A stretch of DNA of 64,000 bases from Hymenobacter translucens (GTDB lineage Bacteria; Bacteroidota; Bacteroidia; Cytophagales; Hymenobacteraceae), in contig NZ_JAJERB010000013.1 of NCBI RefSeq assembly GCF_020685205.1, positions 1 to 64,000 on the forward strand, in the 5' to 3' direction. The notes beneath the pieces were generated by a model that was not told the origin of the DNA, did not search any database, and saw only the letters and a list, made by a program, of their open reading frames with translations. Shown one piece after another: positions 1 to 64,000 of the stretch (position 1 is the first letter of the stretch; the number at the start of each line of letters is the position of its first letter). The position numbers and the translations under genes are program-made.

Positions 1-104
1 TGGCAGTGGTAGTCGATAATCGGCATCGACGACGCGTACTCATGGTAGAGCACCCGCGCCGTCTCGCTCTGCAACAGGAAATCTTCGTTGAGGAAGGGCT
101 TCAT
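1..104 (-). CDS. uxaC: Glucuronate isomerase UxaC, N-terminal fragment
   Basis: Only the first 34 codons are inside the window; the rest lies beyond position 1. The reading begins [11 protein letters not shown] and reaches MPIIDYHC, the typical opening of uronate isomerase, whose metal site includes the HxH that follows DYHC. The enzyme interconverts glucuronate/fructuronate and galacturonate/tagaturonate in the cytoplasm. It would be the last gene seen of a leftward uronate operon, 84 bases downstream of uxaA, with an inverted repeat in the gap. The assignment rests on a short but very characteristic N terminus plus the neighbours uxaA and uxaB. Confidence 0.85.
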
Positions 105-110
105 AAGAAT

Positions 111-187
111 AGTTGTCCGTTGTTAGTTGTTAGTGGTCCGTTGCTAGCCGTTAGAACGACCTGACAACGGACAACGAGCAGCTGACA
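111..187. repeat. Intergenic inverted repeat, family A (TTGTCCGTTGT type)
   Basis: Arms GTTGTCCGTTGTTAG (112-126) and CTGACAACGGACAAC (161-175) pair with one mismatch, and further TTAGTTGT/GACAACT pieces extend the structure. Related copies lie at 40141-40226, 61075-61139 and 62441-62497. This copy sits inside the uronate operon between uxaA and uxaC, so the RNA hairpin might affect relative expression (inference). Confidence 0.7.
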
Positions 188-188
188 A

Positions 189-1841
189 CTAGAGAGAAAC
201 GCCCCGCTTCCAGGGAATAAAGTCGGTCTGACCGTGACGGACGGCGGCTACTTCCTCGCCGCTGGCCACACGCACCACGTAGTCGAGAATCCGCTCGGCG
301 GCCTGCTCAATGGTTTCTTCCCCGTCGATGACAGTGCCGGTGTTCACGTCAATGATGTCGGGCATGCGCTGGGCCAGGGCTGTGTTGCTGGAAATCTTCA
401 CCACCGGAGCAATGGGGTTGCCCGTAGGCGTGCCCAGGCCGGTCGTGAACAAGACCACGTTGGCGCCCGAACCCACCTCCGCCGTCGTCGACTCCACGTC
501 GTTGCCGGGAGTGCAGAGCAGGTTCAGGCCGGGCTTGGTAACGGGCTCCGGGTAGTCGAGCACCTCTACTACCGGCGACGAGCCGCCTTTGCGGGCCGCG
601 CCGGCCGACTTCATGGCATCGGTAATCAGACCGTCGCGGATGTTGCCGGGCGAGGGATTCATGTCGAAGCCCGAGCCTACTGCCACTGCGCTGTCGCCGT
701 AAGCTTTCATCAGCGAGCTGAACCGCTCCGCCGTGGCGGTGTCTACCGAGCGTTCCACCAGCTCCTGCTCCACGCCGCACAGCTCCGGGAACTCAGCCAG
801 AATCACGGAGCCGCCGAGGGCCACCATAATGTCGGACACGTGACCCAGGGCCGGGTTGGCCGAGATACCGGAGAAGCCGTCCGAGCCGCCGCACTCCAGG
901 CCGATGGTCAGCTTGCTCAGGGGGGCGGGCTGACGCTGCTGCTGGTTGGCCAGCATCAGGCCGGCAAACGTCTGGCGCAGGGCCGTGCTCACCAGCGCTT
1001 CCTCGGTCCCGATCTTCTGCTGCTCGAGGATAAACAGGGGCTTGTCGAAGTTGGGGCTGCGCTTGTTGATTTCGTCCTGCAGCATGCTTACCTGCGCGTT
1101 CTGGCAGCCCAGGCTCAGCACCGTGGCGCCGGCCACGTTGGGGTGGGTGATGTAGCCCGCGAGCAGGCCGCATAGGGTCTGGGCGTCCTGGCGAATACCG
1201 CCGCAGCCGCCTTCGTGGCTCAGGAAGCGGATGCCGTCCACGTTGGGGAAAGGCTTGGGCCGCTGCTGGCTGGTTTCGGAGCTGTGCAGGTCGGTCTGCA
1301 GAATCTCTTCCACGGTCTTGCCGGCCTGCATCAGCTGAAGCAGCTCCTGGGTCTGGGGCTGGTAGCTTTTGCGGCGGGCGTAGCCCAGGTCATTTACCAG
1401 GGCCTCTTCGAGCACCTGGATGTTGCGGTTTTCGCAAAACACCAGTGGAATCACCAGCCAGTAGTTGGCGGTGCCCACTTTGCCGTCGGAGCGGTGGTAG
1501 CCCATGAAGGTTCGCTCTTTCCACTGCGTCACGTCGGGCGCGGTCCAGGAGGCGCGCCGCTCGCTGTGCTCGTCGTACGAGTCGGTGGCGTGCTGCATGT
1601 TGGCCGTGGTGAGCAGGCCGCCCACGCTGATGGGCAGGCGGGCCTTGCCGACCAGCACCCCATACATGTGCACCGGGTCGCCGGGAGCCAGAAACTGCAG
1701 GGCCAGCTTGTGCTTGGCCGGAATCTTCTCCGTGGTCGTCACCGTCACGCCGTCGTGGGTCACGGGCGTGCCGGCGGGCAGGTCGGTCAGGGCAACGAGG
1801 ACGTTGTCCTGGGGGTGAATCTTGGCTACTAAGTGTTTCAT
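189..1841 (-). CDS. uxaA: Altronate dehydratase
   Basis: Dehydrates D-altronate to 2-keto-3-deoxygluconate in the galacturonate branch. The 550-residue product has an N-terminal SAF-like domain (about residues 1-75), then the UxaA catalytic region with GGCGGIRQD near residue 210 and TIGLECGGSDGFSG near 315, and a C-terminal GNPIAPVVKISSNT segment. It is longer than the roughly 495-residue E. coli enzyme; part of the excess is a loop near residues 165-205 rich in Gln and charged residues. Its ATG overlaps the uxaB stop by four bases (ATGA), so the two are probably translationally coupled. Confidence 0.95.
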   Translation of the reverse strand: MKHLVAKIHPQDNVLVALTDLPAGTPVTHDGVTVTTTEKIPAKHKLALQFLAPGDPVHMYGVLVGKARLPISVGGLLTTANMQHATDSYDEHSERRASWTAPDVTQWKERTFMGYHRSDGKVGTANYWLVIPLVFCENRNIQVLEEALVNDLGYARRKSYQPQTQELLQLMQAGKTVEEILQTDLHSSETSQQRPKPFPNVDGIRFLSHEGGCGGIRQDAQTLCGLLAGYITHPNVAGATVLSLGCQNAQVSMLQDEINKRSPNFDKPLFILEQQKIGTEEALVSTALRQTFAGLMLANQQQRQPAPLSKLTIGLECGGSDGFSGISANPALGHVSDIMVALGGSVILAEFPELCGVEQELVERSVDTATAERFSSLMKAYGDSAVAVGSGFDMNPSPGNIRDGLITDAMKSAGAARKGGSSPVVEVLDYPEPVTKPGLNLLCTPGNDVESTTAEVGSGANVVLFTTGLGTPTGNPIAPVVKISSNTALAQRMPDIIDVNTGTVIDGEETIEQAAERILDYVVRVASGEEVAAVRHGQTDFIPWKRGVSL

Positions 1842-3364
1842 TTTACCAGCGAAACGTTCTTGTTGATAATTCCGGCTAGGGTGGCCGGGGCGCCCTGGTC
1901 AAGAAGCTGCTGCAGGCAGGTCGTGACCTGCGCGGCAAAGCCCGGCAGGCGGGTCAGGTCGTGGCCCCACAGCGCCGTATTCTGCAGCACCGTCTGGGTC
2001 AGCTCCTCCGGGCTCAGGCGGCTCCAGAGCTCGGCGAAGTAGCCAGCCTTGTCGTCCTGAATCAGGTAAACCTTGCCGTCGACCTCGCCCTGAAACGTTT
2101 CGTCGGGCTGCGAAGTGCCCCGCATGAACCGCAGGTAGGCGGCAAAGCCCAGGGCGAAGTACTGGGGCACCGTGCCGTGCTGCTCGCAGTAGTGGAGCAG
2201 GGTCGGAATGGTGCGCATCTGCATCTTCATGGTTGCCTGCATGCTGATGGCCAGCCAGCGGTGCTCCAGGAAGGGGTTGCGGAACCGGTCGAGCACCTGC
2301 CCGCCGAACCGCTGTCCTACTCCCTCCTCTACCGGATACGGAATGCCGGGCAGCAGATCGGTCAGCATCAGATTCTCGATAAAGCCGGCCAGCTGCTCGT
2401 TTTCCATGGCCTGGCGCACGGTCTCGCAGCCGGCCAGGTAAGCCAGGGCAAAGCTGAGCGTGTGGGTGCCGTTGAGCAGACGCAGCTTCAGCTCCCGGAA
2501 CAGGTTGATGTCGGGCTGAATAAAGATGCCGGGGTCGGCCTGGTGGAAGCTCAGCACCTTGCGCACGTGCTCGTCGCCCTCAATGGCCCACAGGCGGTAG
2601 GCCTCGGCCACGGTCAGCAGGTCGTCGGTGTAGCCAAGCTGGGTTTGCAGGCTGGCGTAGGTGGCAGCGTCGGGGCGGCCCGGCACGATGCGGTCGACCA
2701 GGGAGTTGCAGAAGTGGTTGGCGGCTTCGAGCCAGTCGATAAAGGCCGCACCGAGGTTGTTGCGGTGGGCCAGCTCCAGCACAATGGCCTCGAGCTTGGA
2801 GCCGTTGTCGGGCAGCAGCTCGGTGGGCACAATCACGAGGCCCTTGGTCTGGTCGCCGTCGAAGGCGTGGAAGCGGGCGTAGAGCACGGCCAGCAGCTTG
2901 CCCGGAAACGACTGAGGCGGAGTCAGCTCAATCGACTCGTTGACGAGCTGAATGCCGACTTCGGTGGTGTTGGAAACGACCACCTGCAGGTCGGGGCTGG
3001 CGGCGAAGTCGAGCACCTGCTGCCACTGGCTTTTGGCCGACAGCACCCGGCTGATAGCGGCGCATACAACGTTTTCCTCGACCGGCTGCCCGTCTTCCAC
3101 CCCGCGGATGCAGAGCGTGTAGAGGCCGTCCTGCCGGTCGAATGCCGTGGCGTCGCCCCCGTCGGTACTTTTTACCACCACGATGCGGCCGTTGAAGACT
3201 CCCTGACGGTTGGCTTTGTCGATCAGGTAGTCGGGCAGGCCGCGCAGCAGCACGCCGGTGCCGAACTGCAGCACCTTCTCGGGCAGGGCCAGCAGCGCGG
3301 CATCGGGCATCGACACGGCGGGGCTTGCTGACTTGGTTACAACCTCTTTGGATAAGTAGCTCAT
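1838..3364 (-). CDS. uxaB: Tagaturonate reductase (altronate oxidoreductase)
   Basis: NADH-dependent reduction of tagaturonate to altronate. The protein is a long-chain mannitol-dehydrogenase-type polypeptide: a Rossmann half beginning VLQFGTGVLLRG, a GRIVVVKSTDGG segment, VVSNTTEVGI, and a C-terminal half with RLLNGTHTLSFALAYL, which carries the conserved Lys/His-region signature of the family. I chose the ATG at 3364 (MSYLSKEVV). An in-frame ATG at 3433 would add 23 residues of low-complexity charged sequence and cannot be excluded. The gene is the third of the kduD-kduI-uxaB-uxaA-uxaC run and overlaps uxaA by four bases. Confidence 0.93.
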   Translation of the reverse strand: MSYLSKEVVTKSASPAVSMPDAALLALPEKVLQFGTGVLLRGLPDYLIDKANRQGVFNGRIVVVKSTDGGDATAFDRQDGLYTLCIRGVEDGQPVEENVVCAAISRVLSAKSQWQQVLDFAASPDLQVVVSNTTEVGIQLVNESIELTPPQSFPGKLLAVLYARFHAFDGDQTKGLVIVPTELLPDNGSKLEAIVLELAHRNNLGAAFIDWLEAANHFCNSLVDRIVPGRPDAATYASLQTQLGYTDDLLTVAEAYRLWAIEGDEHVRKVLSFHQADPGIFIQPDINLFRELKLRLLNGTHTLSFALAYLAGCETVRQAMENEQLAGFIENLMLTDLLPGIPYPVEEGVGQRFGGQVLDRFRNPFLEHRWLAISMQATMKMQMRTIPTLLHYCEQHGTVPQYFALGFAAYLRFMRGTSQPDETFQGEVDGKVYLIQDDKAGYFAELWSRLSPEELTQTVLQNTALWGHDLTRLPGFAAQVTTCLQQLLDQGAPATLAGIINKNVSLVK

Positions 3365-3463
3365 CGTATGAACCTTGAAAAATCGTGCTTCCTGCTCCCC
3401 CTCATGCTTGACCGACGGCTCCTGGGAAGTCATTGAGCCGCCGCTTATTCCTGCTGAATGCTG

Positions 3464-4294
3464 CTAGCGCAGCTCGTAGATACCCACGGCATCCATGTCG
3501 GTGTACTCCTTGTTTTCGCCGGCCATGCCCCAGATAAAGGCGTAGTTGGCGGTGCCGCAGCCGGTGTGAATCGACCACGGGGGCGAGAGGATAGCCTGCT
3601 CGTTGCTCACCCACAGCGGGCGGGTTTCATTGGGCTCGCCCATCATGTGCAGCACCCGCTGGTTTTCAGGCAGGTTGAAGTACAGGTAGGCTTCCATGCG
3701 CCGGTCATGGGTGTGGCTGGGCATGGTGTTCCACACGTTGCCGGGCTTGAGCTGGGTCAGGCCCATCACGAGCTGACAGCTCTGAATACCCTCGGAGTAG
3801 ATGTACTTGTAGATGGTCCGCTCGTTGGCCGTTTCCATCGTGCCCATCTCCACCGGCGTGGCCTCGGCCTGGGTGCGCCGGGTGGTGGGATAGTTGCGGT
3901 GAGCCGGAGCCGAGAGCAGGTAGAACCGGGCCGGGCTGTTGGCGTCCACGCTTCGGAACTCCACGGTTTTAGTGCCCTGACCGACGTACAGGCAGTCCTG
4001 GTTGCCGAGCTCGTAAGTCGTGCCGTCGGCTACCACCTGGCCCGCGCCGCCCACGTTGAGCACGCCCAGCTCCCGGCGCTCCAGGAAGTAGTCGGCTTTC
4101 AGCGAGGTGGGGCAGGGCAAGGTCAGCGCCTCCGCAGCCGGGGCGGCGCCGCCCACGATCATGCGGTCGTAGTGCGTGTAAGTCAGGCGGATTTCGCCGG
4201 CCACGAACAGGCGCTCAATCAGGTAGTTTTCCCGCAGCTGCTCGGAGTTCATAGCCGCCGTCTCGCGGGGGCTGCAGGCATATCGTTGTTCCAT
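3464..4294 (-). CDS. kduI: 5-dehydro-4-deoxy-D-glucuronate isomerase
   Basis: Isomerises 4-deoxy-L-threo-5-hexosulose uronate, the product of unsaturated uronate released from pectin fragments, to 3-deoxy-D-glycero-2,5-hexodiulosonate. The 276 residues match the usual 278. The cupin metal site is visible as SHTHDRRMEAYLYF (two His and a Glu, about residues 194-207), with the later His in IHTGCGTANYAFIWGMAGEN. The N terminus SEQLRENYLIERLFV is typical. It lies 86 bases downstream of kduD and supplies its substrate, so this operon handles both saturated and unsaturated galacturonate. Confidence 0.96.
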   Translation of the reverse strand: MEQRYACSPRETAAMNSEQLRENYLIERLFVAGEIRLTYTHYDRMIVGGAAPAAEALTLPCPTSLKADYFLERRELGVLNVGGAGQVVADGTTYELGNQDCLYVGQGTKTVEFRSVDANSPARFYLLSAPAHRNYPTTRRTQAEATPVEMGTMETANERTIYKYIYSEGIQSCQLVMGLTQLKPGNVWNTMPSHTHDRRMEAYLYFNLPENQRVLHMMGEPNETRPLWVSNEQAILSPPWSIHTGCGTANYAFIWGMAGENKEYTDMDAVGIYELR

Positions 4295-4380
4295 GTAGGT
4301 GAAGTCGTGTGGTTGTGAATTCGTGAAGAGCGGCAGGGTAGCAGATCAAAATGTCGGCTCAACGGGGCCCTGCTTCACCT

Positions 4381-5151
4381 TTACCGGCCCATCCAGCCGC
4401 CGTCGACGGTGAGGATGGTGCCGTGCACGTAGCTGCCGGCTTCGGAGGCCAGGAATACGGCCGGGCCCTTGAAGTCGTCGGGCTGGCCCCAGCGCCCGGC
4501 CGGGATGCGGCCCAGGATGCTGCTGCTGCGGTCGGGGTCGTTGCGCAGGGCCTCGGTGTTGTCGGTGGCGATGTAGCCGGGGGCAATGGCGTTCACGTTC
4601 ACGCCCTTGCTGGCCCACTCGTTGGCCAGGGCTTTCACCAGAGAGCCGATGGCGCCCTTGCTGGCCGCGTAGCCCGGTACGGTGATGCCACCCTGAAACG
4701 TAAGCAGGGAAGCCGTGAAGATGATCTTGCCCGAGCCCTGGGTTAGCATCTGGCGGCCGATTTCGCGGGCCAGGCGGAAGGGCGCGTCCAGGTTGATAGT
4801 CAGCACCTCGTCCCAGAACTCGTCGGAGTGCTCGGCGGCGGGCTGGCGGCGGATGGTGCCGGCGTTGTTGATCAGGATGTCGATGCGGGGAAAGTCCTGC
4901 TGCACGCGCCGGATAAACGCATCGACCTGCTCGCGCTGGCTGAAGTCGGCCTGGTAGGCGGAGAAGGCGCGGCCGGTGGCGCGGACCAGCTCCTCGGTTT
5001 TGCTGCCGCTCAGCGCCAACGTGGCCGATACGCCGATGATGTCGGCGCCGGCCTCGGCCAGTCCCACGGCAATGGCTTGCCCGATACCGCGGTTGCAGCC
5101 CGTGACGAGGGCAATCTTACCGGCTAAGCTGAACAGGGGAGCAAGCGACAT
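4381..5151 (-). CDS. kduD: 2-dehydro-3-deoxy-D-gluconate 5-dehydrogenase (SDR)
   Basis: Short-chain dehydrogenase of 256 residues that reduces the KduI product to 2-keto-3-deoxygluconate. Visible motifs are the cofactor loop VTGCNRGIGQAIA (about residues 17-29), NNAG (near 94), the catalytic YAASKGA (near 160) and the C-terminal TILTVDGGWMGR. It is the promoter-proximal gene of the leftward uronate operon, facing the LacI-type regulator across a 277-base gap. The kinase and aldolase that would finish the pathway (KdgK, KdgA) are not in the window. Confidence 0.93.
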   Translation of the reverse strand: MSLAPLFSLAGKIALVTGCNRGIGQAIAVGLAEAGADIIGVSATLALSGSKTEELVRATGRAFSAYQADFSQREQVDAFIRRVQQDFPRIDILINNAGTIRRQPAAEHSDEFWDEVLTINLDAPFRLAREIGRQMLTQGSGKIIFTASLLTFQGGITVPGYAASKGAIGSLVKALANEWASKGVNVNAIAPGYIATDNTEALRNDPDRSSSILGRIPAGRWGQPDDFKGPAVFLASEAGSYVHGTILTVDGGWMGR

Positions 5152-5279
5152 AGGGGAGGGTATTAGTGTACTTTTTTCAAGAAAAATCCCGGGCTGAAGC
5201 TGCTCAGCAAGCAGAATTGCCTTTGATAAGATTACAACCTGGCTCCCCCAAAAGGAAGAATATCATAATTTTTATTCGC

Positions 5280-5303
5280 GCAAACGTTATCGGGAACGTT
5301 GCC
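5280..5303. promoter_or_regulatory. Operator-like palindrome between kduD and the lacI-type gene
   Basis: The core AACGTTATCGGGAACGTT (5283-5300) has two AACGTT halves around a six-base centre, the size and symmetry of a LacI-family operator. The 24-base site is identical at 21 positions to the one at 10557-10580 upstream of the GH28 gene. Binding by the neighbouring LacI-type protein is inferred. Confidence 0.75.
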
Positions 5304-5428
5304 AAAAGCCGCCCCGGCAACATTTTGCGGGGCTTCATACGCCGAATTCAGAAATATGCGCTTACTATTGGCTTGCAAAACCCGCTTTCCCCGCTCTGCC
5401 TTATATTGCACTTTAACCTCCCGTCACA

Positions 5429-6460
5429 TTGGATACCGTTACCATAAAGGATATTGCCCGGGCGCTGAACCTCTCAACGTCAACGGTTTCGCGGGCGCTG
5501 CGGGGCAGCTACGAAATCAACCCCGAAACCAAGCGGCTGGTGATGGAGTATGCCGAGCGGCTCAACTACCGGCCCAACCCGATTGCGCTTAGCCTGAAGG
5601 AAAACCGCAGCCGGGCCATCGGCGTCATCGTGCCCCAGATTGCCAACTACTACTTTTCCCAGGCCATCAACGGCATCGAGGCCATTGCCTACAACCGGGG
5701 CTACCACGTCATTATCTTTCAGACCCACGAGTCCTACGAGCGGGAAGTGGCCAACATGCAGCAGGCCGTGTCGCGCCGCGTCGACGGGCTGCTGATTTCG
5801 ATGTCGAGCGAAACGTCCGACGTCACCCACCTTAAGGAGCTGCAGAAGCAGGGTATGCCCATCGTGCTGTTCGACCGGGTTTCGGCCGAAATGGAAAGCA
5901 CCACCCAGATTGTAGCCGACAACTTCGGGGGCGCTTTTGCCGCCACCTCTCACCTGATTCAGACCGGGCGCCGCCGCATTGCTCACCTTACCATTCCGCC
6001 TTATCTGTCCATCACCCAGGAGCGCCTGGCCGGCTACCGGGCCGCCCTGGAGCAGTACGGCATTCCCTACGACGAAAACCTGGTCCGCTACGGCACCTTC
6101 GGCCCCGACGAGGCCGGCGCCATGGTCGACGACCTGATGGCCCTCTCACCCCGGCCCGATGCCTTCTTCACGGCCAGTGACCGGCTGGCTTTAGGCTGCC
6201 TGGCGGCGTTGCAGCAGCGCAACCTGGCTATTCCCGAGGAAGTGTCGCTGATTGGCTTTACCAACACCAACGTAGCCGAGCTGCTTTCACCCGCCATGAG
6301 TACCGTGGTGCAGCCCGCCCAGGAAATCGGGCAGATGGCTGCCGAGCGGCTGATTGAGCTCATTGAGCGCAAGCTCAAGGCCAGCCCCGCCGACGTGGTG
6401 CGCATTCCAACCAAAATGGTGGTACGTGCTTCCTCTACCCGCTCCCCTACCCTGCCGTAG
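5429..6460 (+). CDS. LacI-family transcriptional regulator of the uronate/pectin locus
   Basis: The 343-residue protein opens with a LacI helix-turn-helix (TVTIKDIARALNLSTSTVSRAL within residues 3-24) followed by the hinge region YRPNPIALSLKENRS and a periplasmic-binding-protein-like effector domain (IGVIVPQIANYYFS, ...VDGLLISMSSE, ...FTASDRLALGCLAAL, ...ISLIGFTN-type element). The start must be TTG at 5429: an in-frame stop (5414-5416) lies five codons upstream and no ATG or GTG occurs before the helix-turn-helix. It diverges from kduD, with a palindromic operator in the gap, so it probably represses both directions until a uronate-derived effector appears (inference). Confidence 0.93.
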   Translation: MDTVTIKDIARALNLSTSTVSRALRGSYEINPETKRLVMEYAERLNYRPNPIALSLKENRSRAIGVIVPQIANYYFSQAINGIEAIAYNRGYHVIIFQTHESYEREVANMQQAVSRRVDGLLISMSSETSDVTHLKELQKQGMPIVLFDRVSAEMESTTQIVADNFGGAFAATSHLIQTGRRRIAHLTIPPYLSITQERLAGYRAALEQYGIPYDENLVRYGTFGPDEAGAMVDDLMALSPRPDAFFTASDRLALGCLAALQQRNLAIPEEVSLIGFTNTNVAELLSPAMSTVVQPAQEIGQMAAERLIELIERKLKASPADVVRIPTKMVVRASSTRSPTLP

Positions 6461-6465
6461 TTCGG

Positions 6466-6521
6466 ATGAAGGATAAGGGATAAAGGACCATTTCATTTTT
6501 CTATCATCCCTTATCCTTCAT
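6466..6521. repeat. Intergenic inverted repeat (ATGAAGGATAAGGGA type)
   Basis: Perfect 15-base arms ATGAAGGATAAGGGA (6466-6480) and TCCCTTATCCTTCAT (6507-6521) enclose a 26-base A/T-rich loop just after the regulator gene. It has the arm-loop-arm layout of the other intergenic repeats in the window but a different sequence. Confidence 0.7.
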
Positions 6522-6552
6522 CTCTCATCGTTCTTCCTCTCCTTCCGCTCAG

Positions 6553-6592
6553 AAACAGAAAATGCCGGGTTGCAGCCCGGCATTTTCTGTTT
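6553..6592. terminator. Bidirectional rho-independent terminator
   Basis: A perfect 17-base stem (6553-6569 with 6576-6592, GCCGGG core flanked by AAACAGAAAAT) with a six-base loop. A/T-rich flanks on both sides let it serve the rightward regulator gene; 6593-6744 further towards the GH105 stop holds no recognised gene. Confidence 0.9.
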
Positions 6593-6744
6593 TAGCTTTT
6601 TCCCACCCTGCCGGAGCAGGTCTTGGTGGTCAGCCACGTAAACGGGTAGCGCAAACCCTTCCCCGGCCGGTCCGCAGTGCCCAAACCAAGCACATCGCGC
6701 GGACCATCCTCACCCTAAGACCGGGGTCGGGTTTGCACTACTGA

Positions 6745-8685
6745 TTAGCGTCCTGCCTGTTGCAGCAGCCAGGTCGCCAGCTCTTTTCCGGCCTGAAAAT
6801 TCTCGTACTCCGCCGGAATCTTGCGGCCGTCGGTGTACTCGTTGTACAGCCACGGGTCGCCCACCGCAAACACGGTGCCCTTGCCGAATTTCGCCGAAGC
6901 CATGATTACGTTTTGTCCCTGCGAAACCACAGCTTTGGCCGGGGCTTTCAGGGTAAGCGGGGCCAGCTCCTTGATGTAAGCGGCTTTCGCGGTTTTGAAC
7001 ACCTCATTACCGACGGGCAGCGCCACCCGGCCCTGCTCGAACTGACTGCCCTTCACCATGTTCAGGTTCACGCTCTGGTACTGCAGACCGAAGGCCTTGG
7101 CCAGCTCGTTGAAGCGCGGAATCTCGCAGTTCGAGGTGTCGTTGGCCATCAGCATCAGCACCCCGCCATCCTTTACCCACTCCGTCAGCGCCTTGATGTC
7201 GGCGGCCTGCACGTAGTTGGGCTTCGGGGTTTCCTTTTTGGTGTCCGGATCCACGATGATGAGCACGTCGATTCCCTTCAGCGAAGCTTTGGTGGGCGCG
7301 GTGGGTACGGCTACCGTTTTGGCACCCAGGTCGCGGAACTGGGTGCCCCACAGCCAGAAGCCGCCGTGGGTGCGGTCTTCCCAGGTGTAGTGCCACTGCT
7401 CTTCCTGCCCCGTGATGCTGTTTTTGCGCAGCTCGTGGTTGAAGTAGTAGTCGAGGCCCACGGTTTTTGCTTTGCCCGGCAGCTGCCCGGCGGCAATTTC
7501 CATTTCCAGGCTGGCCATGATGAAGGGGCCTACCCCTTTCAGGTCGTTTACCCGCAGAGGCTCGGTCAGGTAGTACTCGAAGCTGCCGTCGCGGTAGGGC
7601 TTGCCGCCCAGGCCGCCTACGCTCACGGTCCCATTAAAGGCCAGGGCGCCGTCGGGCTTGGTTTCCACGAAGCTCTTTACCAGGCCGTCGTAGCCTTTGC
7701 GGGCGGTGGCGGCGTATTTCTGGTCGAGGTAGCCCATGCGGACGCCCTTCTGGAGGAAGTACACGAACATGCTGGACCCCGACGCCTCGGCGTAGTTGCC
7801 CTTGCGGCTGGCCTGGTCAACTACCAGAAACCAGTTGCCGGTTTTGGCGTCCTGGTACTTGGCCAGCACGGGCGCCAGGCGCTGCACGTACTTGATCAGG
7901 TTCTTGCGCTCAGGATGATTCTGCGGGAAATAGTCGAGCACATCGACCAGCGCCATGGCGTACCAGCCCATGCCCCGGTCCCAGAAGTTGGGGCTCTGGC
8001 CGGTGGTTTTGTTGGCCCACTGCTGCTCCCGGCTTTCGTCATAGCCGTGGTACATCAGCCCCGTTTTCGGATCAACGAGGTTTTTCTCAATCAGCGCGAA
8101 CTGCTTGGCAATGTCGTCGAAGCCGGCGGGCTGGTTCATCACGGCGCTGTACTCAGCATAGAAGGGCTCGGCCATGTACAGGCCGTCGAGCCACATCTGG
8201 TTCGGGTACACCTTCTTGTGCCAGAAGCCCCCGGCCTTGGTACGGGGCTGCCCTTCGAGCTGCTTGCGCAGAAGTTGGGCGGCCTTTACGTACTTCTGCT
8301 GGGCATTGGCGCTGCCCAACGAAAGCTGACTCATCAGCAGCAGGGAATGGCCGGTCGTGAGGTTGTCGAGGTTGTAGTCCTCGATCTTGTAGGTTCGGAT
8401 AGTGCCGTCGGGCCGCACGAACTGGTCGAGGTCCTGCTGGATGTAGGTGTAGTACTTGGCGTCGCCGGTGCGCTGCCACACCCGCTCCAGGGCTTTCAGC
8501 ATCAGGCCCTGCTCGTAGTCCCAGCGGGCGGTTTTGCGGTTGCCGATCAGGATGGAGTCGGGATGCCAGCTGATAAAGGCATCGGCCATGCGCTGCGACA
8601 GAGGGCGGGCCGGCGGGGCGGTCTGGGCCTGGGTGGCCGGAGCCAGCAGCACCAGGCCCAGCAGCAGTCGGAGGATTTTCTTCAC
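6745..8685 (-). CDS. Exported GH105 unsaturated rhamnogalacturonyl/glucuronyl hydrolase with C-terminal extra domain
   Basis: Removes the unsaturated uronic acid from the non-reducing end of pectin lyase products. I place the start at a GTG (8685) that gives a signal peptide, VKKILRLLLGLVLLAPATQAQT, five bases after the GH28 stop; the longer open frame reaching 8952 runs inside the GH28 gene and is spurious. Residues about 30-390 form the alpha/alpha-barrel with MWLDGLYMAEPFYAEY (contains the catalytic-type Asp), FWDRGMGWYAMALVD and ASGSSMFVYFLQKG. Residues about 460-646 form a separate domain with IDVLIIVDPDTKKE and WVKDGGVLMLMANDTSNCE, resembling the DUF4350/ThuA-like glutamine-amidotransferase fold. 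Co-transcribed with GH28 upstream. Confidence 0.9.
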   Translation of the reverse strand: MKKILRLLLGLVLLAPATQAQTAPPARPLSQRMADAFISWHPDSILIGNRKTARWDYEQGLMLKALERVWQRTGDAKYYTYIQQDLDQFVRPDGTIRTYKIEDYNLDNLTTGHSLLLMSQLSLGSANAQQKYVKAAQLLRKQLEGQPRTKAGGFWHKKVYPNQMWLDGLYMAEPFYAEYSAVMNQPAGFDDIAKQFALIEKNLVDPKTGLMYHGYDESREQQWANKTTGQSPNFWDRGMGWYAMALVDVLDYFPQNHPERKNLIKYVQRLAPVLAKYQDAKTGNWFLVVDQASRKGNYAEASGSSMFVYFLQKGVRMGYLDQKYAATARKGYDGLVKSFVETKPDGALAFNGTVSVGGLGGKPYRDGSFEYYLTEPLRVNDLKGVGPFIMASLEMEIAAGQLPGKAKTVGLDYYFNHELRKNSITGQEEQWHYTWEDRTHGGFWLWGTQFRDLGAKTVAVPTAPTKASLKGIDVLIIVDPDTKKETPKPNYVQAADIKALTEWVKDGGVLMLMANDTSNCEIPRFNELAKAFGLQYQSVNLNMVKGSQFEQGRVALPVGNEVFKTAKAAYIKELAPLTLKAPAKAVVSQGQNVIMASAKFGKGTVFAVGDPWLYNEYTDGRKIPAEYENFQAGKELATWLLQQAGR

Positions 8686-8690
8686 GGCTC

Positions 8691-10346
8691 TTAGCGCTGG
8701 GAAATGGTTACGGTTTTCTTCGAGACTTTGTCGCCAAACTCGACGTCCTTCTTGGCGGCTTTGGTGTCGGTGTTGCTCAGCTTCACGTCCTTGGCCCGGT
8801 CGCCGGTCACGCGCATCAGCAGCGTAGCGCCGGGCGTGTACTTGATGCCGTCGAGGGTGATGTTCTGGCTGTTCTGCACTTCCATAACCGGCATGGTTTC
8901 CTGGCTGAGCAGGGTCACGTTCTTGAGGCGGATGCCGTCGGCTTCGATGCACACGAGGCCTTTCTTGCTTTGCAGCACGGCGTTTTCGATGGTGATGTCC
9001 TTCACGGGCATCTCGGGCAGGCCGCGCAGCATGATGGCCGTTTCGGCGCCGTCGCAGGTCACGTTCTTGATGCTGATGCTGCGGAACTGGGGCGTGCCCT
9101 CGTTCTTGGGCTCAGCCCTGATGACGGGCGGGGCCGTCGACTCGCCGGCCAGCGGCACGGGGTCCTTGGCCATGTAGTACAGGTCGAAGATAATGGCCTG
9201 GCCCACGATGTCCTTCATGGTGATGTTGTCGATGAAGATGTTCTCGACCACGCCGCCCCGGCCCCGGGCCGCCTTGAAGCGCAGGCCCACGTCGGTGCCC
9301 ATAAAGGAGACGTTGGAAACGTAGATGTTGCGGGCCCCGCCCGACATTTCCGAGCCAATGACAAAGCCGCCGTGGCCGTGGTACACCTTGCTGTCGCGGA
9401 TGATGAAGTTCTCGGTGGGCATGCCCCGCTTGCGGCCCTGCTCGTCGCGGCCGCTCTTGATGCAGATGGCGTCGTCGCCCACGTCAAACGTGCAGCCTTC
9501 CACGATGCCGTTCTTGCAGGACTCCAGGTCCAGGGCGTCGGTATTCTGCCCGTACTCGGGGTTGAGCACCGTCACGTTGCGCACGGTGATATCCTCGCTC
9601 ATCAGCGGGTGCAGGCTCCAGGCGGGGGAGTTCTGGAAGGTCGGGCCTTCCAGCAGCAGGCGCTGGCAGTGGTCCAGAACCAGCATATCGGGCCGCAGGA
9701 AGTCCTTGATGTGCTCGAAGTCCTTGGTATCCTGACCCGGCTTGAGGTAAAATGCCTCCGGAATAGTGGAGCCTTTCAGGGCCTGGGCCGAGGGATACCA
9801 GGTGTCTTTCTTCTCGTTGGTAACGCCGGTTTCGATCAGGCGCTTCCACTGGGTTTCGGTGAGCTTGCTTTTCTTGACCGGCCGCCAGGCGGCACCGTTG
9901 CCGTCGAATACGCCCGGACCGGTGATGGCAATGTTCTGGAGGTCCTTACCGTAGATCAGGGCCTGGTTGCGCACAGCCGCCACGCCTTCCCAGCTGGTTT
10001 TGATCAGGTGGTAGTCGGCAAAGTTCCTGGTGAACTGCACGAAGGCACCCTTGGTCACGTGCAGGTTCACGTTGGAGCGCATCTCGATGGGGCCGGTCAG
10101 CCAGTGGCCGCGGGGCACCAGCACCACGCCCCCGCCGGCTTTGCTGCTGGCGTCGATGGCCTGCTGAATGGCGGTGGTGTTTTTGGTTAGGCCGTCGGCC
10201 ACGGCCCCGAACTTGACGATGGAAATCGTGTCTTTCCGGAACGAGGGGGTTTTCACCACCGGCAGGGCCGGGGCGGCGGCCAGGGCCGGCAGCTGGGTGA
10301 GCAGGGCCCCGAGGGTCAGGCCGGCCAGGGAAGCAAATCGTTTCAT
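8691..10346 (-). CDS. Exported GH28 polygalacturonase-family pectinase
   Basis: Inverting glycosidase of the right-handed beta-helix type acting on polygalacturonan or rhamnogalacturonan. Residues 1-25 (MKRFASLAGLTLGALL...ALAAAP) are a signal peptide. The family motifs are present in order: QNTDALDLES, VGDDAICIKSG (paired Asp), GHGGFVIGSEMSGG, and RFKAARGRGG (the RxK motif). At 551 residues it is longer than minimal GH28 enzymes because of inserts in the N-terminal third. The ATG at 10346 is preferred over an upstream TTG. An operator-like site lies about 210 bases upstream. The GH105 gene follows after five bases, so the enzymes are made together. Confidence 0.94.
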   Translation of the reverse strand: MKRFASLAGLTLGALLTQLPALAAAPALPVVKTPSFRKDTISIVKFGAVADGLTKNTTAIQQAIDASSKAGGGVVLVPRGHWLTGPIEMRSNVNLHVTKGAFVQFTRNFADYHLIKTSWEGVAAVRNQALIYGKDLQNIAITGPGVFDGNGAAWRPVKKSKLTETQWKRLIETGVTNEKKDTWYPSAQALKGSTIPEAFYLKPGQDTKDFEHIKDFLRPDMLVLDHCQRLLLEGPTFQNSPAWSLHPLMSEDITVRNVTVLNPEYGQNTDALDLESCKNGIVEGCTFDVGDDAICIKSGRDEQGRKRGMPTENFIIRDSKVYHGHGGFVIGSEMSGGARNIYVSNVSFMGTDVGLRFKAARGRGGVVENIFIDNITMKDIVGQAIIFDLYYMAKDPVPLAGESTAPPVIRAEPKNEGTPQFRSISIKNVTCDGAETAIMLRGLPEMPVKDITIENAVLQSKKGLVCIEADGIRLKNVTLLSQETMPVMEVQNSQNITLDGIKYTPGATLLMRVTGDRAKDVKLSNTDTKAAKKDVEFGDKVSKKTVTISQR

Positions 10347-10859
10347 AAGCAAAGGAAGGAAGCGGCGTCGGGTGGGACGAATGAGCGGAGGTCAGGGCAA
10401 AACCGCGGCCAGCTTTCCGGGAAGCTCACTTTCCTTGCTACGAAACGTAGGGAATTTGATTTTCACGGGATTCCGGCCTTGGGCAACATGCCTGCTGACT
10501 TGGGTTAAACCACTAGTAAGCTCCGTAATTCCGGCCAATTCTGCCCGTTTTTCTATGCAAACGTTACCGGGAACGATGTCAAACCCCACTATTAATCGTT
10601 TTTAACTTCTTCCGATATACGCTGCCGGCAACCGGGAGCTGAACGGCTCCGCCGGGTCCAGATAAAAGGGCCCGGCATTCAATTGTACTATTCCTGCTGA
10701 AGCCCACAGCTGACCCACCCTACTTACGCCGGGGCTTACCTGCCAGCTGGCCTGAACAACCCTTCTGCGGGCACTTAGCTCAACCTTTTGCAGCCGGCGG
10801 CAGTAACAGCAAAACCGGCCGCGTAGCCGGCCCGCACCCTACCCTTCTTTCTCAAAGCC
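10347..10859. other. Gene-free 513-base region with the GH28 control sequences
   Basis: No convincing coding sequence on either strand. It must contain the leftward promoter of the GH28-GH105 pair, and it holds the operator-like site at 10557-10580. I could not identify a clear TAnnTTTG box for the leftward promoter. The stretch 10600-10859 looks unremarkable and presumably carries the promoter of the small lipoprotein gene. Confidence 0.6.
10557..10580. promoter_or_regulatory. Operator-like palindrome upstream of GH28
   Basis: Core AACGTTACCGGGAACGAT (10560-10577); 21 of 24 positions match the site at 5280-5303 between kduD and the LacI-type gene. Finding it twice in the window, both times in front of pectin/uronate genes, supports a shared regulator. 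Confidence 0.7.
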
Positions 10860-11033
10860 ATGAAAAATCTTCGTCTGTACCTGCTGCCCTTCCTTCTGAT
10901 TCTCCTCACGTTCAGCGTCAGCAGCTGCGACGTCGTGGGCGGCATTTTCAAAGCAGGAGCTTATACGGCCTTGATCGGCGTGTTCGTGCTGGTGCTCCTA
11001 CTCTACTTCCTGGTGCGCAAGATGCGCCGCTAG
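10860..11033 (+). CDS. Small lipoprotein with one membrane segment (GGIFKAG family)
   Basis: A 57-residue product. The first 22 residues are a lipoprotein signal ending SVSSC, with Cys23 as the lipidated residue. Then follows VVGGIFKAGAYTAL, a hydrophobic segment (about 37-51) and a basic end VRKMRR. Short proteins with a Cys-x-VVGGIFKAG stretch are common in Bacteroidota genomes and are sometimes labelled phosphatidate cytidylyltransferase, which such a tiny protein cannot be; function unknown. A strong terminator follows 32 bases after the stop. Confidence 0.85.
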   Translation: MKNLRLYLLPFLLILLTFSVSSCDVVGGIFKAGAYTALIGVFVLVLLLYFLVRKMRR

Positions 11034-11064
11034 TCCCTCGTGAATCCTTCTGTGGCTGCTGGTC

Positions 11065-11108
11065 AGTCAATAAAAAAGGCCCTGCAAGCAGGGCCTTTTT
11101 TATTGACT
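11065..11108. terminator. Bidirectional terminator, 21-base perfect stem
   Basis: Arms 11065-11085 and 11088-11108 pair perfectly around AA, with an AAAAAAGGCCCTGC/GCAGGGCCTTTTTT centre. It separates the rightward small lipoprotein gene from the leftward hydroxylase gene, whose stop is at 11126, and gives a U-run in both directions. Confidence 0.92.
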
Positions 11109-11125
11109 GTAGCGGAATGTACCGG

Positions 11126-11800
11126 TTAAGCCCGACGGCGGGGCATTGTGCCAAATACGTGGTCCCAGATGGTGCTCGACACGCCGTAAGCGGCTCCTTC
11201 CTGGCTGTAGTGGTGCATGGCATGGTGGTGCCAGAGCAGCTTCAGGAAGTTTTTGGGCGGGGCGTACATGTGCATGATGTAATGCACGAACAGGTAGATG
11301 GCGTAGCCGAATACAAAGCCGGCCAGCACCCCGAAAGCGGCGTGCCCAAAGGTGAAGCGGAAGATGAAGAACAGCACGGACGTAACGAAAACCGTCAGGA
11401 TAGGCGGCATGGCCAGCCGGGTTTTGTCTTTCGGGTATTCGTGGTGCACGCCGTGCATGGTGTACTGAAACTTAGCCCGGGCCGGCGTGGTGGGGGCAAT
11501 GTGGTAGATGTAGCGGTGAGCCAGGTACTCGGCCAGCGTGAACAGCAGGAGCCCGCCCACGAACAGCCCAAAGGCCGAAAAGCCAACGATAAAGCCCCGG
11601 GTAAGCCCGTAGTACAGGCTGATGACGGCCGTCAGCAGGAAGATGGAAACCGGGAGGGCAATGTGGGTATGCGTGAGCCGCTCCAGCACCGGGTTCTGAA
11701 AAAGCTGGGCCGACCCTTTGTGCTTAGGCTTCACGGGCGCTACACTGGGCGAAGGGCTGGTGGGGGCGGAAGGCGAAGGGGCAGTGGAGACTGGATTCAT
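11126..11800 (-). CDS. Fatty acid hydroxylase / sterol desaturase family membrane protein
   Basis: Di-iron membrane hydroxylase of 224 residues. The His clusters are visible: EYLAHRYIYH (about 104-113), HGVHHEYPKD (about 127-136), FVHYIMHMY (about 183-191) and HHHAMHHYS (about 203-211), interleaved with four hydrophobic segments. The arrangement resembles fatty-acid 2-hydroxylases, which in Bacteroidota may act on sphingolipid or other lipid acyl chains; the substrate is not shown by the sequence. The N-terminal 35 residues are Pro/Ser-rich and probably disordered. It reads alone leftwards, 76 bases from aroK. Confidence 0.88.
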   Translation of the reverse strand: MNPVSTAPSPSAPTSPSPSVAPVKPKHKGSAQLFQNPVLERLTHTHIALPVSIFLLTAVISLYYGLTRGFIVGFSAFGLFVGGLLLFTLAEYLAHRYIYHIAPTTPARAKFQYTMHGVHHEYPKDKTRLAMPPILTVFVTSVLFFIFRFTFGHAAFGVLAGFVFGYAIYLFVHYIMHMYAPPKNFLKLLWHHHAMHHYSQEGAAYGVSSTIWDHVFGTMPRRRA

Positions 11801-11876
11801 GCAAAGGACGTCTGGTCAGAAACAAAAGTAGGTACAAGCGCGCAAACCCTGTACCAAAAGACCTGCCGCCCAATGG

Positions 11877-12395
11877 TTAGCCGGTGGTCCGGTAGCGTAA
11901 CAACAGCCTCTCGACTGCTTCAACGCTGCATACGGGGAAGGAGCACCGCAGGGGAGCCCGCTCATAAAACTGCCGCCGGGCAGCGAAGGTTTCACGGAGC
12001 CGGTCTTCCGGGTTGGCGGCATTCAGTAACGGCCGGCTGCCCGCGCTCAGGCTAACCCGCCGGGTTAGCTCCGCCACCGGTACCTCCAGGTATAACGCCG
12101 TGCCCTCGCGCAGCAGCACCTCCAGGTTCTGATGAAAGCAGGGAGTGCCACCGCCGGTAGCCAGCACCAGATCGGGCAGTTCGGCAACCAGCCGGCGTAG
12201 CACGTCGGCTTCCCGCTGCCGGAAGTAAGCCTCTCCCTCCTCGGCAAAAATAGCGGCTACCGTCCGGCCTTCCTCCCGGATAATCTCCTCGTCAAGGTCG
12301 CGGAAAGGCCAGCCCAGGTGCGCCGCCAGGTCCCGGCCGAGCGTGGTTTTGCCGGCCCCGGGCATTCCGATTAAAAACAGGCGGCCGGTTGTCAT
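11877..12395 (-). CDS. aroK: Shikimate kinase
   Basis: Phosphorylates shikimate at the 3-hydroxyl with ATP (fifth step of chorismate synthesis). The 172 residues carry the Walker A loop GMPGAGKTTLG (residues 9-19), the substrate-binding FRDLDEEIIREEG (about 31-43), FRQREADVLRRL, the glycine-rich LATGGGTPCF (about 78-87) and a lid segment around RRVSLSAGSRPLL. Size and motif order are normal. It is next to an unrelated leftward ABC permease gene 64 bases upstream. Confidence 0.96.
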   Translation of the reverse strand: MTTGRLFLIGMPGAGKTTLGRDLAAHLGWPFRDLDEEIIREEGRTVAAIFAEEGEAYFRQREADVLRRLVAELPDLVLATGGGTPCFHQNLEVLLREGTALYLEVPVAELTRRVSLSAGSRPLLNAANPEDRLRETFAARRQFYERAPLRCSFPVCSVEAVERLLLRYRTTG

Positions 12396-12459
12396 AGGAT
12401 CAGGAGCGGATAAGCTGAAAATGGCCCCCAGTGGCGCTGAGTGGCGGTCGGATCTGCTG

Positions 12460-13515
12460 TTAGCCCAACTTCACCCGCGGGTCCAGCATGGCGTAAAGTA
12501 CGTCCACGACGATGTTGACCAGCACAAACAGAAAGGCAATAAAGATAGTGGCGCCCATCACGACCGGAAAGTCGAGGTTTTCCACGGCCTTGAGCGTGAC
12601 GGTGCCCAGGCCCTTCCAATTGAAGATGTACTCGATAAAGAAGGCGCCGGCCATCAGCGACGCCAGCCAGCCCGATACCGCCGTAATAACCGGGTTTAGC
12701 GCGTTTTTCAGCGCGTGCCCCACTACCGTGCGGTAGCCCGACAGCCCCTTGGCCCTAGCCGTGCGGATGTAGTCCTGGCTGAGCACGTCGAGCATGGAGC
12801 TGCGGGTAAGCTGGGTGATGACGGCCAGGGGACGGATGCCGAGGGCAAAAGCCGGCAGCAGCAGGTTGCGCAGCACCAGGTGGCGGCCGCTGAACGGGTC
12901 GGTTTCAAACAGCTGCCCGGTCAGGTTCAGGCCGGTCCACCGGCTCCAGTAGAAGCCAAACGTCATGGCAATGAGGATGCCGGCCACGAACGACGGTACC
13001 GAAATACCCAGCACGGAGGTCGTAATCAGGGTGCGGTCAAGCCAGGAATGAGGCTTCAGGGCCGCCACGATGCCGAACAGAATGCCGAGGGTAGCGGCCA
13101 GCAGCATAGCGGCCAGTGCCAGCCACAGCGTGCCGGTGAAATGGTCCATCAGGATGCTGAGCACGTCCTTGTTGCTTTGAAACGAGCGGCGCAGATAGGG
13201 CGTCTTCAGCACCAGGGCCTTTTCGCCCAGCGGCAGCACCGTGAGGCCGCCGTACTTGGCCGTTCCGGCCGAGTCGCGGGCGTGCAGACCCAGGGGCGAC
13301 ACGTCGTTCAGGTAGCTGGCCAGCTGCACGGGCAGGGGCTGGTCGAGGCCCAGGTCGGCGGCAATGGCGGCGCGGGTAGCCAGGTCGGAGCGTTGACCGG
13401 CCAGCAGCGCCACTGGGTCGCCGGGCAGCACGTTGAACAGAAAGAATACCGTGAGGGCCACCCCCATCAGCACCAGCACACCCTGCAGCAGGCGGCGCAG
13501 CAGAAAAGAAAGCAT
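12460..13515 (-). CDS. Peptide/nickel-type ABC transporter permease (DppB/OppB family)
   Basis: A 351-residue inner-membrane permease. It begins MLSFLLRRLLQGVLVLMGV, contains the DppB-type NVLPGDPVALLAGQ near residue 30, a periplasmic loop of about 60 residues, and the ABC coupling region RTARAKGLSGYRTVVGHALKNALNPVI (given here as the EAA-like loop). About six hydrophobic segments are visible. No partner permease, ATPase or binding protein lies nearby, so the other subunits must be encoded elsewhere. Substrate cannot be read from the sequence. Confidence 0.92.
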   Translation of the reverse strand: MLSFLLRRLLQGVLVLMGVALTVFFLFNVLPGDPVALLAGQRSDLATRAAIAADLGLDQPLPVQLASYLNDVSPLGLHARDSAGTAKYGGLTVLPLGEKALVLKTPYLRRSFQSNKDVLSILMDHFTGTLWLALAAMLLAATLGILFGIVAALKPHSWLDRTLITTSVLGISVPSFVAGILIAMTFGFYWSRWTGLNLTGQLFETDPFSGRHLVLRNLLLPAFALGIRPLAVITQLTRSSMLDVLSQDYIRTARAKGLSGYRTVVGHALKNALNPVITAVSGWLASLMAGAFFIEYIFNWKGLGTVTLKAVENLDFPVVMGATIFIAFLFVLVNIVVDVLYAMLDPRVKLG

Positions 13516-13538
13516 GGGTTTTAGTTCTTAGGATCTTC

Positions 13539-13645
13539 GGGACTTAGGGCTTAGGCTTCGTTCTGAACGACAGGTTAGCAAGGTAATCGGACAAATCCGG
13601 CCGTGCAGGCTAGGTTGGACGACTAAGACCTAAGCCCTAAGTCCC
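13539..13645. repeat. Intergenic inverted repeat, family B (ACTTAGGGCTTAGG type)
   Basis: Perfect 17-base arms GGGACTTAGGGCTTAGG (13539-13555) and CCTAAGCCCTAAGTCCC (13629-13645) around a 73-base spacer, between the ABC permease start and the DoxX gene stop. A degenerate half copy (CTTAGAACTTAGGGCCTTAG) follows the beta-barrel gene near 22129. Confidence 0.75.
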
Positions 13646-13651
13646 TGAGAC

Positions 13652-14752
13652 CTATAATAACTCCTCCAGCTTGGCGCGGTCGGGAATGTCGTGGTAATGG
13701 AACTTGCCTTTCACCACGCCGTCTTTGAGCAGGATAAAGCCCGGGTTGGAGCGAATCATGGACTTGAGCACCGTGGCATCGGCGTAGTAGAACGGGGCCG
13801 ACAGGTTGACCTCGTGCCGGAACGCATCAAACTCATTGGGGCTGCTGCTGGTCACGACTACCGGGGTAATCTTTTTGCGCGACGAGTCGGCCGACTGGAA
13901 CAGGGCGTTGATTTTGTCGAACCGGTCCCGGTCGGTTTTGTCGGTGTTCTGCACGATGAGCACGAGGCGGTTGCCCTTCAGGATTTCCTGGGTGAAGTCC
14001 CCCGTGTCGTTCCAGATCCGGAAATCGGTGATTTTGGGGCCGTCCTCGGGATTCAGGGCCACCATCTGCTTGTACTTCCAGGTGGTGTCGGTGGGGTACT
14101 CGGTGAACTCCTTGCTTTCCCCGTTCTTTTCCATCACGTACTTGAACCGCAGCGGGGCGACCGGCTTCATCAGCTTGCCGATGTCGTTGCCGACCTTGTA
14201 GGGCAGGAAGTCGAAGTACGGCAGGTGGCCCAGGGCGTACACCCCGATGCCAATGGCCACGGCGGTAGCCACGGTCATGTACATCACGCCCAGCGTGCCC
14301 TTGGCAAACACCCGGCGCAGGTAGCGCTGATTCAGGAATACGACCAGCCACAAACCCAGCAGCACCAGGTCTTTGCTGAACGACTGCCAGGGCGTGAGCT
14401 TGATAAAGTCGCCGAAGCATCCGCAGTCGGTGACCTTGTTGAAGAAGGCCGAGTAGAACGTGAGGAAGGCAAAAAACACGAGCAGGGCCAGCAGGGTCCA
14501 GAGCGTCTTGCGCAGGTGCCAGCGCAGCAGCAAAGCCACCCCCAGAATCACCTCCAGGGAGCTGAGCAGGATGGAAATCAGGCGGGCGCTGCTGTGGAAA
14601 ACCATGAAGAACGAGCCGAAGTCCTGGGAGAAGACCTCGAAATACTCTTCCAGCTTGAGCGCCGTGCCGATGGGGTCGTTGAGCTTGACCAGCCCGGAAA
14701 AGATAAAGACGATGCCCAGCAGGGCCCAGCAGATGCGGGTGAAGGTTCTCAT
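13652..14752 (-). CDS. DoxX-family membrane protein with C-terminal thioredoxin-like region (BT_3928 type)
   Basis: A 366-residue protein. Residues 1-175 hold four to five membrane segments beginning RICWALLGIVFIFSGLVKLNDP, the DoxX/MauE-like signature, and a TDCGCFGDF motif whose Cys pair could be redox-active. Residues about 180-366 are soluble, with the pattern EILKGNRLVLIVQNTDKTD and NPGFILLKDGVVKGKFHYHD, resembling a thioredoxin-like fold without a clear CxxC. In Bacteroidota this protein commonly sits beside DUF1599 and near folP/cdaA, as here. The exact role is unknown. It begins eight bases after the DUF1599 stop, so the two are probably co-transcribed. Confidence 0.85.
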   Translation of the reverse strand: MRTFTRICWALLGIVFIFSGLVKLNDPIGTALKLEEYFEVFSQDFGSFFMVFHSSARLISILLSSLEVILGVALLLRWHLRKTLWTLLALLVFFAFLTFYSAFFNKVTDCGCFGDFIKLTPWQSFSKDLVLLGLWLVVFLNQRYLRRVFAKGTLGVMYMTVATAVAIGIGVYALGHLPYFDFLPYKVGNDIGKLMKPVAPLRFKYVMEKNGESKEFTEYPTDTTWKYKQMVALNPEDGPKITDFRIWNDTGDFTQEILKGNRLVLIVQNTDKTDRDRFDKINALFQSADSSRKKITPVVVTSSSPNEFDAFRHEVNLSAPFYYADATVLKSMIRSNPGFILLKDGVVKGKFHYHDIPDRAKLEELL

Positions 14753-14759
14753 ACGGCCT

Positions 14760-15338
14760 TTAAACAGCGGATTCAGAATCAGGTTGCGGCATGGTCTGCG
14801 CGGCGCCGCGCTTTATCAGGGCAAACACCGCGTAGTTGAGCATGTCGCGGTAGTTGGCCTCCACGCCTTCCGACACGGTGGTTTGTCCGCCCAGGTCTTC
14901 GATCTGCTTGGTGCGGTGCAGCTTCATCAGGATGATGTCGGTAATGCTTTCGACCCGCATCTGCCGCCAGGCTTCGCCGTAGTCGTGGTTTTTCGCAAAC
15001 AGCAGCTCCCGGTTGGCGGCCACTTCGGCGTCGTAGGCGGCGGCTACCTCCTCGGCGGGCAGCTCCAGGGGCGTATTGGCGGGCAGGCGGGCCTGCATCA
15101 GCGCAATCACGCAGTAGTTGATGATGGCCACAAACTCCTCGTCCACGCCATCGGCGACGAGCTGCCGGCCTTTTTCCTGAATCGAGCGGATGCGCTGGGC
15201 CTTGATGTAGATCTGGTCGGTAACGGACGGCAGCCGCAGGATGCGCCAGGCCGTGCCGTAGTCGTGGGTTTTGGCCAGAAACAGCTGCCGGCACTGGCCC
15301 AGGATGTGGTCGTATTCGTGCTGGGTTTGGTTTCGCAA
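14760..15338 (-). CDS. DUF1599 (Nmad1-like) protein with two tandem repeats
   Basis: A 192-residue soluble protein made of two similar halves: LFLAKTHDYGTAWRILR...VTDQIYIKAQRIRSIQEKG and LLFAKNHDYGEAWRQMR...ITDIILMKLHRTKQIEDLGG, each followed by a helix ending in INYCVIALM or LNYAVFALIK. The HDYGxAWR motif is the family hallmark. Related domains are described as nucleotide-modification-associated (Nmad1), but the Bacteroidota chromosomal version has no proven reaction. It is upstream of the DoxX gene in a likely operon and divergent from folP-cdaA. Confidence 0.88.
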   Translation of the reverse strand: MRNQTQHEYDHILGQCRQLFLAKTHDYGTAWRILRLPSVTDQIYIKAQRIRSIQEKGRQLVADGVDEEFVAIINYCVIALMQARLPANTPLELPAEEVAAAYDAEVAANRELLFAKNHDYGEAWRQMRVESITDIILMKLHRTKQIEDLGGQTTVSEGVEANYRDMLNYAVFALIKRGAAQTMPQPDSESAV

Positions 15339-15383
15339 GATTTTGAGGCTATTTTGTTGGGGCTTGGGGTCCTGGATAGTTGG

Positions 15384-15570
15384 GGTCTTGGATTTTAGAT
15401 TCCGGAAGAGTGGGTTTCCGGGAGCTTAAATTTTAAAATCATAAGACGACAAAAAAACGACTGGCAACTACCACCCTGTTTCTTTGTCCTTCCAGGCGCA
15501 CGAGCGGCAAGGACGAGCTGAGCCGGTAAATCTAACACCGAAGCCGTTGGGTTATCCAAAATCCAAGACC
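15384..15570. repeat. Intergenic inverted repeat in the DUF1599/folP divergent region
   Basis: Arms GGTCTTGGATTTTAGAT (15384-15400) and ATCCAAAATCCAAGACC (15554-15570) pair at 16 of 17 positions across a 153-base spacer. The spacer must include the promoters for both divergent operons. The GGTCTTGG element recurs near 37117-37290. Confidence 0.65.
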
Positions 15571-15587
15571 TCTATAATTCAGGCCCC

Positions 15588-16463
15588 ATGAAAACGCAAG
15601 ATACGTGCTTTTTCCCGACGCAAACCCTGCTTTGTCCAGGTGGCCGCGTCCTGGATCTGCGCCGGCCGCAGGTCATGGGCATCCTTAACCTGACCCCCGA
15701 TTCCTTTTTCGCGGGCAGCCGCATCGGCACTGCTGACGAGCTGCTGCGCCGGGCCGAAGCCATGCTCACCGCCGGGGCCGCCCTCCTCGACCTAGGGGCC
15801 TACTCGTCTCGTCCGGGCGCCGAGCACATCAGCGAAGACGAGGAAAAGCGCCGCCTGCTGCCGGCCGTGGAAGCCGTGCGCCGCGCCTTTCCGCATGCCT
15901 TTCTTTCCGCCGACACCTTCCGGGCTACCGTTGCTGCCGAGGCCGTAGCCGCCGGTGCCGACCTGGTTAACGACATTAGCGGGGGCACCCTGGACGAGTC
16001 TATGTTCGCCACCGTGGGCCGGCTGCGGGTGCCCTACGTGCTGATGCACATGCGCGGCACGCCCCAGAACATGACCAAGCACACCGACTACGCCGACGAC
16101 ATCGTGCTGGAGCTAGTGCGCTACTTCCGCGACAAGCTGGCGTTGCTGCGGGCCGCGGGCGTGGTCGACGTGGTGCTGGACCCGGGCTTCGGCTTTGCTA
16201 AAACCGCAGCCCAGAGCCACGAGCTGCTACGGCGCCTGCCCGAGCTCCGGGTGCTGGGCTTGCCCATCCTGGCCGGCCTGTCCCGGAAGTCGATGGTGTA
16301 CAAGCCCCTGGGCCTGACTCCGGACGCCGCCCTGACCGGCACGGTGGCCGTCAATACGATGGCGCTGCTCAACGGGGCCGCAATTTTGCGCGTACACGAC
16401 GTTGCCGAAGCCGTGCAGACCATCCGGCTGGTGCATCCACCCTTTTCAGCTCCTTCTCCGTGA
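15588..16463 (+). CDS. folP: Dihydropteroate synthase
   Basis: Joins p-aminobenzoate to dihydropterin pyrophosphate in folate synthesis; the target of sulfonamides. In 291 residues it shows MGILNLTPDSFFAGSR (about 26-41), ADLVNDISGG (about 124-133), VLMHMRGTPQNM (about 148-159), DVVLDPGFGFAKT (about 189-201) and AGLSRKSMV (about 227-235). All pterin-site motifs look intact. The stop overlaps the cdaA start by four bases, a gene pair typical of Bacteroidota. Confidence 0.97.
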   Translation: MKTQDTCFFPTQTLLCPGGRVLDLRRPQVMGILNLTPDSFFAGSRIGTADELLRRAEAMLTAGAALLDLGAYSSRPGAEHISEDEEKRRLLPAVEAVRRAFPHAFLSADTFRATVAAEAVAAGADLVNDISGGTLDESMFATVGRLRVPYVLMHMRGTPQNMTKHTDYADDIVLELVRYFRDKLALLRAAGVVDVVLDPGFGFAKTAAQSHELLRRLPELRVLGLPILAGLSRKSMVYKPLGLTPDAALTGTVAVNTMALLNGAAILRVHDVAEAVQTIRLVHPPFSAPSP

Positions 16464-17305
16464 CCGGCTTCTTCTCCATCGGCTTCCTGCGCATCGGCTG
16501 GATCGATGTGATAGACGTCGTGCTGGTCACGGTGCTCTTCTATCAGCTCTATAAGCTGCTGACGGGCAGCGTAGCGCTGAAGATTTTTTTGGGGCTGATG
16601 TCGGTGTACCTGCTCTACCTGGTGGTAAAGGCTGCCGGCATGGAGCTGCTGACCACCATCCTGGGGCAGTTCATGAGCGTGGGCGTGCTGGCCAGCATCA
16701 TCTTGTTTCAGCAGGAAATCCGTCGCTTTCTGCTTACCATCGGCAAAGCCACGGCCTTCGACCGGATGCGGGTGTTCAACTGGCGGCGCGAAGCCCCGGC
16801 TTCCCGGCTGAGCGTCACGCCCTTCGTGGAAGCGGCGAAAAGCCTGGCCGGCAAGAATACCGGGGCTCTCATTGCCTTTGCCCAAAGCACCGACCTGAGC
16901 TTTTATGCCGAGTCCGGCGACCTGATTGACGCCGTCGTCAGCAAGCGGCTGCTGATGTCCATCTTCAATAAAACCAGCCCCCTGCACGACGGTGCCGTTA
17001 TCATCGTCGACAACCGCATCAAGGCCGCCCGCTGCATTCTGCCCGTAAGCGAAAACCCCGACGTGCCGGCCTCGCTTGGCCTGCGTCACCGCGCCGCCAT
17101 CGGCCTCACCGAAGTCACCGACGCGGTGGTGCTGGTGGTAAGCGAGGAAACCGGGCAGATTTCCCTGGTTCGGGGCGGCGAGGTTTTCCGCAACCTGTCG
17201 TCGTCGGACCTGCGGACCCGGCTCAACGAGATGCTGTCCGACACAATCCGCACGGCGGCGCCGGCCTCGTCGGCCACCTCCGCGGAGAGCATCGTGGCAG
17301 CTTAA
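16460..17305 (+). CDS. cdaA: Diadenylate cyclase (c-di-AMP synthase)
   Basis: Makes cyclic di-AMP from two ATP. Three N-terminal membrane segments (about residues 10-90) precede the DAC domain with SPLHDGAVIIVDNRI (DGA motif, near residue 175) and LRHRAAIGLTEVTDAVV (RHR motif, near 210). The start is a GTG at 16460 overlapping the folP stop. There is no CdaR-like regulator next to it, as is usual outside Firmicutes. A bidirectional terminator follows 64 bases after the stop. Confidence 0.95.
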   Translation: MTGFFSIGFLRIGWIDVIDVVLVTVLFYQLYKLLTGSVALKIFLGLMSVYLLYLVVKAAGMELLTTILGQFMSVGVLASIILFQQEIRRFLLTIGKATAFDRMRVFNWRREAPASRLSVTPFVEAAKSLAGKNTGALIAFAQSTDLSFYAESGDLIDAVVSKRLLMSIFNKTSPLHDGAVIIVDNRIKAARCILPVSENPDVPASLGLRHRAAIGLTEVTDAVVLVVSEETGQISLVRGGEVFRNLSSSDLRTRLNEMLSDTIRTAAPASSATSAESIVAA

Positions 17306-17369
17306 CCAGGGCGGGCAGTCATCAACAGCAGGCAAGATAGTCCGCTCGGCAAGACGTTCTAACCAACGC

Positions 17370-17404
17370 AAAAGCCCCGGCGGATCAGGTCCGCCGGGGC
17401 TTTT
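17370..17404. terminator. Bidirectional terminator between cdaA and kbl
   Basis: A 15-base perfect stem (17370-17384 with 17390-17404; AGCCCCGGCGGA core) with a TCAGG loop and A/T runs on both sides, placed between convergent cdaA and kbl. Confidence 0.92.
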
Positions 17405-17430
17405 TGACGCTAAATTCTTCCAGCTCAAAC

Positions 17431-18678
17431 CTACGGGGTATTCGTCACGACCTGCCCGGCTTCGGGCTGCTGGGCCGAGCGGTCCTTGAGCGTGCCCAGT
17501 TCCCGGCCGACTTCGATAAACGCCTTGATGGCCTTGTCGAGGTGGGCGCGGGTGTGGGCCGCGGAAAGCTGCACCCGGATGCGGGCCTGACCTTTGGGAA
17601 CCACGGGGAAGTAGAAACCCACTACGTAAATGCCTTTGTCGAGCATCCTGGCGGCAAACTCCTGGGCCAGGCGCGCGTCGTAGAGCATTACAGGCACGAT
17701 GGGGTGCTCCCCGGGCTTGATGTCGAAGCCGGCGTCGGTCATCTTTTCCCGGAAGTACTTGGTGTTTTCCTCAAGCTGGTCGCGCAGCTTCGTGCTTTCG
17801 GTCAGCAGGTCGAGCACGCGGATGGAGGCGCCCACGATGGCCGGGGCCAGGGTGTTGGAGAACAGGTAAGGGCGGCTGCGCTGCCGCAGCATCTCAATGA
17901 TTTCCTTGCGGCCCGACGTAAAGCCGCCCATGGCGCCACCCAGGGCCTTGCCCAGGGTGCCGGTGATGATGTCGACCCGGCCCATCACGTTCCGGTATTC
18001 GTGGGTGCCCCGGCCGGTTTTGCCCAGGAAGCCCATCGAGTGGCACTCGTCAATCATGACCAGCGCCGCGTACTGCTCGGCCAGGTCGCAGATCTTGTCG
18101 AGCTGGGCGATGGTGCCATCCATGGAGAATGAGCCGTCCGTCACGATGATGCGGTGGCGGGTGCCCTTGGCCTGGGCGTCCTGCAGCTGCTGCTCCAGGT
18201 CGGCCATGTCGTTGTGGTTGTAGCGGTAGCGCTGGGCCTTGCACAGGCGCACGCCGTCGATGATGGAGGCGTGGTTAAGCGCGTCGGAGATGATGGCGTC
18301 CTGCTCGTTGAACAAGGGCTCGAACACGCCGCCGTTGGCATCGAAGGCAGCAGCATAGAGGATAGTGTCCTCGGTGCCCAGAAACTCGGCCAGTTTGCGC
18401 TCCAGCTCTTTGTGAATGTCCTGGGTGCCGCAGATAAAGCGCACGCTCGACATGCCATAGCCGTGGGTATCGATGGCGTTCTTAGCTGCTTTGATCACCT
18501 CGGGGTGGGACGAGAGACCCAGGTAGTTGTTGGCGCAGAAGTTCAGCACCTCCCCGGCCTCCGAGGTTTCGATTTCGGCGCCCTGGGGCGAGGTAATTAC
18601 CCGCTCTTTCTTGAACAGGCCATTGTCTTTGATTTCCTGAAGCTGTTTTTCCAGGTCAGGCTGAAGGGTGGTGTACAT
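17431..18678 (-). CDS. kbl: Glycine C-acetyltransferase (2-amino-3-ketobutyrate CoA ligase)
   Basis: PLP enzyme that cleaves 2-amino-3-ketobutyrate with CoA to glycine and acetyl-CoA. The ATG at 18678 gives 415 residues (family near 397), with a C-terminal tail of about 18 residues. Visible are [36 protein letters not shown]-type [22 protein letters not shown] (Asp/His of the PLP site) and [14 protein letters not shown] with the Schiff-base lysine. A longer open frame to 18777 has no homology-like start. Its partner threonine dehydrogenase is at 23461-24435 on the other strand. Confidence 0.95.
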
Positions 18679-18819
18679 AGCGGGAAAGATGAGGGGCCGG
18701 GAAATGAGTAGAGCTACAAGGTACGGTCCCCAAAAGATATTGTCGGCGCGGACCAGCAGCACCGTCGACCAACTCAATCCAAATCAGGCAGTTGAATTTG
18801 AATGGCACCCTCACCCCGC

Positions 18820-20031
18820 CTACTTCACCTGCAGCCGGATCCAGTCCCGGATGGTTTCCAGGGCCAGGGGCGAAATAATAGGCTGGAGCTGACCGGTTAC
18901 CAGCGGCCAGTCGGAGGAGGGGGCCTGAAACTGATGGTTTACGCCCGGCAGCTTCCGCACCTGTACCTTTTTGTTGGCCTTCAGCGCCTTCTCCAGCGGG
19001 GGCAGGTTGGCCGCCAGGGCCACTTCAACGTCCTGTTCGCCGTGCAGCAGCAGCACGGGGCACTTCACCTTGGCCAGCTCCGGGGTTGGGTCGAAGTCGA
19101 GGTAGGACCGGTACCAGGGCGTAAGCAGCAGGCCGGCAGTGGTCTGCAGACGCTCCAGGGGCAGGTCGGGATTTGACTGCCGCAGCATATTTACGACAAT
19201 GGGCTCCGCCTGGCTGTTGTCAGGCATCTGACGGATAATCTCAAACATGGCCAGCTGGCGGCGGGAAGCAGCTTCGATGCGCTTCTGAGCGGCATTACGC
19301 GCCCGAATCTGCTGCTGGGCAATGGCGGTTTGAATCTGAGCGGAGTTGGCGCCCTCGGCACGCATTCTCTCGGCCTCCTTCCGCAGCTCCAGCTCGGCCA
19401 GCTGCTGGCGGCGGGCGTAGCCCTCCCGGGTCGTGTCGGCTTCTCCGGCCCGGCGCAGGCTAAGCTGCTGCCGCGCCAGCAACTCCCGGCCTACCACGCC
19501 GGAGGCTGCCATCGTAATCACAAAAGCCGGCGACAATGCCTGGGCCGCGGTCAGCAGGGCTACATTGCCGCCTTCGCCATGTCCCAGGAGGCCCACCCGG
19601 TTTGCATCGATTTCTGATCTGGTCCGCATGTAGTTCACCGCAGCCTGGACATCCTTTACCCGGTCGGCCGTGGTGGCGGTTGTATTGTCCCCGCCTGAGC
19701 GGCCCACGCCCCGGTCGTCGAAGCGCAGCACCGCAATGCCTTCCAGGGTCATGTAGTCGGCAATGGCGGCAAACGGGCGGTAGGCCCCGAGGCTGGCATC
19801 CCAGTCCTGGGCGCCCATGTCCGAAAGCAGAACCACCGCCGGAAAGGGGCCTTTGCCCGTCGGAATCGTCAGCTTGGCCGAAAACCGAATGTTGTCAACG
19901 GTGTTGGTGAAGAAGACCACTTCTTCCCGGTACCCGGCGGGCCGGCTTCCCGAAGACTGGGCGAGCACGTCAGCCGGACAGCCCGTCAGCAGCAGGCTAC
20001 CCAGTAAGAACAGTCGGAAGAACGTACGCAT
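18820..20031 (-). CDS. Alpha/beta hydrolase lipoprotein with helical insert
   Basis: A 403-residue exported serine hydrolase. The first 18 residues end in the lipobox LLTGC. The hydrolase core shows AVVLLSDMGAQDWDAS (oxyanion region), VLRFDDRGVGRSGG, GLLGHGEGGNVALL (nucleophile elbow with Glu in the GHGEG position, so the nucleophile would not be the usual Ser there), LLLHGEQDVEVA (acid) and GVNHQF (His). Between about residues 195 and 265 a highly charged helical insert (ELELRKEAERMRAEG...AAQKRIEAASRRQ) replaces the cap. The GHGEG elbow may mean loss of classical esterase activity; related family members are annotated as dienelactone-hydrolase-like. Substrate unknown. Confidence 0.8.
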   Translation of the reverse strand: MRTFFRLFLLGSLLLTGCPADVLAQSSGSRPAGYREEVVFFTNTVDNIRFSAKLTIPTGKGPFPAVVLLSDMGAQDWDASLGAYRPFAAIADYMTLEGIAVLRFDDRGVGRSGGDNTTATTADRVKDVQAAVNYMRTRSEIDANRVGLLGHGEGGNVALLTAAQALSPAFVITMAASGVVGRELLARQQLSLRRAGEADTTREGYARRQQLAELELRKEAERMRAEGANSAQIQTAIAQQQIRARNAAQKRIEAASRRQLAMFEIIRQMPDNSQAEPIVVNMLRQSNPDLPLERLQTTAGLLLTPWYRSYLDFDPTPELAKVKCPVLLLHGEQDVEVALAANLPPLEKALKANKKVQVRKLPGVNHQFQAPSSDWPLVTGQLQPIISPLALETIRDWIRLQVK

Positions 20032-20082
20032 AATCGGAAAAGCGAAGCCGGCCCGGTGTGAAAGCCGCCCCCCGAATATAAG

Positions 20083-21072
20083 CTAGGGCAGCAAAACCTG
20101 GTCGATCAGGTGAACAACCCCGTTGGTGCAGAGGATATCGGGGATGACCATGTTGGCCGGGATGGTGTTGTTCACGCCCCGCAACGTCAGGGTGCCGTCG
20201 GTGAACGGGCCAATCCGAACCGGCTGCGCCGGACCGCCCAGAGAGGCAACCGACGTATTTTCGGGCAGTTCCGAGGTGAACCTGCCGCCGTCGGCTACCA
20301 CGTGGTTGAGCAGAATGTTCGTCACGGTGGCCTTGGACAGCTTGCGGATGTCGGCGGGCGTTTCCAGCGTCATCGTGGGCGTGCTCAGGGCCCGGAACAG
20401 GTTTTTGAAGGCCGCATCGGTGGGCGCGTACACCGTGAAGGAGGGGCTGCCGGTTGAGGCGGTCAGGGCCGGAACCAGGTCGCAGTAGACCAGGGCCTCC
20501 ACCAGGTAAGTCAGTTCGGGCTGCACGAACACTTTGGAAGTCTGCAGCGCCAGCGCCGACTGCACGATGTCGGCTCCGGTGGCCAGCATCACCTTGTCGA
20601 TGGCATGAACGGTGCCGTTGGCTGCTTTGATATCCGTCGCCAGAACCCGGGAGCCGTTCACGTACAGCACGTTGTTGCGGGTGATAAACCGCCGCGGGGG
20701 GCCCAGCAGAGAGGGTGCCGTGGTGCCCGGGGTGAGGTAGTCGCCCACCAAGCTGCCGTTCGAGGTATGATACAGCAGGGTCTGGGTCAGGAAGGGCTGC
20801 TGCAAAACCAGCAGGTCCGATGCGCTACGCAGGCCCAGCCGGGCAAAAGCCGCGTTGTTCGGGGCAAACACAGTGAAGTTGCCACTGGGGTCATTGCGGT
20901 TTTTCTCGGTCAGCGTACCGACCAGGCCACCCCGGACGGCGGCGTCTTCCAGCACGCTGAAGTCGGGGTTGGCGACGGCAATGCCGGCAATGGAAGCGTC
21001 CAGCTCGTCGCGCTTGTCGCAGCTGCTTATGGTCAGGGCCAGGGCCAGCAGCAGGGGTAAACTTCTTTTCAT
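20083..21072 (-). CDS. Lipoprotein with two fasciclin (FAS1) domains
   Basis: A 329-residue cell-envelope protein. The signal MKRSLPLLLALALTISSC ends in a lipobox at Cys18. Each FAS1 repeat shows the usual pair of boxes: NFTVFAPNNAAFARLG...LLYHTSNG and SFTVYAPTDAAFKNLF...ILLNHVVADGG, each closed by VHAIDKVML or VHLIDQVLLP. FAS1 domains mediate adhesion; the ligand is unknown. It stands alone leftwards, 51 bases upstream of the hydrolase lipoprotein gene start, and may share its transcript. Confidence 0.93.
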   Translation of the reverse strand: MKRSLPLLLALALTISSCDKRDELDASIAGIAVANPDFSVLEDAAVRGGLVGTLTEKNRNDPSGNFTVFAPNNAAFARLGLRSASDLLVLQQPFLTQTLLYHTSNGSLVGDYLTPGTTAPSLLGPPRRFITRNNVLYVNGSRVLATDIKAANGTVHAIDKVMLATGADIVQSALALQTSKVFVQPELTYLVEALVYCDLVPALTASTGSPSFTVYAPTDAAFKNLFRALSTPTMTLETPADIRKLSKATVTNILLNHVVADGGRFTSELPENTSVASLGGPAQPVRIGPFTDGTLTLRGVNNTIPANMVIPDILCTNGVVHLIDQVLLP

Positions 21073-21253
21073 GGTTCGGGGATTGGAGCCGGGCGGTCTT
21101 GATCAAAGGGGATTTTTCCTGGAACCTGACAAACGATTCAACAATAAATCCGGATTTAGGTTAGAAAAATAAATCCGCTTCGCAAGGGCTCCCGTAGGTT
21201 GGCCGCTGACTGCCTGATTTATCGCCTTAACTGTTGCTCAACGCCTTGCCTGC

Positions 21254-22126
21254 ATGAAACACGCCTACACACTTGCACTTCTTTCGTCTTTGCTGGGCCT
21301 TGCGGCCGGCCGTACGCAGGCACAGAGCCTGGTGTCGGGCTTCATGATGGGCAAGGGCCACGGCACCGCCGTAATTTCCGGCACCGTGGAAGGCTACCGG
21401 AAGGTTTTCCTGGTGCCGGCCAATGCCGAGGAAGTCCCGATCTTTAAGGAAATCCGGGTTTCGTCGCTTAACCTCTACAGCACCTACGGCGTCACTGACC
21501 AGATCGACCTGGTGGTGAGCGTGCCGTATATCCGCTCGGAGGGGCAGTTCAACGCCGTGGGCTTTACCAAGAGCCGCGCCGACCTGCAGGATATCACCGG
21601 CCTGCTTAAGTTCAAGTCCTACTCCACCCAGGTCGGCAACAGCATCCTGGATCTGCTGGGCGTGGTCAGCGTGAGCACGCCGCTGAGCAACTACAAGAAC
21701 GAGCAGGGGCTGGACTACATCATTGCCATCGGCAACCGGGCCACCAAGCTCAGCACCGTGGGCGTGGCTCACCTCAAAACCACCTCGGGCGTGTTTCTGA
21801 CCGGGCAGGCCGGCTACAGCTACCGCACCGGCCCGGTGCCGGATGCGTTTATTGCCGAAACCAAGGTGGGCTATGCCGGCCGCAAGATCTACGCCGACGC
21901 CTATGCCTCGTTTCAGGAGTCAAGCAGCTCGGGCACCGACATCCTGCGCCCGGGCTTCAACGACTTCTTTCCCGCCACCCGCGTCGATTACGTGCGCCTG
22001 GGAGCCAGCGTGTTCCGCCCGTTGGCAAAGGGCATCGGCCTTTCGCTGGGCGCGACGTCCTACGTTTCGGGCCGCAACGTGGGCAAGTCCACGGGCTACT
22101 CGGCCGGCATCACGTATAATTTTTAG
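21254..22126 (+). CDS. Exported outer-membrane beta-barrel protein, unknown function
   Basis: A 290-residue protein with a signal peptide (MKHAYTLALLSSLLGLAAGRTQAQ). The mature part alternates short amphipathic strands such as LNLYSTYGVTDQIDLVVSVPYI and VDYVRLGASVFRPLAKGIGLSLGATSYVSG, and ends in an aromatic residue (ITYNF), the outer-membrane insertion signal. The pattern resembles transporter/porin families of the MetA-pathway type, but no specific family is certain. It is monocistronic and rightward, opposite the FAS1 gene. Confidence 0.75.
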   Translation: MKHAYTLALLSSLLGLAAGRTQAQSLVSGFMMGKGHGTAVISGTVEGYRKVFLVPANAEEVPIFKEIRVSSLNLYSTYGVTDQIDLVVSVPYIRSEGQFNAVGFTKSRADLQDITGLLKFKSYSTQVGNSILDLLGVVSVSTPLSNYKNEQGLDYIIAIGNRATKLSTVGVAHLKTTSGVFLTGQAGYSYRTGPVPDAFIAETKVGYAGRKIYADAYASFQESSSSGTDILRPGFNDFFPATRVDYVRLGASVFRPLAKGIGLSLGATSYVSGRNVGKSTGYSAGITYNF

Positions 22127-22198
22127 GTCTTAGAACTTAGGGCCTTAGGTCTTGGATTTGTAAATACGGGACCAAAAGCTAGCTTGAGGCCCAACGCC

Positions 22199-23245
22199 TC
22201 AGGGGCGCCTGAAGAATTCCTGCACGCCCTGCTGGCCGCTGTCCATGAGCTGCTGCTTCTGGGCGTCGGATACGCGCTTGATGCGGGGGTTGAAGCCTTT
22301 GGTGCTGATGCTGATGGTCCGCGCCCAGTCTTCGGGCCGGGGCGGATTCAGATTTTCGATGGCCACGGTGTAGAGTGCCCCCACGTAGGACGGGAAGTTG
22401 GTGATGGTGTAGGGAGCCAGCTGCTGCCGCCCGCCCGGCCGCACGTCGTAGGCAATCTGCTCGGGCCGGTCGAGGCGCAAACCCAGGGTTTCCGGGTTGC
22501 TCCAATGGCCGCCGGCCGGGGCCGTGCCCGCGGGCAGAAAGCGCGGCTGGTCGAACAGGTCGATCGGGTAGTTAGCCAGCAGGCCGCCATCGACCAGCAC
22601 ATCCACCGCCTGATTCTTCGCCGGCTTTTTCACGACCTGCCCCTGCTCGTCGAGCAGCACGGCCCGGAAGTACAGCGGGATGCTCATCGAGATGCGCACG
22701 GCATCAGCCACGCGCAGCCGGGGGTGGGTTTCGTAGCTGATAACTTCGAGGCGCTGCTTGGTGAGGTTGGTGCCCGTGACGTACAGGTCGCGCCCTTGCC
22801 CTTTCCCGGCCCGGGCGTGCAGTTCGGCCAGGGTGAGGTTGGGGTTGCCGGTCTTGCGGCCCACCAGCTCGCTCAGGTAGCGGGCAAACTCGTCGCCCCG
22901 GTACCAGCCGTACTGCTTGAGCACCCGGGTGCTGCCGCCCACGAAGATGAAGCGGCCATCGTTGAGGCGCTGCACCGGCGTGCTGTTCACGATGCTGATA
23001 ATCTCGCTGGCGGAGTAGCCCACCGCCAGCAGGGCCGCCTGAATGGCGCCCGCCGAGGTGCCGCCCACGCGCTGGATGCCGGCCAGCACCCCTTGCTGCT
23101 CCAGTTCCTGCAGCGCGCCGCCGTAAGCAATGCCCCGGATGCCCCCGCCTTCCATCACGAGGTTGCGGTAGCGCACCGGCGGCTGGGCCCGGCTCAGCAG
23201 GGGCAGCAGCAAAAGCAGGCAAGTCAGAAAGCGAAGTTTACTCAT
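22199..23245 (-). CDS. Exported patatin-like phospholipase
   Basis: A 348-residue Ser/Asp dyad acyl hydrolase. After a signal peptide (MSKLRFLTCLLLLLPLLSRAQ) come the oxyanion loop MEGGGIRGIAYGGAL (about 32-46), the nucleophile elbow VGGTSAGAIQ (Ser about residue 62) and the DGG motif VDVLVDGGLLANYPI (about 209-223). All catalytic pieces are present. There is no C-terminal beta-barrel like that of PlpD/FplA, so it should be periplasmic or secreted. It diverges from the threonine dehydrogenase gene. Confidence 0.93.
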   Translation of the reverse strand: MSKLRFLTCLLLLLPLLSRAQPPVRYRNLVMEGGGIRGIAYGGALQELEQQGVLAGIQRVGGTSAGAIQAALLAVGYSASEIISIVNSTPVQRLNDGRFIFVGGSTRVLKQYGWYRGDEFARYLSELVGRKTGNPNLTLAELHARAGKGQGRDLYVTGTNLTKQRLEVISYETHPRLRVADAVRISMSIPLYFRAVLLDEQGQVVKKPAKNQAVDVLVDGGLLANYPIDLFDQPRFLPAGTAPAGGHWSNPETLGLRLDRPEQIAYDVRPGGRQQLAPYTITNFPSYVGALYTVAIENLNPPRPEDWARTISISTKGFNPRIKRVSDAQKQQLMDSGQQGVQEFFRRP

Positions 23246-23460
23246 GAGGCGAAGGGCAGATAGCTGGTGGCCGTTGGCTTTCTCGATAACCGCCGGCCCG
23301 TAAAGGTTGCAGGTTCGCCGCTATCCGTCGGCAACCCGTAGCGAACAGCCAAAACCGGGTTGTTTGCGTACGCGGGAAGCCAGGCAGCCGCCAACGCCGG
23401 TAAAGGTTCGTCCGGTATCTTTACCTTCCCATTCCCACCCGTCCTTCCCTTTCCCACAAC

Positions 23461-24435
23461 ATGCAGACAACTCCCAGCGACACTATTCTCGTCATCGGCG
23501 CCGGCGGCCAGCTTGGCCTGGAACTCACCCACGAACTGCGCCAGCGCTACGGCGCTTCCAACGTGGTGGCGGCCGACGTGCGGCCTCCGAAAGACGAGGC
23601 CACGCAGGAATCCGGCCCGTTTGAGCTGCTCGACGTGCTGGACAAGAACCGCCTGGAAGAAGTCGTGCGCCGCTACAAGCCCAAGCAGATCTATCACCTG
23701 GCCGCTTTGCTCTCGGCCACGGCTGAGAAGAATCCCAAGTTTGGCTGGCAGCTCAACATGGATGGCCTGTTTCACGTGCTCGATGCGGCCGTGGACCTGG
23801 GCGTGCAGCAGGTGTACTGGCCCAGCTCCATTGCCGTTTTCGGCCCCGACACGCCCCGCGCCAACACGCCCCAGCTTACGGTGATGAACCCCAACACAGT
23901 GTACGGCATCAGCAAGCTGGCCGGGGAGCAGTGGTGCGAGTGGTACTTCCGCAAGCACGGCCTCGACGTGCGCAGCCTGCGCTATCCCGGCCTGATCGGC
24001 TACAAGAGCCTGCCCGGGGGCGGCACCACCGACTACGCCGTCGACATTTACCACAAGGCCGTGACCGGGCAGCGCTACGAGTGTTTCCTGCAGGAAAACA
24101 CTTACCTGCCCATGATGTACATGCCCGACGCGCTCAAGGCCACCCTGGACCTGATGCACGCCCCGGCCGACCAGATCAACATCCGCTCGTCCTACAACCT
24201 GGGCGCCATGAGCTTTAGCCCGGCCGAGGTGACGGCCAGCATCCGGCGCCACTACCCCGATTTTCAGGTTTCCTACCAGCCCGACTCCCGCCAGCAGATT
24301 GCCGACTCCTGGCCCGCCAGCATCGACGACACCGCGGCCCGGCAGCAGTGGAGCTGGCAGCCCGACTACGACCTGGACCGCATGACCGATGATATGCTGG
24401 TAAACCTGAAGCAGCAGCTGACGGTTTCGGTGTAG
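23461..24435 (+). CDS. L-threonine 3-dehydrogenase, SDR type
   Basis: NAD-dependent extended short-chain dehydrogenase of 324 residues. It opens with VIGAGGQLGLELTHELRQRYG (the GxxGxxG cofactor site split by AGGQ), then YHLAALLSATAEKNP, PSSIAVFGP, the catalytic TVYGISKLAGEQW (YxxxK) and the substrate-region RYPGLIGY...GGTTDYAV, which is typical of the SDR-type threonine dehydrogenases rather than the zinc-dependent Tdh. The product 2-amino-3-ketobutyrate is the substrate of Kbl encoded 5 kb away. A TATCTTTA -7-like box lies at 23416-23423. A terminator follows. Confidence 0.88.
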   Translation: MQTTPSDTILVIGAGGQLGLELTHELRQRYGASNVVAADVRPPKDEATQESGPFELLDVLDKNRLEEVVRRYKPKQIYHLAALLSATAEKNPKFGWQLNMDGLFHVLDAAVDLGVQQVYWPSSIAVFGPDTPRANTPQLTVMNPNTVYGISKLAGEQWCEWYFRKHGLDVRSLRYPGLIGYKSLPGGGTTDYAVDIYHKAVTGQRYECFLQENTYLPMMYMPDALKATLDLMHAPADQINIRSSYNLGAMSFSPAEVTASIRRHYPDFQVSYQPDSRQQIADSWPASIDDTAARQQWSWQPDYDLDRMTDDMLVNLKQQLTVSV

Positions 24436-24464
24436 CACCGGATAAAATCTTACTCAGTCAAACG

Positions 24465-24488
24465 GAGCCCCGCCCTACCGCGGGGCTC
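24465..24488 (+). terminator. Rho-independent terminator after threonine dehydrogenase
   Basis: Stem GAGCCCCGC/GCGGGGCTC (24465-24473 with 24480-24488), six-base loop, then TTTTT. Placed 30 bases after the stop. Confidence 0.9.
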
Positions 24489-24555
24489 TTTTTGGTTATG
24501 CCTGGAGAGCTAACCCGGCCCAACTCAATGCGTACCTGATTCCGAACCCCGACCC

Positions 24556-25287
24556 ATGATTGTAAACCCGACTCCCGACGGCTGGCAGGTAATCTACCAG
24601 CAGGCCCACGCCCTGCTGGCGGCCCAGCTGGCTTGGCACTGGCTCCCCTTTGGCCCCACCGACCGGTGGGTGGGCCTGCTGGCCGCCATTGCCCAGCACG
24701 ACGACGAGCAGCGGCAGTGGGACGGGCACTATGGTCTCACGCCCGCCGGGGCGCCGGCCAACTTCACCATGAAGGAATTCTCGCTGGAGCAGGCTACCGG
24801 CGTAATGAAGGCCGCCCGGTTTCAGGGGCAGTGGCGCAGCCTCCTCACGAGCATGCACATGAGCTTTCTGTACGAAAGCCTACGGGGCCAGAAAAAGCAA
24901 ACCGACGCCTTCCTCGACGAGCAGCTGGCCGGACAGGAGAAATGGCGCAAGGCGCTGGGGCTGTCGAAAAAGGAAGCCCGGCAGGCCTACGACCTGATGC
25001 AGTGGTGCGACCGGCTTTCCCTGATTCTGTGCCGGCAGGAGCTGCCCGAAATGGGTCGGGCCCTGGAAATCAGCGCCGGACCCGACGGGCGGCGCTACGA
25101 CGTGGTGCGGGTCACCCCGGATGCCCCGGTTACGGTGGCCCCCTGGCCCTTCGCCTTCCCCTCGTTTACCGTCAGCGTGGAAGCCAGTGAGCTGCACCAG
25201 CTGCAGTTCAGCACCGACAAAGAGCTGGCCGCCGCCCTGAAGGATGCCCCGATCCGGATTCTGCGCTGGGAGTTCCGGCAGGAATAA
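24556..25287 (+). CDS. DUF3891 family protein
   Basis: A 243-residue soluble protein. It begins MIVNPTPDGWQVIYQQAHALLAAQLAWHW and contains AIAQHDDEQRQWDGHYGL (residues about 50-67), the His-Asp-rich element typical of DUF3891, then QWRSLLTSMHMSFLYESL and a QWCDRLSLILCRQELP helix. The conserved His/Asp residues suggest a metal-dependent hydrolase-like helical fold, but no activity is established. It converges on a lipoprotein gene with only three bases between the stops. Confidence 0.75.
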   Translation: MIVNPTPDGWQVIYQQAHALLAAQLAWHWLPFGPTDRWVGLLAAIAQHDDEQRQWDGHYGLTPAGAPANFTMKEFSLEQATGVMKAARFQGQWRSLLTSMHMSFLYESLRGQKKQTDAFLDEQLAGQEKWRKALGLSKKEARQAYDLMQWCDRLSLILCRQELPEMGRALEISAGPDGRRYDVVRVTPDAPVTVAPWPFAFPSFTVSVEASELHQLQFSTDKELAAALKDAPIRILRWEFRQE

Positions 25288-25290
25288 AAG

Positions 25291-26079
25291 CTACTTCAGC
25301 CTGTTGACCGGGGTGGTGCTGGTCATCACGCCGGCCGGCGGGGCATCGAGCACGGCAATGTCGTCGAGGCGGGCGGCGCGGCTGGCCCGGCTGCGGTCGG
25401 CGGCCAGCAGCAGGGTGCCGTGGGGCTGGTAGTCGCCCCACTTGCTCCGGAAAGCCGGCTCCGTATTGGTGGCTTTGTCGAAGTAGGCCCATTCCTCCAC
25501 CAGCCCGCTTTTGCGGCCTACCAGTACCTCGTAGCGGTTGTCAGGCGTCACGCCCACGTTTTTAAAGGTGAGCTGCAGCACGTGCGCCGGCGCACCGGCC
25601 TGGGTCTGCCCCAGGCCCTTGTAACCCAGCGTTACGCCCGAATCCTTGAGCTTGAAGGGCATCAGCAGCCAGTAGGAGTTGTTGATCCAGATGGGGTACA
25701 TCCGGTCCAGCACTTTTTTGCCGGCCGGGGTAGCGCTGATGTCCTGCCCCCGGCTGTACACCTTGCCCTCCCGGCTGTTCAGGTTGTAGTTGGCCACCAG
25801 GGTGTCTTTTTCCCAGTGAAAGTCCCCGGTATACTTGTCCCATACCTGGTACTGCCCCCCGAAAAAGCTCCAGGCAAACACCCGCGCCTTTTCCCAGGCG
25901 GGGTAGCCGCCCATGCGCAGCATCACGGTATCAGCCACGGCTACGGCCCGGGGGTCGGAACCGGTCAGGTCGAAGCCGGCGGCGGGCGGGTAGGCAATGG
26001 CGGTGCTACGGCCGGGACCGGAGGTACGGCAGCCGGCCAGCAGGCCCAGCAGCGCAATAAGGGAAAGCAGATTTTTCAT
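25291..26079 (-). CDS. Lipoprotein of unknown function
   Basis: The ATG at 26079 gives 262 residues with a clear lipoprotein signal, MKNLLSLIALLGLLAGC, Cys17. The mature part has AVAVADTVMLRMGGYPAWEKARVFAWSFFGGQYQVWDKYTG and WINNSYWLLMPFKLKDSG, a strand-rich pattern reminiscent of outer-membrane lipoprotein-sorting/LolA-like folds, though without a firm family match. A longer open frame to 26355 overlaps the divergent yihY gene and is not used. Confidence 0.75.
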   Translation of the reverse strand: MKNLLSLIALLGLLAGCRTSGPGRSTAIAYPPAAGFDLTGSDPRAVAVADTVMLRMGGYPAWEKARVFAWSFFGGQYQVWDKYTGDFHWEKDTLVANYNLNSREGKVYSRGQDISATPAGKKVLDRMYPIWINNSYWLLMPFKLKDSGVTLGYKGLGQTQAGAPAHVLQLTFKNVGVTPDNRYEVLVGRKSGLVEEWAYFDKATNTEPAFRSKWGDYQPHGTLLLAADRSRASRAARLDDIAVLDAPPAGVMTSTTPVNRLK

Positions 26080-26209
26080 CAACAAGAGAAAATTAGCCGG
26101 CGGACGGAGTGCCGCAGCAGGGGAATGAGGGTCTATACGGACCAGTTGACAGAACGTAACCGCTATATAGCCCGTACTACCGGCAGCTTTCCTTTTCCAC
26201 TGCTTCCGT

Positions 26210-27178
26210 ATGGCAACCCAATTCTCTCCCGGCAATATCGTTACCATTCTTAAAACCACGGCCAACGAGTTCATGGAGAACAACTCCCTGCGTTTGGCTG
26301 CGGCCCTGGCGTACAACGCCATCTTCTCGCTGCCCCCACTGCTGCTCATCGTCATTGCGGCAGCCGGGGCCCTGTTCGGGGAAGAGGCCGTGTCGGGTAA
26401 GCTCTTTCAGCAGCTCGACAACTTTGTAGGGCCCGAGGCGGCCAAAACCATCCAGGAGTCGATCAGCAACTTTCATAAGCAGGAGAAAAGCGGGATGGCG
26501 GCCCTGGTGGGCATTGGCACGCTGATTTTTGCCGCTACCACCTTCTTCGTGACCCTGCAGGAAAGCATCAACAGCATCTGGAACCTGAAGGTGAAGCCCC
26601 GCAACGGCATCTGGCAGTTTGTGCGTGACCGGCTGCTTTCCTTTGGCCTGATTCTGAGCGTGGCGCTGCTCCTGCTCATCTCTTTCGTTATCAGCGCCAT
26701 GCTTACGTTTTTCACCGACTACCTGCAACGGCTGCTGCCGGAACTGGCCGTTGTCTTCATCCGCGCCATCGACTTCCTGCTGTCCATCGGCGTAACGACG
26801 GTGCTGTTTGCCATGATCTACAAGTTTCTGCCCGATGCCGTCATCCGCTGGCGCGACGTCTGGATCGGGGCCCTGATTACCGCCGCCCTGTTCGTGCTGG
26901 GCAAGTTCCTGATTGCGCTCTACATCTCCACCTCCGACCCGGGATCGGCCTTTGGGGCGGCCGGCTCCCTCATCATCCTGCTGATCTGGATTTACTACTC
27001 CTCCCTGATTATCTTCTTCGGCGCGGAGTTCACCCAGGAATATGCCGATGCCTACGGGCAGCAGGTGCATCCCAAGGCCCACGCGGTACGCATCGAAATC
27101 CGGGAAGTACCCGAAGGAGAAACCCACCAGGAAGTTTCCACCGGCCGGCCCCGCTCCACCGGGCGGTTTGCCAAGTAG
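26210..27178 (+). CDS. YihY/BrkB-family inner-membrane protein
   Basis: A 322-residue membrane protein with about six hydrophobic segments. The family signature NNSLRLAAALAYNAIFSLPPLLLI is at residues 24-47; GTLIFAATTFFVTLQESINSIWNLK near 100 and LIILLIWIYYSSLIIFFGAEFTQEYA near 265 are also typical. Members have been called virulence factor BrkB or, wrongly, ribonuclease BN; the biochemical role remains open. It starts divergently from the lipoprotein gene and ends just before the next rightward gene. Confidence 0.93.
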   Translation: MATQFSPGNIVTILKTTANEFMENNSLRLAAALAYNAIFSLPPLLLIVIAAAGALFGEEAVSGKLFQQLDNFVGPEAAKTIQESISNFHKQEKSGMAALVGIGTLIFAATTFFVTLQESINSIWNLKVKPRNGIWQFVRDRLLSFGLILSVALLLLISFVISAMLTFFTDYLQRLLPELAVVFIRAIDFLLSIGVTTVLFAMIYKFLPDAVIRWRDVWIGALITAALFVLGKFLIALYISTSDPGSAFGAAGSLIILLIWIYYSSLIIFFGAEFTQEYADAYGQQVHPKAHAVRIEIREVPEGETHQEVSTGRPRSTGRFAK

Positions 27179-27259
27179 TTGGTTTGGCCTGGAAGGTCTA
27201 GTGTAGCATCATTTGCAGCTAAAAGGGTAAGTTTGGAAGATTTATTCCTCCAAACTGCT

Positions 27260-28513
27260 ATGCGCACGCTGCTTCCTGTCTTACTGCTCACACTCAGCGC
27301 CGTCCTGGCGTTGCCTGCCCGGGCCCAGCAGGCTCCCGATAACTCCCGCCAGCTCACGGTAAGTCCGCTGGTGGGCGACGTCATCGACGCCCGGGAAAAG
27401 GCCACTTACGGCTTGTTCCCGCAGTACCCGGCCGATAATTTCGAGGAAGCCCGCTTTTACCAGAAGCTCCAGGCCGACAGCGCCATTACCCTGTGGAGCG
27501 TGCTGCGCGACGGCCGCACGGCCCAGTTGCCCTTTACCAAAGACCAGTACCGGGCGGTGCGCCAGTCGATTGAGAACCGGGCCAAAGAGCTGGGCACTGC
27601 GGCTTCGGCCGCCCCGGCTCCCGGCCGCGCGGCTTCGGCCGCCTCTCCTGCCGCCACGGGCCCCGACCCCACCCTCGGCCGCGACTACAAGGTGGAGCTG
27701 CTGAAAGGCACCGTCTTCACCGGCACTCTGGTCACGCTCAGCCTGACCACGTATGAGTTCGACACAAAGGACCTGGGGCGCGTAACCGTGCAGCGAACCG
27801 ACGTGCGCAGCATGGCAGAGGTAGCCGGCAACCAGGCCGCAGTCCAGAGCAGCCGCCGGGCAAACTGGCCCAGCATCGGCAACGGCAACCGCATGCTTTT
27901 CTCGCCTACCGCCCGCAACCTGCGCAAGGGCGAGGGTTACGCGCAGCTTGTCAACGTCGTGCTGCTCGGAGTCAACTACGGCATCACCGACAACATCTCC
28001 GTAGGCGTGCTGACGACGGCTCTGCCCGGGGTGCCGCTTTCCCAGCAGGTGTTTTCGGTAACGCCCAAGGCCAGCTTCCCGGTTTCCGAAAACGTGAATC
28101 TCGGGGGGGGCGTACTTTACGCCCGGGCTCCGGTGGGCTCCAACGGCGAGGGCGAAGGCTTCGGCATCGGCTACGGCCTGGCTACCTACGGCACCGCCGA
28201 CCGCAATCTGACCTTTGGCCTGGGCTATGGCATCTCCGGCAAGGACGGCATCAATAAGTCGCCCGTGGTGGTAGTGGGCGGCATGGCCCGCATCAGCCGC
28301 CGCACCTCCCTGATTTCCGAAAACTATTTCCTGACTACGAAAGACACCTTCGCCGGCGGCCTCTACGGGGCGCGCTTTCACTGGTCGCGCGTCAGCCTCG
28401 CCCTGGGCTCGGCTTACTACTACGACTACGCCGCCAACCAGGACGCGCTGACGTTCCTGTACTTTATTCCGGTTTACGGCGACCTGTCCTTTCATTTCGG
28501 GCAGGCCAGGTAG
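27260..28513 (+). CDS. Exported protein with predicted C-terminal beta-barrel
   Basis: The ATG at 27260 gives 417 residues with a signal peptide (MRTLLPVLLLTLSAVLALPARAQ). Residues about 110-135 are an Ala/Pro linker, followed by a small strand-rich unit VELLKGTVFTGTLVTLSLTTYEF...GRVTVQRTDVRSM resembling an SH3/LSm-like element. From about residue 190 on, alternating strands (LGVNYGITDNISVGVLTTALPG, LTFGLGYGISGKDG, LSFHFGQ) indicate an outer-membrane barrel. Function unknown. It follows yihY after 81 bases and ends at a strong terminator. Confidence 0.75.
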   Translation: MRTLLPVLLLTLSAVLALPARAQQAPDNSRQLTVSPLVGDVIDAREKATYGLFPQYPADNFEEARFYQKLQADSAITLWSVLRDGRTAQLPFTKDQYRAVRQSIENRAKELGTAASAAPAPGRAASAASPAATGPDPTLGRDYKVELLKGTVFTGTLVTLSLTTYEFDTKDLGRVTVQRTDVRSMAEVAGNQAAVQSSRRANWPSIGNGNRMLFSPTARNLRKGEGYAQLVNVVLLGVNYGITDNISVGVLTTALPGVPLSQQVFSVTPKASFPVSENVNLGGGVLYARAPVGSNGEGEGFGIGYGLATYGTADRNLTFGLGYGISGKDGINKSPVVVVGGMARISRRTSLISENYFLTTKDTFAGGLYGARFHWSRVSLALGSAYYYDYAANQDALTFLYFIPVYGDLSFHFGQAR

Positions 28514-28526
28514 CCTTTTCATTTCC

Positions 28527-28573
28527 AGCAAAAAGAGAAGCCCGGCTGCTGCAGCCGGGCTTCTCTTTTTGCT
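28527..28573. terminator. Bidirectional terminator, 23-base perfect stem
   Basis: Arms 28527-28549 and 28551-28573 pair perfectly around a single T (the central GGCTGC/GCAGCC must partly open to form a loop). AAAAAGAGAAG / CTTCTCTTTTT flanks give U-rich exits both ways between convergent genes. Confidence 0.93.
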
Positions 28574-28590
28574 TCTGAACCCGTTGGCGC

Positions 28591-29661
28591 TTAGGCAGCC
28601 ACCTCGGCTTTTTCCTTGACGGCCAGCTGTCCGCAGGCGGCGTCGATGTCCTTGCCCCGGCTGCGGCGCACGTTGGTTTGCACGCCCCGGTCGGCCAGGT
28701 ACTTGTGGAAAGCTACCAGCTTATCGTCGCCGGTGTTGCGGTAGTCGGCGTTAGAAATGGGGTTGTACTCAATCAGGTTCACCTTGCAGGGCAGCCACTT
28801 GCTGATCTGGAACAGCTCCTCGGCATCCTGGGTGGTGTCGTTGAAGTTCTCGAACACAATGTACTCGTAAGTGACTTTGCGGCCGGTCTTCTGGTGATAG
28901 TACTGCAGGGCGTCCTTCAGCGCGGCCAGGGAGTTGGCTTCGTTGATGGGCATGATTTCGTTGCGCTTGGTGTCGTTGGGCGCGTGCAGGCTCAAAGCCA
29001 GGTTGGCCTTCACGTCGTCGTCGGCCAGCTTTTTGATCATCTTGGCAATGCCGGCCGTGCTGATGGTGATGCGGCGCGGGGCCATGTTCAGCCCGTCGGG
29101 AGCCGTGATGCGGCGCACACTCTCCACCACGTTGGCGTAGTTGAGCAGGGGCTCCCCCATGCCCATGTACACGATGTTGGTGAGCGGGGTGCCGTACTGG
29201 CTTTCGCACTGCTCCCGGATGCGCACTACCTGGTCGTAGATTTCGGCGGCGTCGAGGTTGCGCTTGCGGTCCATGTAGCCGGTGGCGCAGAACTTACAGG
29301 TAAGCGAGCAGCCCACCTGCGACGAAATACAGGCCGTCATCCGGGTGTCGTGCGGAATAAGCACGCCTTCCACAATGTTGCCGTCGAACAGCCGGAAGGC
29401 CGACTTAATGGTGCCGTCGTTGCTGAGCTGCTGGTTTTGCACGGCTACGCCGTTGATAACGAAGTGCTGCGCCAGCAGCTCCCGGGTAGCAAGGGAAATG
29501 TTGTTCATTTCCTCAAACGAGGAGGCCGTGTTCTTCCACAGCCACTCACTTACCTGCTTGGCGCGGAAGGGCTTCTCGCCGTGCTCCACCATAAAGGCCT
29601 TGAGCTCATCGGCTGAGAGCTTACGAATATCACGCTTGGAGATGACGGGCAGAGTAATCAT
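28591..29661 (-). CDS. rlmN: 23S rRNA (adenine-2503-C2)-methyltransferase
   Basis: Radical-SAM enzyme that methylates A2503 of 23S rRNA and A37 of some tRNAs. The ATG at 29661 gives 356 residues. The iron-sulfur motif CxxxCxxC appears as CSLTCKFCATGYMDRKRN (about residues 114-131); NIVYMGMGEPLLNYANV, ITISTAGIAKMI, LSLHAPND and, near the C terminus, VRRSRGKDIDAACGQL with the methyl-carrying Cys are all present. A TATCTTTG box (29666-29673) ends only four bases before the ATG, hinting at a leaderless mRNA. Confidence 0.96.
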   Translation of the reverse strand: MITLPVISKRDIRKLSADELKAFMVEHGEKPFRAKQVSEWLWKNTASSFEEMNNISLATRELLAQHFVINGVAVQNQQLSNDGTIKSAFRLFDGNIVEGVLIPHDTRMTACISSQVGCSLTCKFCATGYMDRKRNLDAAEIYDQVVRIREQCESQYGTPLTNIVYMGMGEPLLNYANVVESVRRITAPDGLNMAPRRITISTAGIAKMIKKLADDDVKANLALSLHAPNDTKRNEIMPINEANSLAALKDALQYYHQKTGRKVTYEYIVFENFNDTTQDAEELFQISKWLPCKVNLIEYNPISNADYRNTGDDKLVAFHKYLADRGVQTNVRRSRGKDIDAACGQLAVKEKAEVAA

Positions 29662-29740
29662 AGTACAAAGATACAAATAGGAAAGTCGTTGGGTTCCAGT
29701 CGGCAGCCGGCTGATTGACTAGAGCCGTAAACCGGGGCGG

Positions 29741-30169
29741 CTACGGCATGGCCGCCTGTGCAGCTACCGCGGGCGGCAGGGGGCGGAGCTTGCGGGTGTT
29801 GTAGTCGAAGCACAGCATGCCGGTTTTGGCCCGCGCAATTTCCCGCCCGTCCTGGTTTTTCACCCAGTACACCACATCAAACCCGTACTTGTTGAGGTCG
29901 GTGGCGGCCAGCTGGATGTGGAGCACGTCGCCGTGAAAGGCTTCGCCCTTGTACTCGATGGCCACGTCGGCCATGATGGTTCCCAGGCCGCTGGCCGGGT
30001 CCACTTCCCGCAGTCCCAGCTCCCGGAAAAACTGCACCCGGGCCTCGTGTAAGATACTGAGCAGGGCATCATTGCCCAGGTGCGCCCCGTAATTCAGGTC
30101 GGTGATGCGCACGGGAATAACGACCGTCAGCCGGAATGTTGCGGGGAGGACTATTTTTATCCGGGCCAT
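29741..30169 (-). CDS. Hot-dog-fold acyl-CoA thioesterase
   Basis: A 142-residue 4-hydroxybenzoyl-CoA-thioesterase-like protein. The signature RITDLNYGAHLGNDALLSILHEARVQFF (residues about 22-49) corresponds to the D...N.GHLNN...Y...E.AR pattern of the family, followed by the central helix and VAIEYKGEAFHGDVLHIQ. It probably hydrolyses acyl-CoA thioesters; the acyl preference cannot be read. Leftward, divergent from mnmD. Confidence 0.85.
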   Translation of the reverse strand: MARIKIVLPATFRLTVVIPVRITDLNYGAHLGNDALLSILHEARVQFFRELGLREVDPASGLGTIMADVAIEYKGEAFHGDVLHIQLAATDLNKYGFDVVYWVKNQDGREIARAKTGMLCFDYNTRKLRPLPPAVAAQAAMP

Positions 30170-30313
30170 GTCCTAGATTAGGATTAGATTGGAAGGAAAT
30201 ACATCAGCTGCCAACTGCGGGCGCCACCGGCCCGGGCAGCAAAGATGCTAGTTCCAGCCGCTTCCCGACCTGCTCGCCACGCTCCCTCTCCCACCACTTC
30301 CTCTTCTGTTCCC

Positions 30314-31000
30314 ATGTCAGCACCCAAAGTAGAAGTCCGGACCACTGCCGATGGTTCGAGCACGCTATACGTTCCATCCCTCAACGAGCACTACCATTCC
30401 ATGCACGGTGCCGTGCAGGAAGCGCAGCACGTGTACCTGCAGGCGGGCCTGGAACCCGTACTGACGAAGTCTACCGGGATGGTCTGGGTGCTGGAAATCG
30501 GCTTTGGGACCGGCCTGAACACCCTGCTGACGTTGCAGCGCAGCCTGACCAGCACCCACCCCATCTTCTACGACACGATTGAGAAATACCCGCTGCCGCT
30601 GTCGGTAATCGGGCAGCTGGAAGTGGAACGCTACCTGCTGAACCCCGAGCTGCAGGACTATCACCAGCAGCTGCACGCGGCTTCGTGGGGCACGCCCGTG
30701 GCCCTGACGCCGCAGTTTGCGCTTTACAAGATTGCCGGCGCCCTGCAGAACACGCCTTTATCGGAAGACACCTACCACGTCATCTACTTCGATGCCTTTG
30801 CGCCCGAGAAGCAGCCGGAGATGTGGACTGATGAGGTTTTCGCCCGGCTTTACGAGGCTACGGCCCCCGGGGGGGTACTGGTGAGCTACTGCGCCAAGGG
30901 CAGCTTCCGCCGCAGCCTGAAAGCGGCTGGCTGGCAGATCGAGAAGATTGCCGGCCCCCAGGGCAAGCGTGAGATGACCCGGGCCCGCAAGCCGCTGTAG
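30314..31000 (+). CDS. mnmD: tRNA (5-methylaminomethyl-2-thiouridine)(34) methyltransferase MnmD
   Basis: Methylates the wobble uridine derivative nm5s2U34 to mnm5s2U. The ATG at 30314 gives 228 residues that match the methyltransferase half of MnmC without the FAD oxidase half: YHSMHGAVQEAQHVYLQAG, the SAM loop VLEIGFGTGLNTL (about 61-73), HVIYFDAFAPEKQPEMWTDEVF (about 156-177) and SYCAKGSFRRSLKAAGW. A stand-alone MnmD means a separate route for making nm5s2U is needed. Confidence 0.92.
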   Translation: MSAPKVEVRTTADGSSTLYVPSLNEHYHSMHGAVQEAQHVYLQAGLEPVLTKSTGMVWVLEIGFGTGLNTLLTLQRSLTSTHPIFYDTIEKYPLPLSVIGQLEVERYLLNPELQDYHQQLHAASWGTPVALTPQFALYKIAGALQNTPLSEDTYHVIYFDAFAPEKQPEMWTDEVFARLYEATAPGGVLVSYCAKGSFRRSLKAAGWQIEKIAGPQGKREMTRARKPL

Positions 31001-31016
31001 ACGGCCTGGTCTTGCT

Positions 31017-31586
31017 TCAAAACTGATACACCTGCTCGGGCGTGACGCACGCCGTCAGCTGCGCGTCGCCGGAAAACACGTCCGTGATAAGTGGCAGCGG
31101 CCCGGTCAGCGCCAGCCCGATGCGCAGCACGTCGGGGCGGCACCAGGCCAGAAACCGGTCGTAGAAGCCCTTGCCGTAGCCCACCCGGTGCCCGACTTCG
31201 TCAAACGCCAGCAGGGGCACCAGCACGGCGTCCAGCTCGGCCGGGCTTACCAGCGCACCGTCCGCCGGCTCCGGAATTCCCCACTTATTCTCCAGGAGCC
31301 TGGTTTGCGGCGTGAGCTGCCGGTGCTGCAGGGAGCCGTCGGGCTGGGTGACGGGCACGACCACGCGTGTAGCCGGAAAATCGGCCCAGAGCCGGTGGAT
31401 AATGGGCCAGGTATCCAGCTCCTGCTGGCGGAGAATGGGCAGGAATACGTGCACCGCGCCTAAGTCCGCCACATTGAACCCGGCGAACAGGCGGTCGGCC
31501 ACGGCGGCGCTGCGCGCGGCCAGCTCGGCAGCGGGCAGCGCCCGGCGCCAGGCCAGCATGTCGCGCCGCAGCTCGGCTTTCGTCAC
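31017..31586 (-). CDS. 5-formyltetrahydrofolate cyclo-ligase
   Basis: Converts 5-formyl-THF to 5,10-methenyl-THF with ATP. The 189 residues show [15 protein letters not shown] at the start, [17 protein letters not shown] in the middle and the diagnostic C-terminal [21 protein letters not shown] (about 128-148). The end of the mnmD gene is 16 bases away on the opposite strand. The bshC stop lies five bases upstream, so the two leftward genes probably form an operon. Confidence 0.95.
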
Positions 31587-31591
31587 GGCCG

Positions 31592-33172
31592 TTATTCTTC
31601 TTCCAGAATGGTAAACTGCCCGGCCAGCGGGTCAAAGCCGGCGATAAGCTGGTCGATAAAGCCGGGGTTGTTGATCAGGATGGACAGCACGTTGTCGGTG
31701 CGCTCCTGCAGGCTGCCACCGGGGAAAAGCTTTTCCTTGAGGGCCGACAGCTGGGAATAAGCAGTTTCGTGCTTGGCCTCAGCGGCTTTGCTCAGGCGCT
31801 TTTCAAGTCCGGCCAGGGCGCCGGCGGCTTTCTGCGCTTCCGCCGCCACCGCCTTCACCAGCGTGGGGTCTAGGCGCTGGGCGAGGCTGCTGACTTCCTC
31901 AAACGTAGCGGCCAGGGCCTGCTGCTGGGCTTTCAGGCTGACTTCCTCCTGTCCCAGCGCGGCGCCCACCTGCTTTTTCAGTTCGGGCAGGGGGCGAAAC
32001 AGGTCAGCCGACGACAGGCCCAGCTTGCGGGCTTTGCCGGCGTTGGCCTTGCCCACGTAGAGGCCCGAGTTGCGAAGCAGCAGCATCGGGAAGGGTACGT
32101 TGTAGTCGGCAAACACCTGACGTAGCTGAAACCAGTAGGCTACCTCGGCCCCGCCACCCACGTAGCACAGGTTAGGCAGCAGCAGCTCCTGGTAGAGCGG
32201 GCGCAGCACCACGTTGGGGCTGAAAAGCTCGGGCTGCTCCCGGGCCAGGGCCAGCAGCTCATCCTGGCTGTAGCACAGGCTGGTATTGCGCACGGCCACA
32301 CAGTCGCCCTCCGGCTCGAGCCGCTCCCGCTTGCCGTCCGAAGTCAGGAAAAACAGGTTGAGCGGGCGGGCATACACCTGGGAGTGGTAGCCGGCCGCTT
32401 CGAGCTGGCCGTTTACCGACTGCACGGCCTTAAAGGAAGCCTGCTCCCGGATTTCGCGCTCCAGCACCGGCACCAGGGCTTTTTTCAGGGCCCGGGTGTC
32501 GGCATCAAGGCTTACCAGGCCGTACTTGCCAAACAGCTCATGGGCCAGCCGCCGGGTGGCTTCGGCCAGGGTGCCGGCCTTGCGGTAGGCGTCAGTAAAG
32601 GACGCGGGCACCTCGGCGGGCAGCTGGTTTAGAACCTGGTCGGTGAGCCCGTCGAGTTGGAGGCGGCCTACCGGGCCGCCCACCGCGGGCGCCTGCCACT
32701 CGTAGCGCTTGCCAAACAGGTGGAAGTGGTTGATTTCGGCAAAGTCGTGGTCCTCGGTGGCCATCCAGTACACTGGCACGAAGTCATGGGCGGGGTACTC
32801 GGCCTTCAGCTGCTGGCACAGCTTGATGGCCGTCACGATCTTATAGATAAAATAAAGCGGCCCGGTAAAAAGGTTGAGCTGATGACCGGTTACGACGGTG
32901 AACGTGGAGCTTTTCGCCAGCAGTTCGATGTTTGCCTGTACGGCTGTCTGCCCATCCGCCAGCTCGCTGTACTGCTCGCGCAACGCCGTCACCAGCCGCT
33001 GCCGGTCCTGGTCAGTAAAGGTCTCCTGCTTTTTTTCCAGTTGCTCTTTAAAACCAGCCAGGGTCGGAAACCGGTGGTAGAACGGACTCAGCCCAGGTTC
33101 CTGACGGAGGTAATCGGTAACCAACTGGCTGAAGGCGCCGGTGGCGGCGTAGTCGAGAAAGTGCAGGGGCAT
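31592..33172 (-). CDS. bshC: Bacillithiol biosynthesis cysteine-adding enzyme
   Basis: Adds cysteine to GlcN-malate in the last step of bacillithiol synthesis. The ATG at 33172 gives 526 residues with [42 protein letters not shown] (about 101-120; the QxxLFTGPLY motif), [16 protein letters not shown] (about 141-156), a C-terminal coiled-coil and the final domain. BshA and BshB are not in the window. The organism is expected to use bacillithiol as its main low-molecular-weight thiol, as many Bacteroidota do. Confidence 0.95.
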
Positions 33173-33310
33173 GGCAATTGCTGGGCGGGTTTGCGGGTGC
33201 AAGGTTCGGCAAAAACAACGGGAGAGTTGCAAAGCCGCCGCCGGCTCTCCGCGCCAGCCCGTGCGGCCGGTTGTATTACCCTTATAAAGTAGCTGTCAAA
33301 CCAGCCAACT

Positions 33311-33523
33311 ATGGATCTGTTTCCACTATTTAGCTTATGGCTGCTGCTCGTGACGCCGCTGCCCTGGATTTATACCATGCTGCACATTCACCGGGGCCAC
33401 TTTCCGGGCCGCTGGGAAAAGCGACGCTGGTTTAACACCGTGCTGGCCGTACCCGTGGTGGGAATCTTCCTGTACTGGAGCCGGGGCGCGAAAAGACGCC
33501 GCAGCCGGCGGAGCCAGGATTAG
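33311..33523 (+). CDS. Small two-helix membrane protein
   Basis: A 70-residue product: hydrophobic segment LFPLFSLWLLLVTPLPWIYTML, a polar loop HIHRGHFPGRWEKRRWFN, a second hydrophobic segment TVLAVPVVGIFLYW, and a very basic tail SRGAKRRRSRRSQD. The layout resembles phospholipase-D N-terminal-like (PLDc_N) small proteins. No partner gene and no function can be named. Reading frame, size and inside-positive tail make it a credible gene. Confidence 0.6.
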   Translation: MDLFPLFSLWLLLVTPLPWIYTMLHIHRGHFPGRWEKRRWFNTVLAVPVVGIFLYWSRGAKRRRSRRSQD

Positions 33524-33641
33524 GGACTGGAAGGAATTTCCCGTGACCCTGATGGCACACCTGTTTTCGTTTCCTCGAAACCTAATGACTGCTTTTTCTC
33601 CCGGTCCCAGCGCCGTCAACGAAGCCAAGCTGCGTCAGGGC

Positions 33642-34451
33642 TTACGCCGGCCAGAAGCGCATTTCCAGGGATACGCGGGTTTGGTCGGGGTTCAGGTTGA
33701 CGGCCCCGCCGTGGAGCAGGTAGGGCGAGAACAGCAGCACTTCATCCGGACCGGGGTTAGGGCGAATAATGCGCAGGGGCTCGGCCGCACCCTTTACGGC
33801 CGGCACCGTGAAGCTGACGCCGTTGTACACGGCTCCGCCCTGGGTGCGCTCCGTCCGGCTTTCGGGCCACCAGTGGCTGCCGGGCACCAACGTTAGCGAA
33901 GAGTCGGCGGTGCTGCCGGCCAGTGGTACGTAGATGTTGACGCAGTCGCGGTAGTCGGGCAGCCACACGTCCCGGTGCAGAGGATTGTTGTCGGCGCAGT
34001 TGGGCCGCACGATGCGCAGGTGGAAAAACCGCTCCCCGTCCCAGGGGTTCAGGGCCTGCACCGTCCGGCCGCACAGTTCCCCGACCCGGGCCTCGAGCAG
34101 GGCCGCCGGCAGCGGTAGCCGCTCCTGCCGGATTTCCTTGATCTGGTTGACCACCGCCAGGTGCAGCTCCTTGCTGTCGCCCACGGCGTGGTGGTACTGG
34201 CTGATGTCAAAGTCAGCTCCTACGCTGAGCCCGGCGTTGCGCATAAACTCCCGCACCAGTTCGGTCAGTCCCTCCCGTAGCGCCTGCTGCTCGTCGGGAG
34301 CGAGGAATTGGGCCACGCTGTGGCCCTCGGCGGCCCAGGGCTGCCCGGCCGTCAGGTCGATGGCGGAGGCCAGCATCACCTGGTCGTCGGGGCGGCCCGA
34401 TTCGCCTTCAATCCGGTAGTCTACGTCCCGCTCGTTGATTCTGGCTTTCAT
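33642..34451 (-). CDS. Phytanoyl-CoA-dioxygenase-like Fe(II)/2-oxoglutarate oxygenase
   Basis: A 269-residue member of the PhyH-like dioxygenase superfamily. The iron ligands are visible as HRD in NNPLHRDVWLPDY (about residues 155-157) and the distal His in LLFSPYLLHGGAVNLN (about 244), with TRVSLEMRF supplying the 2-oxoglutarate-binding Arg. SSLTLVPGSHWWPES is also typical. The acceptor could be a lipid or a small natural product; there is no biosynthetic neighbour to tell. A terminator lies upstream, between it and rimO's 3' end. Confidence 0.85.
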   Translation of the reverse strand: MKARINERDVDYRIEGESGRPDDQVMLASAIDLTAGQPWAAEGHSVAQFLAPDEQQALREGLTELVREFMRNAGLSVGADFDISQYHHAVGDSKELHLAVVNQIKEIRQERLPLPAALLEARVGELCGRTVQALNPWDGERFFHLRIVRPNCADNNPLHRDVWLPDYRDCVNIYVPLAGSTADSSLTLVPGSHWWPESRTERTQGGAVYNGVSFTVPAVKGAAEPLRIIRPNPGPDEVLLFSPYLLHGGAVNLNPDQTRVSLEMRFWPA

Positions 34452-34505
34452 TCTGATTAGCTGTTAGCTGATGGCGGTTAGCTTTTTCGTCCTCGACGGC
34501 AAGAT

Positions 34506-34535
34506 AAAAAGGCCACCGTTGCGGGTGGCCTTTTT
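34506..34535. terminator. Terminator downstream of rimO
   Basis: Stem AAAAAGGCCACC/GGTGGCCTTTTT (34506-34517 with 34524-34535), loop GTTGCG. It lies 18 bases past the leftward rimO stop and is symmetric. Confidence 0.9.
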
Positions 34536-34553
34536 GGTTTTCAGCGCGACAGA

Positions 34554-35870
34554 CTAGCGGACCAGGGTGCCGTAGAGGTCGAAGTCGGAGGCATCGTTGA
34601 TTTTGACGGTGGCGAAGTCGCCGAGGCGCACGTGGGTGTCGGGCGTGGCGGGCACCAGCACTTCGTTGTCGACCTCCGGCGAGTCGAACTCGGTTCGGCC
34701 CACGAAGTAGCCGCTTTCCTTGCGGTCGAACAGCACCTTGTAGGTCTGGCCTACCTTGGCTTCGTTCAGCTCCATCGAAATGCCCTGCTGCAGCTCCATG
34801 ATCAGGTCGGCCCGCTCCTGCTTAACCTCGGCCGGTACGTTGTCTTCCAGGGTGTAGGAATGGGTGGTTTCCTCGTGCGAGTAGGTGAAGATGCCCAGGC
34901 GGTCGAAGCGGGTTTCTTCCACAAACTGGTAGAGGTCCTGGAAGTCCTGCTCGGTTTCGCCGGGGTGGCCGGCAATCAGCGTGGTGCGCAGGGCAATGCC
35001 GGGCACCCGCTGCCGGATGGTGTCGACCAGCTCCACGGTGCGGCGGCGCGAAATGCCCCGGCGCATGGTCTTGAGCATGTTGTCGGAAATGTGCTGCAGC
35101 GGCATGTCGAGGTACTTGCAGATGTTGCTGCGCTCGTTCATCACGTCCAGCGCGTCGAGCGGGAACTGCGAGGGGTACGCGTACTGCAGGCGGATCCAGT
35201 CGATGCCGTTTACATCGGACAGGTTGCGGAGCAGGTCGGCCAGCTTCCGCTCGCCGTAGGCCTGCAGGCCGTAATAGGTCAGATCCTGGGCAATCAGAAT
35301 CAGCTCCTTGGTGCCCATTGAGGCCAGGCGCTTGGCTTCCTTCACCAGGTCTTCAATGGGCCGGTCGACGTGCTGCCCGCGCATCAGCGGGATGGCGCAG
35401 AACGAGCAGGGGCGGTTGCAGCCCTCGGCAATCTTGAAGTAGGCGTAGTGCTTGGGCGTGGTAATCAGCCGCTCGCCCACCAGCTCGTGCTTGTAGTCGG
35501 CCTCCAGGGTCTTGAGCAGCTGGGGCATCTCCAGGGTGCCGAAGTAGGCGTCAACCTGCGGAATCTCGATTTCCAGATCGTCCTTGTAGCGCTGCGACAG
35601 GCAGCCCGTCACGTAGAGCTTATCGAGGCGGCCGGCTTCCTTCTCGTCGGCGTAGCGCAGGATGGTGTCGATGCTTTCCTGCTTGGCGTTGTCGATAAAG
35701 CCGCAGGTGTTGATGATCACGATGTTGGCGTCGGACTTCTCGGCCTCGTGGGTTACCTCGAAGCTGTTGGCCTTGAGCTGGCCCATCAGCACTTCCGAGT
35801 CGACCAGGTTTTTCGAGCAGCCCAGGGTGATGACGTTGACTTTATTGGCCTGCTGGCTTCTTACTTTCAT
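34554..35870 (-). CDS. rimO: Ribosomal protein S12 methylthiotransferase
   Basis: Radical-SAM enzyme that adds a methylthio group to the conserved Asp of ribosomal protein S12. The 438 residues contain the UPF0004 domain (VITLGCSKNLVDSEVLMGQL, VIINTCGFI, VTGCLSQRY: three cluster-binding Cys), the radical-SAM motif GCNRPCSFCAIPLMRG (about 150-165) and a C-terminal TRAM domain. It follows ftsY in the same direction after 267 bases, with a weak hairpin between. Confidence 0.96.
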   Translation of the reverse strand: MKVRSQQANKVNVITLGCSKNLVDSEVLMGQLKANSFEVTHEAEKSDANIVIINTCGFIDNAKQESIDTILRYADEKEAGRLDKLYVTGCLSQRYKDDLEIEIPQVDAYFGTLEMPQLLKTLEADYKHELVGERLITTPKHYAYFKIAEGCNRPCSFCAIPLMRGQHVDRPIEDLVKEAKRLASMGTKELILIAQDLTYYGLQAYGERKLADLLRNLSDVNGIDWIRLQYAYPSQFPLDALDVMNERSNICKYLDMPLQHISDNMLKTMRRGISRRRTVELVDTIRQRVPGIALRTTLIAGHPGETEQDFQDLYQFVEETRFDRLGIFTYSHEETTHSYTLEDNVPAEVKQERADLIMELQQGISMELNEAKVGQTYKVLFDRKESGYFVGRTEFDSPEVDNEVLVPATPDTHVRLGDFATVKINDASDFDLYGTLVR

Positions 35871-36029
35871 AAAACGGGAATGTGGGCGCGGGGCGGCTCG
35901 GCAACCAAAGCAGTAAAGGGCTTCAGGACAAGCAACTTGCCCCGGACGGAGCGACGCTAAAATGAGGGTGCAAAAGTACGCATTGCCGAACAGCTTTCCA
36001 CACCCCGATCGTTCCTTACCCCAAAAGCC

Positions 36030-36064
36030 ACAAGCCCCACCGGCTGAACGCGGGCAGGGCTTGT
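36030..36064 (-). terminator. Possible terminator after ftsY
   Basis: ACAAGCCC (36030-36037) pairs with GGGCTTGT (36057-36064); on the minus strand it is followed by GGCTTTTGG, only a short U-run. It would end the ftsY transcript 74 bases after the stop; weak evidence. Confidence 0.5.
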
Positions 36065-36137
36065 AAATAAACCGGGGAAATCACACCGTAAACTTCCCTG
36101 CTTGGATAAGGAGGGGAACTAGTTGTCTGGGTGGCTT

Positions 36138-37115
36138 CTACTTCTTGAACAGGGAGTTCACGAAGGTGTGGCGGTCGAACAGCTGCAGGTCGGTCATCTT
36201 CTCTCCTACCCCGATGTAGCGCACGGGGATGCTGAACTGGTCGGAAATGCCGATAACCACGCCGCCCTTGGCCGTGCCGTCGAGCTTGGTGATGGCCAGA
36301 GCCGATACCTCGGTGGCCTTGGTGAACTCCTTGGCCTGCAGGAAGGCGTTCTGCCCGGTGCTGCCGTCGAGCACGAGCAGCACCTCGTGGGGCGCATCGG
36401 GAATCACCTTCTGCATCACGCGCTTGATCTTGCTCAGCTCGTTCATCAGGTTCACCTTGTTGTGCAGGCGGCCGGCGGTGTCGATGATGACCACGTCGGC
36501 GCCCATCTCCACGCCTTTCTGCACCGCGTCGTACGCCACGGAAGCCGGGTCGGTGTTCATGCCGTGGGAAATGACGGGCACGCCCACGCGCTGTCCCCAC
36601 ACGATGAGCTGGTCGACGGCGGCGGCGCGAAAGGTATCGGCGGCACCGAGCACGACTTTCTTGCCAGCCGAGTGGAAGCGGTGAGCCAGCTTGCCGATGG
36701 TCGTGGTTTTGCCGACTCCGTTCACGCCCACCACCATAATCACGAAGGGCTGCCCGGGGCTGTCGGCGCGGTCGAGGATGGCGCGGGAGCCGGTGGCGCC
36801 GCTGTTGGCGTCAAGCAGCTCCACGATTTCCTCGCGCAGGATGCGGTCCAGCTCCGCGGTGCTCACGTACTTGTCGCGGGCCACGCGCTTCTCGATGCGG
36901 TCAATCACCTTGACGGTGGTATCGATACCCACGTCGGAGTGCACCAATAGGCTTTCCAGGTCGTCGAGCACCGACTCATCCACAGTAGCCTTGCCGACGA
37001 CGGCCTTGCTAAGCTGGTCGAAGAAGCTGGTCTTGGTTTTCTGGAGGCCTTCGTCGAGGGCCTGCTGCTGTTCCTTGCTTTCCTTGTCCTTCTTGAAAAA
37101 ATCGAAAAGTCCCAT
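36138..37115 (-). CDS. ftsY: Signal recognition particle receptor FtsY
   Basis: GTPase that docks SRP-ribosome complexes at the membrane. The 325-residue protein has a short charged N terminus (FDFFKKDKESKEQQQ) instead of the long acidic A domain of E. coli, then the N domain and the G domain with VGVNGVGKTTTIGKLA, LGAADTFRAAAVDQL, VIIDTAGRLHN and ITKLDGTAKGGV, ending with the closing motif GVGEKMTDLQLFD. Its start codon is directly followed upstream by GGTCTTGG repeat elements. It belongs to the usual Bacteroidota rpmG-DUF4295-ftsY-rimO series. Confidence 0.97.
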   Translation of the reverse strand: MGLFDFFKKDKESKEQQQALDEGLQKTKTSFFDQLSKAVVGKATVDESVLDDLESLLVHSDVGIDTTVKVIDRIEKRVARDKYVSTAELDRILREEIVELLDANSGATGSRAILDRADSPGQPFVIMVVGVNGVGKTTTIGKLAHRFHSAGKKVVLGAADTFRAAAVDQLIVWGQRVGVPVISHGMNTDPASVAYDAVQKGVEMGADVVIIDTAGRLHNKVNLMNELSKIKRVMQKVIPDAPHEVLLVLDGSTGQNAFLQAKEFTKATEVSALAITKLDGTAKGGVVIGISDQFSIPVRYIGVGEKMTDLQLFDRHTFVNSLFKK

Positions 37116-37116
37116 G

Positions 37117-37290
37117 GGGGTCTTGGGGTATTAGGGTGCCGGGGACTTGGTCGAACAGGCTGTTCAGCCCCCAATCCGGCATCCGCCGGGTAAACGGTTA
37201 GCAAGTTAGGGTTCTGCCCGGCAACGCGGCCGACGGCAAAAAATCCAAGACCCCAAGACCCTAAGACCCCAAGCTCCCAAATACCCCAAC
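37117..37290. repeat. GGTCTTGGGGTATT-type imperfect inverted repeat upstream of ftsY
   Basis: GGGGTCTTGGGGTATT (37117-37132) faces several CCAAGACCC / CCCTAAGACCCC units (37243-37270) and AATACCCCAA (37280-37289). It covers almost the whole gap between ftsY and the DUF4295 terminator, so the ftsY promoter must lie within it. Confidence 0.6.
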
Positions 37291-37298
37291 ACGCAAAA

Positions 37299-37320
37299 AA
37301 GTCCCACGCAGGCGGGACTT
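37299..37320 (-). terminator. Terminator after the L33-DUF4295 pair
   Basis: Stem AAGTCCC/GGGACTT (37299-37305 with 37314-37320), eight-base loop, and on the minus strand a TTTTTT run directly after. It lies 37 bases past the DUF4295 stop, so ftsY is not simply read through from rpmG. Confidence 0.85.
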
Positions 37321-37356
37321 CTTCACTAGGGTCGGTACGCCACCAAAGGCGAAAGC

Positions 37357-37518
37357 CTACTTAACGCCGGTGCTGATAAACTCCTGGACTTTATCAACGG
37401 GCACCATTTCCTCGCGGAAGGTGTAAGCGCCGGTCTTGGGCGACTTTACAGCGCGGATGACCTTTGCCCAGTCTTTGCCGCCTGCTACTTTCAGGGTTGC
37501 TACTACTTTCTTAGCCAT
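37357..37518 (-). CDS. DUF4295 family small protein
   Basis: A 53-residue basic protein, MAKKVVATLKVAGGKDWAKV at the start and YTFREEMVPVDKVQEFIST near the end, the standard DUF4295 pattern found only next to ribosomal protein genes in Bacteroidota. It is seven bases downstream of rpmG. Its ribosomal link is suggested by context; homologues have been noted as ribosome-associated candidates, but no function is shown here. Confidence 0.93.
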   Translation of the reverse strand: MAKKVVATLKVAGGKDWAKVIRAVKSPKTGAYTFREEMVPVDKVQEFISTGVK

Positions 37519-37525
37519 CGCTCAA

Positions 37526-37708
37526 TTACTTGATTTCCTTGTGGACGGTCATTTTCTTGAGGACGGGGTTGAACTTCTTCAACTCAATGCGCTCAGGGGT
37601 GTTCTTGCGGTTCTTTGTGGTGACGTAGCGCGAGGTGCCCGGCTGACCCGAGTTCTTGTGCTCGGTGCACTCGAGGATTACCTGCACCCGGTTTCCTTTC
37701 TTAGCCAT
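37526..37708 (-). CDS. rpmG: 50S ribosomal protein L33
   Basis: A 60-residue basic protein with [34 protein letters not shown] and the C-terminal KEIK, the L33 pattern. The zinc-binding CxxC pairs of the C+ form are absent (one Cys only), so this is a C- type. Co-transcribed with DUF4295 from a recognisable promoter at 37738-37768. Confidence 0.97.
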
Positions 37709-37737
37709 CTCGACTGGGGGTTTTGGATTAAGGACTG

Positions 37738-37768
37738 CAAAGGTACGAGGGTTTTTGGAATTGACAAA
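37738..37768 (-). promoter_or_regulatory. Bacteroidota sigma-A-type promoter of rpmG
   Basis: On the minus strand a TTTG -33 element (37768-37765) is followed after 19 bases by TACCTTTG (37745-37738), matching the TTTG-N19-TAnnTTTG consensus. The leader to the rpmG ATG would be about 25 bases. Confidence 0.75.
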
Positions 37769-37855
37769 CAGTTAAGTCAATGTAAACCCAAGTTTTACTA
37801 ATTGGGGAAGCGGTCGGAAAGTTCCGTCGGCCCGTAGGCCCCTGCTGCCGGCTTT

Positions 37856-39511
37856 TTACTTGAGCTCGGGCAGCTTAAAATTATCAAGCACGCTGGGCTG
37901 GGCCATCAGGGCCTCGATGGCGCTGGCCGTTCGCGGGGCCTCCACTGATAGGTTTTCCCAACCGGTAGCAGTTATCAGAATATCGTCTTCGATACGCACC
38001 CCGATGTTCCACCACTTTTTGTCGCAGGGGCTGCCTTCGGGAATGTAGATGCCGGGCTCCACGGTAATGACGTTGCCGGCCTTAAGCGGGCCGAAGGTAC
38101 CCCGGTCGTGCACGTCGAGGCCGAGGTAGTGGCTGGTGCCGTGCGGAAAGTAGCGGCGCATCTCGGTGGCGTCCTTGATGATGCCCAGGGCAATGAGGCC
38201 GTCGATAACGACTTTCTGCGCCGCCTTGTTGGGAGCGAAGAAGTCGTTGCCAGGCTTGCACTTCTCAAACGCCGCCTGCTGGGCCTGGTACACCAGGTCG
38301 TAGATCTGCCGCTGCTCGGGCGTGAATTTGCCCGAGGCCGGGGCCGTGCGCGTCACGTCGGCGGTGTAGCCGTGGTACTCGGCCCCGCAGTCCATCAGAA
38401 TCAGGTCGTTGCCGAGGCGGGGCTTGTCGTTGGTTTCGTAGTGCAGGATGCAGCCGTTGGCACCCGCTCCCACGATACTGGGGTAGCCCTCAAACTCGGC
38501 CCCGTATTTTTTGTACACGAACTCATGCAGGCCCTGCACCTCCATTTCCGACATATCCGGCCGCAGCGCTTTCAGCACTTCCTGCTGGGCCACGGTCGAT
38601 ATCCGGATAGCCCGGCGCAGCAACGCCAGCTCTTCCGGCGTCTTAACTTCCCGCAGCTGGTTCAGCCACTCATCCAAGGAATGGCTGTTCAGGCGGGTAG
38701 CAGGAATAGCCGCCGCGGCTTTGCGACGGTCGGTTTCGGTGGTGGCCTTGCGGAAGGCACTGATCCGGCTGTCGGCGGCCAGCGTGGGGTCCTGCTTGGC
38801 CAGCTGCTCCAGGTAGGTCTGCACCGCTACCCCGTTGGCCGCGCCCTGGCTGCGAATAGTCGCGTAGACGGCAGCCCGGGCCGCGTTGTAGTCGGCCGGA
38901 ATGACGGCTTTGCGCCGGAACGCGGAAACCAGGTTAGCCAGGTCGGCGGGGTCGCGGGGGTCGTCGCGGACATCGGTGGGCAGGTCCAGAAACAGAATCT
39001 GACTGAACGCGCTCCACGCAATGGGGGCCGCGGCGAAATCCTTGTTGAGCGCCACATATGCCAGCCCTAGCTGCTGGCGGGCGCCCTCCTCACCAAGGCG
39101 GCGGCCGGTCCACAGCTCCCGGGCGGGGTCGCGGGGCTGCACGTACAGGGCCTCCGTGATGCCGCCCTTGCCGCCAATATTCTGGGGCTCCTTGAACAAG
39201 ACCAGCACCGCATTGGGCTCGTCGTACCCGGTCAGGTAGTAAAGGTCCGGGTTCGGGTGGTAGAGGTAGCTGACGTCGTTGGCCCGGTTGCGGACGGCGG
39301 CGGCAAAAAAAACGGCAACGGCGCGAGCTGGCAGCTTTTGCCGCAGCAGCTCACGCCGTTGCCGATGAAAGGCGGGGTCCAGAAAATCGGCCGGGCGGTC
39401 GGGGCCGGCGGGCCGCTGGGCCTGCACGACGGTAACCGGTCCGGTCAGCAAGGCCATCAGGACGACGGCTTGGACCAACGGGGATATTTTCTTCAGAAAG
39501 CCAGACAGCAT
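37856..39511 (-). CDS. Exported Xaa-Pro aminopeptidase (aminopeptidase P, M24B)
   Basis: Dinuclear-metal peptidase releasing N-terminal residues before proline. The 551 residues start with a signal peptide (MLSGFLKKISPLVQAVVLMALLTGPVTVVQAQ), so it is periplasmic, unlike E. coli PepP. After the N-terminal domain (YLYHPNPDLYYLTGYDEPNAVL) the pita-bread domain shows the ligands in DLILMDCGAEYHGYTADVTRT (two Asp), RRYFPHGTSHYLGLDVHDRG (His), ITVEPGIYI (Glu) and IGVRIEDDILIT (Glu). It sits between rpmB and rpmG, genes that are usually adjacent in this phylum. Confidence 0.94.
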   Translation of the reverse strand: MLSGFLKKISPLVQAVVLMALLTGPVTVVQAQRPAGPDRPADFLDPAFHRQRRELLRQKLPARAVAVFFAAAVRNRANDVSYLYHPNPDLYYLTGYDEPNAVLVLFKEPQNIGGKGGITEALYVQPRDPARELWTGRRLGEEGARQQLGLAYVALNKDFAAAPIAWSAFSQILFLDLPTDVRDDPRDPADLANLVSAFRRKAVIPADYNAARAAVYATIRSQGAANGVAVQTYLEQLAKQDPTLAADSRISAFRKATTETDRRKAAAAIPATRLNSHSLDEWLNQLREVKTPEELALLRRAIRISTVAQQEVLKALRPDMSEMEVQGLHEFVYKKYGAEFEGYPSIVGAGANGCILHYETNDKPRLGNDLILMDCGAEYHGYTADVTRTAPASGKFTPEQRQIYDLVYQAQQAAFEKCKPGNDFFAPNKAAQKVVIDGLIALGIIKDATEMRRYFPHGTSHYLGLDVHDRGTFGPLKAGNVITVEPGIYIPEGSPCDKKWWNIGVRIEDDILITATGWENLSVEAPRTASAIEALMAQPSVLDNFKLPELK

Positions 39512-39606
39512 AGGCGGGGACGAGGGCCGGAAGGTAGGCCAAACAAAGAGTTCAGCCTAAACGTCGCGGTTTTCGCCCAGGTTGTTGCTTCCAGCTTTCG
39601 AAAAAG

Positions 39607-39846
39607 CTAGTAAACGATGAAGCCCTGAGCCTTCGCCTTCTTCAAGGTGGCCATGATGCCATTCTTGTTGATGGTGCGGATGGTCGAGGTAGCCACTTTC
39701 AGGGTTACCCAGGCATCCTCCTCGGGGATGTAGAAACGCTTCTTCTGCAGGTTGGGGAAGAACTTGCGCTTGGTCTTGTTGTTGGCGTGCGACACGTTGT
39801 TGCCTACGCGGGTACGCTTGCCGGTCAAATCACAAACTCGGGCCAT
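39607..39846 (-). CDS. rpmB: 50S ribosomal protein L28
   Basis: A 79-residue basic protein with [36 protein letters not shown] and [16 protein letters not shown], the L28 pattern. A promoter fits upstream at 39888-39918. The aminopeptidase gene follows downstream after 95 bases. Confidence 0.97.
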
Positions 39847-39887
39847 GATATCAGGTACTTATGAGGTTCAATGCGGGAAAAGGGACG

Positions 39888-39918
39888 CAAATATCGGTAA
39901 AAGTCTGATACCGACAAA
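39888..39918 (-). promoter_or_regulatory. Promoter of rpmB
   Basis: Minus-strand TTTG (39918-39915), 19-base spacer, GATATTTG (39895-39888; one mismatch to TAnnTTTG). The spacing equals that of the rpmG promoter. Confidence 0.6.
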
Positions 39919-39941
39919 CCGGCGCCCTGAAAAATAGTGAG

Positions 39942-40124
39942 TTAGCCTCTGGCCGAACCGCCTGCATCCTTGCCCGTTGCGCGGGAAAAACCCCACGGGC
40001 AGTGCCGGCAGCCGCTTTGGCAGCAACTACCACGCCGGCGGTGATACTGCTCGGTAAACACCATCAGGCCGTCGGGCGTGAAGTAGAAATCACCGGGTTG
40101 CAGGGGCTGGGGCTTGGGGGGCAT
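39942..40124 (-). CDS. DUF5522 small cysteine-rich protein
   Basis: A 60-residue protein with LQPGDFYFTPDGLMVFTEQY followed by HRRRGSCCQSGCRHCPWGF. The four Cys (CC...C..C) plus His form a likely metal site, and GDFYFTxDGxxVFTxxYHxxRGxCCxxxCRHCP is the DUF5522 hallmark. Related short sequences are found as an N-terminal or stand-alone unit in Bacteroidota and other bacteria; the activity is unknown. It lies between rpmB and the Rid gene. Confidence 0.85.
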   Translation of the reverse strand: MPPKPQPLQPGDFYFTPDGLMVFTEQYHRRRGSCCQSGCRHCPWGFSRATGKDAGGSARG

Positions 40125-40140
40125 CGGAGTTGGTCGTTGT

Positions 40141-40226
40141 GCGTTGTCCGTTGTTCGTTGTCAGAATTGGTCTGCCGGGCGCTTTATCAGCACAGCCTGA
40201 CAACGGACAACTGATAACTGACAACT
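40141..40226. repeat. Intergenic inverted repeat, family A
   Basis: Left arm GTTGTCCGTTGTTCGTTGTC (from 40143) and right arm CTGACAACGGACAACTGATA (from 40198) with further GACAAC units to 40226. It fills the whole gap between the DUF5522 and Rid genes. Same family as at 111, 61075 and 62441. Confidence 0.75.
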
Positions 40227-40605
40227 AGCCCCGCAGGGCGGCCACGCACTCGATTTCCACCAGCGCGTCGAGCGGTAGCCGCGACACCTCCACGGTGGTG
40301 CGGGCCGGGCGGTGGGTGCCGAATACGTCTTCGTACACGGCATTCATGCGCCCGAACTCGGCGAAGTTCTTCAGGAACACGGTCGTCTTCACAATGTCGG
40401 CCAGGCCCAGGCCGGCGGCCGACAACACCGTGCCCAGGTTGGCCAGGGCCTGCCGGGTCTGATCCTCAATGGTGAGGGCCTCGATCTGCATTGAAAGGGG
40501 GTTCAGGGGCGTCTGCCCCGAGCAAAACACCAGCCCGCCGGCTACGATTCCCTGGGAATAGGGCCCCACGGCCCGGGGCGCCTCACTATGATGTACAATT
40601 TCCAT
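40225..40605 (-). CDS. Rid-family reactive enamine/imine deaminase
   Basis: A 126-residue RidA/YjgF-like protein: APRAVGPYSQGIVAGGLVFCSGQTPLNP at residues 9-36, then LGLADIVKTTVFLKNFAEFGRMNAVY, and the active-site RPARTTVEVSRLPLDALVEIE (Arg about residue 104). The catalytic Arg and the Tyr of GPYSQ are present, which supports hydrolysis of 2-aminoacrylate-like intermediates released by PLP enzymes. Confidence 0.95.
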   Translation of the reverse strand: MEIVHHSEAPRAVGPYSQGIVAGGLVFCSGQTPLNPLSMQIEALTIEDQTRQALANLGTVLSAAGLGLADIVKTTVFLKNFAEFGRMNAVYEDVFGTHRPARTTVEVSRLPLDALVEIECVAALRG

Positions 40606-40753
40606 ACGGTTGCGCCGGCGAAAACCCGGCCCGGCAAAGGTAGCCGGTGAAGCCAGAACTGCGGGCCTGGAGTTGAGACATCAGAGTCGTTTCGGCAATA
40701 AGACCCGGCTAAGCGCTACGTTCTGCTATCTGATATCGAAGAAGTCCTCAGCG

Positions 40754-41662
40754 CTACTGGTCGCCTTTGCGGGGAATATTCTTCAGGTCCTGCAGGCTGC
40801 CGCTGCTGTTGAAGTTCAGGGTCATGTCCCTGGGGCTGCCTTTGCCGGCCGCTACCACTACCGAGCCGGTGAGCTTGTAAGGCGTCTTTTCGGCTTTGAA
40901 CAGCGTTTTGAACGCCACCTTGGGCAAGCCCTTGGGCTCGAAGTGGATCCGGATGGGCATCAGCTCGGTGCCTTTGGTGCGGAACGAGACGTCTTTTTCC
41001 TCGGTGCCCTGCACGGCCATATCGTCGCTGACGCGGAAGGTGTAGTTGACCCGGCGGATCGTAACCGGAAAGGGGTTGTAGTTGGTGACCTTGAGCGTGA
41101 CGACAGCCTCGCCGTTTTTCAGGCCCAGGTCTTTGATGTCGACGTCGGCTACCTCCACCTTGGGCAGCTTGGGCACATATACCCGCCGGGTTACGGTGAC
41201 GGGAATGCGCCGGGGCCCCGCCACCGGCAGGCGGGTAAACAAGGTCATGGCAATCTGCACGTCCACGCAGTCCTGCTGACTGGTTTTGAGCTTCTTTTTC
41301 ACGTTGCCCAGGTCCACCGACATCGGCACCCGCAGGTGGCTCACGCTGTCGCCGTGCAGCACGGTGGGCTCGTCCTTGGCGCCGCGGGCCAGCATGGTGC
41401 CGTCGACGCGGGTTTCGTAGGTGAAGGAGTCAATTTTGAGGGTAACGGGCATGTTGTTGCGCAGGTCGATTTTCAGCTGGGCCTGCAGGGCGTCGGGCGT
41501 GATATTGTTGACCGACATGGTCACGTTTTCCAGCGTCGGGAGCAGCTCTTTGCCCTGGTCGGTTTTCTGGTAGAAGTAGTAGCCGCCGGCCCCAAGCAGC
41601 AACAGCAGGACCAGCAGCGTCCAGCGTACGGGGTGGGATTCACGGTTGGAAGTGGTAGCCAT
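40754..41662 (-). CDS. Membrane-anchored LEA type 2 family protein
   Basis: A 302-residue protein with one N-terminal membrane segment (WTLLVLLLLLGAGGYYFYQKT, about 15-35) and a periplasmic part with two LEA_2/WHy-like beta domains: VTMSVNNITPDALQAQLKID...MPVTLKIDSFTY and VEVADVDIKDLGL...VTNYNPFPVTIRRVNYTF. The NYNPFPVTI signature is typical. LEA_2 proteins are linked to desiccation or envelope stress in plants; in bacteria the role is open. Confidence 0.85.
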   Translation of the reverse strand: MATTSNRESHPVRWTLLVLLLLLGAGGYYFYQKTDQGKELLPTLENVTMSVNNITPDALQAQLKIDLRNNMPVTLKIDSFTYETRVDGTMLARGAKDEPTVLHGDSVSHLRVPMSVDLGNVKKKLKTSQQDCVDVQIAMTLFTRLPVAGPRRIPVTVTRRVYVPKLPKVEVADVDIKDLGLKNGEAVVTLKVTNYNPFPVTIRRVNYTFRVSDDMAVQGTEEKDVSFRTKGTELMPIRIHFEPKGLPKVAFKTLFKAEKTPYKLTGSVVVAAGKGSPRDMTLNFNSSGSLQDLKNIPRKGDQ

Positions 41663-41872
41663 CAGCGGGTTAGGTGAAATCGGGCGAAAATCAACAAGCT
41701 CAACAGTATGCTATTGACTTACAGGCATTTATCAGGCGTACGCGAAAACCCAGGGCCAGGGTTGACGGTTAGGCTGGTGAAATTGCCTGATTTAGCCGCT
41801 TCCGGCCGTTTTGCGTAGTTTTGAGTCCGGCCCCACCCCGGCAGTTTCCCACCTTCTTTATCATTCCGACTT

Positions 41873-43117
41873 ATGCAGACCACATCCGCCACCGCCTCCC
41901 GCAGCCAGGAGCTGATGCAGCTTGAAGACCAGTACGGCGCCCACAACTATCACCCGCTCCCGGTGGTGCTGAGCCGGGGCGAGGGCGTGCACGTCTGGGA
42001 CGTGGAAGGCAAGCACTACTTCGACTTTCTCTCCGCTTACTCGGCCGTCAACCAGGGCCACTGCCACCCCCGCATCATCGGGGCCATGATCGAGCAGGCC
42101 CAGCGGCTGACCCTTACTTCCCGCGCCTTTTTCAACGACCAGCTGGGTCCCGCCGAAAAGCAGCTGTGCGAGCTGTTCGGCTATGACAAGGCGCTGCTGA
42201 TGAACTCCGGGGCCGAAGCCGTGGAAACTGCCCTGAAGCTGGCCCGCAAGTGGGGCTACCAGGAAAAAGGCATTGCTCCCAACCAGGCCCGTATCCTCGT
42301 CGCCGAGCATAACTTCCACGGCCGCACCACCGGCATCATCTCCTTCAGCACCGACCCCGACTCCACCGGCGGGTTCGGCCCTTATATGCCCGGCTACCAG
42401 GTAGTGCCCTACGACGACCTGGCCGCGCTGGAAGAGGCGCTGCAGGATCCGCATGTGTGCGCTTTCATGGTGGAGCCCATCCAGGGCGAGGCTGGCGTAG
42501 TAGTGCCGTCGGAAGGCTACCTCGCCAAAGCCTTTGCGCTGTGCAAAAGCCACAAGGTGCTGTTCATTGCCGACGAAATCCAGACCGGCCTGGGCCGGAC
42601 GGGCGAGCTGCTGGCAACCTGCTACGAGGGCGTGCACGCCGACGTGCTGATCCTGGGTAAGGCCCTGAGCGGGGGCGTGCTGCCGGTGTCGGCGGTGCTG
42701 GCCCGCAACGAAATCATGCTCACCATCAAGCCCGGCCAGCACGGGTCCACCTTTGGGGGCAACCCCGTGGCCTGCGCCGTGCTGCGCGCTGCCCTCGATG
42801 TGCTCCAGGACGAGCACCTGATCAGCAATGCCAAGGCCCTGGGCGAAGTATTCCGGGAGCGGATGCGCCGCATCCAGGCCCGCCGCCCCGAAGTAGTAGA
42901 GCTGGTGCGCGGCAAAGGCCTGCTGAACGCCGTCATCATCCGGCCCAGCGTCGACGGCCGCACGGCCTGGGACGTATGCGTGAGTTTGATGGAAAACGGC
43001 CTGCTGGCCAAGCCTACCCACGGCGACATCATCCGCTTTGCGCCGCCCCTGGTCATCAACGAGGAGCAGATGCACGAGGCCTGCGACATCATTGAAAAGG
43101 TAATACTCGCTTTTTAA
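41873..43117 (+). CDS. rocD: Ornithine--oxo-acid transaminase
   Basis: PLP enzyme moving the delta-amino group of ornithine to 2-oxoglutarate, giving glutamate semialdehyde. The 414 residues show the opening [19 protein letters not shown] typical of ornithine aminotransferases, [62 protein letters not shown] and the Schiff-base motif [26 protein letters not shown] box lies at 41816-41823, without a clear -33 partner. A terminator follows 20 bases after the stop. Confidence 0.95.
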
Positions 43118-43137
43118 TGGTTTTCTGAACCGATAGG

Positions 43138-43171
43138 AAGGCAGGTCGTTCTAGCAGGAACGACCTGCCTT
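43138..43171 (+). terminator. Terminator of rocD
   Basis: A 13-base perfect stem (43138-43150 with 43159-43171, GGCAGGTCGTT core), eight-base loop, then a T-run to 43176. It ends only eight bases before the next start codon. Confidence 0.9.
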
Positions 43172-43183
43172 TTTTGTATCCGG

Positions 43184-43687
43184 ATGCGTAGCGGCTTCAT
43201 CTTACGATTCCTCGTTCTGCTGACCACAATGGCCGGTTGCCGAACGGGCCAGCAGTCCTTTACGGTACCGCTGCGCGCTACCCCGGTAGCTGCGTCCGGT
43301 CAGCCTAGCGACGCCAACCAGCCCGGGACCGTCATACCGCACGTGCGGTCTTCCCCATCTCCCCTACGCCGCCGGGCAGCTCCTGCGATTTCTGCCCGCC
43401 CTGCTCCGCTTACTCGGCTACCGCTACGACCAAGGCAGGCGCTGCTGGCCGGCCGCCCGACCCGGCTGCCGCAGCACCTGCTCCGGCCCCTGACCCAGAA
43501 AATGCCGCCCCGGCTTGCCCGCGACTATTCGCCCCTGGTGCTGGCTATCCTGCTGGCAACGTTGGCCATCCTGCTGCTTTCGGCTACGGCCGTTGGCATC
43601 CCGGGCTCCTACATCCCGCTGATAGGGGTCCTGATGCTGTTGCTGGCCGGGGCGGTGTACTATTTCTGGCGCTACGAGCAGCGGTAG
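43184..43687 (+). CDS. Lipoprotein of a tandem family, copy 1
   Basis: A 167-residue product with lipoprotein signal MRSGFILRFLVLLTTMAGC (Cys19), a long Pro/Arg/Ala-rich basic linker (residues 25-110) and two adjacent hydrophobic segments (SPLVLAILLATLAILLLSAT and IPLIGVLMLLLAGAVYYFW, about 115-162). The C-terminal pair of helices after a lipid anchor means the protein would span from an inner membrane anchor back into it. Layout and the CRT/CRS opening match the next gene. Function unknown. Confidence 0.7.
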   Translation: MRSGFILRFLVLLTTMAGCRTGQQSFTVPLRATPVAASGQPSDANQPGTVIPHVRSSPSPLRRRAAPAISARPAPLTRLPLRPRQALLAGRPTRLPQHLLRPLTQKMPPRLARDYSPLVLAILLATLAILLLSATAVGIPGSYIPLIGVLMLLLAGAVYYFWRYEQR

Positions 43688-43728
43688 CTGCTCTGAATCA
43701 CCCTATCCAAGTCCGCTTACCTTTGGTC

Positions 43729-44256
43729 ATGTCTATTCTCCTGCGCTACTTACTTGTGGCAACCATTCTAGTAATCACCAGCTGCCGCAGCGAGAAAGTG
43801 GCGTTTGACTTTGGTCAGCCATCACTACCAGCTGCCTCAGGCGCTGCTAGTGTCCGGGCAGGTGCGCCAGCCACTCTTCCTGCTCTGCCCCGGCAGGCAC
43901 AGCCCTCGGTCCGTCGACTGCAATTGGTTCAACGAGTTGCTGCGCGCCCGGCCAGGCCCACCCATATCAACCGGGGCCGGCTGGCCCTGGCTTCGGCAGC
44001 CCAATCGGTGGCAGCGGTTGATAAGAAGCCCCAAAAACGGCCGCACGACGATGGGGAAGGCATTGTCCACGTGGGCATTTTCGTACTGGGCCTGGCGGTG
44101 GTAGCGGCCGGGGTAGCCATAGGCATTGGGCTCGGAGGCTGGCTGGGGCTAGGCGTAGCAGCGGCCATTGTACTCCTCGGCTACGTCGTGGCCACCTTTG
44201 GCATTGGGGGCCGGCACGCCTGGCTTGAGATTTACCAGGAATTCTTCAACCTGTAG
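43729..44256 (+). CDS. Lipoprotein of a tandem family, copy 2
   Basis: A 175-residue product: signal MSILLRYLLVATILVITSC (Cys19), then RSEKVAFDFGQP, a basic Ala/Pro/Arg linker with LVQRVAARPARPTHINRGRL, and two hydrophobic segments (HVGIFVLGLAVVAAGVAIGI and GLGVAAAIVLLGYVVATFGI). A consensus TACCTTTG box at 43718-43725 ends three bases before the ATG, so translation may start at or very near the 5' end of the mRNA. Similar in layout to copy 1 and in its opening to the remnant that follows. Function unknown. Confidence 0.7.
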   Translation: MSILLRYLLVATILVITSCRSEKVAFDFGQPSLPAASGAASVRAGAPATLPALPRQAQPSVRRLQLVQRVAARPARPTHINRGRLALASAAQSVAAVDKKPQKRPHDDGEGIVHVGIFVLGLAVVAAGVAIGIGLGGWLGLGVAAAIVLLGYVVATFGIGGRHAWLEIYQEFFNL

Positions 44257-44264
44257 TCGCCCGG

Positions 44265-44408
44265 ATGAGGGCTGTCAGTGCCTTTCAGCTGCTGGCTGCG
44301 CTGGTAGGCTGCCGGAGCGAGCGGGTGGCGTTTCAATTTCAGCGTCTTCCCCCAAGCCGTACTCATCACCTCGGAGCCGGTTGTGCCAACGGCTATGACA
44401 GCCGATGA
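44265..44408 (+). pseudogene. Truncated third copy of the tandem lipoprotein family
   Basis: A 47-codon frame starting eight bases after copy 2: MRAVSAFQLLAALVGC then RSERVAFQFQRLPPSRTHH, closely similar to the CRSEKVAFDF opening of copy 2. The linker and both membrane helices are missing; a stop comes after GYDSR. It looks like a decayed duplicate, though a short expressed lipoprotein is possible. Confidence 0.6.
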
Positions 44409-44439
44409 GGGCCGGATTCCGGAAGCCGCCCCGCAACCT

Positions 44440-44447
44440 TACCTTTG
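44440..44447 (+). promoter_or_regulatory. -7 box in front of hemB
   Basis: TACCTTTG matches TAnnTTTG exactly, 42 bases before the hemB ATG. The expected -33 position reads TTCC, so only half of the promoter is convincing. Confidence 0.5.
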
Positions 44448-44489
44448 CCCCGGCTGTTCTGCCCCGTTGCTTACCCTGAAACTGAACCG

Positions 44490-45482
44490 ATGCCCATTCT
44501 TCCCACCCACCGCCCCCGCCGCAACCGCAAGTCCGAAGTGATTCGCGACATGGTGCAGGAAACCCGCCTGACCACCCACGACTTTATCTACCCGCTGTTC
44601 CTGATTGAGGGCCAGAACCAGAACGTGCCGGTGCTGTCCATGCCGGGCATCAGCCGCTTTTCCGCCGACCTGCTCATCGACGAAATCGGGCGGTGCGTGG
44701 AGCTGGGCGTAAAGGCGTTTGCCCCCTTCCCCAGCATCAACGACAATCTTAAAGACCGTCTGGCCCGCGAATCAGCCAACCCCGAAGGGCTGTACCTGAA
44801 AACCGTGTCCGATATCAAGCGGCAGTTTCCCGACGTGGTGCTGATGACCGACGTGGCCATGGACCCCTATTCTTCCGACGGACACGACGGCGTGGTGGAT
44901 GCCGAGTCGGGCGAGATTCTGAACGATGCCTCGCTGGAAGTGCTGGGGCAGATGGCCTTGGCCCAGGCCCGGGCGGGAGCCGACATCATTGGCCCGTCCG
45001 ACATGATGGACGGCCGCGTGGCCTGGATCCGGGACGTGCTTGACCAGAACGCGTTTTCGCACGTGAGCATCATGAGCTACACCGCCAAGTACGCCTCGGC
45101 GTTCTACGGCCCGTTCCGCGACGCGCTGGACTCGGCCCCGAAGAAGGGTGACAAGAAAAGCTACCAGATGAACCCGGCCAACCGCCGCGAGGCCCTGCGT
45201 GAGCTGGCCCTCGACGAGCAGGAAGGCGCCGATATGGTGATGGTGAAGCCCGCCCTGAGTTACCTTGACGTGATTCACGAGGTAAAAAACCACACCAACC
45301 TGCCTGTCACGGCCTATAACGTGAGCGGGGAGTACGCCATGGTAAAGGCTGCGGCCCAGAACGGCTGGCTCGACGGCGAAAAGACCATGATGGAAGTGCT
45401 GACCAGCATCAAGCGTGCCGGCGCCGATGCCATTCTCACTTACTTCGCCAAGGAAGCCGCTGCGGTATTGCGCCGGGGGTAG
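44490..45482 (+). CDS. hemB: Porphobilinogen synthase (delta-aminolevulinate dehydratase)
   Basis: Condenses two 5-aminolevulinate molecules to porphobilinogen in haem synthesis. The ATG at 44490 gives 330 residues. RPRRNRKSEVIRDMVQET opens the protein; LMTDVAMDPYSSDGHDGVV shows the Asp-rich metal region without the zinc cysteines, so a magnesium-type enzyme; the two active-site lysines are in IMSYTAKYASAFYGPFRDA and MVMVKPALSYLD. No other haem genes are nearby. Confidence 0.97.
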   Translation: MPILPTHRPRRNRKSEVIRDMVQETRLTTHDFIYPLFLIEGQNQNVPVLSMPGISRFSADLLIDEIGRCVELGVKAFAPFPSINDNLKDRLARESANPEGLYLKTVSDIKRQFPDVVLMTDVAMDPYSSDGHDGVVDAESGEILNDASLEVLGQMALAQARAGADIIGPSDMMDGRVAWIRDVLDQNAFSHVSIMSYTAKYASAFYGPFRDALDSAPKKGDKKSYQMNPANRREALRELALDEQEGADMVMVKPALSYLDVIHEVKNHTNLPVTAYNVSGEYAMVKAAAQNGWLDGEKTMMEVLTSIKRAGADAILTYFAKEAAAVLRRG

Positions 45483-45500
45483 TGGAAAGCACCCGGAAGA

Positions 45501-45660
45501 GCACGTCATGCCGAGCGAAGCCGAGGCATCTCGCGTGCTGCCGTTGTTACGGTCAAGGCGGTCATGCTGAGCGAAGTCGAAGCATCTCTACCGCTTCGTT
45601 GGATTGCTAATCCAACGAAGCACGCGAGATTCCTCGACTTCGCTCGGAATGACCGCCTTT
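45501..45660. repeat. Long intergenic palindromic repeat, family C (GTCATGCTGAGCGAAGTCGA type)
   Basis: Left arm AAGGCGGTCATGCTGAGCGA (from 45555) pairs with the right arm ending TTCGCTCGGAATGACCGCCT (to 45658). Inside it CTTCGTTGGATT (45594-45605) and AATCCAACGAAG (45609-45620) form a perfect inner hairpin with a GCT loop. A second partial left arm (GTCATGCCGAGCGAAGCCGA) starts near 45507. The structure lies between convergent hemB and the MMPL gene and may also stop transcription. Confidence 0.8.
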
Positions 45661-45703
45661 TTCTATATCGGCCTTCTGACTACTAGCTCCTGCGGAGCAA
45701 CTC

Positions 45704-47935
45704 CTACTTCCTCCGATCAAACCGCTCCAGCACGATCGGGAAGATGATTAGCTCGCCCAGCAGCGCGCCGGCAATGGCTACGGCGGTGAGCGAGCCGAAC
45801 AGCTGCACGGTCTTGAGCGAGCCCAGCATCATAAAGGCATAGCCCAGAAACAGAATGGCGCTGGTTAGTACGATGGCCGGGCCCACGTGGGCAATGGTGT
45901 GCAGCCGTGCCTGCTCGGGCGACTGCCCGGCCCGGCGGTTTTGCCGGTACTGATACACGAAATGCATCGTATCGTCGACACTGATGCTGAGCACGATGGC
46001 GGCAATACTGGCCGAGGCGGTGTCGAGCGTAATGCCCAGCCAGCCCATCACGCCCAGGACCACCAGCACCGGAAACAGGTTGGGAATCACGGTGAGCAGC
46101 GCCAGGCGGAAGTCGCGGATAAATAGCCACACCAGCGCAAACACCAGGATAAAGGAAAGCAGCAGGCTGTTGGTCTGGGACGAGGTGACGTAGCTGACGA
46201 TGCCCGCGTACATGGGCTGGTAGCCGGCCGGCGTTACGGTGGCCACCGCCCCCAGCGTGGCCCGGGCAATGCCGAGCAGGGAATCCGTCTTGGCCGTGAG
46301 CTGGCTGGCCGAGAGCATGGCGCCCGACACGGTGATGCGCCCAAGCCGGCCCGAGTCAGCCATAAACTGCCCGGCCAAGGCTGGGTACTCCGTCCGCAGC
46401 GTCTTATCGGCCCGGTTCAGCGCCGACTGGCTGCCCAGGGCTTTCCGGCCTTTCGCTCCCAGCTCGGCTTCGAGCCCGGCCTGGTAAAGCGAATGGAACC
46501 CGAACACCTTTCCCACGCCGGGCACCTGACGCACCGAGTCGGAAAAGGCCGTGGCGGCCTGCACTACCGACGCACTATGCAGGCTCTGCCCGGGCCGGGG
46601 GCGCACCAGCAGCTCCAGCGGCAGATACGGCCCCCAGGCAGCCTGCATGGCAGCATGGTCGCGCACCACCGGATGGTCTGGTGGGAAGTAGCCCAACGTG
46701 TAGGTATCGGAGCGCAGGCGGGGCACGCCGGCGGCCAGCCCCAGCATCAGAAGCAACGAAGCCACGCTCAACACGCCCTTGTGGCGGAGCACCCAGGTGT
46801 AGAAGCGCACCACGCCGGTGCTGGCCTGCCGGGTGGAGCGTGCGTTGGGTTGGGCGAGCGGCAGCAGCAGCACGCCCAGCACGTAGGTGTACACCAAACA
46901 GAGCCCAATGCCCAACGCCGCAAACAGGCCGAAGTTTTTCAGGATAGCCATCGGACTGGTAAGCAAAGACAGAAAGCCGGCGGCCGTGGTAAACGAGGTG
47001 TAGGCGCAGGGATACAGTGTGTCGCGCAGCGCCTTTAGTGCCGAGTCCCGTCTGTCGCCCCTGCCCGCCGCCTCGAGCTGGTTTCGCTCGTTTACCACGT
47101 GCAGGGCATCCATCAGGCCGAGCAGGATGATGACTACCGGCAGCAGCACCGTCATGATATTGATGCGGTAGCCCAGCGCTCCGTACACGCCCAGCGTCAG
47201 GTAGGTCGATAAGCCCACGATGCCCAGCGCGTACGCCAGCAGCACGAAGTTCCGGTAGATCAGCACAAAGGCGACAATCATCAGCAGGTAGCCTACGCCC
47301 AGGAAAAAGCCGAAGTCCTGCTGCGACAAAGCGTTCAGGCCGGCGTAGATGACGCCAATGCCGCCCAGCGAAGCCCGCGAAGCCGGGAAGTGCCGGTACA
47401 CCGTGTTGCGGATGCCGTCGAGAATAGCCCCGCGCTGCTCGTCGAAGTTGCCGGCCTGCCGGAGCACAATGACAAACCGGGCCGCCGTGTAATCCGGGGT
47501 GAAAAGTTCTTCCCGCAGGGTGGGCAGCGGAGCCAGCACTCCCTGCACCGTCGCGGCATCCGTCGTTGGAGCAAGCAGCGGGGCGGCGTAGGTGCCGGTG
47601 GGCCCACGCCGGGGCACGGTGGCGTTGCCGGGCCCAAACACGCTCTGCACCGCGGGCAAGGCTTCCAGCTCCCGGCTCAGGGCCTGGAAGCCCCGCAGGT
47701 CCGCGGGGCTCAGCACCGAGGGCTGCCCCTTTACCACCACGACCACCACTTCGTCGTTGCCGAAGTGGCGCTGAAACTCCTGGTAGGCGTTCAGGGCCGG
47801 GTCGCCGGGCAGAAACCACACCGCCAGGCTGTTGTCCACCACCAGAGCCGACTTCACCCCGGGCCCGAGCATGGCAACGGCCACCAGGGTAAGGGCCAGC
47901 AGGCCGTAGCGAAGCTTGTAGAGAATAGCAATCAT
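45704..47935 (-). CDS. MMPL/RND-family transporter (HAE3-like)
   Basis: A 743-residue inner-membrane protein with two copies of the RND half: a first helix (ALTLVAVAMLGPGVKSALV), an external loop, then five helices (GVGYLLMIVAFVLIYRNFVL...MTVLLPVVIILLGLMDALHV), repeated from about residue 390 (SLLLMLGLAAGVP...SLLLSFILVFALVWLFIRDF...VLSISVDDTMHFVYQYRQ). The acidic residues in helix 4 regions (GLMDALHV, SVDDTMHF) suit proton coupling. The ATG at 47935 is preferred to an upstream frame start at 48013. MMPL proteins often export lipids; it diverges from the UbiA-like gene. Confidence 0.9.
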   Translation of the reverse strand: MIAILYKLRYGLLALTLVAVAMLGPGVKSALVVDNSLAVWFLPGDPALNAYQEFQRHFGNDEVVVVVVKGQPSVLSPADLRGFQALSRELEALPAVQSVFGPGNATVPRRGPTGTYAAPLLAPTTDAATVQGVLAPLPTLREELFTPDYTAARFVIVLRQAGNFDEQRGAILDGIRNTVYRHFPASRASLGGIGVIYAGLNALSQQDFGFFLGVGYLLMIVAFVLIYRNFVLLAYALGIVGLSTYLTLGVYGALGYRINIMTVLLPVVIILLGLMDALHVVNERNQLEAAGRGDRRDSALKALRDTLYPCAYTSFTTAAGFLSLLTSPMAILKNFGLFAALGIGLCLVYTYVLGVLLLPLAQPNARSTRQASTGVVRFYTWVLRHKGVLSVASLLLMLGLAAGVPRLRSDTYTLGYFPPDHPVVRDHAAMQAAWGPYLPLELLVRPRPGQSLHSASVVQAATAFSDSVRQVPGVGKVFGFHSLYQAGLEAELGAKGRKALGSQSALNRADKTLRTEYPALAGQFMADSGRLGRITVSGAMLSASQLTAKTDSLLGIARATLGAVATVTPAGYQPMYAGIVSYVTSSQTNSLLLSFILVFALVWLFIRDFRLALLTVIPNLFPVLVVLGVMGWLGITLDTASASIAAIVLSISVDDTMHFVYQYRQNRRAGQSPEQARLHTIAHVGPAIVLTSAILFLGYAFMMLGSLKTVQLFGSLTAVAIAGALLGELIIFPIVLERFDRRK

Positions 47936-48192
47936 AAGCACGGAAAGCAGCTCAGGCAGTAGGCTGGGCGCGTCGGGAAGCAAGGTAGGGGCTGACCGGC
48001 GGGTATCCGCCACCGTCCGGCAGAATTGCCCTCCGCATCAAAAGTCTGATCTGCGCATTTGAAAAACAGCCGGTGGCCCCGGCACTGAATTGATAAAGCC
48101 GCTATATTGCTGATTCGCCGGCCGGAATGAAAAGTCTGAAAATCGGGAATTCTGGTTGTCCCGGGCCTGCGACTAGCCAGTACTTTGGACCC

Positions 48193-49095
48193 ATGAATCT
48201 ACGTCACCTCGGGGCTTACCTGCGCGAACGGTTTCCGCCCGTGAACATGGGCCTATTTGCCATTCTGTTTCTGACGGTTTTTGCCGTAGCCCACTTCGCC
48301 CACGGCGAAGCCCGTCCCCTGGCCCGGCTCGGCTGGCGCGAAGCCCTGGGCACGGTAGCCGCCATTTCCTTTTTCTTTCGCCTGCGGGTGTTCGACGAGC
48401 TCAAGGACTTCGCCATCGACAGTCAGTTTCACCCCCACCGGGTGCTGCAGTCGGGCCGGGTGACGCTGGGGCAGCTGCAGGTGCTGGCCGGGGCGGGTGC
48501 CCTGGTGGAGCTGGGCTGGTCGATGCTGATGGGCTGGCCGGCGGTGGCGGGCTGGGCCGGGGCGCTGCTGTACAGCTGGCTGATGCGGCACGAGTTCTAC
48601 GTGCCGGCCTTCCTGACGCCCCGCCTCGTGCTCTACGCCGTGTCCCACCTGCTCATCATGCCTCTGATTATTTTGTGGATCTGGCTGGCCTACCAGCCCC
48701 TGGGCTCTCCCCTGCTTTTATTGCTGATGCTGCTGAGCTTGCTGGGCGGCTTTGCGTTTGAGCTGGCCCGCAAGATTCACGTGCCCGAGGCCGAGCGCGC
48801 CGGGTGGCCGTCCTACTCCTCTGTCATGGGCTTCCGCCGCGCCATCCTGGTGATTCTGCTCGTGCTGCTGACCGGCTGCCTCGTGCAGGGCTGGCTGCTG
48901 ACCCGCGTACAGGCCGGGGCCTGGGCCTTTGGGGTGCTGACCGCCCTGTACCTGGCCACCGTCGCCGTGTATGGCTTGGGCCTGAGCAAGCCCCGGGAAG
49001 CAACCCTGCGCCGGGCTGAACTACTGGTTTCCCTTTTCATTCTGAGCAGCTACCTTTTTCTCCTTGTCGAAATCCAGCTCACTTCCGGCCGCTAG
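48193..49095 (+). CDS. UbiA-like polytopic membrane protein
   Basis: A 300-residue protein with eight to nine hydrophobic segments. The first aspartate motif of UbiA prenyltransferases is recognisable as RLRVFDELKDFAIDSQFHPHR (split here: FDELKDFAID at about residues 73-82). The second motif position reads FELARKIHVPEAERAG, with Glu instead of Asp residues, a variant seen in some UbiA-superfamily proteins. A prenyl- or other isoprenoid/polyprenyl-transferase role is plausible, but the substrate is unknown. The end overlaps the PEP-synthase-like gene by 32 bases. A TACTTTG box stands five bases before the ATG. Confidence 0.75.
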   Translation: MNLRHLGAYLRERFPPVNMGLFAILFLTVFAVAHFAHGEARPLARLGWREALGTVAAISFFFRLRVFDELKDFAIDSQFHPHRVLQSGRVTLGQLQVLAGAGALVELGWSMLMGWPAVAGWAGALLYSWLMRHEFYVPAFLTPRLVLYAVSHLLIMPLIILWIWLAYQPLGSPLLLLLMLLSLLGGFAFELARKIHVPEAERAGWPSYSSVMGFRRAILVILLVLLTGCLVQGWLLTRVQAGAWAFGVLTALYLATVAVYGLGLSKPREATLRRAELLVSLFILSSYLFLLVEIQLTSGR

Positions 49096-51673
49096 CCAGC
49101 TTGTTTCCGGCGCGGTCCCGGCACCCGCCGGCGCAACCGTCGGCGGCAAGGCTGCCGGCCTGTTCCGCCTGCGCGCCCTGCGCCTGCCCGTCCCTGACTT
49201 CGTGGTAATTCCCGCCGAAGTGTTCGACGCCGTACTGACGGGCCGGCCGGTCACCGAAGCCGGACTCAACCAGCGCCGGACTCAGCTGCGGCAGTTTACC
49301 TTATCCGAAAGCCTGACCGGGCAGCTCAGCCAGCAGCTCGCCGCCTGGGACTTTCCGAGGCTACCGGTGGTGGTGCGCTCGTCGGTGGCCGATGAGGACG
49401 GGCAGCGGGCCGCTTTCCCCGGACTGATGGACTCCCGGCTGCATCTGACGTCCCTGCCCGCCGTGCTGGCCGCCATTGCCGAATGTGCCGCCAGCGCCTA
49501 CTCCGACCGGGCCCTGGCGTACCGCCGCCAGCACGGCCTGACCCTGGCCGCCCGCCCCGCCATCGTGGTGCAGCGCCAGGTAACGCCCACCGCGGCCGGG
49601 GTGCTGTTCACTACGTTTCCCGAGTTTCCGCAGGAGCTGGCTATTCACGCCGTCTGGGGTTTCGGGGAAGGACTCGTGAGCGGGTTCCTGGAGCCCGATG
49701 AGTTTTACTTTGATAAGAAAACCGGCGCGTCCACCCACCACAAAGTAGCCGACAAGCCCCGGCAGATCATGGCCCTGACGGAAGGTGGCACCGGAACCGG
49801 AGCCGTGCCGGCCGCGCAGCAAAGCCAGCCCTGCCTGACAGCTGACCAGCTTACTGAGCTGGTCCACCTGGCCGGAGAGCTGGAACAGGCTACCGGCACG
49901 CCCCAGGACGTGGAATTCGTAGCTACTCCGGATAAACTCTGGGTGGTGCAGACCCGGCCCATCACCCAGGCTATTCCTGAGGTAGTAGTATACGACAACG
50001 CCAACATCCAGGAAAGCTACTGCGGGGTCACGACGCCGCTCACGTTCAGCTTTGCCCAGCGCGCCTACGCCACCGTGTACCGGCAGACCATGCAGGTGCT
50101 GGGTTTGCCGGCGGCCACTGTAGCCACGCACGAGCCGGTGGTGACGCAGCTGCTGGGCCTCGTGCGCGGCCGCGTCTACTACCACATCAACCACTGGTAC
50201 CAGGGCCTGCAGCTGCTTCCCTCGTTTCGGCAGAACAAAGCCGATATGGAGCGGATGATGGGCCTGGAAGAGCCGGTCGACTTCGTGCAGAGCACCGAAA
50301 CGAGCCTTGCCCAGAAAGTCCGGCTACTGCCCCGCCTCGTGCTTAACCTGAGCCGCCTGCTCTGGGCGTTCGGGCAGCTGCCGCGCCGCACCGCCGCCTT
50401 TCACGCGCACTTTCGCCAGCACTACACCCGGTTTTACCAGCTGCCCCTGGACCAACTCAGCGCCGTTGAGCTGCTGGCCGAAAAGGAACGGCTTGACCAG
50501 GGCCTGCTGCTCAACTGGACCACACCCATCATCAACGACTTTCGGGTAATGATGACGAATGGCGCGGCTCAGCGCCGGCTGAAAAGTATCGGAATTAACG
50601 ACCCCGAGGAGTTTCTGAGCCGCTACCTGTCCGGCGACCAGCAGCTGGCCAGCGCCCGGCCGGCCTACGAGCTCCAGGCCCTGGCCCAGCGGGTTATTCA
50701 GGAGTTTCCGGCCCTGCTGCCCCTGCTGCGCCGGCCCACGCCCGAGCTGCCGGCCCTGGTTGCCAGCGAGGCGCCCGCCTTTGCTCAGGCCGTGGCCCGC
50801 TACCTCGATGCGTATGGGGACCGGAGCATCGGGGAGCTGAAGCTGGAAACGGCTACCCTGCGTACGGACCCCCAGCTGTTTTACCGCTACCTGGCGAATT
50901 ACCTGCCGGCCGAAGGAACCGCGGCAACCACTGCTAAGCCTTTGGGCACCAGCCTGCGCGAATCGGCCGAAGCCGAGCTGGCAGATCATCTGAAAAGCCG
51001 GCCAGTCTGGTTTAAAAGGAGCACCCACCGTCGGCTGCAGCGGCTCCAGCAGGCCGTGAGCCGGCGGGAAGAGCTGCGGCTGGAGCGCACCCGCCTGTTT
51101 GGCATGTACCGGGCGCTGTACCGGCAGCTCGGCCAGCGCCTGGCAGGCACTCAGGTGTTACAATCCCCAGAGGACGTGTTTTACCTGACTGAAAACGAAA
51201 TAGCCCAGGCCGTCGGGAAGCCTGGCTGCCCAGGCAACTGGGTTGAGCTGGCAGCCAGCCGCCGGGCGGAGTTCGAGCAGTATCAGCGCGAAGACGCGCC
51301 TTCCCGCCTGATGGTACCAAGCCGGCCGCCGGCCGCCGCGCCCAGCTTGGCCATTCCAGGGCACTGGAAAGGCACCGGCTGCTTTCCGGGCCGGGTAACC
51401 GGGGAGGTGCTGGTTATCAACGGCCCCGACGACAGCTTGGCCGTAACCGGCAAGATCGTGGTGGCGCCCCGCACCGACCCGGGCTGGGCGGGCCTGTTTC
51501 CCTCCTGCCGCGGCGTGCTTATCGAGCGGGGCTCGGCGCTGTCGCACTCGGTTATTTTGCTGCGGGAGCTGGGCATTCCCACCATCATCAACATCCCCGG
51601 CCTTCCCACCCAGCTCCATTCCGGCGACCAGGTCATGATGGACGGCGCTACCGGCGAGGTAGTGAAACAGTGA
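49064..51673 (+). CDS. PEP-synthase-like protein (PPDK N-terminal ATP-grasp plus PEP-utiliser His domain)
   Basis: An 869-residue protein. Residues about 20-310 are the pyruvate-phosphate-dikinase ATP-binding domain: VGGKAAGLFRLRAL, VVVRSSVADEDGQRAAFPGL, WGFGEGLVSGFLEPDEFYF, QDVEFVATPDKLWVVQTRPI. Residues about 310-780 have no clear family. Residues 790-869 form the swivelling phosphohistidine domain with LIERGSALSHSVILLRELGI and the transferable His. The order ATP-grasp, unknown middle, His domain is that of rifampin phosphotransferase-type enzymes, so a small-molecule phosphotransferase is possible, but PEP synthase proper is unlikely because its PEP-barrel is absent. The start is a TTG at 49064; an in-frame stop lies six codons upstream and no other early start exists. 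Confidence 0.85.
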   Translation: MSKSSSLPAASQLVSGAVPAPAGATVGGKAAGLFRLRALRLPVPDFVVIPAEVFDAVLTGRPVTEAGLNQRRTQLRQFTLSESLTGQLSQQLAAWDFPRLPVVVRSSVADEDGQRAAFPGLMDSRLHLTSLPAVLAAIAECAASAYSDRALAYRRQHGLTLAARPAIVVQRQVTPTAAGVLFTTFPEFPQELAIHAVWGFGEGLVSGFLEPDEFYFDKKTGASTHHKVADKPRQIMALTEGGTGTGAVPAAQQSQPCLTADQLTELVHLAGELEQATGTPQDVEFVATPDKLWVVQTRPITQAIPEVVVYDNANIQESYCGVTTPLTFSFAQRAYATVYRQTMQVLGLPAATVATHEPVVTQLLGLVRGRVYYHINHWYQGLQLLPSFRQNKADMERMMGLEEPVDFVQSTETSLAQKVRLLPRLVLNLSRLLWAFGQLPRRTAAFHAHFRQHYTRFYQLPLDQLSAVELLAEKERLDQGLLLNWTTPIINDFRVMMTNGAAQRRLKSIGINDPEEFLSRYLSGDQQLASARPAYELQALAQRVIQEFPALLPLLRRPTPELPALVASEAPAFAQAVARYLDAYGDRSIGELKLETATLRTDPQLFYRYLANYLPAEGTAATTAKPLGTSLRESAEAELADHLKSRPVWFKRSTHRRLQRLQQAVSRREELRLERTRLFGMYRALYRQLGQRLAGTQVLQSPEDVFYLTENEIAQAVGKPGCPGNWVELAASRRAEFEQYQREDAPSRLMVPSRPPAAAPSLAIPGHWKGTGCFPGRVTGEVLVINGPDDSLAVTGKIVVAPRTDPGWAGLFPSCRGVLIERGSALSHSVILLRELGIPTIINIPGLPTQLHSGDQVMMDGATGEVVKQ

Positions 51674-51740
51674 GGTTGTACAATAAGCCGGCCCCAGTCA
51701 CGCCGGTAGAACGTTAACGTACCAATCAGAACCTCAAGCA

Positions 51741-52802
51741 ATGGAGCGTATTGCCTACCCCAGCGAATTGCCCGACTCGTTTTTCACGCTGCCCGCCGCT
51801 GTATATGAGGGGCTGCCTTACCGGCCGGAGGAAAGCGCCGAGCTAATCCAGGAGCTGCTGCGCCAGCAGGCCGGCAGCCACGTCATCGTGCTGTACACCA
51901 ACCACCGCACGGTGCGACTGGTGGGCATCTTTCCGTACGCCGGCACCGAGGCCTATTTTGGATTCTGGGAAACGGCCGATAACGCCGTCGATAACGCCGC
52001 GGCCTTTCGTCTGCTGGAAGAAGAAGCCCGCCGCCTGGGCAAGACCAGCCTCACCGGCCCCTACCACTTCAACACCTACCACCGCTACCGCCTGCGCCTG
52101 GGCCCGGCACCCTCCTGGCAGCAGTTCGACCGGGAGCCGGTCAACCCGACTTACTACGAAGCGCTGCTGCACGGGCTGGGCTTCCGGCCGAGCATCACCT
52201 TCGAAAGCCGCCTGCTTCGCTCCCGGGACGTGGAGCTGACCTACGAGCAGAAAAATCAGATCCTCGAAGCCCTCCACAGCATTCCGTTCGACTTCATCCC
52301 CGTCACCCACCACAACTGGGACGTGCTGGAAGACGAGCTGTTCGAGCTGATTGAGCAGATCTTCGGGGCTAACCCTGCTTACAAGCCGGTCACCAAACCC
52401 CAGTTCCGGCTGCTGTATAACCGGCAGTACGCCGAACGGCTGTGCCCTCACTCCTCGGTGCTGTTTCGCGACCAGAAAACTGGGCGGCTGGCTGCCCTCA
52501 GCCTTTGCCACCCCAACTACACGGCCCTGAATCTTGCGGCCCATCAGCACCCGGTCTTCGAGCGCGACTACCCGCAGCTAACTCACCAGACCCTGCTGGC
52601 CAAGACGGTGGGCGTCCACCCCAACTTTCGGCAGCAGGGCCTGATGTCGCTGCTCGCGGCGTATGCCATGCAGGCCTTCCGCGACTACTACCAGGACGTA
52701 CTGTTCTGTCTGATGCGCTCCGACAACTTTTCCCTGCACTTCACCCAGAGCCTGCCGGTGGAAAAGGCGCATTATGCGCTGTTTAGGAAAGAGCTGATGT
52801 AG
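51741..52802 (+). CDS. YghO-like GNAT-fold protein
   Basis: A 353-residue protein. The N-terminal half has TSLTGPYHFNTYHRYRLRLG and NPTYYEALLHGLGFRPSITF, the pattern of YghO-type proteins. The C-terminal half shows the acetyl-CoA-binding GNAT strand-helix AKTVGVHPNFRQQGLMSLLA (RxxG loop, about residues 287-306) followed by MRSDNFSLHFTQSL. An N-acyltransferase role is likely; donor and acceptor are unknown. It starts 67 bases after the PEP-synthase-like gene, in the same direction, and probably shares its operon. Confidence 0.75.
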   Translation: MERIAYPSELPDSFFTLPAAVYEGLPYRPEESAELIQELLRQQAGSHVIVLYTNHRTVRLVGIFPYAGTEAYFGFWETADNAVDNAAAFRLLEEEARRLGKTSLTGPYHFNTYHRYRLRLGPAPSWQQFDREPVNPTYYEALLHGLGFRPSITFESRLLRSRDVELTYEQKNQILEALHSIPFDFIPVTHHNWDVLEDELFELIEQIFGANPAYKPVTKPQFRLLYNRQYAERLCPHSSVLFRDQKTGRLAALSLCHPNYTALNLAAHQHPVFERDYPQLTHQTLLAKTVGVHPNFRQQGLMSLLAAYAMQAFRDYYQDVLFCLMRSDNFSLHFTQSLPVEKAHYALFRKELM

Positions 52803-52833
52803 CCTTAGCCTCGTGCGTCAGCGGACGCTCCGC

Positions 52834-53493
52834 CTAGTCGGTGCCGTTGAGCAGGTACGCAATGCTGATCTGAGGGTGCTGCGCAAACGAGAAGCGTTGG
52901 TTGCTGGTGTATTGCGAGAATTCGGCACTGAACTGATGCTGCCGCCCCCAAATTACGCCTACTGAGTAGCCATAGATATGGCTGGATTCGGTGAATCCAT
53001 ACTGCCGGGTAAGATTGGAAAACCTCAAAAAGGTATAGCGGGGAGAAAAGGTAAACGTCAGCTTCTCATTCATGTGCACGGAAGAAAAAGATGCAACGGA
53101 CCCGCTATAGCTCAAGGTCTGCAGCATTAACAGGGCAACCGGGCTGGCCCCTGCCTCTAGGCCAACGCTCGAAGCAAACCGGGAGTGCTGGGTTCCCGCT
53201 ATCTGCGCTTTGCCTGTCAGGGTGAGCTGGGTAGAAGTATTCACCCGGACCCCGACATCCACCCTTTCATTTACGCCATACTTTGCCGACGCTTCACCCA
53301 CGACGAAATAGGAAGTCTTTGACGAATCGGACGATAAGCTGTAAGCATGTGCATCCAGCTTGCCGGCATTCAGGCTGGCGGTGGCCAGGTACGCGTCTTT
53401 TCCCAGCGTCCGGCCCGTCTGGTGAGAGTTTAGCGCAACGCACCCGGGTAGTGCCAGCAGCGCCGGGCAGATAATCACATATCGATAGTTCAT
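52834..53493 (-). CDS. Outer-membrane lipoprotein, barrel-like, unknown function
   Basis: A 219-residue protein with lipoprotein signal MNYRYVIICPALLALPGC (Cys18). The mature part alternates strands (YGVNERVDVGVRVNTSTQLT, KLTFTFSPRYTFLRFSNL, SHIYGYSVGVIWGRQHQFSAE), suggesting a small beta-barrel or beta-sandwich. Base composition looks less GC-rich than its neighbours, which may mark recent acquisition. Leftward and convergent with the GNAT gene. No family recognised. Confidence 0.7.
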   Translation of the reverse strand: MNYRYVIICPALLALPGCVALNSHQTGRTLGKDAYLATASLNAGKLDAHAYSLSSDSSKTSYFVVGEASAKYGVNERVDVGVRVNTSTQLTLTGKAQIAGTQHSRFASSVGLEAGASPVALLMLQTLSYSGSVASFSSVHMNEKLTFTFSPRYTFLRFSNLTRQYGFTESSHIYGYSVGVIWGRQHQFSAEFSQYTSNQRFSFAQHPQISIAYLLNGTD

Positions 53494-53612
53494 CTGCTGA
53501 CAGAGTTATACAAGTGAAAAAGCGTTGCAGGCAGTGCTGATAAAACTGGAGCTGCTTAGGCTCCTGTCGCTATCCAGTGTTCACCGCGCGAATTCCCGCG
53601 CCGGCTAACTAA

Positions 53613-53647
53613 AAAAGCAGCCCCTCTCTCACCAAGGGGCTGCTTTT
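53613..53647. terminator. Bidirectional-looking terminator
   Basis: Stem AAAAGCAGCCCCT/AGGGGCTGCTTTT (53613-53625 with 53635-53647) with a nine-base loop. It lies between the leftward kinase-like gene (stop 53757) and the lipoprotein gene start (53493), so it separates the two transcripts. Confidence 0.88.
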
Positions 53648-53756
53648 CCGCATAATGCATAGCTATTCGCAGGTAATGATTCGCTTCTAAATCGAATATC
53701 CAGGTAGTCTATAGATTCGGATAGCTCTAACTCACTCACCTTATTTGCAGCCACCG

Positions 53757-54953
53757 TTAGCCGGCCATCTGGTATTCTTTGGGCTGAAAGCTTTGCTCGG
53801 CCTGCCCCTGCTCCAGGGAGTTAAAGAAGCTTTCAATTACCCGGGGCAGGTAGGGATAGGGGCTCAGGGAGTGGGCCATCAGGTACATGCCCAGGCGGTG
53901 CAGGCCAAAGTCAACGGTAGCCAGGTCGAAGCCGCGGCGGAAAGCGGCCTGGTCGGCAAACTGGCCGGTGCGGGCGTGCAGGGCCTGGCGGTAGTGCTCC
54001 AGGTACACCGGGCGCAGGTGGTACCGGTCGGCGTCCAGCACAAAGCACAGCAGCTCCGCTACGTCGTACTGGGGTACGTGGTAGGTGGCCAGCTCCCAGT
54101 CATAGGCGCAGAACTGCAGCTCCCCGGCGGCGTTGCGCTTAAAGCAAGTGTTGCGGGGGTTCAGATCGTTGTGAATAAGCGTCTTGGGCATGTCTTCCAG
54201 CTCCGACCAGTACGTGGGGATACCCGCAATGGCCCGGCGCAGCAGGATTTCCCGCTCGGGGCCGTACTGGGTGGGCAGGTGGGTAGCGGCGTTGGTGAGC
54301 AAGGCCGTCCAGAGCGGGGCCATGCGCTGCATAAACTCCCCGGACGGAACATCCTCACCGTAGTACTTGAGGCGAAGGTAGCCGGCTACCAGATGGTCGG
54401 CGTGCCAGTCGGCCAGCTGAGTGAGGGCCGTGCGGATATGCTCGTCGGTCCACTGCTCGGGAGCCATTACCGAGTTCAGCAGCTCCACGTCTTCTAAGTA
54501 CTCCATCAGCACCACGTAGGTCTGGTCGGCTTCGTTGGCGTGAGTGGCCCACACCTCGGGCAGCAGGGCGCTGGTTTCCTCATAGGCCCGCAGCTCCCGC
54601 CAATGGGTGTGCTCAAAGCCGGTCAGGGCCTCGTACGCCGGATACGTAGCGGCTACCACGCCGCCGCAGGCCTGGGCCAGACCGCCGAGCATGGCCGAGA
54701 TTTCCCGGCCGTTGGGTTTGAGCTTCAGCACCAGCCGCTTGGTATGGCGGGTGCCGTCCACCTGCATGGTCACCGACAGCCCGAAGTGGCCGACCGGCTT
54801 TTCGGTTTGCCCGGCAGTCAGGATGGTCAGGATGCTGGAGGAGTTGTCGACGGGCAGCAGCTCCACCTGCTCCACCCGGATGCGGCGGTGAGGGGCGTGC
54901 TCCTGCATAATGGTTTCGAGGAAGGCGGGGCTGAGGTAGTCGGAAAGGAACAT
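53757..54953 (-). CDS. Aminoglycoside-phosphotransferase-fold small-molecule kinase
   Basis: A 398-residue APH/choline-kinase-like protein. The catalytic loop TLIHNDLNPRNTCF (HxDxxxxN, about residues 258-271) and the metal-binding CAYDWELATYHVPQYDVAELL (about 281-301) are intact. The N-terminal lobe carries RLVLKLKPNG with the ATP-binding Lys and LRAYEETSALLPEVWATH. It phosphorylates an unknown hydroxyl compound; an antibiotic-resistance role is not implied. The ATG at 54953 is used; a longer frame to 55028 has no support. Upstream lies the BtaA-like gene in the same direction. Confidence 0.8.
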   Translation of the reverse strand: MFLSDYLSPAFLETIMQEHAPHRRIRVEQVELLPVDNSSSILTILTAGQTEKPVGHFGLSVTMQVDGTRHTKRLVLKLKPNGREISAMLGGLAQACGGVVAATYPAYEALTGFEHTHWRELRAYEETSALLPEVWATHANEADQTYVVLMEYLEDVELLNSVMAPEQWTDEHIRTALTQLADWHADHLVAGYLRLKYYGEDVPSGEFMQRMAPLWTALLTNAATHLPTQYGPEREILLRRAIAGIPTYWSELEDMPKTLIHNDLNPRNTCFKRNAAGELQFCAYDWELATYHVPQYDVAELLCFVLDADRYHLRPVYLEHYRQALHARTGQFADQAAFRRGFDLATVDFGLHRLGMYLMAHSLSPYPYLPRVIESFFNSLEQGQAEQSFQPKEYQMAG

Positions 54954-55248
54954 GGCAGTAGGGTTGGAAAGGGTAGCCGTTGAAACTTTCCGAAGATTAG
55001 TGCTTCGGTCCGCCACTGTCGATACCAATTTCTGATTTTCAGGGACTTTTCAGAGAGGATATCAACTGGCCTGGATTCGTTGCCAGCAAACCGAAATAAA
55101 GTTTCTGCGTGCGTTTATACCCTCATTCACCTACCAGAAAATCAGACTTTTCAAGCCGAAAAAAACACAGGCTTATTCGCCTATTGAGCAGTATTTTTTC
55201 GTTGATGCCGACTGTCCGCAGCAGGCGAAGCAGCCCGGTAGGCGGGCG

Positions 55249-56343
55249 TTAGTCGCCGCTGGGCTCCCAGCTCAGCACCCGCACGTTGCGGAAGTAAAAG
55301 CAGGCCTCGTGAGCCGACAGCTTTGCGGACTCGGCGGCCAGCAGCGGAATAGTTGCAGTGCGCGCCTCGGCCTGGCTCAGGAGCAGGTTCCAGAATACCA
55401 CCCGGAGTGGAACCCCGCGCTGGCCCAGGGCCTGGCAGACCCGCTCAAATTCGGCTGGACTCACGTACTCAAAGATGTTGGACAGGCTGGCCTTGGTAAT
55501 GATCCGGCCTTCCTCCGAGAGCAGGAAGTCGATGGCTTCGCCGGTTTCAATCCGGAGCGTCGGCAGCTGGCGGCGGAGCGTTTCGTAGTGGGCAGCCTGG
55601 TAGCAGGGTGGCAGTACGTGGTCGGGCAGTTCGGGGCCGAAGAAGAAGAAGCGCAGAAAGAAGTTGTCCCGGGCCAGCTGAGTGCCCAGGTGGCGGCGCA
55701 GGCGGGCAAAGAAGGCTTCCCCGCCCGATTCTTCCGCGTACTTGAACAGCTTCGGGTCCCGGCCCTTGCTCAGGTTAGCCTCGTCGAAGTAATCGATGAA
55801 CTGCCGGCGGAAGTCGGTGGGCTCCACCTCAGAGACAAAGTAGCGGTGCTGAGCCTCCTCGTTGTCGAACGACAGCAGGTGGCGAAGCCGGGCCTGAGCG
55901 GCGGCGTCGAGAGTAGCAAAGAAGTTAGTAATAAAGCTTTCCAGCCGGCCCGCAGTGAGGATGCCGCCCGGGTGGCTGGCGAAAAACGACTCCCAGTACG
56001 GCTGCTCTTCGGCCCCCAGCGTAGCGCGCACCTCCGCCCAGGCCTGCCGGGCGGCGTCGGGGCCATCAAAGCCTATCAGTCCGCGAAAAACCGGGTGGGC
56101 ATGGTGCTGAATAACGTGCTGCTTCAGCTGGAGCAGGCGACTCTGAGCCGGGTTCAGGTCAATGGCCGTGACGCTGGCCGGGGCCTGCAGCAGGGTATTG
56201 AGCACGTTGCAGCCGGCCCCGCAGATAATCAGGGCGTGGTCGGTAGGCTGGAGCTGCAGGGCCTGGTAGAGCGTAGCGCTGCCTTCCCACACCAGCGAAT
56301 AGCGCAGCCGGTCCAGCTCCACGTTATAGAATTCGGATTGCAT
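55249..56343 (-). CDS. BtaA-like (DUF3419) S-adenosylmethionine 3-amino-3-carboxypropyltransferase
   Basis: A 364-residue protein of the DUF3419/BtaA family. The SAM-binding region LIICGAGCNVLNTLLQAPAS (about 43-62) and VTAIDLNPAQSRLLQLKQHV (about 63-82) match the family's AGCN...DLNPAQ...LELK signature, and RLRHLLSFDNEEAQ and LLSEEGRIITKASLSNIFEY are also typical. BtaA moves the 3-amino-3-carboxypropyl group of SAM to diacylglycerol, the first step to betaine lipid (DGTS). No BtaB-like N-methyltransferase is in the window, so the final product could differ. The ATG at 56343 is used; the longer frame to 56544 comes from a repeat. Confidence 0.88.
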   Translation of the reverse strand: MQSEFYNVELDRLRYSLVWEGSATLYQALQLQPTDHALIICGAGCNVLNTLLQAPASVTAIDLNPAQSRLLQLKQHVIQHHAHPVFRGLIGFDGPDAARQAWAEVRATLGAEEQPYWESFFASHPGGILTAGRLESFITNFFATLDAAAQARLRHLLSFDNEEAQHRYFVSEVEPTDFRRQFIDYFDEANLSKGRDPKLFKYAEESGGEAFFARLRRHLGTQLARDNFFLRFFFFGPELPDHVLPPCYQAAHYETLRRQLPTLRIETGEAIDFLLSEEGRIITKASLSNIFEYVSPAEFERVCQALGQRGVPLRVVFWNLLLSQAEARTATIPLLAAESAKLSAHEACFYFRNVRVLSWEPSGD

Positions 56344-56383
56344 GGGGTGGTGCTTGTTAGTTGTTGATTGTTGCTTGTTGGTT

Positions 56384-56532
56384 GTTGTCATCCTTAATCT
56401 GTTGTCCGCTTGCGAACCGCAGGCCCACATTGTCAAGGGCCTTATCAGGATTACATAAGTCGTTATTACGATGTTCGTTCGGCTGCAAGTCGTTCCTCGA
56501 TGCCAAGGTCCTTGGCTCTGCTCAGGATGACA
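56384..56532. repeat. MITE-like repeat upstream of the BtaA-like gene
   Basis: Ends TTGTCATCCT (56385-56394) and AGGATGACAA (56522-56531) form terminal inverted repeats around about 130 bases. The body (CTGCTCAGGATGAC, CGTTCCTCGATGCC) resembles the CATCCTGAGC/TCGA theme of the family C repeat at 45501-45660. Just beyond it, 56350-56384 has a GTTAGTTGTTGATTGTTG stretch like family A arms. Confidence 0.6.
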
Positions 56533-56564
56533 ATGAACCAACAATCAGCTACCAGCAATCAGCA

Positions 56565-58010
56565 TCATATCAGCTGGTCGTAGCGAATCTTGGAGTGGTG
56601 GCGCTGGTCGACGGGCAGCCCGGGGCGGTGGTGCAGGCCGGTGAAAAGAGCAGCCGGAAACGAGGCTGCCCGCAGCGCCTGGCTGACCTGCCCTGCCGTA
56701 GCGGCTCCTTCCCAGTATACAGCAAATCCCGCCGGCTCGGCCCGGGCCGCCGCCCGCTCCACGCCCGGCAGCTGCTGGAGCACCTGCTCGACCTGGTAGT
56801 GCTGCACGCCCTGGTGCAGGGTGGTGTTGCCCTGCCGGCCGGTCAGCCAGAGGTTGCCCGCATCGTCGAAGTAGCCGAAGTCGCCGGTAGCCAGTATGCC
56901 GTCGGGGGTCTGGGCAGCTACGTGGGCCCCGCGCACCGTTATTTCCCCGACTTCCCGCCGGGTGCCGTTGGCCAGCGTTACTTCTCCCATCGGCTTCAGC
57001 CGGAGCCGGCAGTTCAGCCCCGCCACGACCGGGCCTACGCAATAGCCGTCCCGAGGGCTGGGCGCGGGGACAGAAATGAAACGGCGCACGGCAATGGGCT
57101 CGGCCTCGGAGGAGCCGTAGATGACAAATATTCCCGCCCCGGCAAAAGCCGCTTGCAGCTCCTGAAGCAGCTTTTCCGGTACCGGGGAGCCGCCCACGCC
57201 CACCGCCTGCACCGCCGGAAAGCCGCCAGGCCAGGCCAGCAGCGCCGGCAGCAGGCGCCGGAAGTAAAACACGTTGCCGGTCAGGGTGTGCACCTGCCCG
57301 GCGGCAATCTGTGCGGCCACGGCGTCGGCATCGAGCAGGGGCAGGTTTCCCCAGGGCAGGTCGGGGAGCACGGTGAGCACCCCGGCGGAAAGGTTATGAA
57401 GCAGCACGTTGGGAAAAAGCGGGAAGTCACGCTGCCCGGGCCAGGGCGGAAACACCCGCTTGAGCACCTCGTGCTGGGCCCGCAGCACCCGGTGCGTCCG
57501 AACAATCTGCTTGGGACGCCCGGTAGTGCCGGAGCTGTGGGAAATCAGGGCGGGCTGGTCGGCGGGCACGGGCTGGGGCGGCTCCAGGGGAGCGGGGGCA
57601 GGCAGGCGGTGGGCCGTCAGGTTGCGCACGCCCCAGCCGCGAAACAGCGCTTTAGCCAGCCAGGGCAAGGGTCTGGCGGACAGGATTGCCGTCAGCTTGC
57701 CGAGCCGGACCAGGGTGAGCAGGGTTGCCGGCGTGATACCGGCCGGGGGCAGCACTGCCACGGCCCCGTGGGCCTGTACGGCCAGCAGCCCGCAGATCAG
57801 GTCGGGGCCTACGGGCAGCAGCAGCAGGATGCGCTGCCCGGGCTGCACGCGGCGGGCCGCCAGCTCCTGCCGGAACCGGCTGATCTGTCCGGCCAGGTCG
57901 GCAGCAGCATACACGCGGGGCGGGGCGTCGGGCTCGGGCCATTCCAGCAGGACCCGGTCCGGGTTGGCCGCCAGTACGGCAAAGACGGATTCAACGAAGT
58001 TGGCAGTCAT
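56565..58010 (-). CDS. Stand-alone AMP-forming acyl-CoA/acyl-acid ligase
   Basis: A 481-residue ANL-superfamily adenylating enzyme. Motifs in order: LISHSSGTTGRPKQIVRTH (P-loop, about residues 174-192), VIYGSSEAEPIAVRRF (about 296-311, the A5 region), GILATGDFGYFDDAGNLWLTGRQGN (about 368-392, with the D of motif A7) and a C-terminal VDQRHHSKIRYDQL in which the near-terminal Lys is the adenylation lysine. The DxRHxxKI ending resembles OleC-like ligases. There is no adjacent carrier protein, so it should make an acyl-AMP or acyl-CoA. Located between the APC permease and the BtaA-like gene on the same strand. Confidence 0.88.
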   Translation of the reverse strand: MTANFVESVFAVLAANPDRVLLEWPEPDAPPRVYAAADLAGQISRFRQELAARRVQPGQRILLLLPVGPDLICGLLAVQAHGAVAVLPPAGITPATLLTLVRLGKLTAILSARPLPWLAKALFRGWGVRNLTAHRLPAPAPLEPPQPVPADQPALISHSSGTTGRPKQIVRTHRVLRAQHEVLKRVFPPWPGQRDFPLFPNVLLHNLSAGVLTVLPDLPWGNLPLLDADAVAAQIAAGQVHTLTGNVFYFRRLLPALLAWPGGFPAVQAVGVGGSPVPEKLLQELQAAFAGAGIFVIYGSSEAEPIAVRRFISVPAPSPRDGYCVGPVVAGLNCRLRLKPMGEVTLANGTRREVGEITVRGAHVAAQTPDGILATGDFGYFDDAGNLWLTGRQGNTTLHQGVQHYQVEQVLQQLPGVERAAARAEPAGFAVYWEGAATAGQVSQALRAASFPAALFTGLHHRPGLPVDQRHHSKIRYDQLI

Positions 58011-58082
58011 CCGAAAGAGGTATAGCCCGCAAGGTAGCTTTTCTCCACAGTCGAAAGAATGCCCAGCACCAGCGGCAGCAGG

Positions 58083-59483
58083 CTAGCGGGCAAACGGCCA
58101 CCGCTGCTGGCGGCGGCTCCAAAGCAGGAATACGCCGGTGCCCACGGCCATCATCAGCAGGGCGCCGACCTGGAAGGGCAGGTACCGGCCGGGCAGCCCC
58201 AGCCAGCCCAGCGGAATGCCGTCCTGAATACTGTAGAACATCCAGAGCCAGACGGCCACGGCCACCATGACGGGCAGCGGGTAAAGCGGCATCCGGAAGG
58301 GCAGCCCGGCGGTGCCCCGGCGCCGGCGCAGCAGCACCAGCCCCACGGCCTGGCCCACGAACTGCACCAGGATGCGCATGGCCAGGATGGCACTGATAAC
58401 CTCGCCCAGCTTAAAGAGCAGGCTGAACAGAAACCCCAGCCCGCCCAGCAGCAGCAGCGACACGTGCGGAAAGTGCTTGGTAGGATGGGTGCGCGCAAAC
58501 ACCGGCAGAAACTCCCCGTCGGCCGCGGCGGCGTAGGGAATGCGGGAGTAGCCCAGCAGCACCGCGAACAGGGAAGCAAACGCCACCCACAAAACCAGCG
58601 CCGTGGCCGCCTTGGCCGCCACCGGCCCGTAGAGCTGCTCCACGAAGGTGCTCACGATAAACTTGGAGTGCTGCGCGTCCTGCCACGGAATCACGGTGCC
58701 CACGCTCCAGTTAAGCAGCAGGTACAAGGCCATGATGCCCAGGATACTCAGAAAGATGCTGCGCGGAATCAGCTTGTGCGGCTCCTTGACTTCCGCGCCC
58801 AGGTGGCAGATGTTGTAGTAGCCCAGGTAGGAGTAGATGGTCTTGACCGCCGCCTGCCCCATGGCCGCCGACAAGAGCAGCCCCGGCAGGTCGCCGATGC
58901 CCCCGACGGGCAGCCAGGCCACGGCGTGGTTGCTGTTGGTGAGCCCCCCGAAGATCAGCCAGGCCATCAGCCCCAGCACGCCCACCCAAAGCAGCACGCC
59001 CAGCTTGCCGATTTCCTCGATGCGCCGGTAAAGCAGCCCGATCAGCAGGAGCACCACCACGCCCGACACCAGCTTGGCCTGCCACGGCTCGGTGAGGGGC
59101 ACCAGGTAGCCGAAGTACTGGGCAAAGCCGATGGCACCGGAGGCTACTACCAACGGAGCCTGCACCAGCGTCTGCCATACGTACAGAAACGACATCAGCC
59201 GTCCCCAGGTATGCTCGCCGTAGGCCAGCTTCAGAAACCGGTAGGAGCCGCCCGCCTCGGGGTAGGCCGCGCCCAGCTCGCTCCAGATCAGCCCGTCCAC
59301 GAGGCTCAGCCCCGCACCTACCAGCCAGGCCAGCAGGAAGTACGGTCCCATAAAGCCCATGACCAGCGGCAGCGTGACAAACGGGCCGATGCCCACCATG
59401 TCAATCATGTTGAGGGCGGTGGCCTGCACCAGGCCCAGGCGGCGCTGCAGCACGGGCGCGGGAGGAGAATCGAGTTGGGGCAT
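58083..59483 (-). CDS. APC-family amino acid permease
   Basis: A 466-residue inner-membrane transporter with about twelve hydrophobic segments. The first shows the broken-helix signature NMIDMVGIGPFVTLPLVMG (about residues 25-43), followed by WSELGAAYPEAGGSYRFLKLAYG (about 68-90), both typical of the APC superfamily. Substrate cannot be read; neutral or cationic amino acids are usual. It is upstream of the AMP ligase with a 72-base gap, so co-transcription is possible. Confidence 0.92.
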   Translation of the reverse strand: MPQLDSPPAPVLQRRLGLVQATALNMIDMVGIGPFVTLPLVMGFMGPYFLLAWLVGAGLSLVDGLIWSELGAAYPEAGGSYRFLKLAYGEHTWGRLMSFLYVWQTLVQAPLVVASGAIGFAQYFGYLVPLTEPWQAKLVSGVVVLLLIGLLYRRIEEIGKLGVLLWVGVLGLMAWLIFGGLTNSNHAVAWLPVGGIGDLPGLLLSAAMGQAAVKTIYSYLGYYNICHLGAEVKEPHKLIPRSIFLSILGIMALYLLLNWSVGTVIPWQDAQHSKFIVSTFVEQLYGPVAAKAATALVLWVAFASLFAVLLGYSRIPYAAAADGEFLPVFARTHPTKHFPHVSLLLLGGLGFLFSLLFKLGEVISAILAMRILVQFVGQAVGLVLLRRRRGTAGLPFRMPLYPLPVMVAVAVWLWMFYSIQDGIPLGWLGLPGRYLPFQVGALLMMAVGTGVFLLWSRRQQRWPFAR

Positions 59484-59832
59484 AAGCAGGTGGAAAAGAA
59501 GCCGGGGTCGTAAAAGTCGGATAAAACCGGAATGTTCAGCGGGGGCCGGCCGGTAGCCCGCCGGGATGCCGGGCCGAACGGCTCAGGCACCCTTAGCTTA
59601 ACCCCAGCCCCCGGGTCTGCGTAGCTGAGAACTTCTTTCGCTCAACCATGCCCTTCACGCCCGGCACCCATCGTATAAGCGCATCTTTTTGAAAGCCCGA
59701 TTCATCGGCCGCGCGTAGCGCGTGGCTGATCGGAAAGCATCACTCAAATCTGATACCTTGGAGCACAGTAGCACGGGGCCCTGGTTTCGCGCTGCCAGCC
59801 CCTGCGCCGCATCCTGAAAACGAAAACGCCCT
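59484..59832. other. Gene-free 349-base divergent region
   Basis: Lies between the leftward permease and the rightward glycosidase and must contain both promoters. A TAnnTTTG-like element is not clear on either strand, and no repeat or small gene stands out. Confidence 0.5.
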
Positions 59833-61068
59833 ATGCCCACGTTACCCCACAACCTCTCTCTTATTACCCTGCCCGTTAACCCATTCGAGTCGTTCTGGAT
59901 GGCGGGTTACGAGTGCACCGACCAGCTCAACGCCTATGGCAACCGCGTCGACTTCCTGCACCTCACCGGCCATTACCAGCGCCTGGAGGAAGACTACCAA
60001 GGCCTCGGGCAGTTCAACATCAGGACCGTGCGCGAAGGCATCCGCTGGAGCCACATCGAAAAGGTACCCTACCAGTACGACTGGAGCACGGTCAAGGAGA
60101 TGATTGCCGCCGGCAAGCGCCTGGGCATTCAGCAGGTGTGGGACCTTTGCCACTTCGGCTACCCCGATGACCTGACGCCCCTGCACCCCATGTTTGCCCG
60201 CCGGTTCGGCGCGCTGTGCCGGGCCTTTGTAGAGTTCTACCGCACCCAGGATCCCGACGGCACGCTGATCGTGACGCCCATCAACGAGCCCAGCTTTATG
60301 GCCTGGCTGGGTGGCGACGTACGCGGCACCTCGCCGTACTGCGTAGGCCAGGGCTGGGAAGTGAAGTACCGCCTGATGAAAGCCTACATCGAGGGTGTAG
60401 CCGCCATCCGGGCCACCGACTCCCGGGTGCGCATCATGACCACCGACCCGCTCGTGAACTTCGTGCCGGCCCTCGACGCCAGCCCCGAGCACCGGCAGGA
60501 AGTGAAAAACATCAACGAGTGGCAGTTCCAGTGCGTCGACATCCTGGCCGGGCGGCTCTGCCCCGAGCTGGGCGGACGCGAGGACTACCTCGACATCCTG
60601 GGCTTCAACTACTACTACGACAACCAGTGGGAGCATTACAAGGGCCGGCTGCTGTGGGAGCAGAAGCCCCGGGATGCCCGCTGGATGCCGTTTCACAAGC
60701 TGCTCGCCAAAGCCTACAAGCGCTACAACCGCCCCGTCGTCATCACCGAGACCAGCCACCTGGGCGTGGGCCGGGGCGAGTGGGTGCTGGAAATGGCCGA
60801 CGAGTGCGCCAAGGTGCTGCGCAAGGGCATTCCGCTCTGGGGCATCTGCCTCTACCCCATCATCGACCGGCCCAACTGGGACAACCTCGTGGACTACCAC
60901 AACTCCGGCCTCTGGGACGTGGACCGCGACGCGCCCGATGGCTCCCTGCCCCGGGTGTTGTGCCAGCACTACGCCGATGACCTGCTCCAGGCCCAGGCCC
61001 ACCTCGAAACGGCCCGGCACCGGCAGCGTACCCGCCTGCCCAAGGCGTCGATACTGTCGTTGTCGTAG
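59833..61068 (+). CDS. GH1-like (clan GH-A) glycoside hydrolase
   Basis: A 411-residue cytoplasmic (no signal peptide) TIM-barrel glycosidase. GIRWSHIEKVPYQYDWSTV, VWDLCHFGYPDDL, TPINEPSFMAWLGG (acid/base Glu, about residue 155) and VVITETSHLGVGRGEW (nucleophile Glu, about residue 310) follow the GH1/clan-A order, though the GH1 ITENG box is altered to ITETS and the chain is shorter than a typical 440-470. It may be a family-1-like beta-glycosidase of unknown specificity. A family A repeat follows directly. Confidence 0.8.
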   Translation: MPTLPHNLSLITLPVNPFESFWMAGYECTDQLNAYGNRVDFLHLTGHYQRLEEDYQGLGQFNIRTVREGIRWSHIEKVPYQYDWSTVKEMIAAGKRLGIQQVWDLCHFGYPDDLTPLHPMFARRFGALCRAFVEFYRTQDPDGTLIVTPINEPSFMAWLGGDVRGTSPYCVGQGWEVKYRLMKAYIEGVAAIRATDSRVRIMTTDPLVNFVPALDASPEHRQEVKNINEWQFQCVDILAGRLCPELGGREDYLDILGFNYYYDNQWEHYKGRLLWEQKPRDARWMPFHKLLAKAYKRYNRPVVITETSHLGVGRGEWVLEMADECAKVLRKGIPLWGICLYPIIDRPNWDNLVDYHNSGLWDVDRDAPDGSLPRVLCQHYADDLLQAQAHLETARHRQRTRLPKASILSLS

Positions 61069-61074
61069 AAATAA

Positions 61075-61139
61075 GTTGTCAGTTGTTTGTTGTCCGTTGT
61101 CAGTGGTGTTCTGATAACGGACAACAAACAACTGACAAC
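61075..61139. repeat. Intergenic inverted repeat, family A, longest copy
   Basis: 29-base arms (61075-61103 and 61111-61139) match at 28 positions with a seven-base loop TGGTGTT; the shared core is TTGTCCGTTGTCAG. It starts six bases after the glycosidase stop. Confidence 0.85.
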
Positions 61140-61156
61140 GAACAACTAAATACACC

Positions 61157-61870
61157 ATGAGCCCGCCCTCCTCCAACCCAAGCACCGACGAGTTGCTGCG
61201 CCACTTCCGCCAGGCGTTTACCGACTCGACGCTGTCGACCGACGAGGCCCGGCGGCTGCGGCAGGAGCTGGCCGACCACGGGCAGCACGGCGCCGCGTTA
61301 GATGAGCTGCGCCACCAGCTGTTCGCCATGGCCCGGGCCCGGTTCAACTCGTTTCAGGATAAAAGCGCCATTGAGTGGCTGGAATCGGCCAGCGCCCTGC
61401 TGCTGCCGGCCGAAACCGGTCCGCCCGCCCATACCGAGGTACACTTCAGCCCGGGCACGGAGTGCGTGGAGGCCATTCAGCGGTTTATCAGCCATGCCGC
61501 CCACCGCCTCGACGTGTGCGTGTTCACCATTTCCGACGACCGACTGACGGACTGCCTGCTCACCGCCCACCGCCACGGCGTGCAGATCCGCCTGCTCACC
61601 GACGACGAAAAGCTGTTTGACAAGGGCTCGGACATCCGGCAGCTGGCCGCAGCCGGCATTCCGGTGCGCACCGACGTGACGGAAAACCACATGCACCACA
61701 AGTTTGCCGTGGCCGACGGGCGGGTAGCCCTCACCGGCAGCTACAACTGGACCCGCTCGGCCGCCCTCTACAACCTCGAAAACCTGCTTATCACCGACGA
61801 GCCGGCCGTGGTGCGCCGCTTCAGCAGCGAGTTTGACCGGCTCTGGGCGCAGATGACGGTTTACAAGTAA
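61157..61870 (+). CDS. Phospholipase D-like protein with one HKD motif
   Basis: A 237-residue cytoplasmic protein. Residues 1-95 are a helical extension of unknown family; residues about 100-235 form a Nuc-type PLD domain with HRLDVCVFTISDDRLTDCLL and the catalytic HHKFAVADGRVALTGSYNWT (HxKxxxxD, about 176-195), then a GS motif and LENLLIT. One HKD per chain implies a dimeric active site, as in nucleases of this family and mitochondrial MitoPLD. Substrate, nucleic acid or lipid, is not decided by the sequence. Confidence 0.85.
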   Translation: MSPPSSNPSTDELLRHFRQAFTDSTLSTDEARRLRQELADHGQHGAALDELRHQLFAMARARFNSFQDKSAIEWLESASALLLPAETGPPAHTEVHFSPGTECVEAIQRFISHAAHRLDVCVFTISDDRLTDCLLTAHRHGVQIRLLTDDEKLFDKGSDIRQLAAAGIPVRTDVTENHMHHKFAVADGRVALTGSYNWTRSAALYNLENLLITDEPAVVRRFSSEFDRLWAQMTVYK

Positions 61871-61903
61871 GTCAGGAGCGTACGACACCGGGGCGCGGTG
61901 CCA

Positions 61904-61934
61904 CTTGCTACCTGAAGCCGGCAGCCTATCTTTA
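61904..61934 (+). promoter_or_regulatory. Promoter of the methylguanine methyltransferase gene
   Basis: CTTG (61904-61907), 19-base spacer, TATCTTTA (61927-61934), one mismatch in each element to TTTG-N19-TAnnTTTG. The box ends four bases before the ATG, suggesting a very short or absent leader. Confidence 0.55.
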
Positions 61935-61938
61935 GCTC

Positions 61939-62433
61939 ATGACCCAGCCTGCCCTCGCCTACCTGCCCTCCCCCATCGGTCCGCTTGAAATCCAGGGCTC
62001 CGATGCCGGCGTGGCGGCCATCCGCTTCCTGAACGAGCCGGTAGCTAGCGTCACGCTGGCTTTGCCGGTGCCCTCCTGCCTGCACGACTGTCACCAGCAG
62101 CTGAAAGCGTACTTCGGCGGGGAGCTGCGCGATTTCACGCTGACTTACGACGTGCGGCAGGGCACCGAGTTTCAGCGCCGGGTGTGGACGGTATTGACGG
62201 AAATCGGGTTCGGGCAGACGGCTTCCTACCTTGACCTGGCCCGGAAGCTGAACAACCCCGGCGCGGTGCGGGCAGTGGGCGCGGCCAACGGGCAGAACCC
62301 TTTGTCCATCGTCTGGCCCTGCCACCGCATCATCGGGTCGGGCGGGCAGCTTACGGGCTACGCCGGGGGCATGAGCCGCAAGCGGTGGCTGCTGGACCTG
62401 GAAAAGCCCCCGGCCCAACTGGGGTTGTTTTAA
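61939..62433 (+). CDS. Methylated-DNA--[protein]-cysteine S-methyltransferase
   Basis: Suicidal repair of O6-methylguanine. The 164 residues contain EFQRRVWTVLTEIGFGQTASYLDLA (the DNA-binding helix region, about 74-98), VRAVGAANGQNPLSIVWPCHRIIG (about 113-136) with the acceptor Cys in PCHR, and GYAGGMSRKRWLLDLE. The size and lack of the Ada N-terminal domain fit an Ogt-type enzyme. Confidence 0.96.
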   Translation: MTQPALAYLPSPIGPLEIQGSDAGVAAIRFLNEPVASVTLALPVPSCLHDCHQQLKAYFGGELRDFTLTYDVRQGTEFQRRVWTVLTEIGFGQTASYLDLARKLNNPGAVRAVGAANGQNPLSIVWPCHRIIGSGGQLTGYAGGMSRKRWLLDLEKPPAQLGLF

Positions 62434-62440
62434 ATAGTTG

Positions 62441-62497
62441 TTAGTTATCGGTTGTTAGAATTGTCCTGACAACGGACAACTAACAACCGATAACTAA
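62441..62497. repeat. Intergenic inverted repeat, family A
   Basis: Perfect 18-base arms TTAGTTATCGGTTGTTAG (62441-62458) and CTAACAACCGATAACTAA (62480-62497); the loop holds TTGTCC...GGACAA, the family core. Between convergent genes, eight bases before the esterase stop. Confidence 0.85.
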
Positions 62498-62504
62498 CCC
62501 TCCC

Positions 62505-63404
62505 TTACTTCCGCGCCGTCGACTTCGGCTCAGCGCCTACGAAGGGCAGCAGGCGCTGGTAGATAACGTTGCGCGACCAGAAGAGCTGCAGCACCATGGC
62601 CGCGTGCTTTTTGCCCGGCAGCACCTCGAATTGGGGAGCAAAGCCGGTATCGATGAGCTTCTGCCGGAACCGGGCGGTGCTGCTGGTAATGGACGGGTAC
62701 GTGTTTTCGCCCACGAAAATCAGAAAGGGCGGAGCCTGGGCCGACACGTGGTAGATGGGCGACATGGCTTTCCACACCGCCGGGTCTTTGCCGTATGGTA
62801 TCAGGTAGTCGGCGTCGCCGGGGTATTCCTGCTTCTGCAGGTAGGCATGCATGTCCAGTCCGGCGGCATCGTTCAGAATAACGCCCTGCACCGGATTGGT
62901 GCTCAGCCCGAGGCGGGCAAACTGCCGGCTGTCGGTAGCCAGCAGCGCGGCCAGCCCGCCCCCGGCCGAGTGGCCCAGCAGAAAGATGCGCTGCGGGTCG
63001 CCGCCGTAGGAGCCGATGTTCTGGCTGACCCACTGCACGGCCCGGGCGCAGTCTTCAGCCATGGCGGGCACCTGCACCGAGGGTGAGAGGCGGTAGTTGA
63101 CGACCACGGCCACAACGCCCTGCCGGGCGAGCCGCCGCCCGATAAACGAGTAGAAGTTCTTGTTGCCGCTGTTCCAGCTGCCGCCGTGAATAAAGACCAC
63201 CACGGGCCGGGGGCCGGCTTTGTGCCGGGGCGCGTACACGTCGAGCAGGTGGCGTTCCGCATCAAAGCCCGGCGCCGAGGCCGACTGGTAGGCTATATCC
63301 CGGGTGCGGTGGCTGCCCCGGCCTACCGCGTACTCGTTGGCGAGCAGCAGCAGCACGGCGGCCAGCAAAAAGCCCGGAACGAGCAGGTAGCGTAGTGAAA
63401 GCAT
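62505..63404 (-). CDS. Membrane-anchored or exported alpha/beta hydrolase (carboxylesterase-like)
   Basis: A 299-residue esterase with an N-terminal hydrophobic segment (LLVPGFLLAAVLLLLANEYAVG), a signal or anchor. The HSL/BD-FAE-like pattern is complete: VVVFIHGGSWNSGNK (oxyanion HGG, about 69-83), IFLLGHSAGGGLAALLATD (Ser about 148), an acid near FLIFVGENTYPSI and a His near EVLPGKKHAAMVLQ. It could deacetylate polysaccharides or cleave small esters; the context does not decide. Leftward, alone. Confidence 0.88.
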   Translation of the reverse strand: MLSLRYLLVPGFLLAAVLLLLANEYAVGRGSHRTRDIAYQSASAPGFDAERHLLDVYAPRHKAGPRPVVVFIHGGSWNSGNKNFYSFIGRRLARQGVVAVVVNYRLSPSVQVPAMAEDCARAVQWVSQNIGSYGGDPQRIFLLGHSAGGGLAALLATDSRQFARLGLSTNPVQGVILNDAAGLDMHAYLQKQEYPGDADYLIPYGKDPAVWKAMSPIYHVSAQAPPFLIFVGENTYPSITSSTARFRQKLIDTGFAPQFEVLPGKKHAAMVLQLFWSRNVIYQRLLPFVGAEPKSTARK

Positions 63405-63593
63405 AGCGGATCAGAAAAATGCCCGCGGGTGGCGGACGGGTTCATATACTGCGCCCCGGCGGAAATGGATTGCGCAGCCGGGTTGGGCCTTCGGGAACCA
63501 GTTGCCGGCTGGCCATGCTATATCTTTACACCCGACCCGGCGCGCCCGGAGTTATGCCCGCGGTAAACCTGCCGTTCTCAACTTTTCTTTCTC

Positions 63594-64000
63594 ATGAAAA
63601 ATTTTCTGTTCCTGGCTGCCCTGCTGACTTTGTTTAGCGCCTCTCCCGGATGGGCGCAGCGCAAAGGCAAGGACAAATCGAGCAGCGCGGTGCCGCTGGA
63701 TGCCAGCAGCCGCCTGCGTCCTTTATTCGGCGGCCTTACCCCGGCCCTGGCCGAGCAGATGATGGGCCCCGCCTTTCTGGCCGGCATCGACAAAAGCTTT
63801 CCTTCCCGGGCTGAGGCCAGCAAGTTCTTTTCCAACAAGGGCTTCGAGTACCTGGCCGAAAACCAGCCCGACACGGCCATCTACCGCTTCAACCTGGCCT
63901 GGCTGCTCGATCAGAAAAATGCCGATGCCTACCGGGGCCTGGGCGTCATCAGCGCCCGCAACCCCACTACCGACGAAACCGTGAGTTTGTTGACCCAGGG
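63594..64000 (+). CDS. Exported TPR-like protein, N-terminal part
   Basis: The gene runs off the window end; 135 codons are visible. A signal peptide (MKNFLFLAALLTLFSASPGWAQ) is followed by a Lys/Ser-rich stretch, a globular part RPLFGGLTPALAEQMMGPAF and the helical pair FEYLAENQPDTAIYRFNLAW...DAYRGLGVI, which looks like the start of tetratricopeptide repeats. A TATCTTTA -7-like box lies at 63521-63528. Function unknown. Confidence 0.8.
   Translation, partial: MKNFLFLAALLTLFSASPGWAQRKGKDKSSSAVPLDASSRLRPLFGGLTPALAEQMMGPAFLAGIDKSFPSRAEASKFFSNKGFEYLAENQPDTAIYRFNLAWLLDQKNADAYRGLGVISARNPTTDETVSLLTQ

Follow-up and report, generated by a model that had tools for sequence, protein, structure and literature searches.

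The window analysed here (64,000 nucleotides of Hymenobacter translucens, contig NZ_JAJERB010000013.1) contains six genes that form one co-inherited unit, encoding a UbiA-like prenyltransferase, a PEP-synthase-like phosphotransferase (PEPS), a GNAT acyltransferase, an APH-type kinase, a BtaA-like transferase and an AMP-forming ligase (ANL). The unit probably constitutes a biosynthetic pathway whose product, a polar lipid or lipid-like conjugate, contains an isoprenoid part. No description of it was found in the literature searched.

Gene content of the window

The eight genes that the first-pass annotation had grouped into one system were all located between positions 45704 and 59483, and the single lipoprotein gene said to interrupt them corresponds to one lipoprotein-like ORF between the GNAT and APH genes:

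45704..48013, minus strand: MMPL/RND-type transporter, divergent from UbiA (PF03176, E 1.7e-30)
48193..49095, plus strand: UbiA-superfamily prenyltransferase, core gene (PF01040, 40.3 bits, cut-off 34.2, E 2.9e-10)
49064..51673, plus strand: PEPS, core gene (PPDK_N 1.1e-56, PEP-utilizers 7.4e-18)
51741..52802, plus strand: tandem GNAT acyltransferase, core gene (PF00583, 20.9 bits, cut-off 20.7, E 4.4e-4)
52834..53493, minus strand: lipoprotein-like ORF without a Pfam or NCBIfam family
53757..54953, minus strand: APH/EcKL-type small-molecule kinase (PF01636 5.6e-11, PF02958 7.6e-9)
55249..56343, minus strand: BtaA-like (DUF3419) SAM:3-amino-3-carboxypropyl transferase, core gene (PF11899, 139.2 bits, cut-off 28.2, E 2.7e-40)
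56565..58010, minus strand: AMP-forming ligase (ANL), PRK09274/OleC-like, core gene (PF00501, 98.5 bits, cut-off 29.9, E 4.7e-28)
58083..59483, minus strand: APC amino-acid permease (PF13520, AA_permease_2, E 2.9e-34)

The UbiA, APH and BtaA ORFs are open further upstream (to 48127, 55028 and 56544, respectively), and their probable ATG starts were placed by reading of the sequence at 48193, 54953 and 56343. The PEPS ORF (from 49064) overlaps the end of the UbiA gene (49095).

A BtaA-based scan yielded 80 loci (L064–L143), the best 80 of 324 BtaA relatives, nearly all from Bacteroidota. Independent profiles for UbiA, PEPS, BtaA, GNAT and ANL (60 to 79 sequences each) were built from these loci only, leaving out the window and L049–L061, and each matched exactly one of the 291 window ORFs at E < 1 (UbiA 1.5e-37, PEPS 5.6e-198, BtaA 7e-52, GNAT 3.1e-25, ANL 1.9e-54). 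Profiles for a VTE5-type kinase (69 sequences) and HMG-CoA reductase (HMGR, 46 sequences) had no match among the same 291 ORFs.

Conservation within the family of the window

Thirteen loci from the window's family were fetched around a close PEPS homologue, and the UbiA, PEPS, GNAT, APH, BtaA and ANL genes are kept in all of them. The MMPL gene is present in 12 of the 13 (full-length in 11; the L049 copy is only a fragment) and in one of the 80 BtaA-scan loci, and it encodes a family-specific partner of the unit and probable exporter. The APC permease gene adjoins the ligase gene in only one family locus (L049; the contig of L056 ends before that position), and a single-sequence profile search with the lipoprotein matched none of the 13; both are bystanders outside the unit. 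The proposed eight-gene system is reduced accordingly to six genes, with the permease and the lipoprotein left out and MMPL retained for the window's family only.

The unit is patchily distributed, occurring in 14 or 15 of 120 genomes of the family; the APH and BtaA genes are found in the same 15 genomes, and one genome (G117) retains only an adjacent BtaA–APH pair. The first-pass annotation held that the genes, facing both ways, are not one operon; this two-strand layout is local, the usual operon and one family locus (L059) having the gene set on a single strand.

Conservation in distant genomes and on a plasmid

The typical layout in the BtaA-scan loci is a compact operon in the order HMGR–UbiA–PEPS–BtaA–kinase–GNAT–ligase. 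The exact order, with VTE5 as the kinase, is found in 45 of these best 80 of 324 loci, many of the others being cut by contig ends, and the median intergenic gaps range from -4 to +1 bases, overlaps of a few bases being typical (start codons were chosen by script). Where at least 7.5 kb is available on both sides of BtaA (39 loci), PEPS, UbiA, VTE5 and GNAT are each present in 37 and ANL in 38. Exceptions include L084 (BtaA alone), L105 (no HMGR, UbiA or PEPS) and L116 (no VTE5 or GNAT); outside this set of 80, L147 of genome G319 has no ligase, VTE5 or HMGR.

In an evenly drawn phylum sample of 257 genomes, UbiA (E <= 1e-15) was detected in six; the six best matches to BtaA (>= 350 bits; 32 genomes at 1e-10) and to PEPS (>= 740 bits; seven genomes at 1e-60) lie in the same six genomes, the bit thresholds for these system-type proteins having been chosen after the hits were known. 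The first-pass annotation had taken at least three genes staying together in distant genomes as the sign of a real system; since they do so, here and in the best 80 of 324 BtaA loci (PEPS in 74, GNAT in 71), a common system is supported. Distance matrices are also correlated (rho 0.87–0.91; 59 loci plus the window).

One of 15 BtaA-bearing plasmid records, from the alphaproteobacterial order Rhodobacterales, holds all six genes with their order kept. Its genes illustrate current labelling ('PEP/pyruvate-binding', 'DUF3419', 'hypothetical'), so that a set kept in at least 74 of the 80 examined loci (of 324 BtaA relatives) has, to our knowledge, no name. The two strand directions in the window would fit genes that are mere neighbours, a reading whose probability is negligible and which the neighbourhood comparison contradicts: in distant genomes the genes are inherited together, keep their order and overlap, and they recur on a plasmid from another phylum.

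UbiA-like enzyme and isoprenoid supply

Ten residues of the UbiA-like protein (R65, D68, E69, K71, D72, D76, E190, R193, K194 and E201) are identical in 76 of 76 sequences. The Asp-rich motifs of the UbiA superfamily are NDxxDxxxD and DxxxD; here, the first reads DExKDxxxD in all 76, beginning with DE and not ND, and the region of the second is rich in E, R and K (the last four residues above). These deviations suggest that the acceptor or the reaction may differ. Only three solved sequences were matched, among them chlorophyll synthase (3.1e-5) and, weakly, digeranylgeranylglyceryl phosphate synthase (DGGGPS, 6m31, E 0.052).

The latter match is compatible with an archaeal-type ether lipid, in which UbiA would add a second isoprenoid to the geranylgeranylglyceryl phosphate made by Bacteroidota GGGPS and BtaA would decorate the product, and GGGPS (PcrB) is indeed present in seven of the eight non-family genomes carrying the unit. 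However, it was not found in the carrier G383 (98% complete), it occurs in all 120 family genomes with or without the unit, and chlorophyll synthase outscores DGGGPS, which makes this explanation very unlikely.

HMGR is encoded in 53 of the best 80 of 324 BtaA-scan loci. In three genomes (G047, G336 and G246) HMGR is encoded elsewhere as well, which makes the operon copy look dedicated there. HMGR was not found in three of the 14 family system genomes, nor in G319, so that the link is lineage-bound; the L147 variant of G319 has a polyprenyl synthetase gene downstream.

PEPS

PEPS (about 860 residues) begins with an ATP-grasp domain and ends with a swivelling His domain, and its H828 is conserved in 76 of 76 sequences and its K29 and R105 in 75. 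The rifampin-phosphotransferase-like layout ascribed to it by the first-pass annotation agrees with its domains (PPDK_N and PEP-utilizers) and with the nearest solved structures, 5hv1 and 5fbs, deposited as 'phosphoenolpyruvate synthase', which we take to be entries of the rifampin-phosphotransferase (RPH) type. Four specific assignments were rejected: RPH (NF041857, 240.1 bits, cut-off 999), the prodigiosin ligase PigC (NF052631, 232.8 bits, cut-off 1300), the undecylprodigiosin ligase RedH (NF052632, 254.7 bits, cut-off 1350) and phosphoenolpyruvate synthase (TIGR01418, 157.5 bits, cut-off 739.75), whose architecture includes a C-terminal PEP-utilizers_C barrel that was not detected in PEPS. 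The resemblance to a kinase (RPH) as well as to ligases (PigC, RedH) implies that condensation, not phosphorylation, is possible.

A PigC/RedH-type ligase joining two halves of a prenylated small secondary metabolite (pigment, antibiotic or metallophore) would account for the scores with these two models, for a PEPS relative (25% identity) in a PigD-annotated plasmid cluster (L159) and for the patchy distribution in the family. Nevertheless, this reading is rather unlikely: the scores are far under the cut-offs, no carrier-protein or PKS/NRPS gene was seen among the unlabelled neighbour families present in at least six loci, and the lipid-kinase, CdsA-like and CDP-alcohol transferase genes indicate lipid chemistry. 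CDP-alcohol phosphatidyltransferase-like and CdsA-like genes lie between HMGR and UbiA in six of the 80 loci, and one of each was confirmed by Pfam.

BtaA-like enzyme, GNAT and ligase

The BtaA-like protein belongs to the DUF3419 family, PF11899 scoring above its curated cut-off, and G44, N46 and D62 are conserved in 93 of 93 sequences. According to PMC10685587, BtaA produces diacylglycerol-O-homoserine from SAM, and PMC10491745 also covers this chemistry. The presence of this family in the unit could point to a betaine-lipid (DGTS) pathway with BtaA working on diacylglycerol. Such a pathway is extremely unlikely, since no further methyltransferase was seen in the cluster (45704–59483) or among neighbour families in at least six of the 80 loci, and five further conserved genes would be left unaccounted for.

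The AlphaFold model of GNAT (pLDDT 84.4) matches tandem GNAT structures (2wpw and 2c27, best E 1.8e-12). By Pfam score the window protein lies just at the cut-off, and it shares only about 20% identity with GNATs outside the family. K474 and D377 of the ligase are conserved in 73 and 74 of 74 sequences, respectively.

Exchange of the kinase

The motifs HNDLNPRN and DWE of the APH kinase are present in 13 of 13 sequences (the window and 12 relatives). APH is found in all 14 family system genomes and VTE5 in none, whereas seven of the eight system genomes outside the family have VTE5, the exception being G319, whose L147 encodes a DAGK_cat kinase. Among the 80 BtaA-scan loci, APH was detected in none by profile and in one by tblastn (23% identity). 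The APH kinase of the window thus seems to replace the VTE5/dolichol-kinase-like enzyme of other lineages, and unrelated kinases (APH/EcKL-type and DAGK-type) may on at least two occasions have assumed the lipid-kinase step.

The VTE5-type operon protein aligns with 4q2g, of CDP-DAG-synthase-like fold (VIA-align Z 9.5, rmsd 4.5, 168 aligned), and Foldseek matched 4q2e (E 0.033, prob 0.99); PF01148 gave only 19.6 bits (cut-off 24). It keeps the RK..H, DP.A and K...G residues, and presumably represents the kinase branch of the CTP_transf fold. The APH and DAGK kinases found where VTE5 is missing hint that it may be a kinase and not a cytidylyltransferase.

The substrates of the VTE5-family phytol and dolichol kinases are isoprenoid alcohols, and in relatives of PEPS it is the beta phosphate of ATP that is transferred. 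VTE5 or APH and PEPS could, accordingly, turn an isoprenoid alcohol into its diphosphate in two steps for use by UbiA, with BtaA, GNAT and ANL building the acceptor; the overlap of the UbiA and PEPS genes would fit. Such salvage is improbable, as the operon HMGR indicates de novo supply and G117 retains the kinase with BtaA but without UbiA or PEPS.

Proposed pathway and its implications

In the preferred reading, a polar lipid pathway, the co-inheritance, operon structure, enzyme families, conserved residues and unrelated kinases of different lineages are observations; substrates, order of steps, product, the shared step of the kinases and export are inferred. Isoprenyl diphosphate, supplied in many lineages via the operon-encoded HMGR, would provide the isoprenyl group that UbiA moves onto an acceptor. 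Two enzymes may each act on a hydroxyl or carbonyl by phosphorylating or activating it: the rifampin-phosphotransferase-like PEPS and a lipid-alcohol kinase. The latter is VTE5/dolichol-kinase-like in most lineages, of the APH/EcKL type in the family of the window and of the DAGK type in one other genome. BtaA would transfer the 3-amino-3-carboxypropyl group from SAM, GNAT would acylate an amine, most simply that of this group, using an acid that the ligase has activated, and MMPL would export the product in the window's family. The amino-acid-derived polar lipid or conjugate suggested by the first-pass annotation fits the enzymes found, its identity and export being kept here as proposals. 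More tentatively, the product could represent a new bacterial lipid class, isoprenoid-based, phosphorylated and bearing a homoserine-type (3-amino-3-carboxypropyl) group that is N-acylated; the six-enzyme operon responsible, found in Bacteroidota and relatives, would be transferable, and its kinase step appears to have been swapped at least twice.

If correct, this pathway would reveal a new class of lipid or of prenylated product, give BtaA-like enzymes a role beyond betaine lipids and rifampin-phosphotransferase-like enzymes one outside antibiotic inactivation, and the natural kinase exchange would pin down one pathway step. As named isolates such as Dyadobacter and Portibacter carry the unit, the product is directly testable.

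Comparison with known systems

The archaeal ether-lipid pathway, with GGGPS, DGGGPS and CarS, shares with the unit a UbiA-family enzyme, a probable CTP-transferase-fold enzyme and isoprenoid supply, but has no counterpart of BtaA, PEPS, GNAT or ANL. The betaine-lipid system BtaA/BtaB has the DUF3419 SAM:aminocarboxypropyl transferase in common, whereas no BtaB-type methyltransferase was seen in the cluster, UbiA, PEPS, kinase, GNAT and ligase being conserved instead. The ebo cluster (EboA–E, with the UbiA-like EboC/Ubi-297), as presented in PMC9235831, is likewise a conserved Bacteroidota operon built on a UbiA-like enzyme; its other genes described there (TatD hydrolase, 3-dehydroquinate-synthase-like, TIM barrel) differ from those of the unit. 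EboA, EboB, EboD and EboE, as described there, were not found beside the window UbiA, where the cluster genes belong to other Pfam families, and no Ebo-named model was among the NCBIfam hits of the window UbiA. PigC/RedH and RPH have the same ATP-grasp-first, His-domain-last order and length of about 860 residues as PEPS, which differs in its gene neighbours and in scores far under the model cut-offs. The CTP-dependent lipid kinases VTE5/SEC59/DGK1 probably share the CDP-DAG-synthase-like fold, along with conserved residues, with the operon protein of other lineages; no such gene was found in the system genomes of the family, which have an APH-type kinase in its place.

Genes of the window and protein identities

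All eight genes that the first-pass annotation had claimed for the cluster were found in the window, each in the family it had named (Pfam, NCBIfam). The PEP-synthase-like protein (PEPS) contains an N-terminal ATP-grasp domain and a C-terminal swivelling His domain, with PEP-utilizers_C not among its listed Pfam domains. The solved structures closest to it in a PDB sequence search are 5hv1, 5hv2 and 5fbs (E values of 1.7e-105 and above), presumably rifampin phosphotransferases, and its NCBIfam scores fall far under the cut-offs of the models for rifampin phosphotransferase, the prodigiosin ligases PigC and RedH, and true PEP synthase. Because of its domain order, nearest structures and low model scores, PEPS is, judged by sequence, a phosphotransferase or ligase and not a PEP synthase. 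PDB sequence searches gave no useful match for BtaA (DUF3419; best E 0.13) or GNAT (best E 0.019), and in a structure search the predicted GNAT model showed a tandem fold resembling mycothiol synthase and a clavulanate-pathway protein.

The window was also recovered without its own data, using profiles built only from L064–L143, loci of the genome_contigs collection; the profiles for the other scans of locus content included the window's sequences, and this test does without them. Among the 291 window ORFs, the UbiA, PEPS, BtaA, GNAT and AMP-forming ligase (ANL) profiles each had a single match at E < 1, and the VTE5-type kinase and HMG-CoA reductase (HMGR) profiles from the same loci had none. 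An ORF resembling GH1/GH35 glycoside hydrolases (59833–61068; weak NCBIfam matches only) adjoins the APC permease gene.

Conservation in the family and order

Among 120 genomes of the window's family, an even draw from a larger group, close PEPS homologues (E below 1e-289) were detected in 14, and remote paralogues alone in four more. Fifteen family loci were fetched first, 13 around close PEPS (L049–L061) and two around remote paralogues (L062 and L063), with L157 from genome G117 added later. UbiA, PEPS, GNAT, the APH-type kinase, BtaA and ANL are all kept at the 13 loci around close PEPS (window excluded), 12 of which share the window layout, with UbiA-PEPS-GNAT facing APH-BtaA-ANL; the exception, L059, has all seven genes on one strand. 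MMPL is present at 12 of the 13, as only a fragment in L049, and is missing from L050. The APC permease, proposed earlier as a member of the system, does not belong to it, as it lies beside the unit at only one of these 13 loci; the intervening lipoprotein (0 of 13) was likewise rejected as a member. No partner genes of the unit were found at L062 or L063.

BtaA (E below 1e-120) and the APH-type kinase occur in an identical set of 15 of the 120 family genomes; 14 of them also have PEPS, which G117 lacks. This member of the window's genus retains a reduced, adjacent BtaA-APH pair (L157, 9383–11667) alone, without other unit genes. The BtaA of G093 is remote (22 % identity), and the APH matches in G079, G179 and G092 each span one TAA. 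The PEPS gene of L050 (G136, 8729–11350), scanned as two pieces split at this point, contains an in-frame TAG that decay or sequencing error may explain.

In the window's order, BtaA is present in 13 of 69 genomes; four more members of the window's own genus belong to this sample, and none was found in them. PEPS and ligase homologues were detected by tblastn at three of 14 order loci around BtaA (L017, L018 and L021, from three families), two of which also gave a UbiA homologue. Six genes are common to the three loci (UbiA, PEPS, BtaA, a VTE5/dolichol-kinase-like membrane protein, a GNAT-like protein and a ligase), and HMGR adjoins UbiA in two of them; the genes lie on a single strand in L017 and L021 and on both strands in L018. 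UbiA, PEPS and ANL are absent, by tblastn, from the other 11 loci (L019, L020 and L022–L030).

Spread across phyla

Scanning genome_contigs with the window's single BtaA protein revealed no relative, and scanning with a BtaA alignment revealed 324, of which the best 80 by BtaA similarity were analysed as loci. Their labels are mostly those of Bacteroidota groups (L084 is labelled Chlorobi and L074 just 'bacterium'), and two contigs, identified by their equal lengths, are shared (L064 with L017, L118 with L144). At these best 80 of 324 loci, many of whose contigs stop within the operon, PEPS was found at 74, VTE5 and GNAT at 71 each, ANL at 67, UbiA at 64, HMGR at 53 and MMPL at one, and 45 show the exact order HMGR-UbiA-PEPS-BtaA-VTE5-GNAT-ANL. 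Where the contig extends 7.5 kb or more from BtaA in both directions (39 loci), the counts are 37 each for PEPS, VTE5, GNAT and UbiA, 38 for ANL and 35 for HMGR; five of them are incomplete (L084, with BtaA only, L105, L116, L126 and L134). The median gap between neighbouring operon genes is −4 to +1 bases; chance values calculated alongside take no account of how the genomes are related, and no conclusion here draws on them. A secreted-looking Polyketide_cyc2/SRPBCC protein lies between GNAT and the ligase in L112 (12870–13460; Pfam on this locus only) and its relatives, its sequence cluster occurring at 16 of the 80 loci and in that position at 12.

Among 257 genomes sampled evenly across the phylum, six, belonging to five genera, gave a UbiA match (E ≤ 1e-15), whereas BtaA was detected in 32 and PEPS in seven. 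The six best BtaA matches (at least 350 bits, the others at most 273) and the six best PEPS matches (at least 740 bits, the seventh 214) all fall in the six UbiA genomes, and in these a stretch of about 8 kb takes in all three genes. The full operon is present in two of the six that come from other classes (L146 and L148), and a variant of it in another (L147). Pairwise distances of five shared proteins are correlated (rho 0.87–0.91 for 59 loci and the window; 0.65–0.80 without the window's family), to which the organisms' shared ancestry contributes.

The reading that these genes are mere neighbours is thus contradicted by the retained gene sets and order, the tight gaps and the co-occurrence in distant genomes. 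DUF3419 by itself is no marker of the unit, since the 11 order loci and the BtaA homologues L150–L155 have no UbiA, PEPS or ANL; neither are remote PEPS paralogues, which stand alone in L062, L063 and L156.

BtaA matches were also found in 15 plasmid records, one of which, from Roseinatronobacter sp. S2 (Alphaproteobacteria), carries the unit:

L158 (NZ_CP121116.1, plasmid unnamed3), 523–8507: six-gene operon copy

Its genes, which overlap or nearly overlap, are annotated in order as UbiA, 'PEP/pyruvate-binding', DUF3419, two 'hypothetical' and AMP-binding; all six match unit profiles, the 'hypothetical' pair being VTE5 (4.1e-40) and GNAT (7e-55), and the stretch reaches the record's end upstream of the operon. 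This plasmid copy is a sign of transfer between phyla.

Two other BtaA clusters were observed. On Rhizobium plasmid pMK-2 (L161, CP041205.1, 808–7146), KAS III, an NAD-dependent oxidoreductase, an MBL hydrolase, a CoF-synthetase-like ligase and DUF3419 are consecutive; this is a further BtaA-plus-ligase cluster, in which no system profile other than BtaA matched. In L149 (G311, 6499–11869), BtaA is fused to a PEMT-like methyltransferase in a protein of 620 residues, whose gene neighbours a GNAT, a PLP decarboxylase and, by eye, a DAGK-like kinase, possibly representing another BtaA-based lipid cluster.

The proposed kinase step

VTE5 was not found in G319 or in any of the window family's 14 system genomes, but was found in the other seven system genomes examined. 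In the window's family an APH/EcKL-type kinase stands in its place, with the motifs HNDLNPRN and DWE in 13 of 13. The APH profile matched none of the best 80 of 324 genome_contigs loci, and tblastn gave one weak match (23 % identity) among them. G319 has a third kinase, of the DAGK_cat/YegS lipid type (PF00781, 9.2e-28), upstream of the other unit genes:

L147 (G319), 4737–18838: variant cluster with an acyl-reductase-like gene, a DAGK kinase and a phosphatidylserine-decarboxylase-like gene

The kinase is followed by UbiA, PEPS, GNAT, the phosphatidylserine-decarboxylase-like gene and BtaA, and downstream by an FMN-dependent enzyme (type-2 IPP isomerase-like by eye) and a polyprenyl synthetase; ligase, VTE5 and HMGR were not found in L147. 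Finding kinases of three unrelated types in otherwise matching clusters suggests that one step is the phosphorylation of an alcohol, and the substrate is probably a lipid, since two of the three belong to what we take to be lipid-kinase families. Six of the 80 loci (five Sphingobacterium, one Crocinitomicaceae) have a CDP-alcohol-phosphatidyltransferase-like gene and a separate CdsA-like gene between HMGR and UbiA (one gene of each kind confirmed with Pfam). Such a pair would suit a lipid phosphate undergoing activation by CTP before it is coupled to a head group.

The VTE5 of L146, L148 and L158 is a long form with about 220 additional, membrane-like C-terminal residues; no Pfam family was found for those of L146 and L148. 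In a VTE5 structure comparison (VIA-align), rows below Z 8 mostly seem to be unrelated helical proteins.

Isoprenoid link and proposed pathway

The chains that UbiA enzymes transfer are isoprenoids. Since G047, G336 and G246 each have an HMGR besides the operon copy, the latter looks dedicated there. The window's genome has a single HMGR, beyond the window (G000:C4:72787), and none was found in three family system genomes or G319. An archaeal-type ether lipid made via GGGPS was rejected: GGGPS occurs in 120 of 120 family genomes, and hence independently of the unit, whereas G383 carries the unit but gave no GGGPS match.

In the proposed pathway, for which we infer every substrate and the order of steps, UbiA would move an isoprenoid chain onto an acceptor, the kinase and PEPS would activate hydroxyl or carbonyl groups, and BtaA would add an aminocarboxypropyl group. 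The tandem GNAT could acylate an amine, using an acid activated by the ligase, with export by MMPL in the window's family. The BtaA-kinase pair kept in G117 suggests that these two enzymes work at neighbouring steps.

Comparison with known systems

BtaA likewise adds an aminocarboxypropyl group in betaine lipid synthesis, where it acts on diacylglycerol (PMC10685587), and further aminocarboxypropyl transferases are known (PMC10491745). The ebo cluster was rejected as a described counterpart, its genes being different, and the accessible text of the Lipocone paper (PMC12419801) does not concern this operon. No description of the gene combination was found in a search confined to open-licence literature. 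The enzyme families are known already, and it is their combination that is without description in that literature. We regard the unit as a biosynthetic operon whose enzymes have known folds; its product, if it is the proposed lipid, would constitute a new lipid class.
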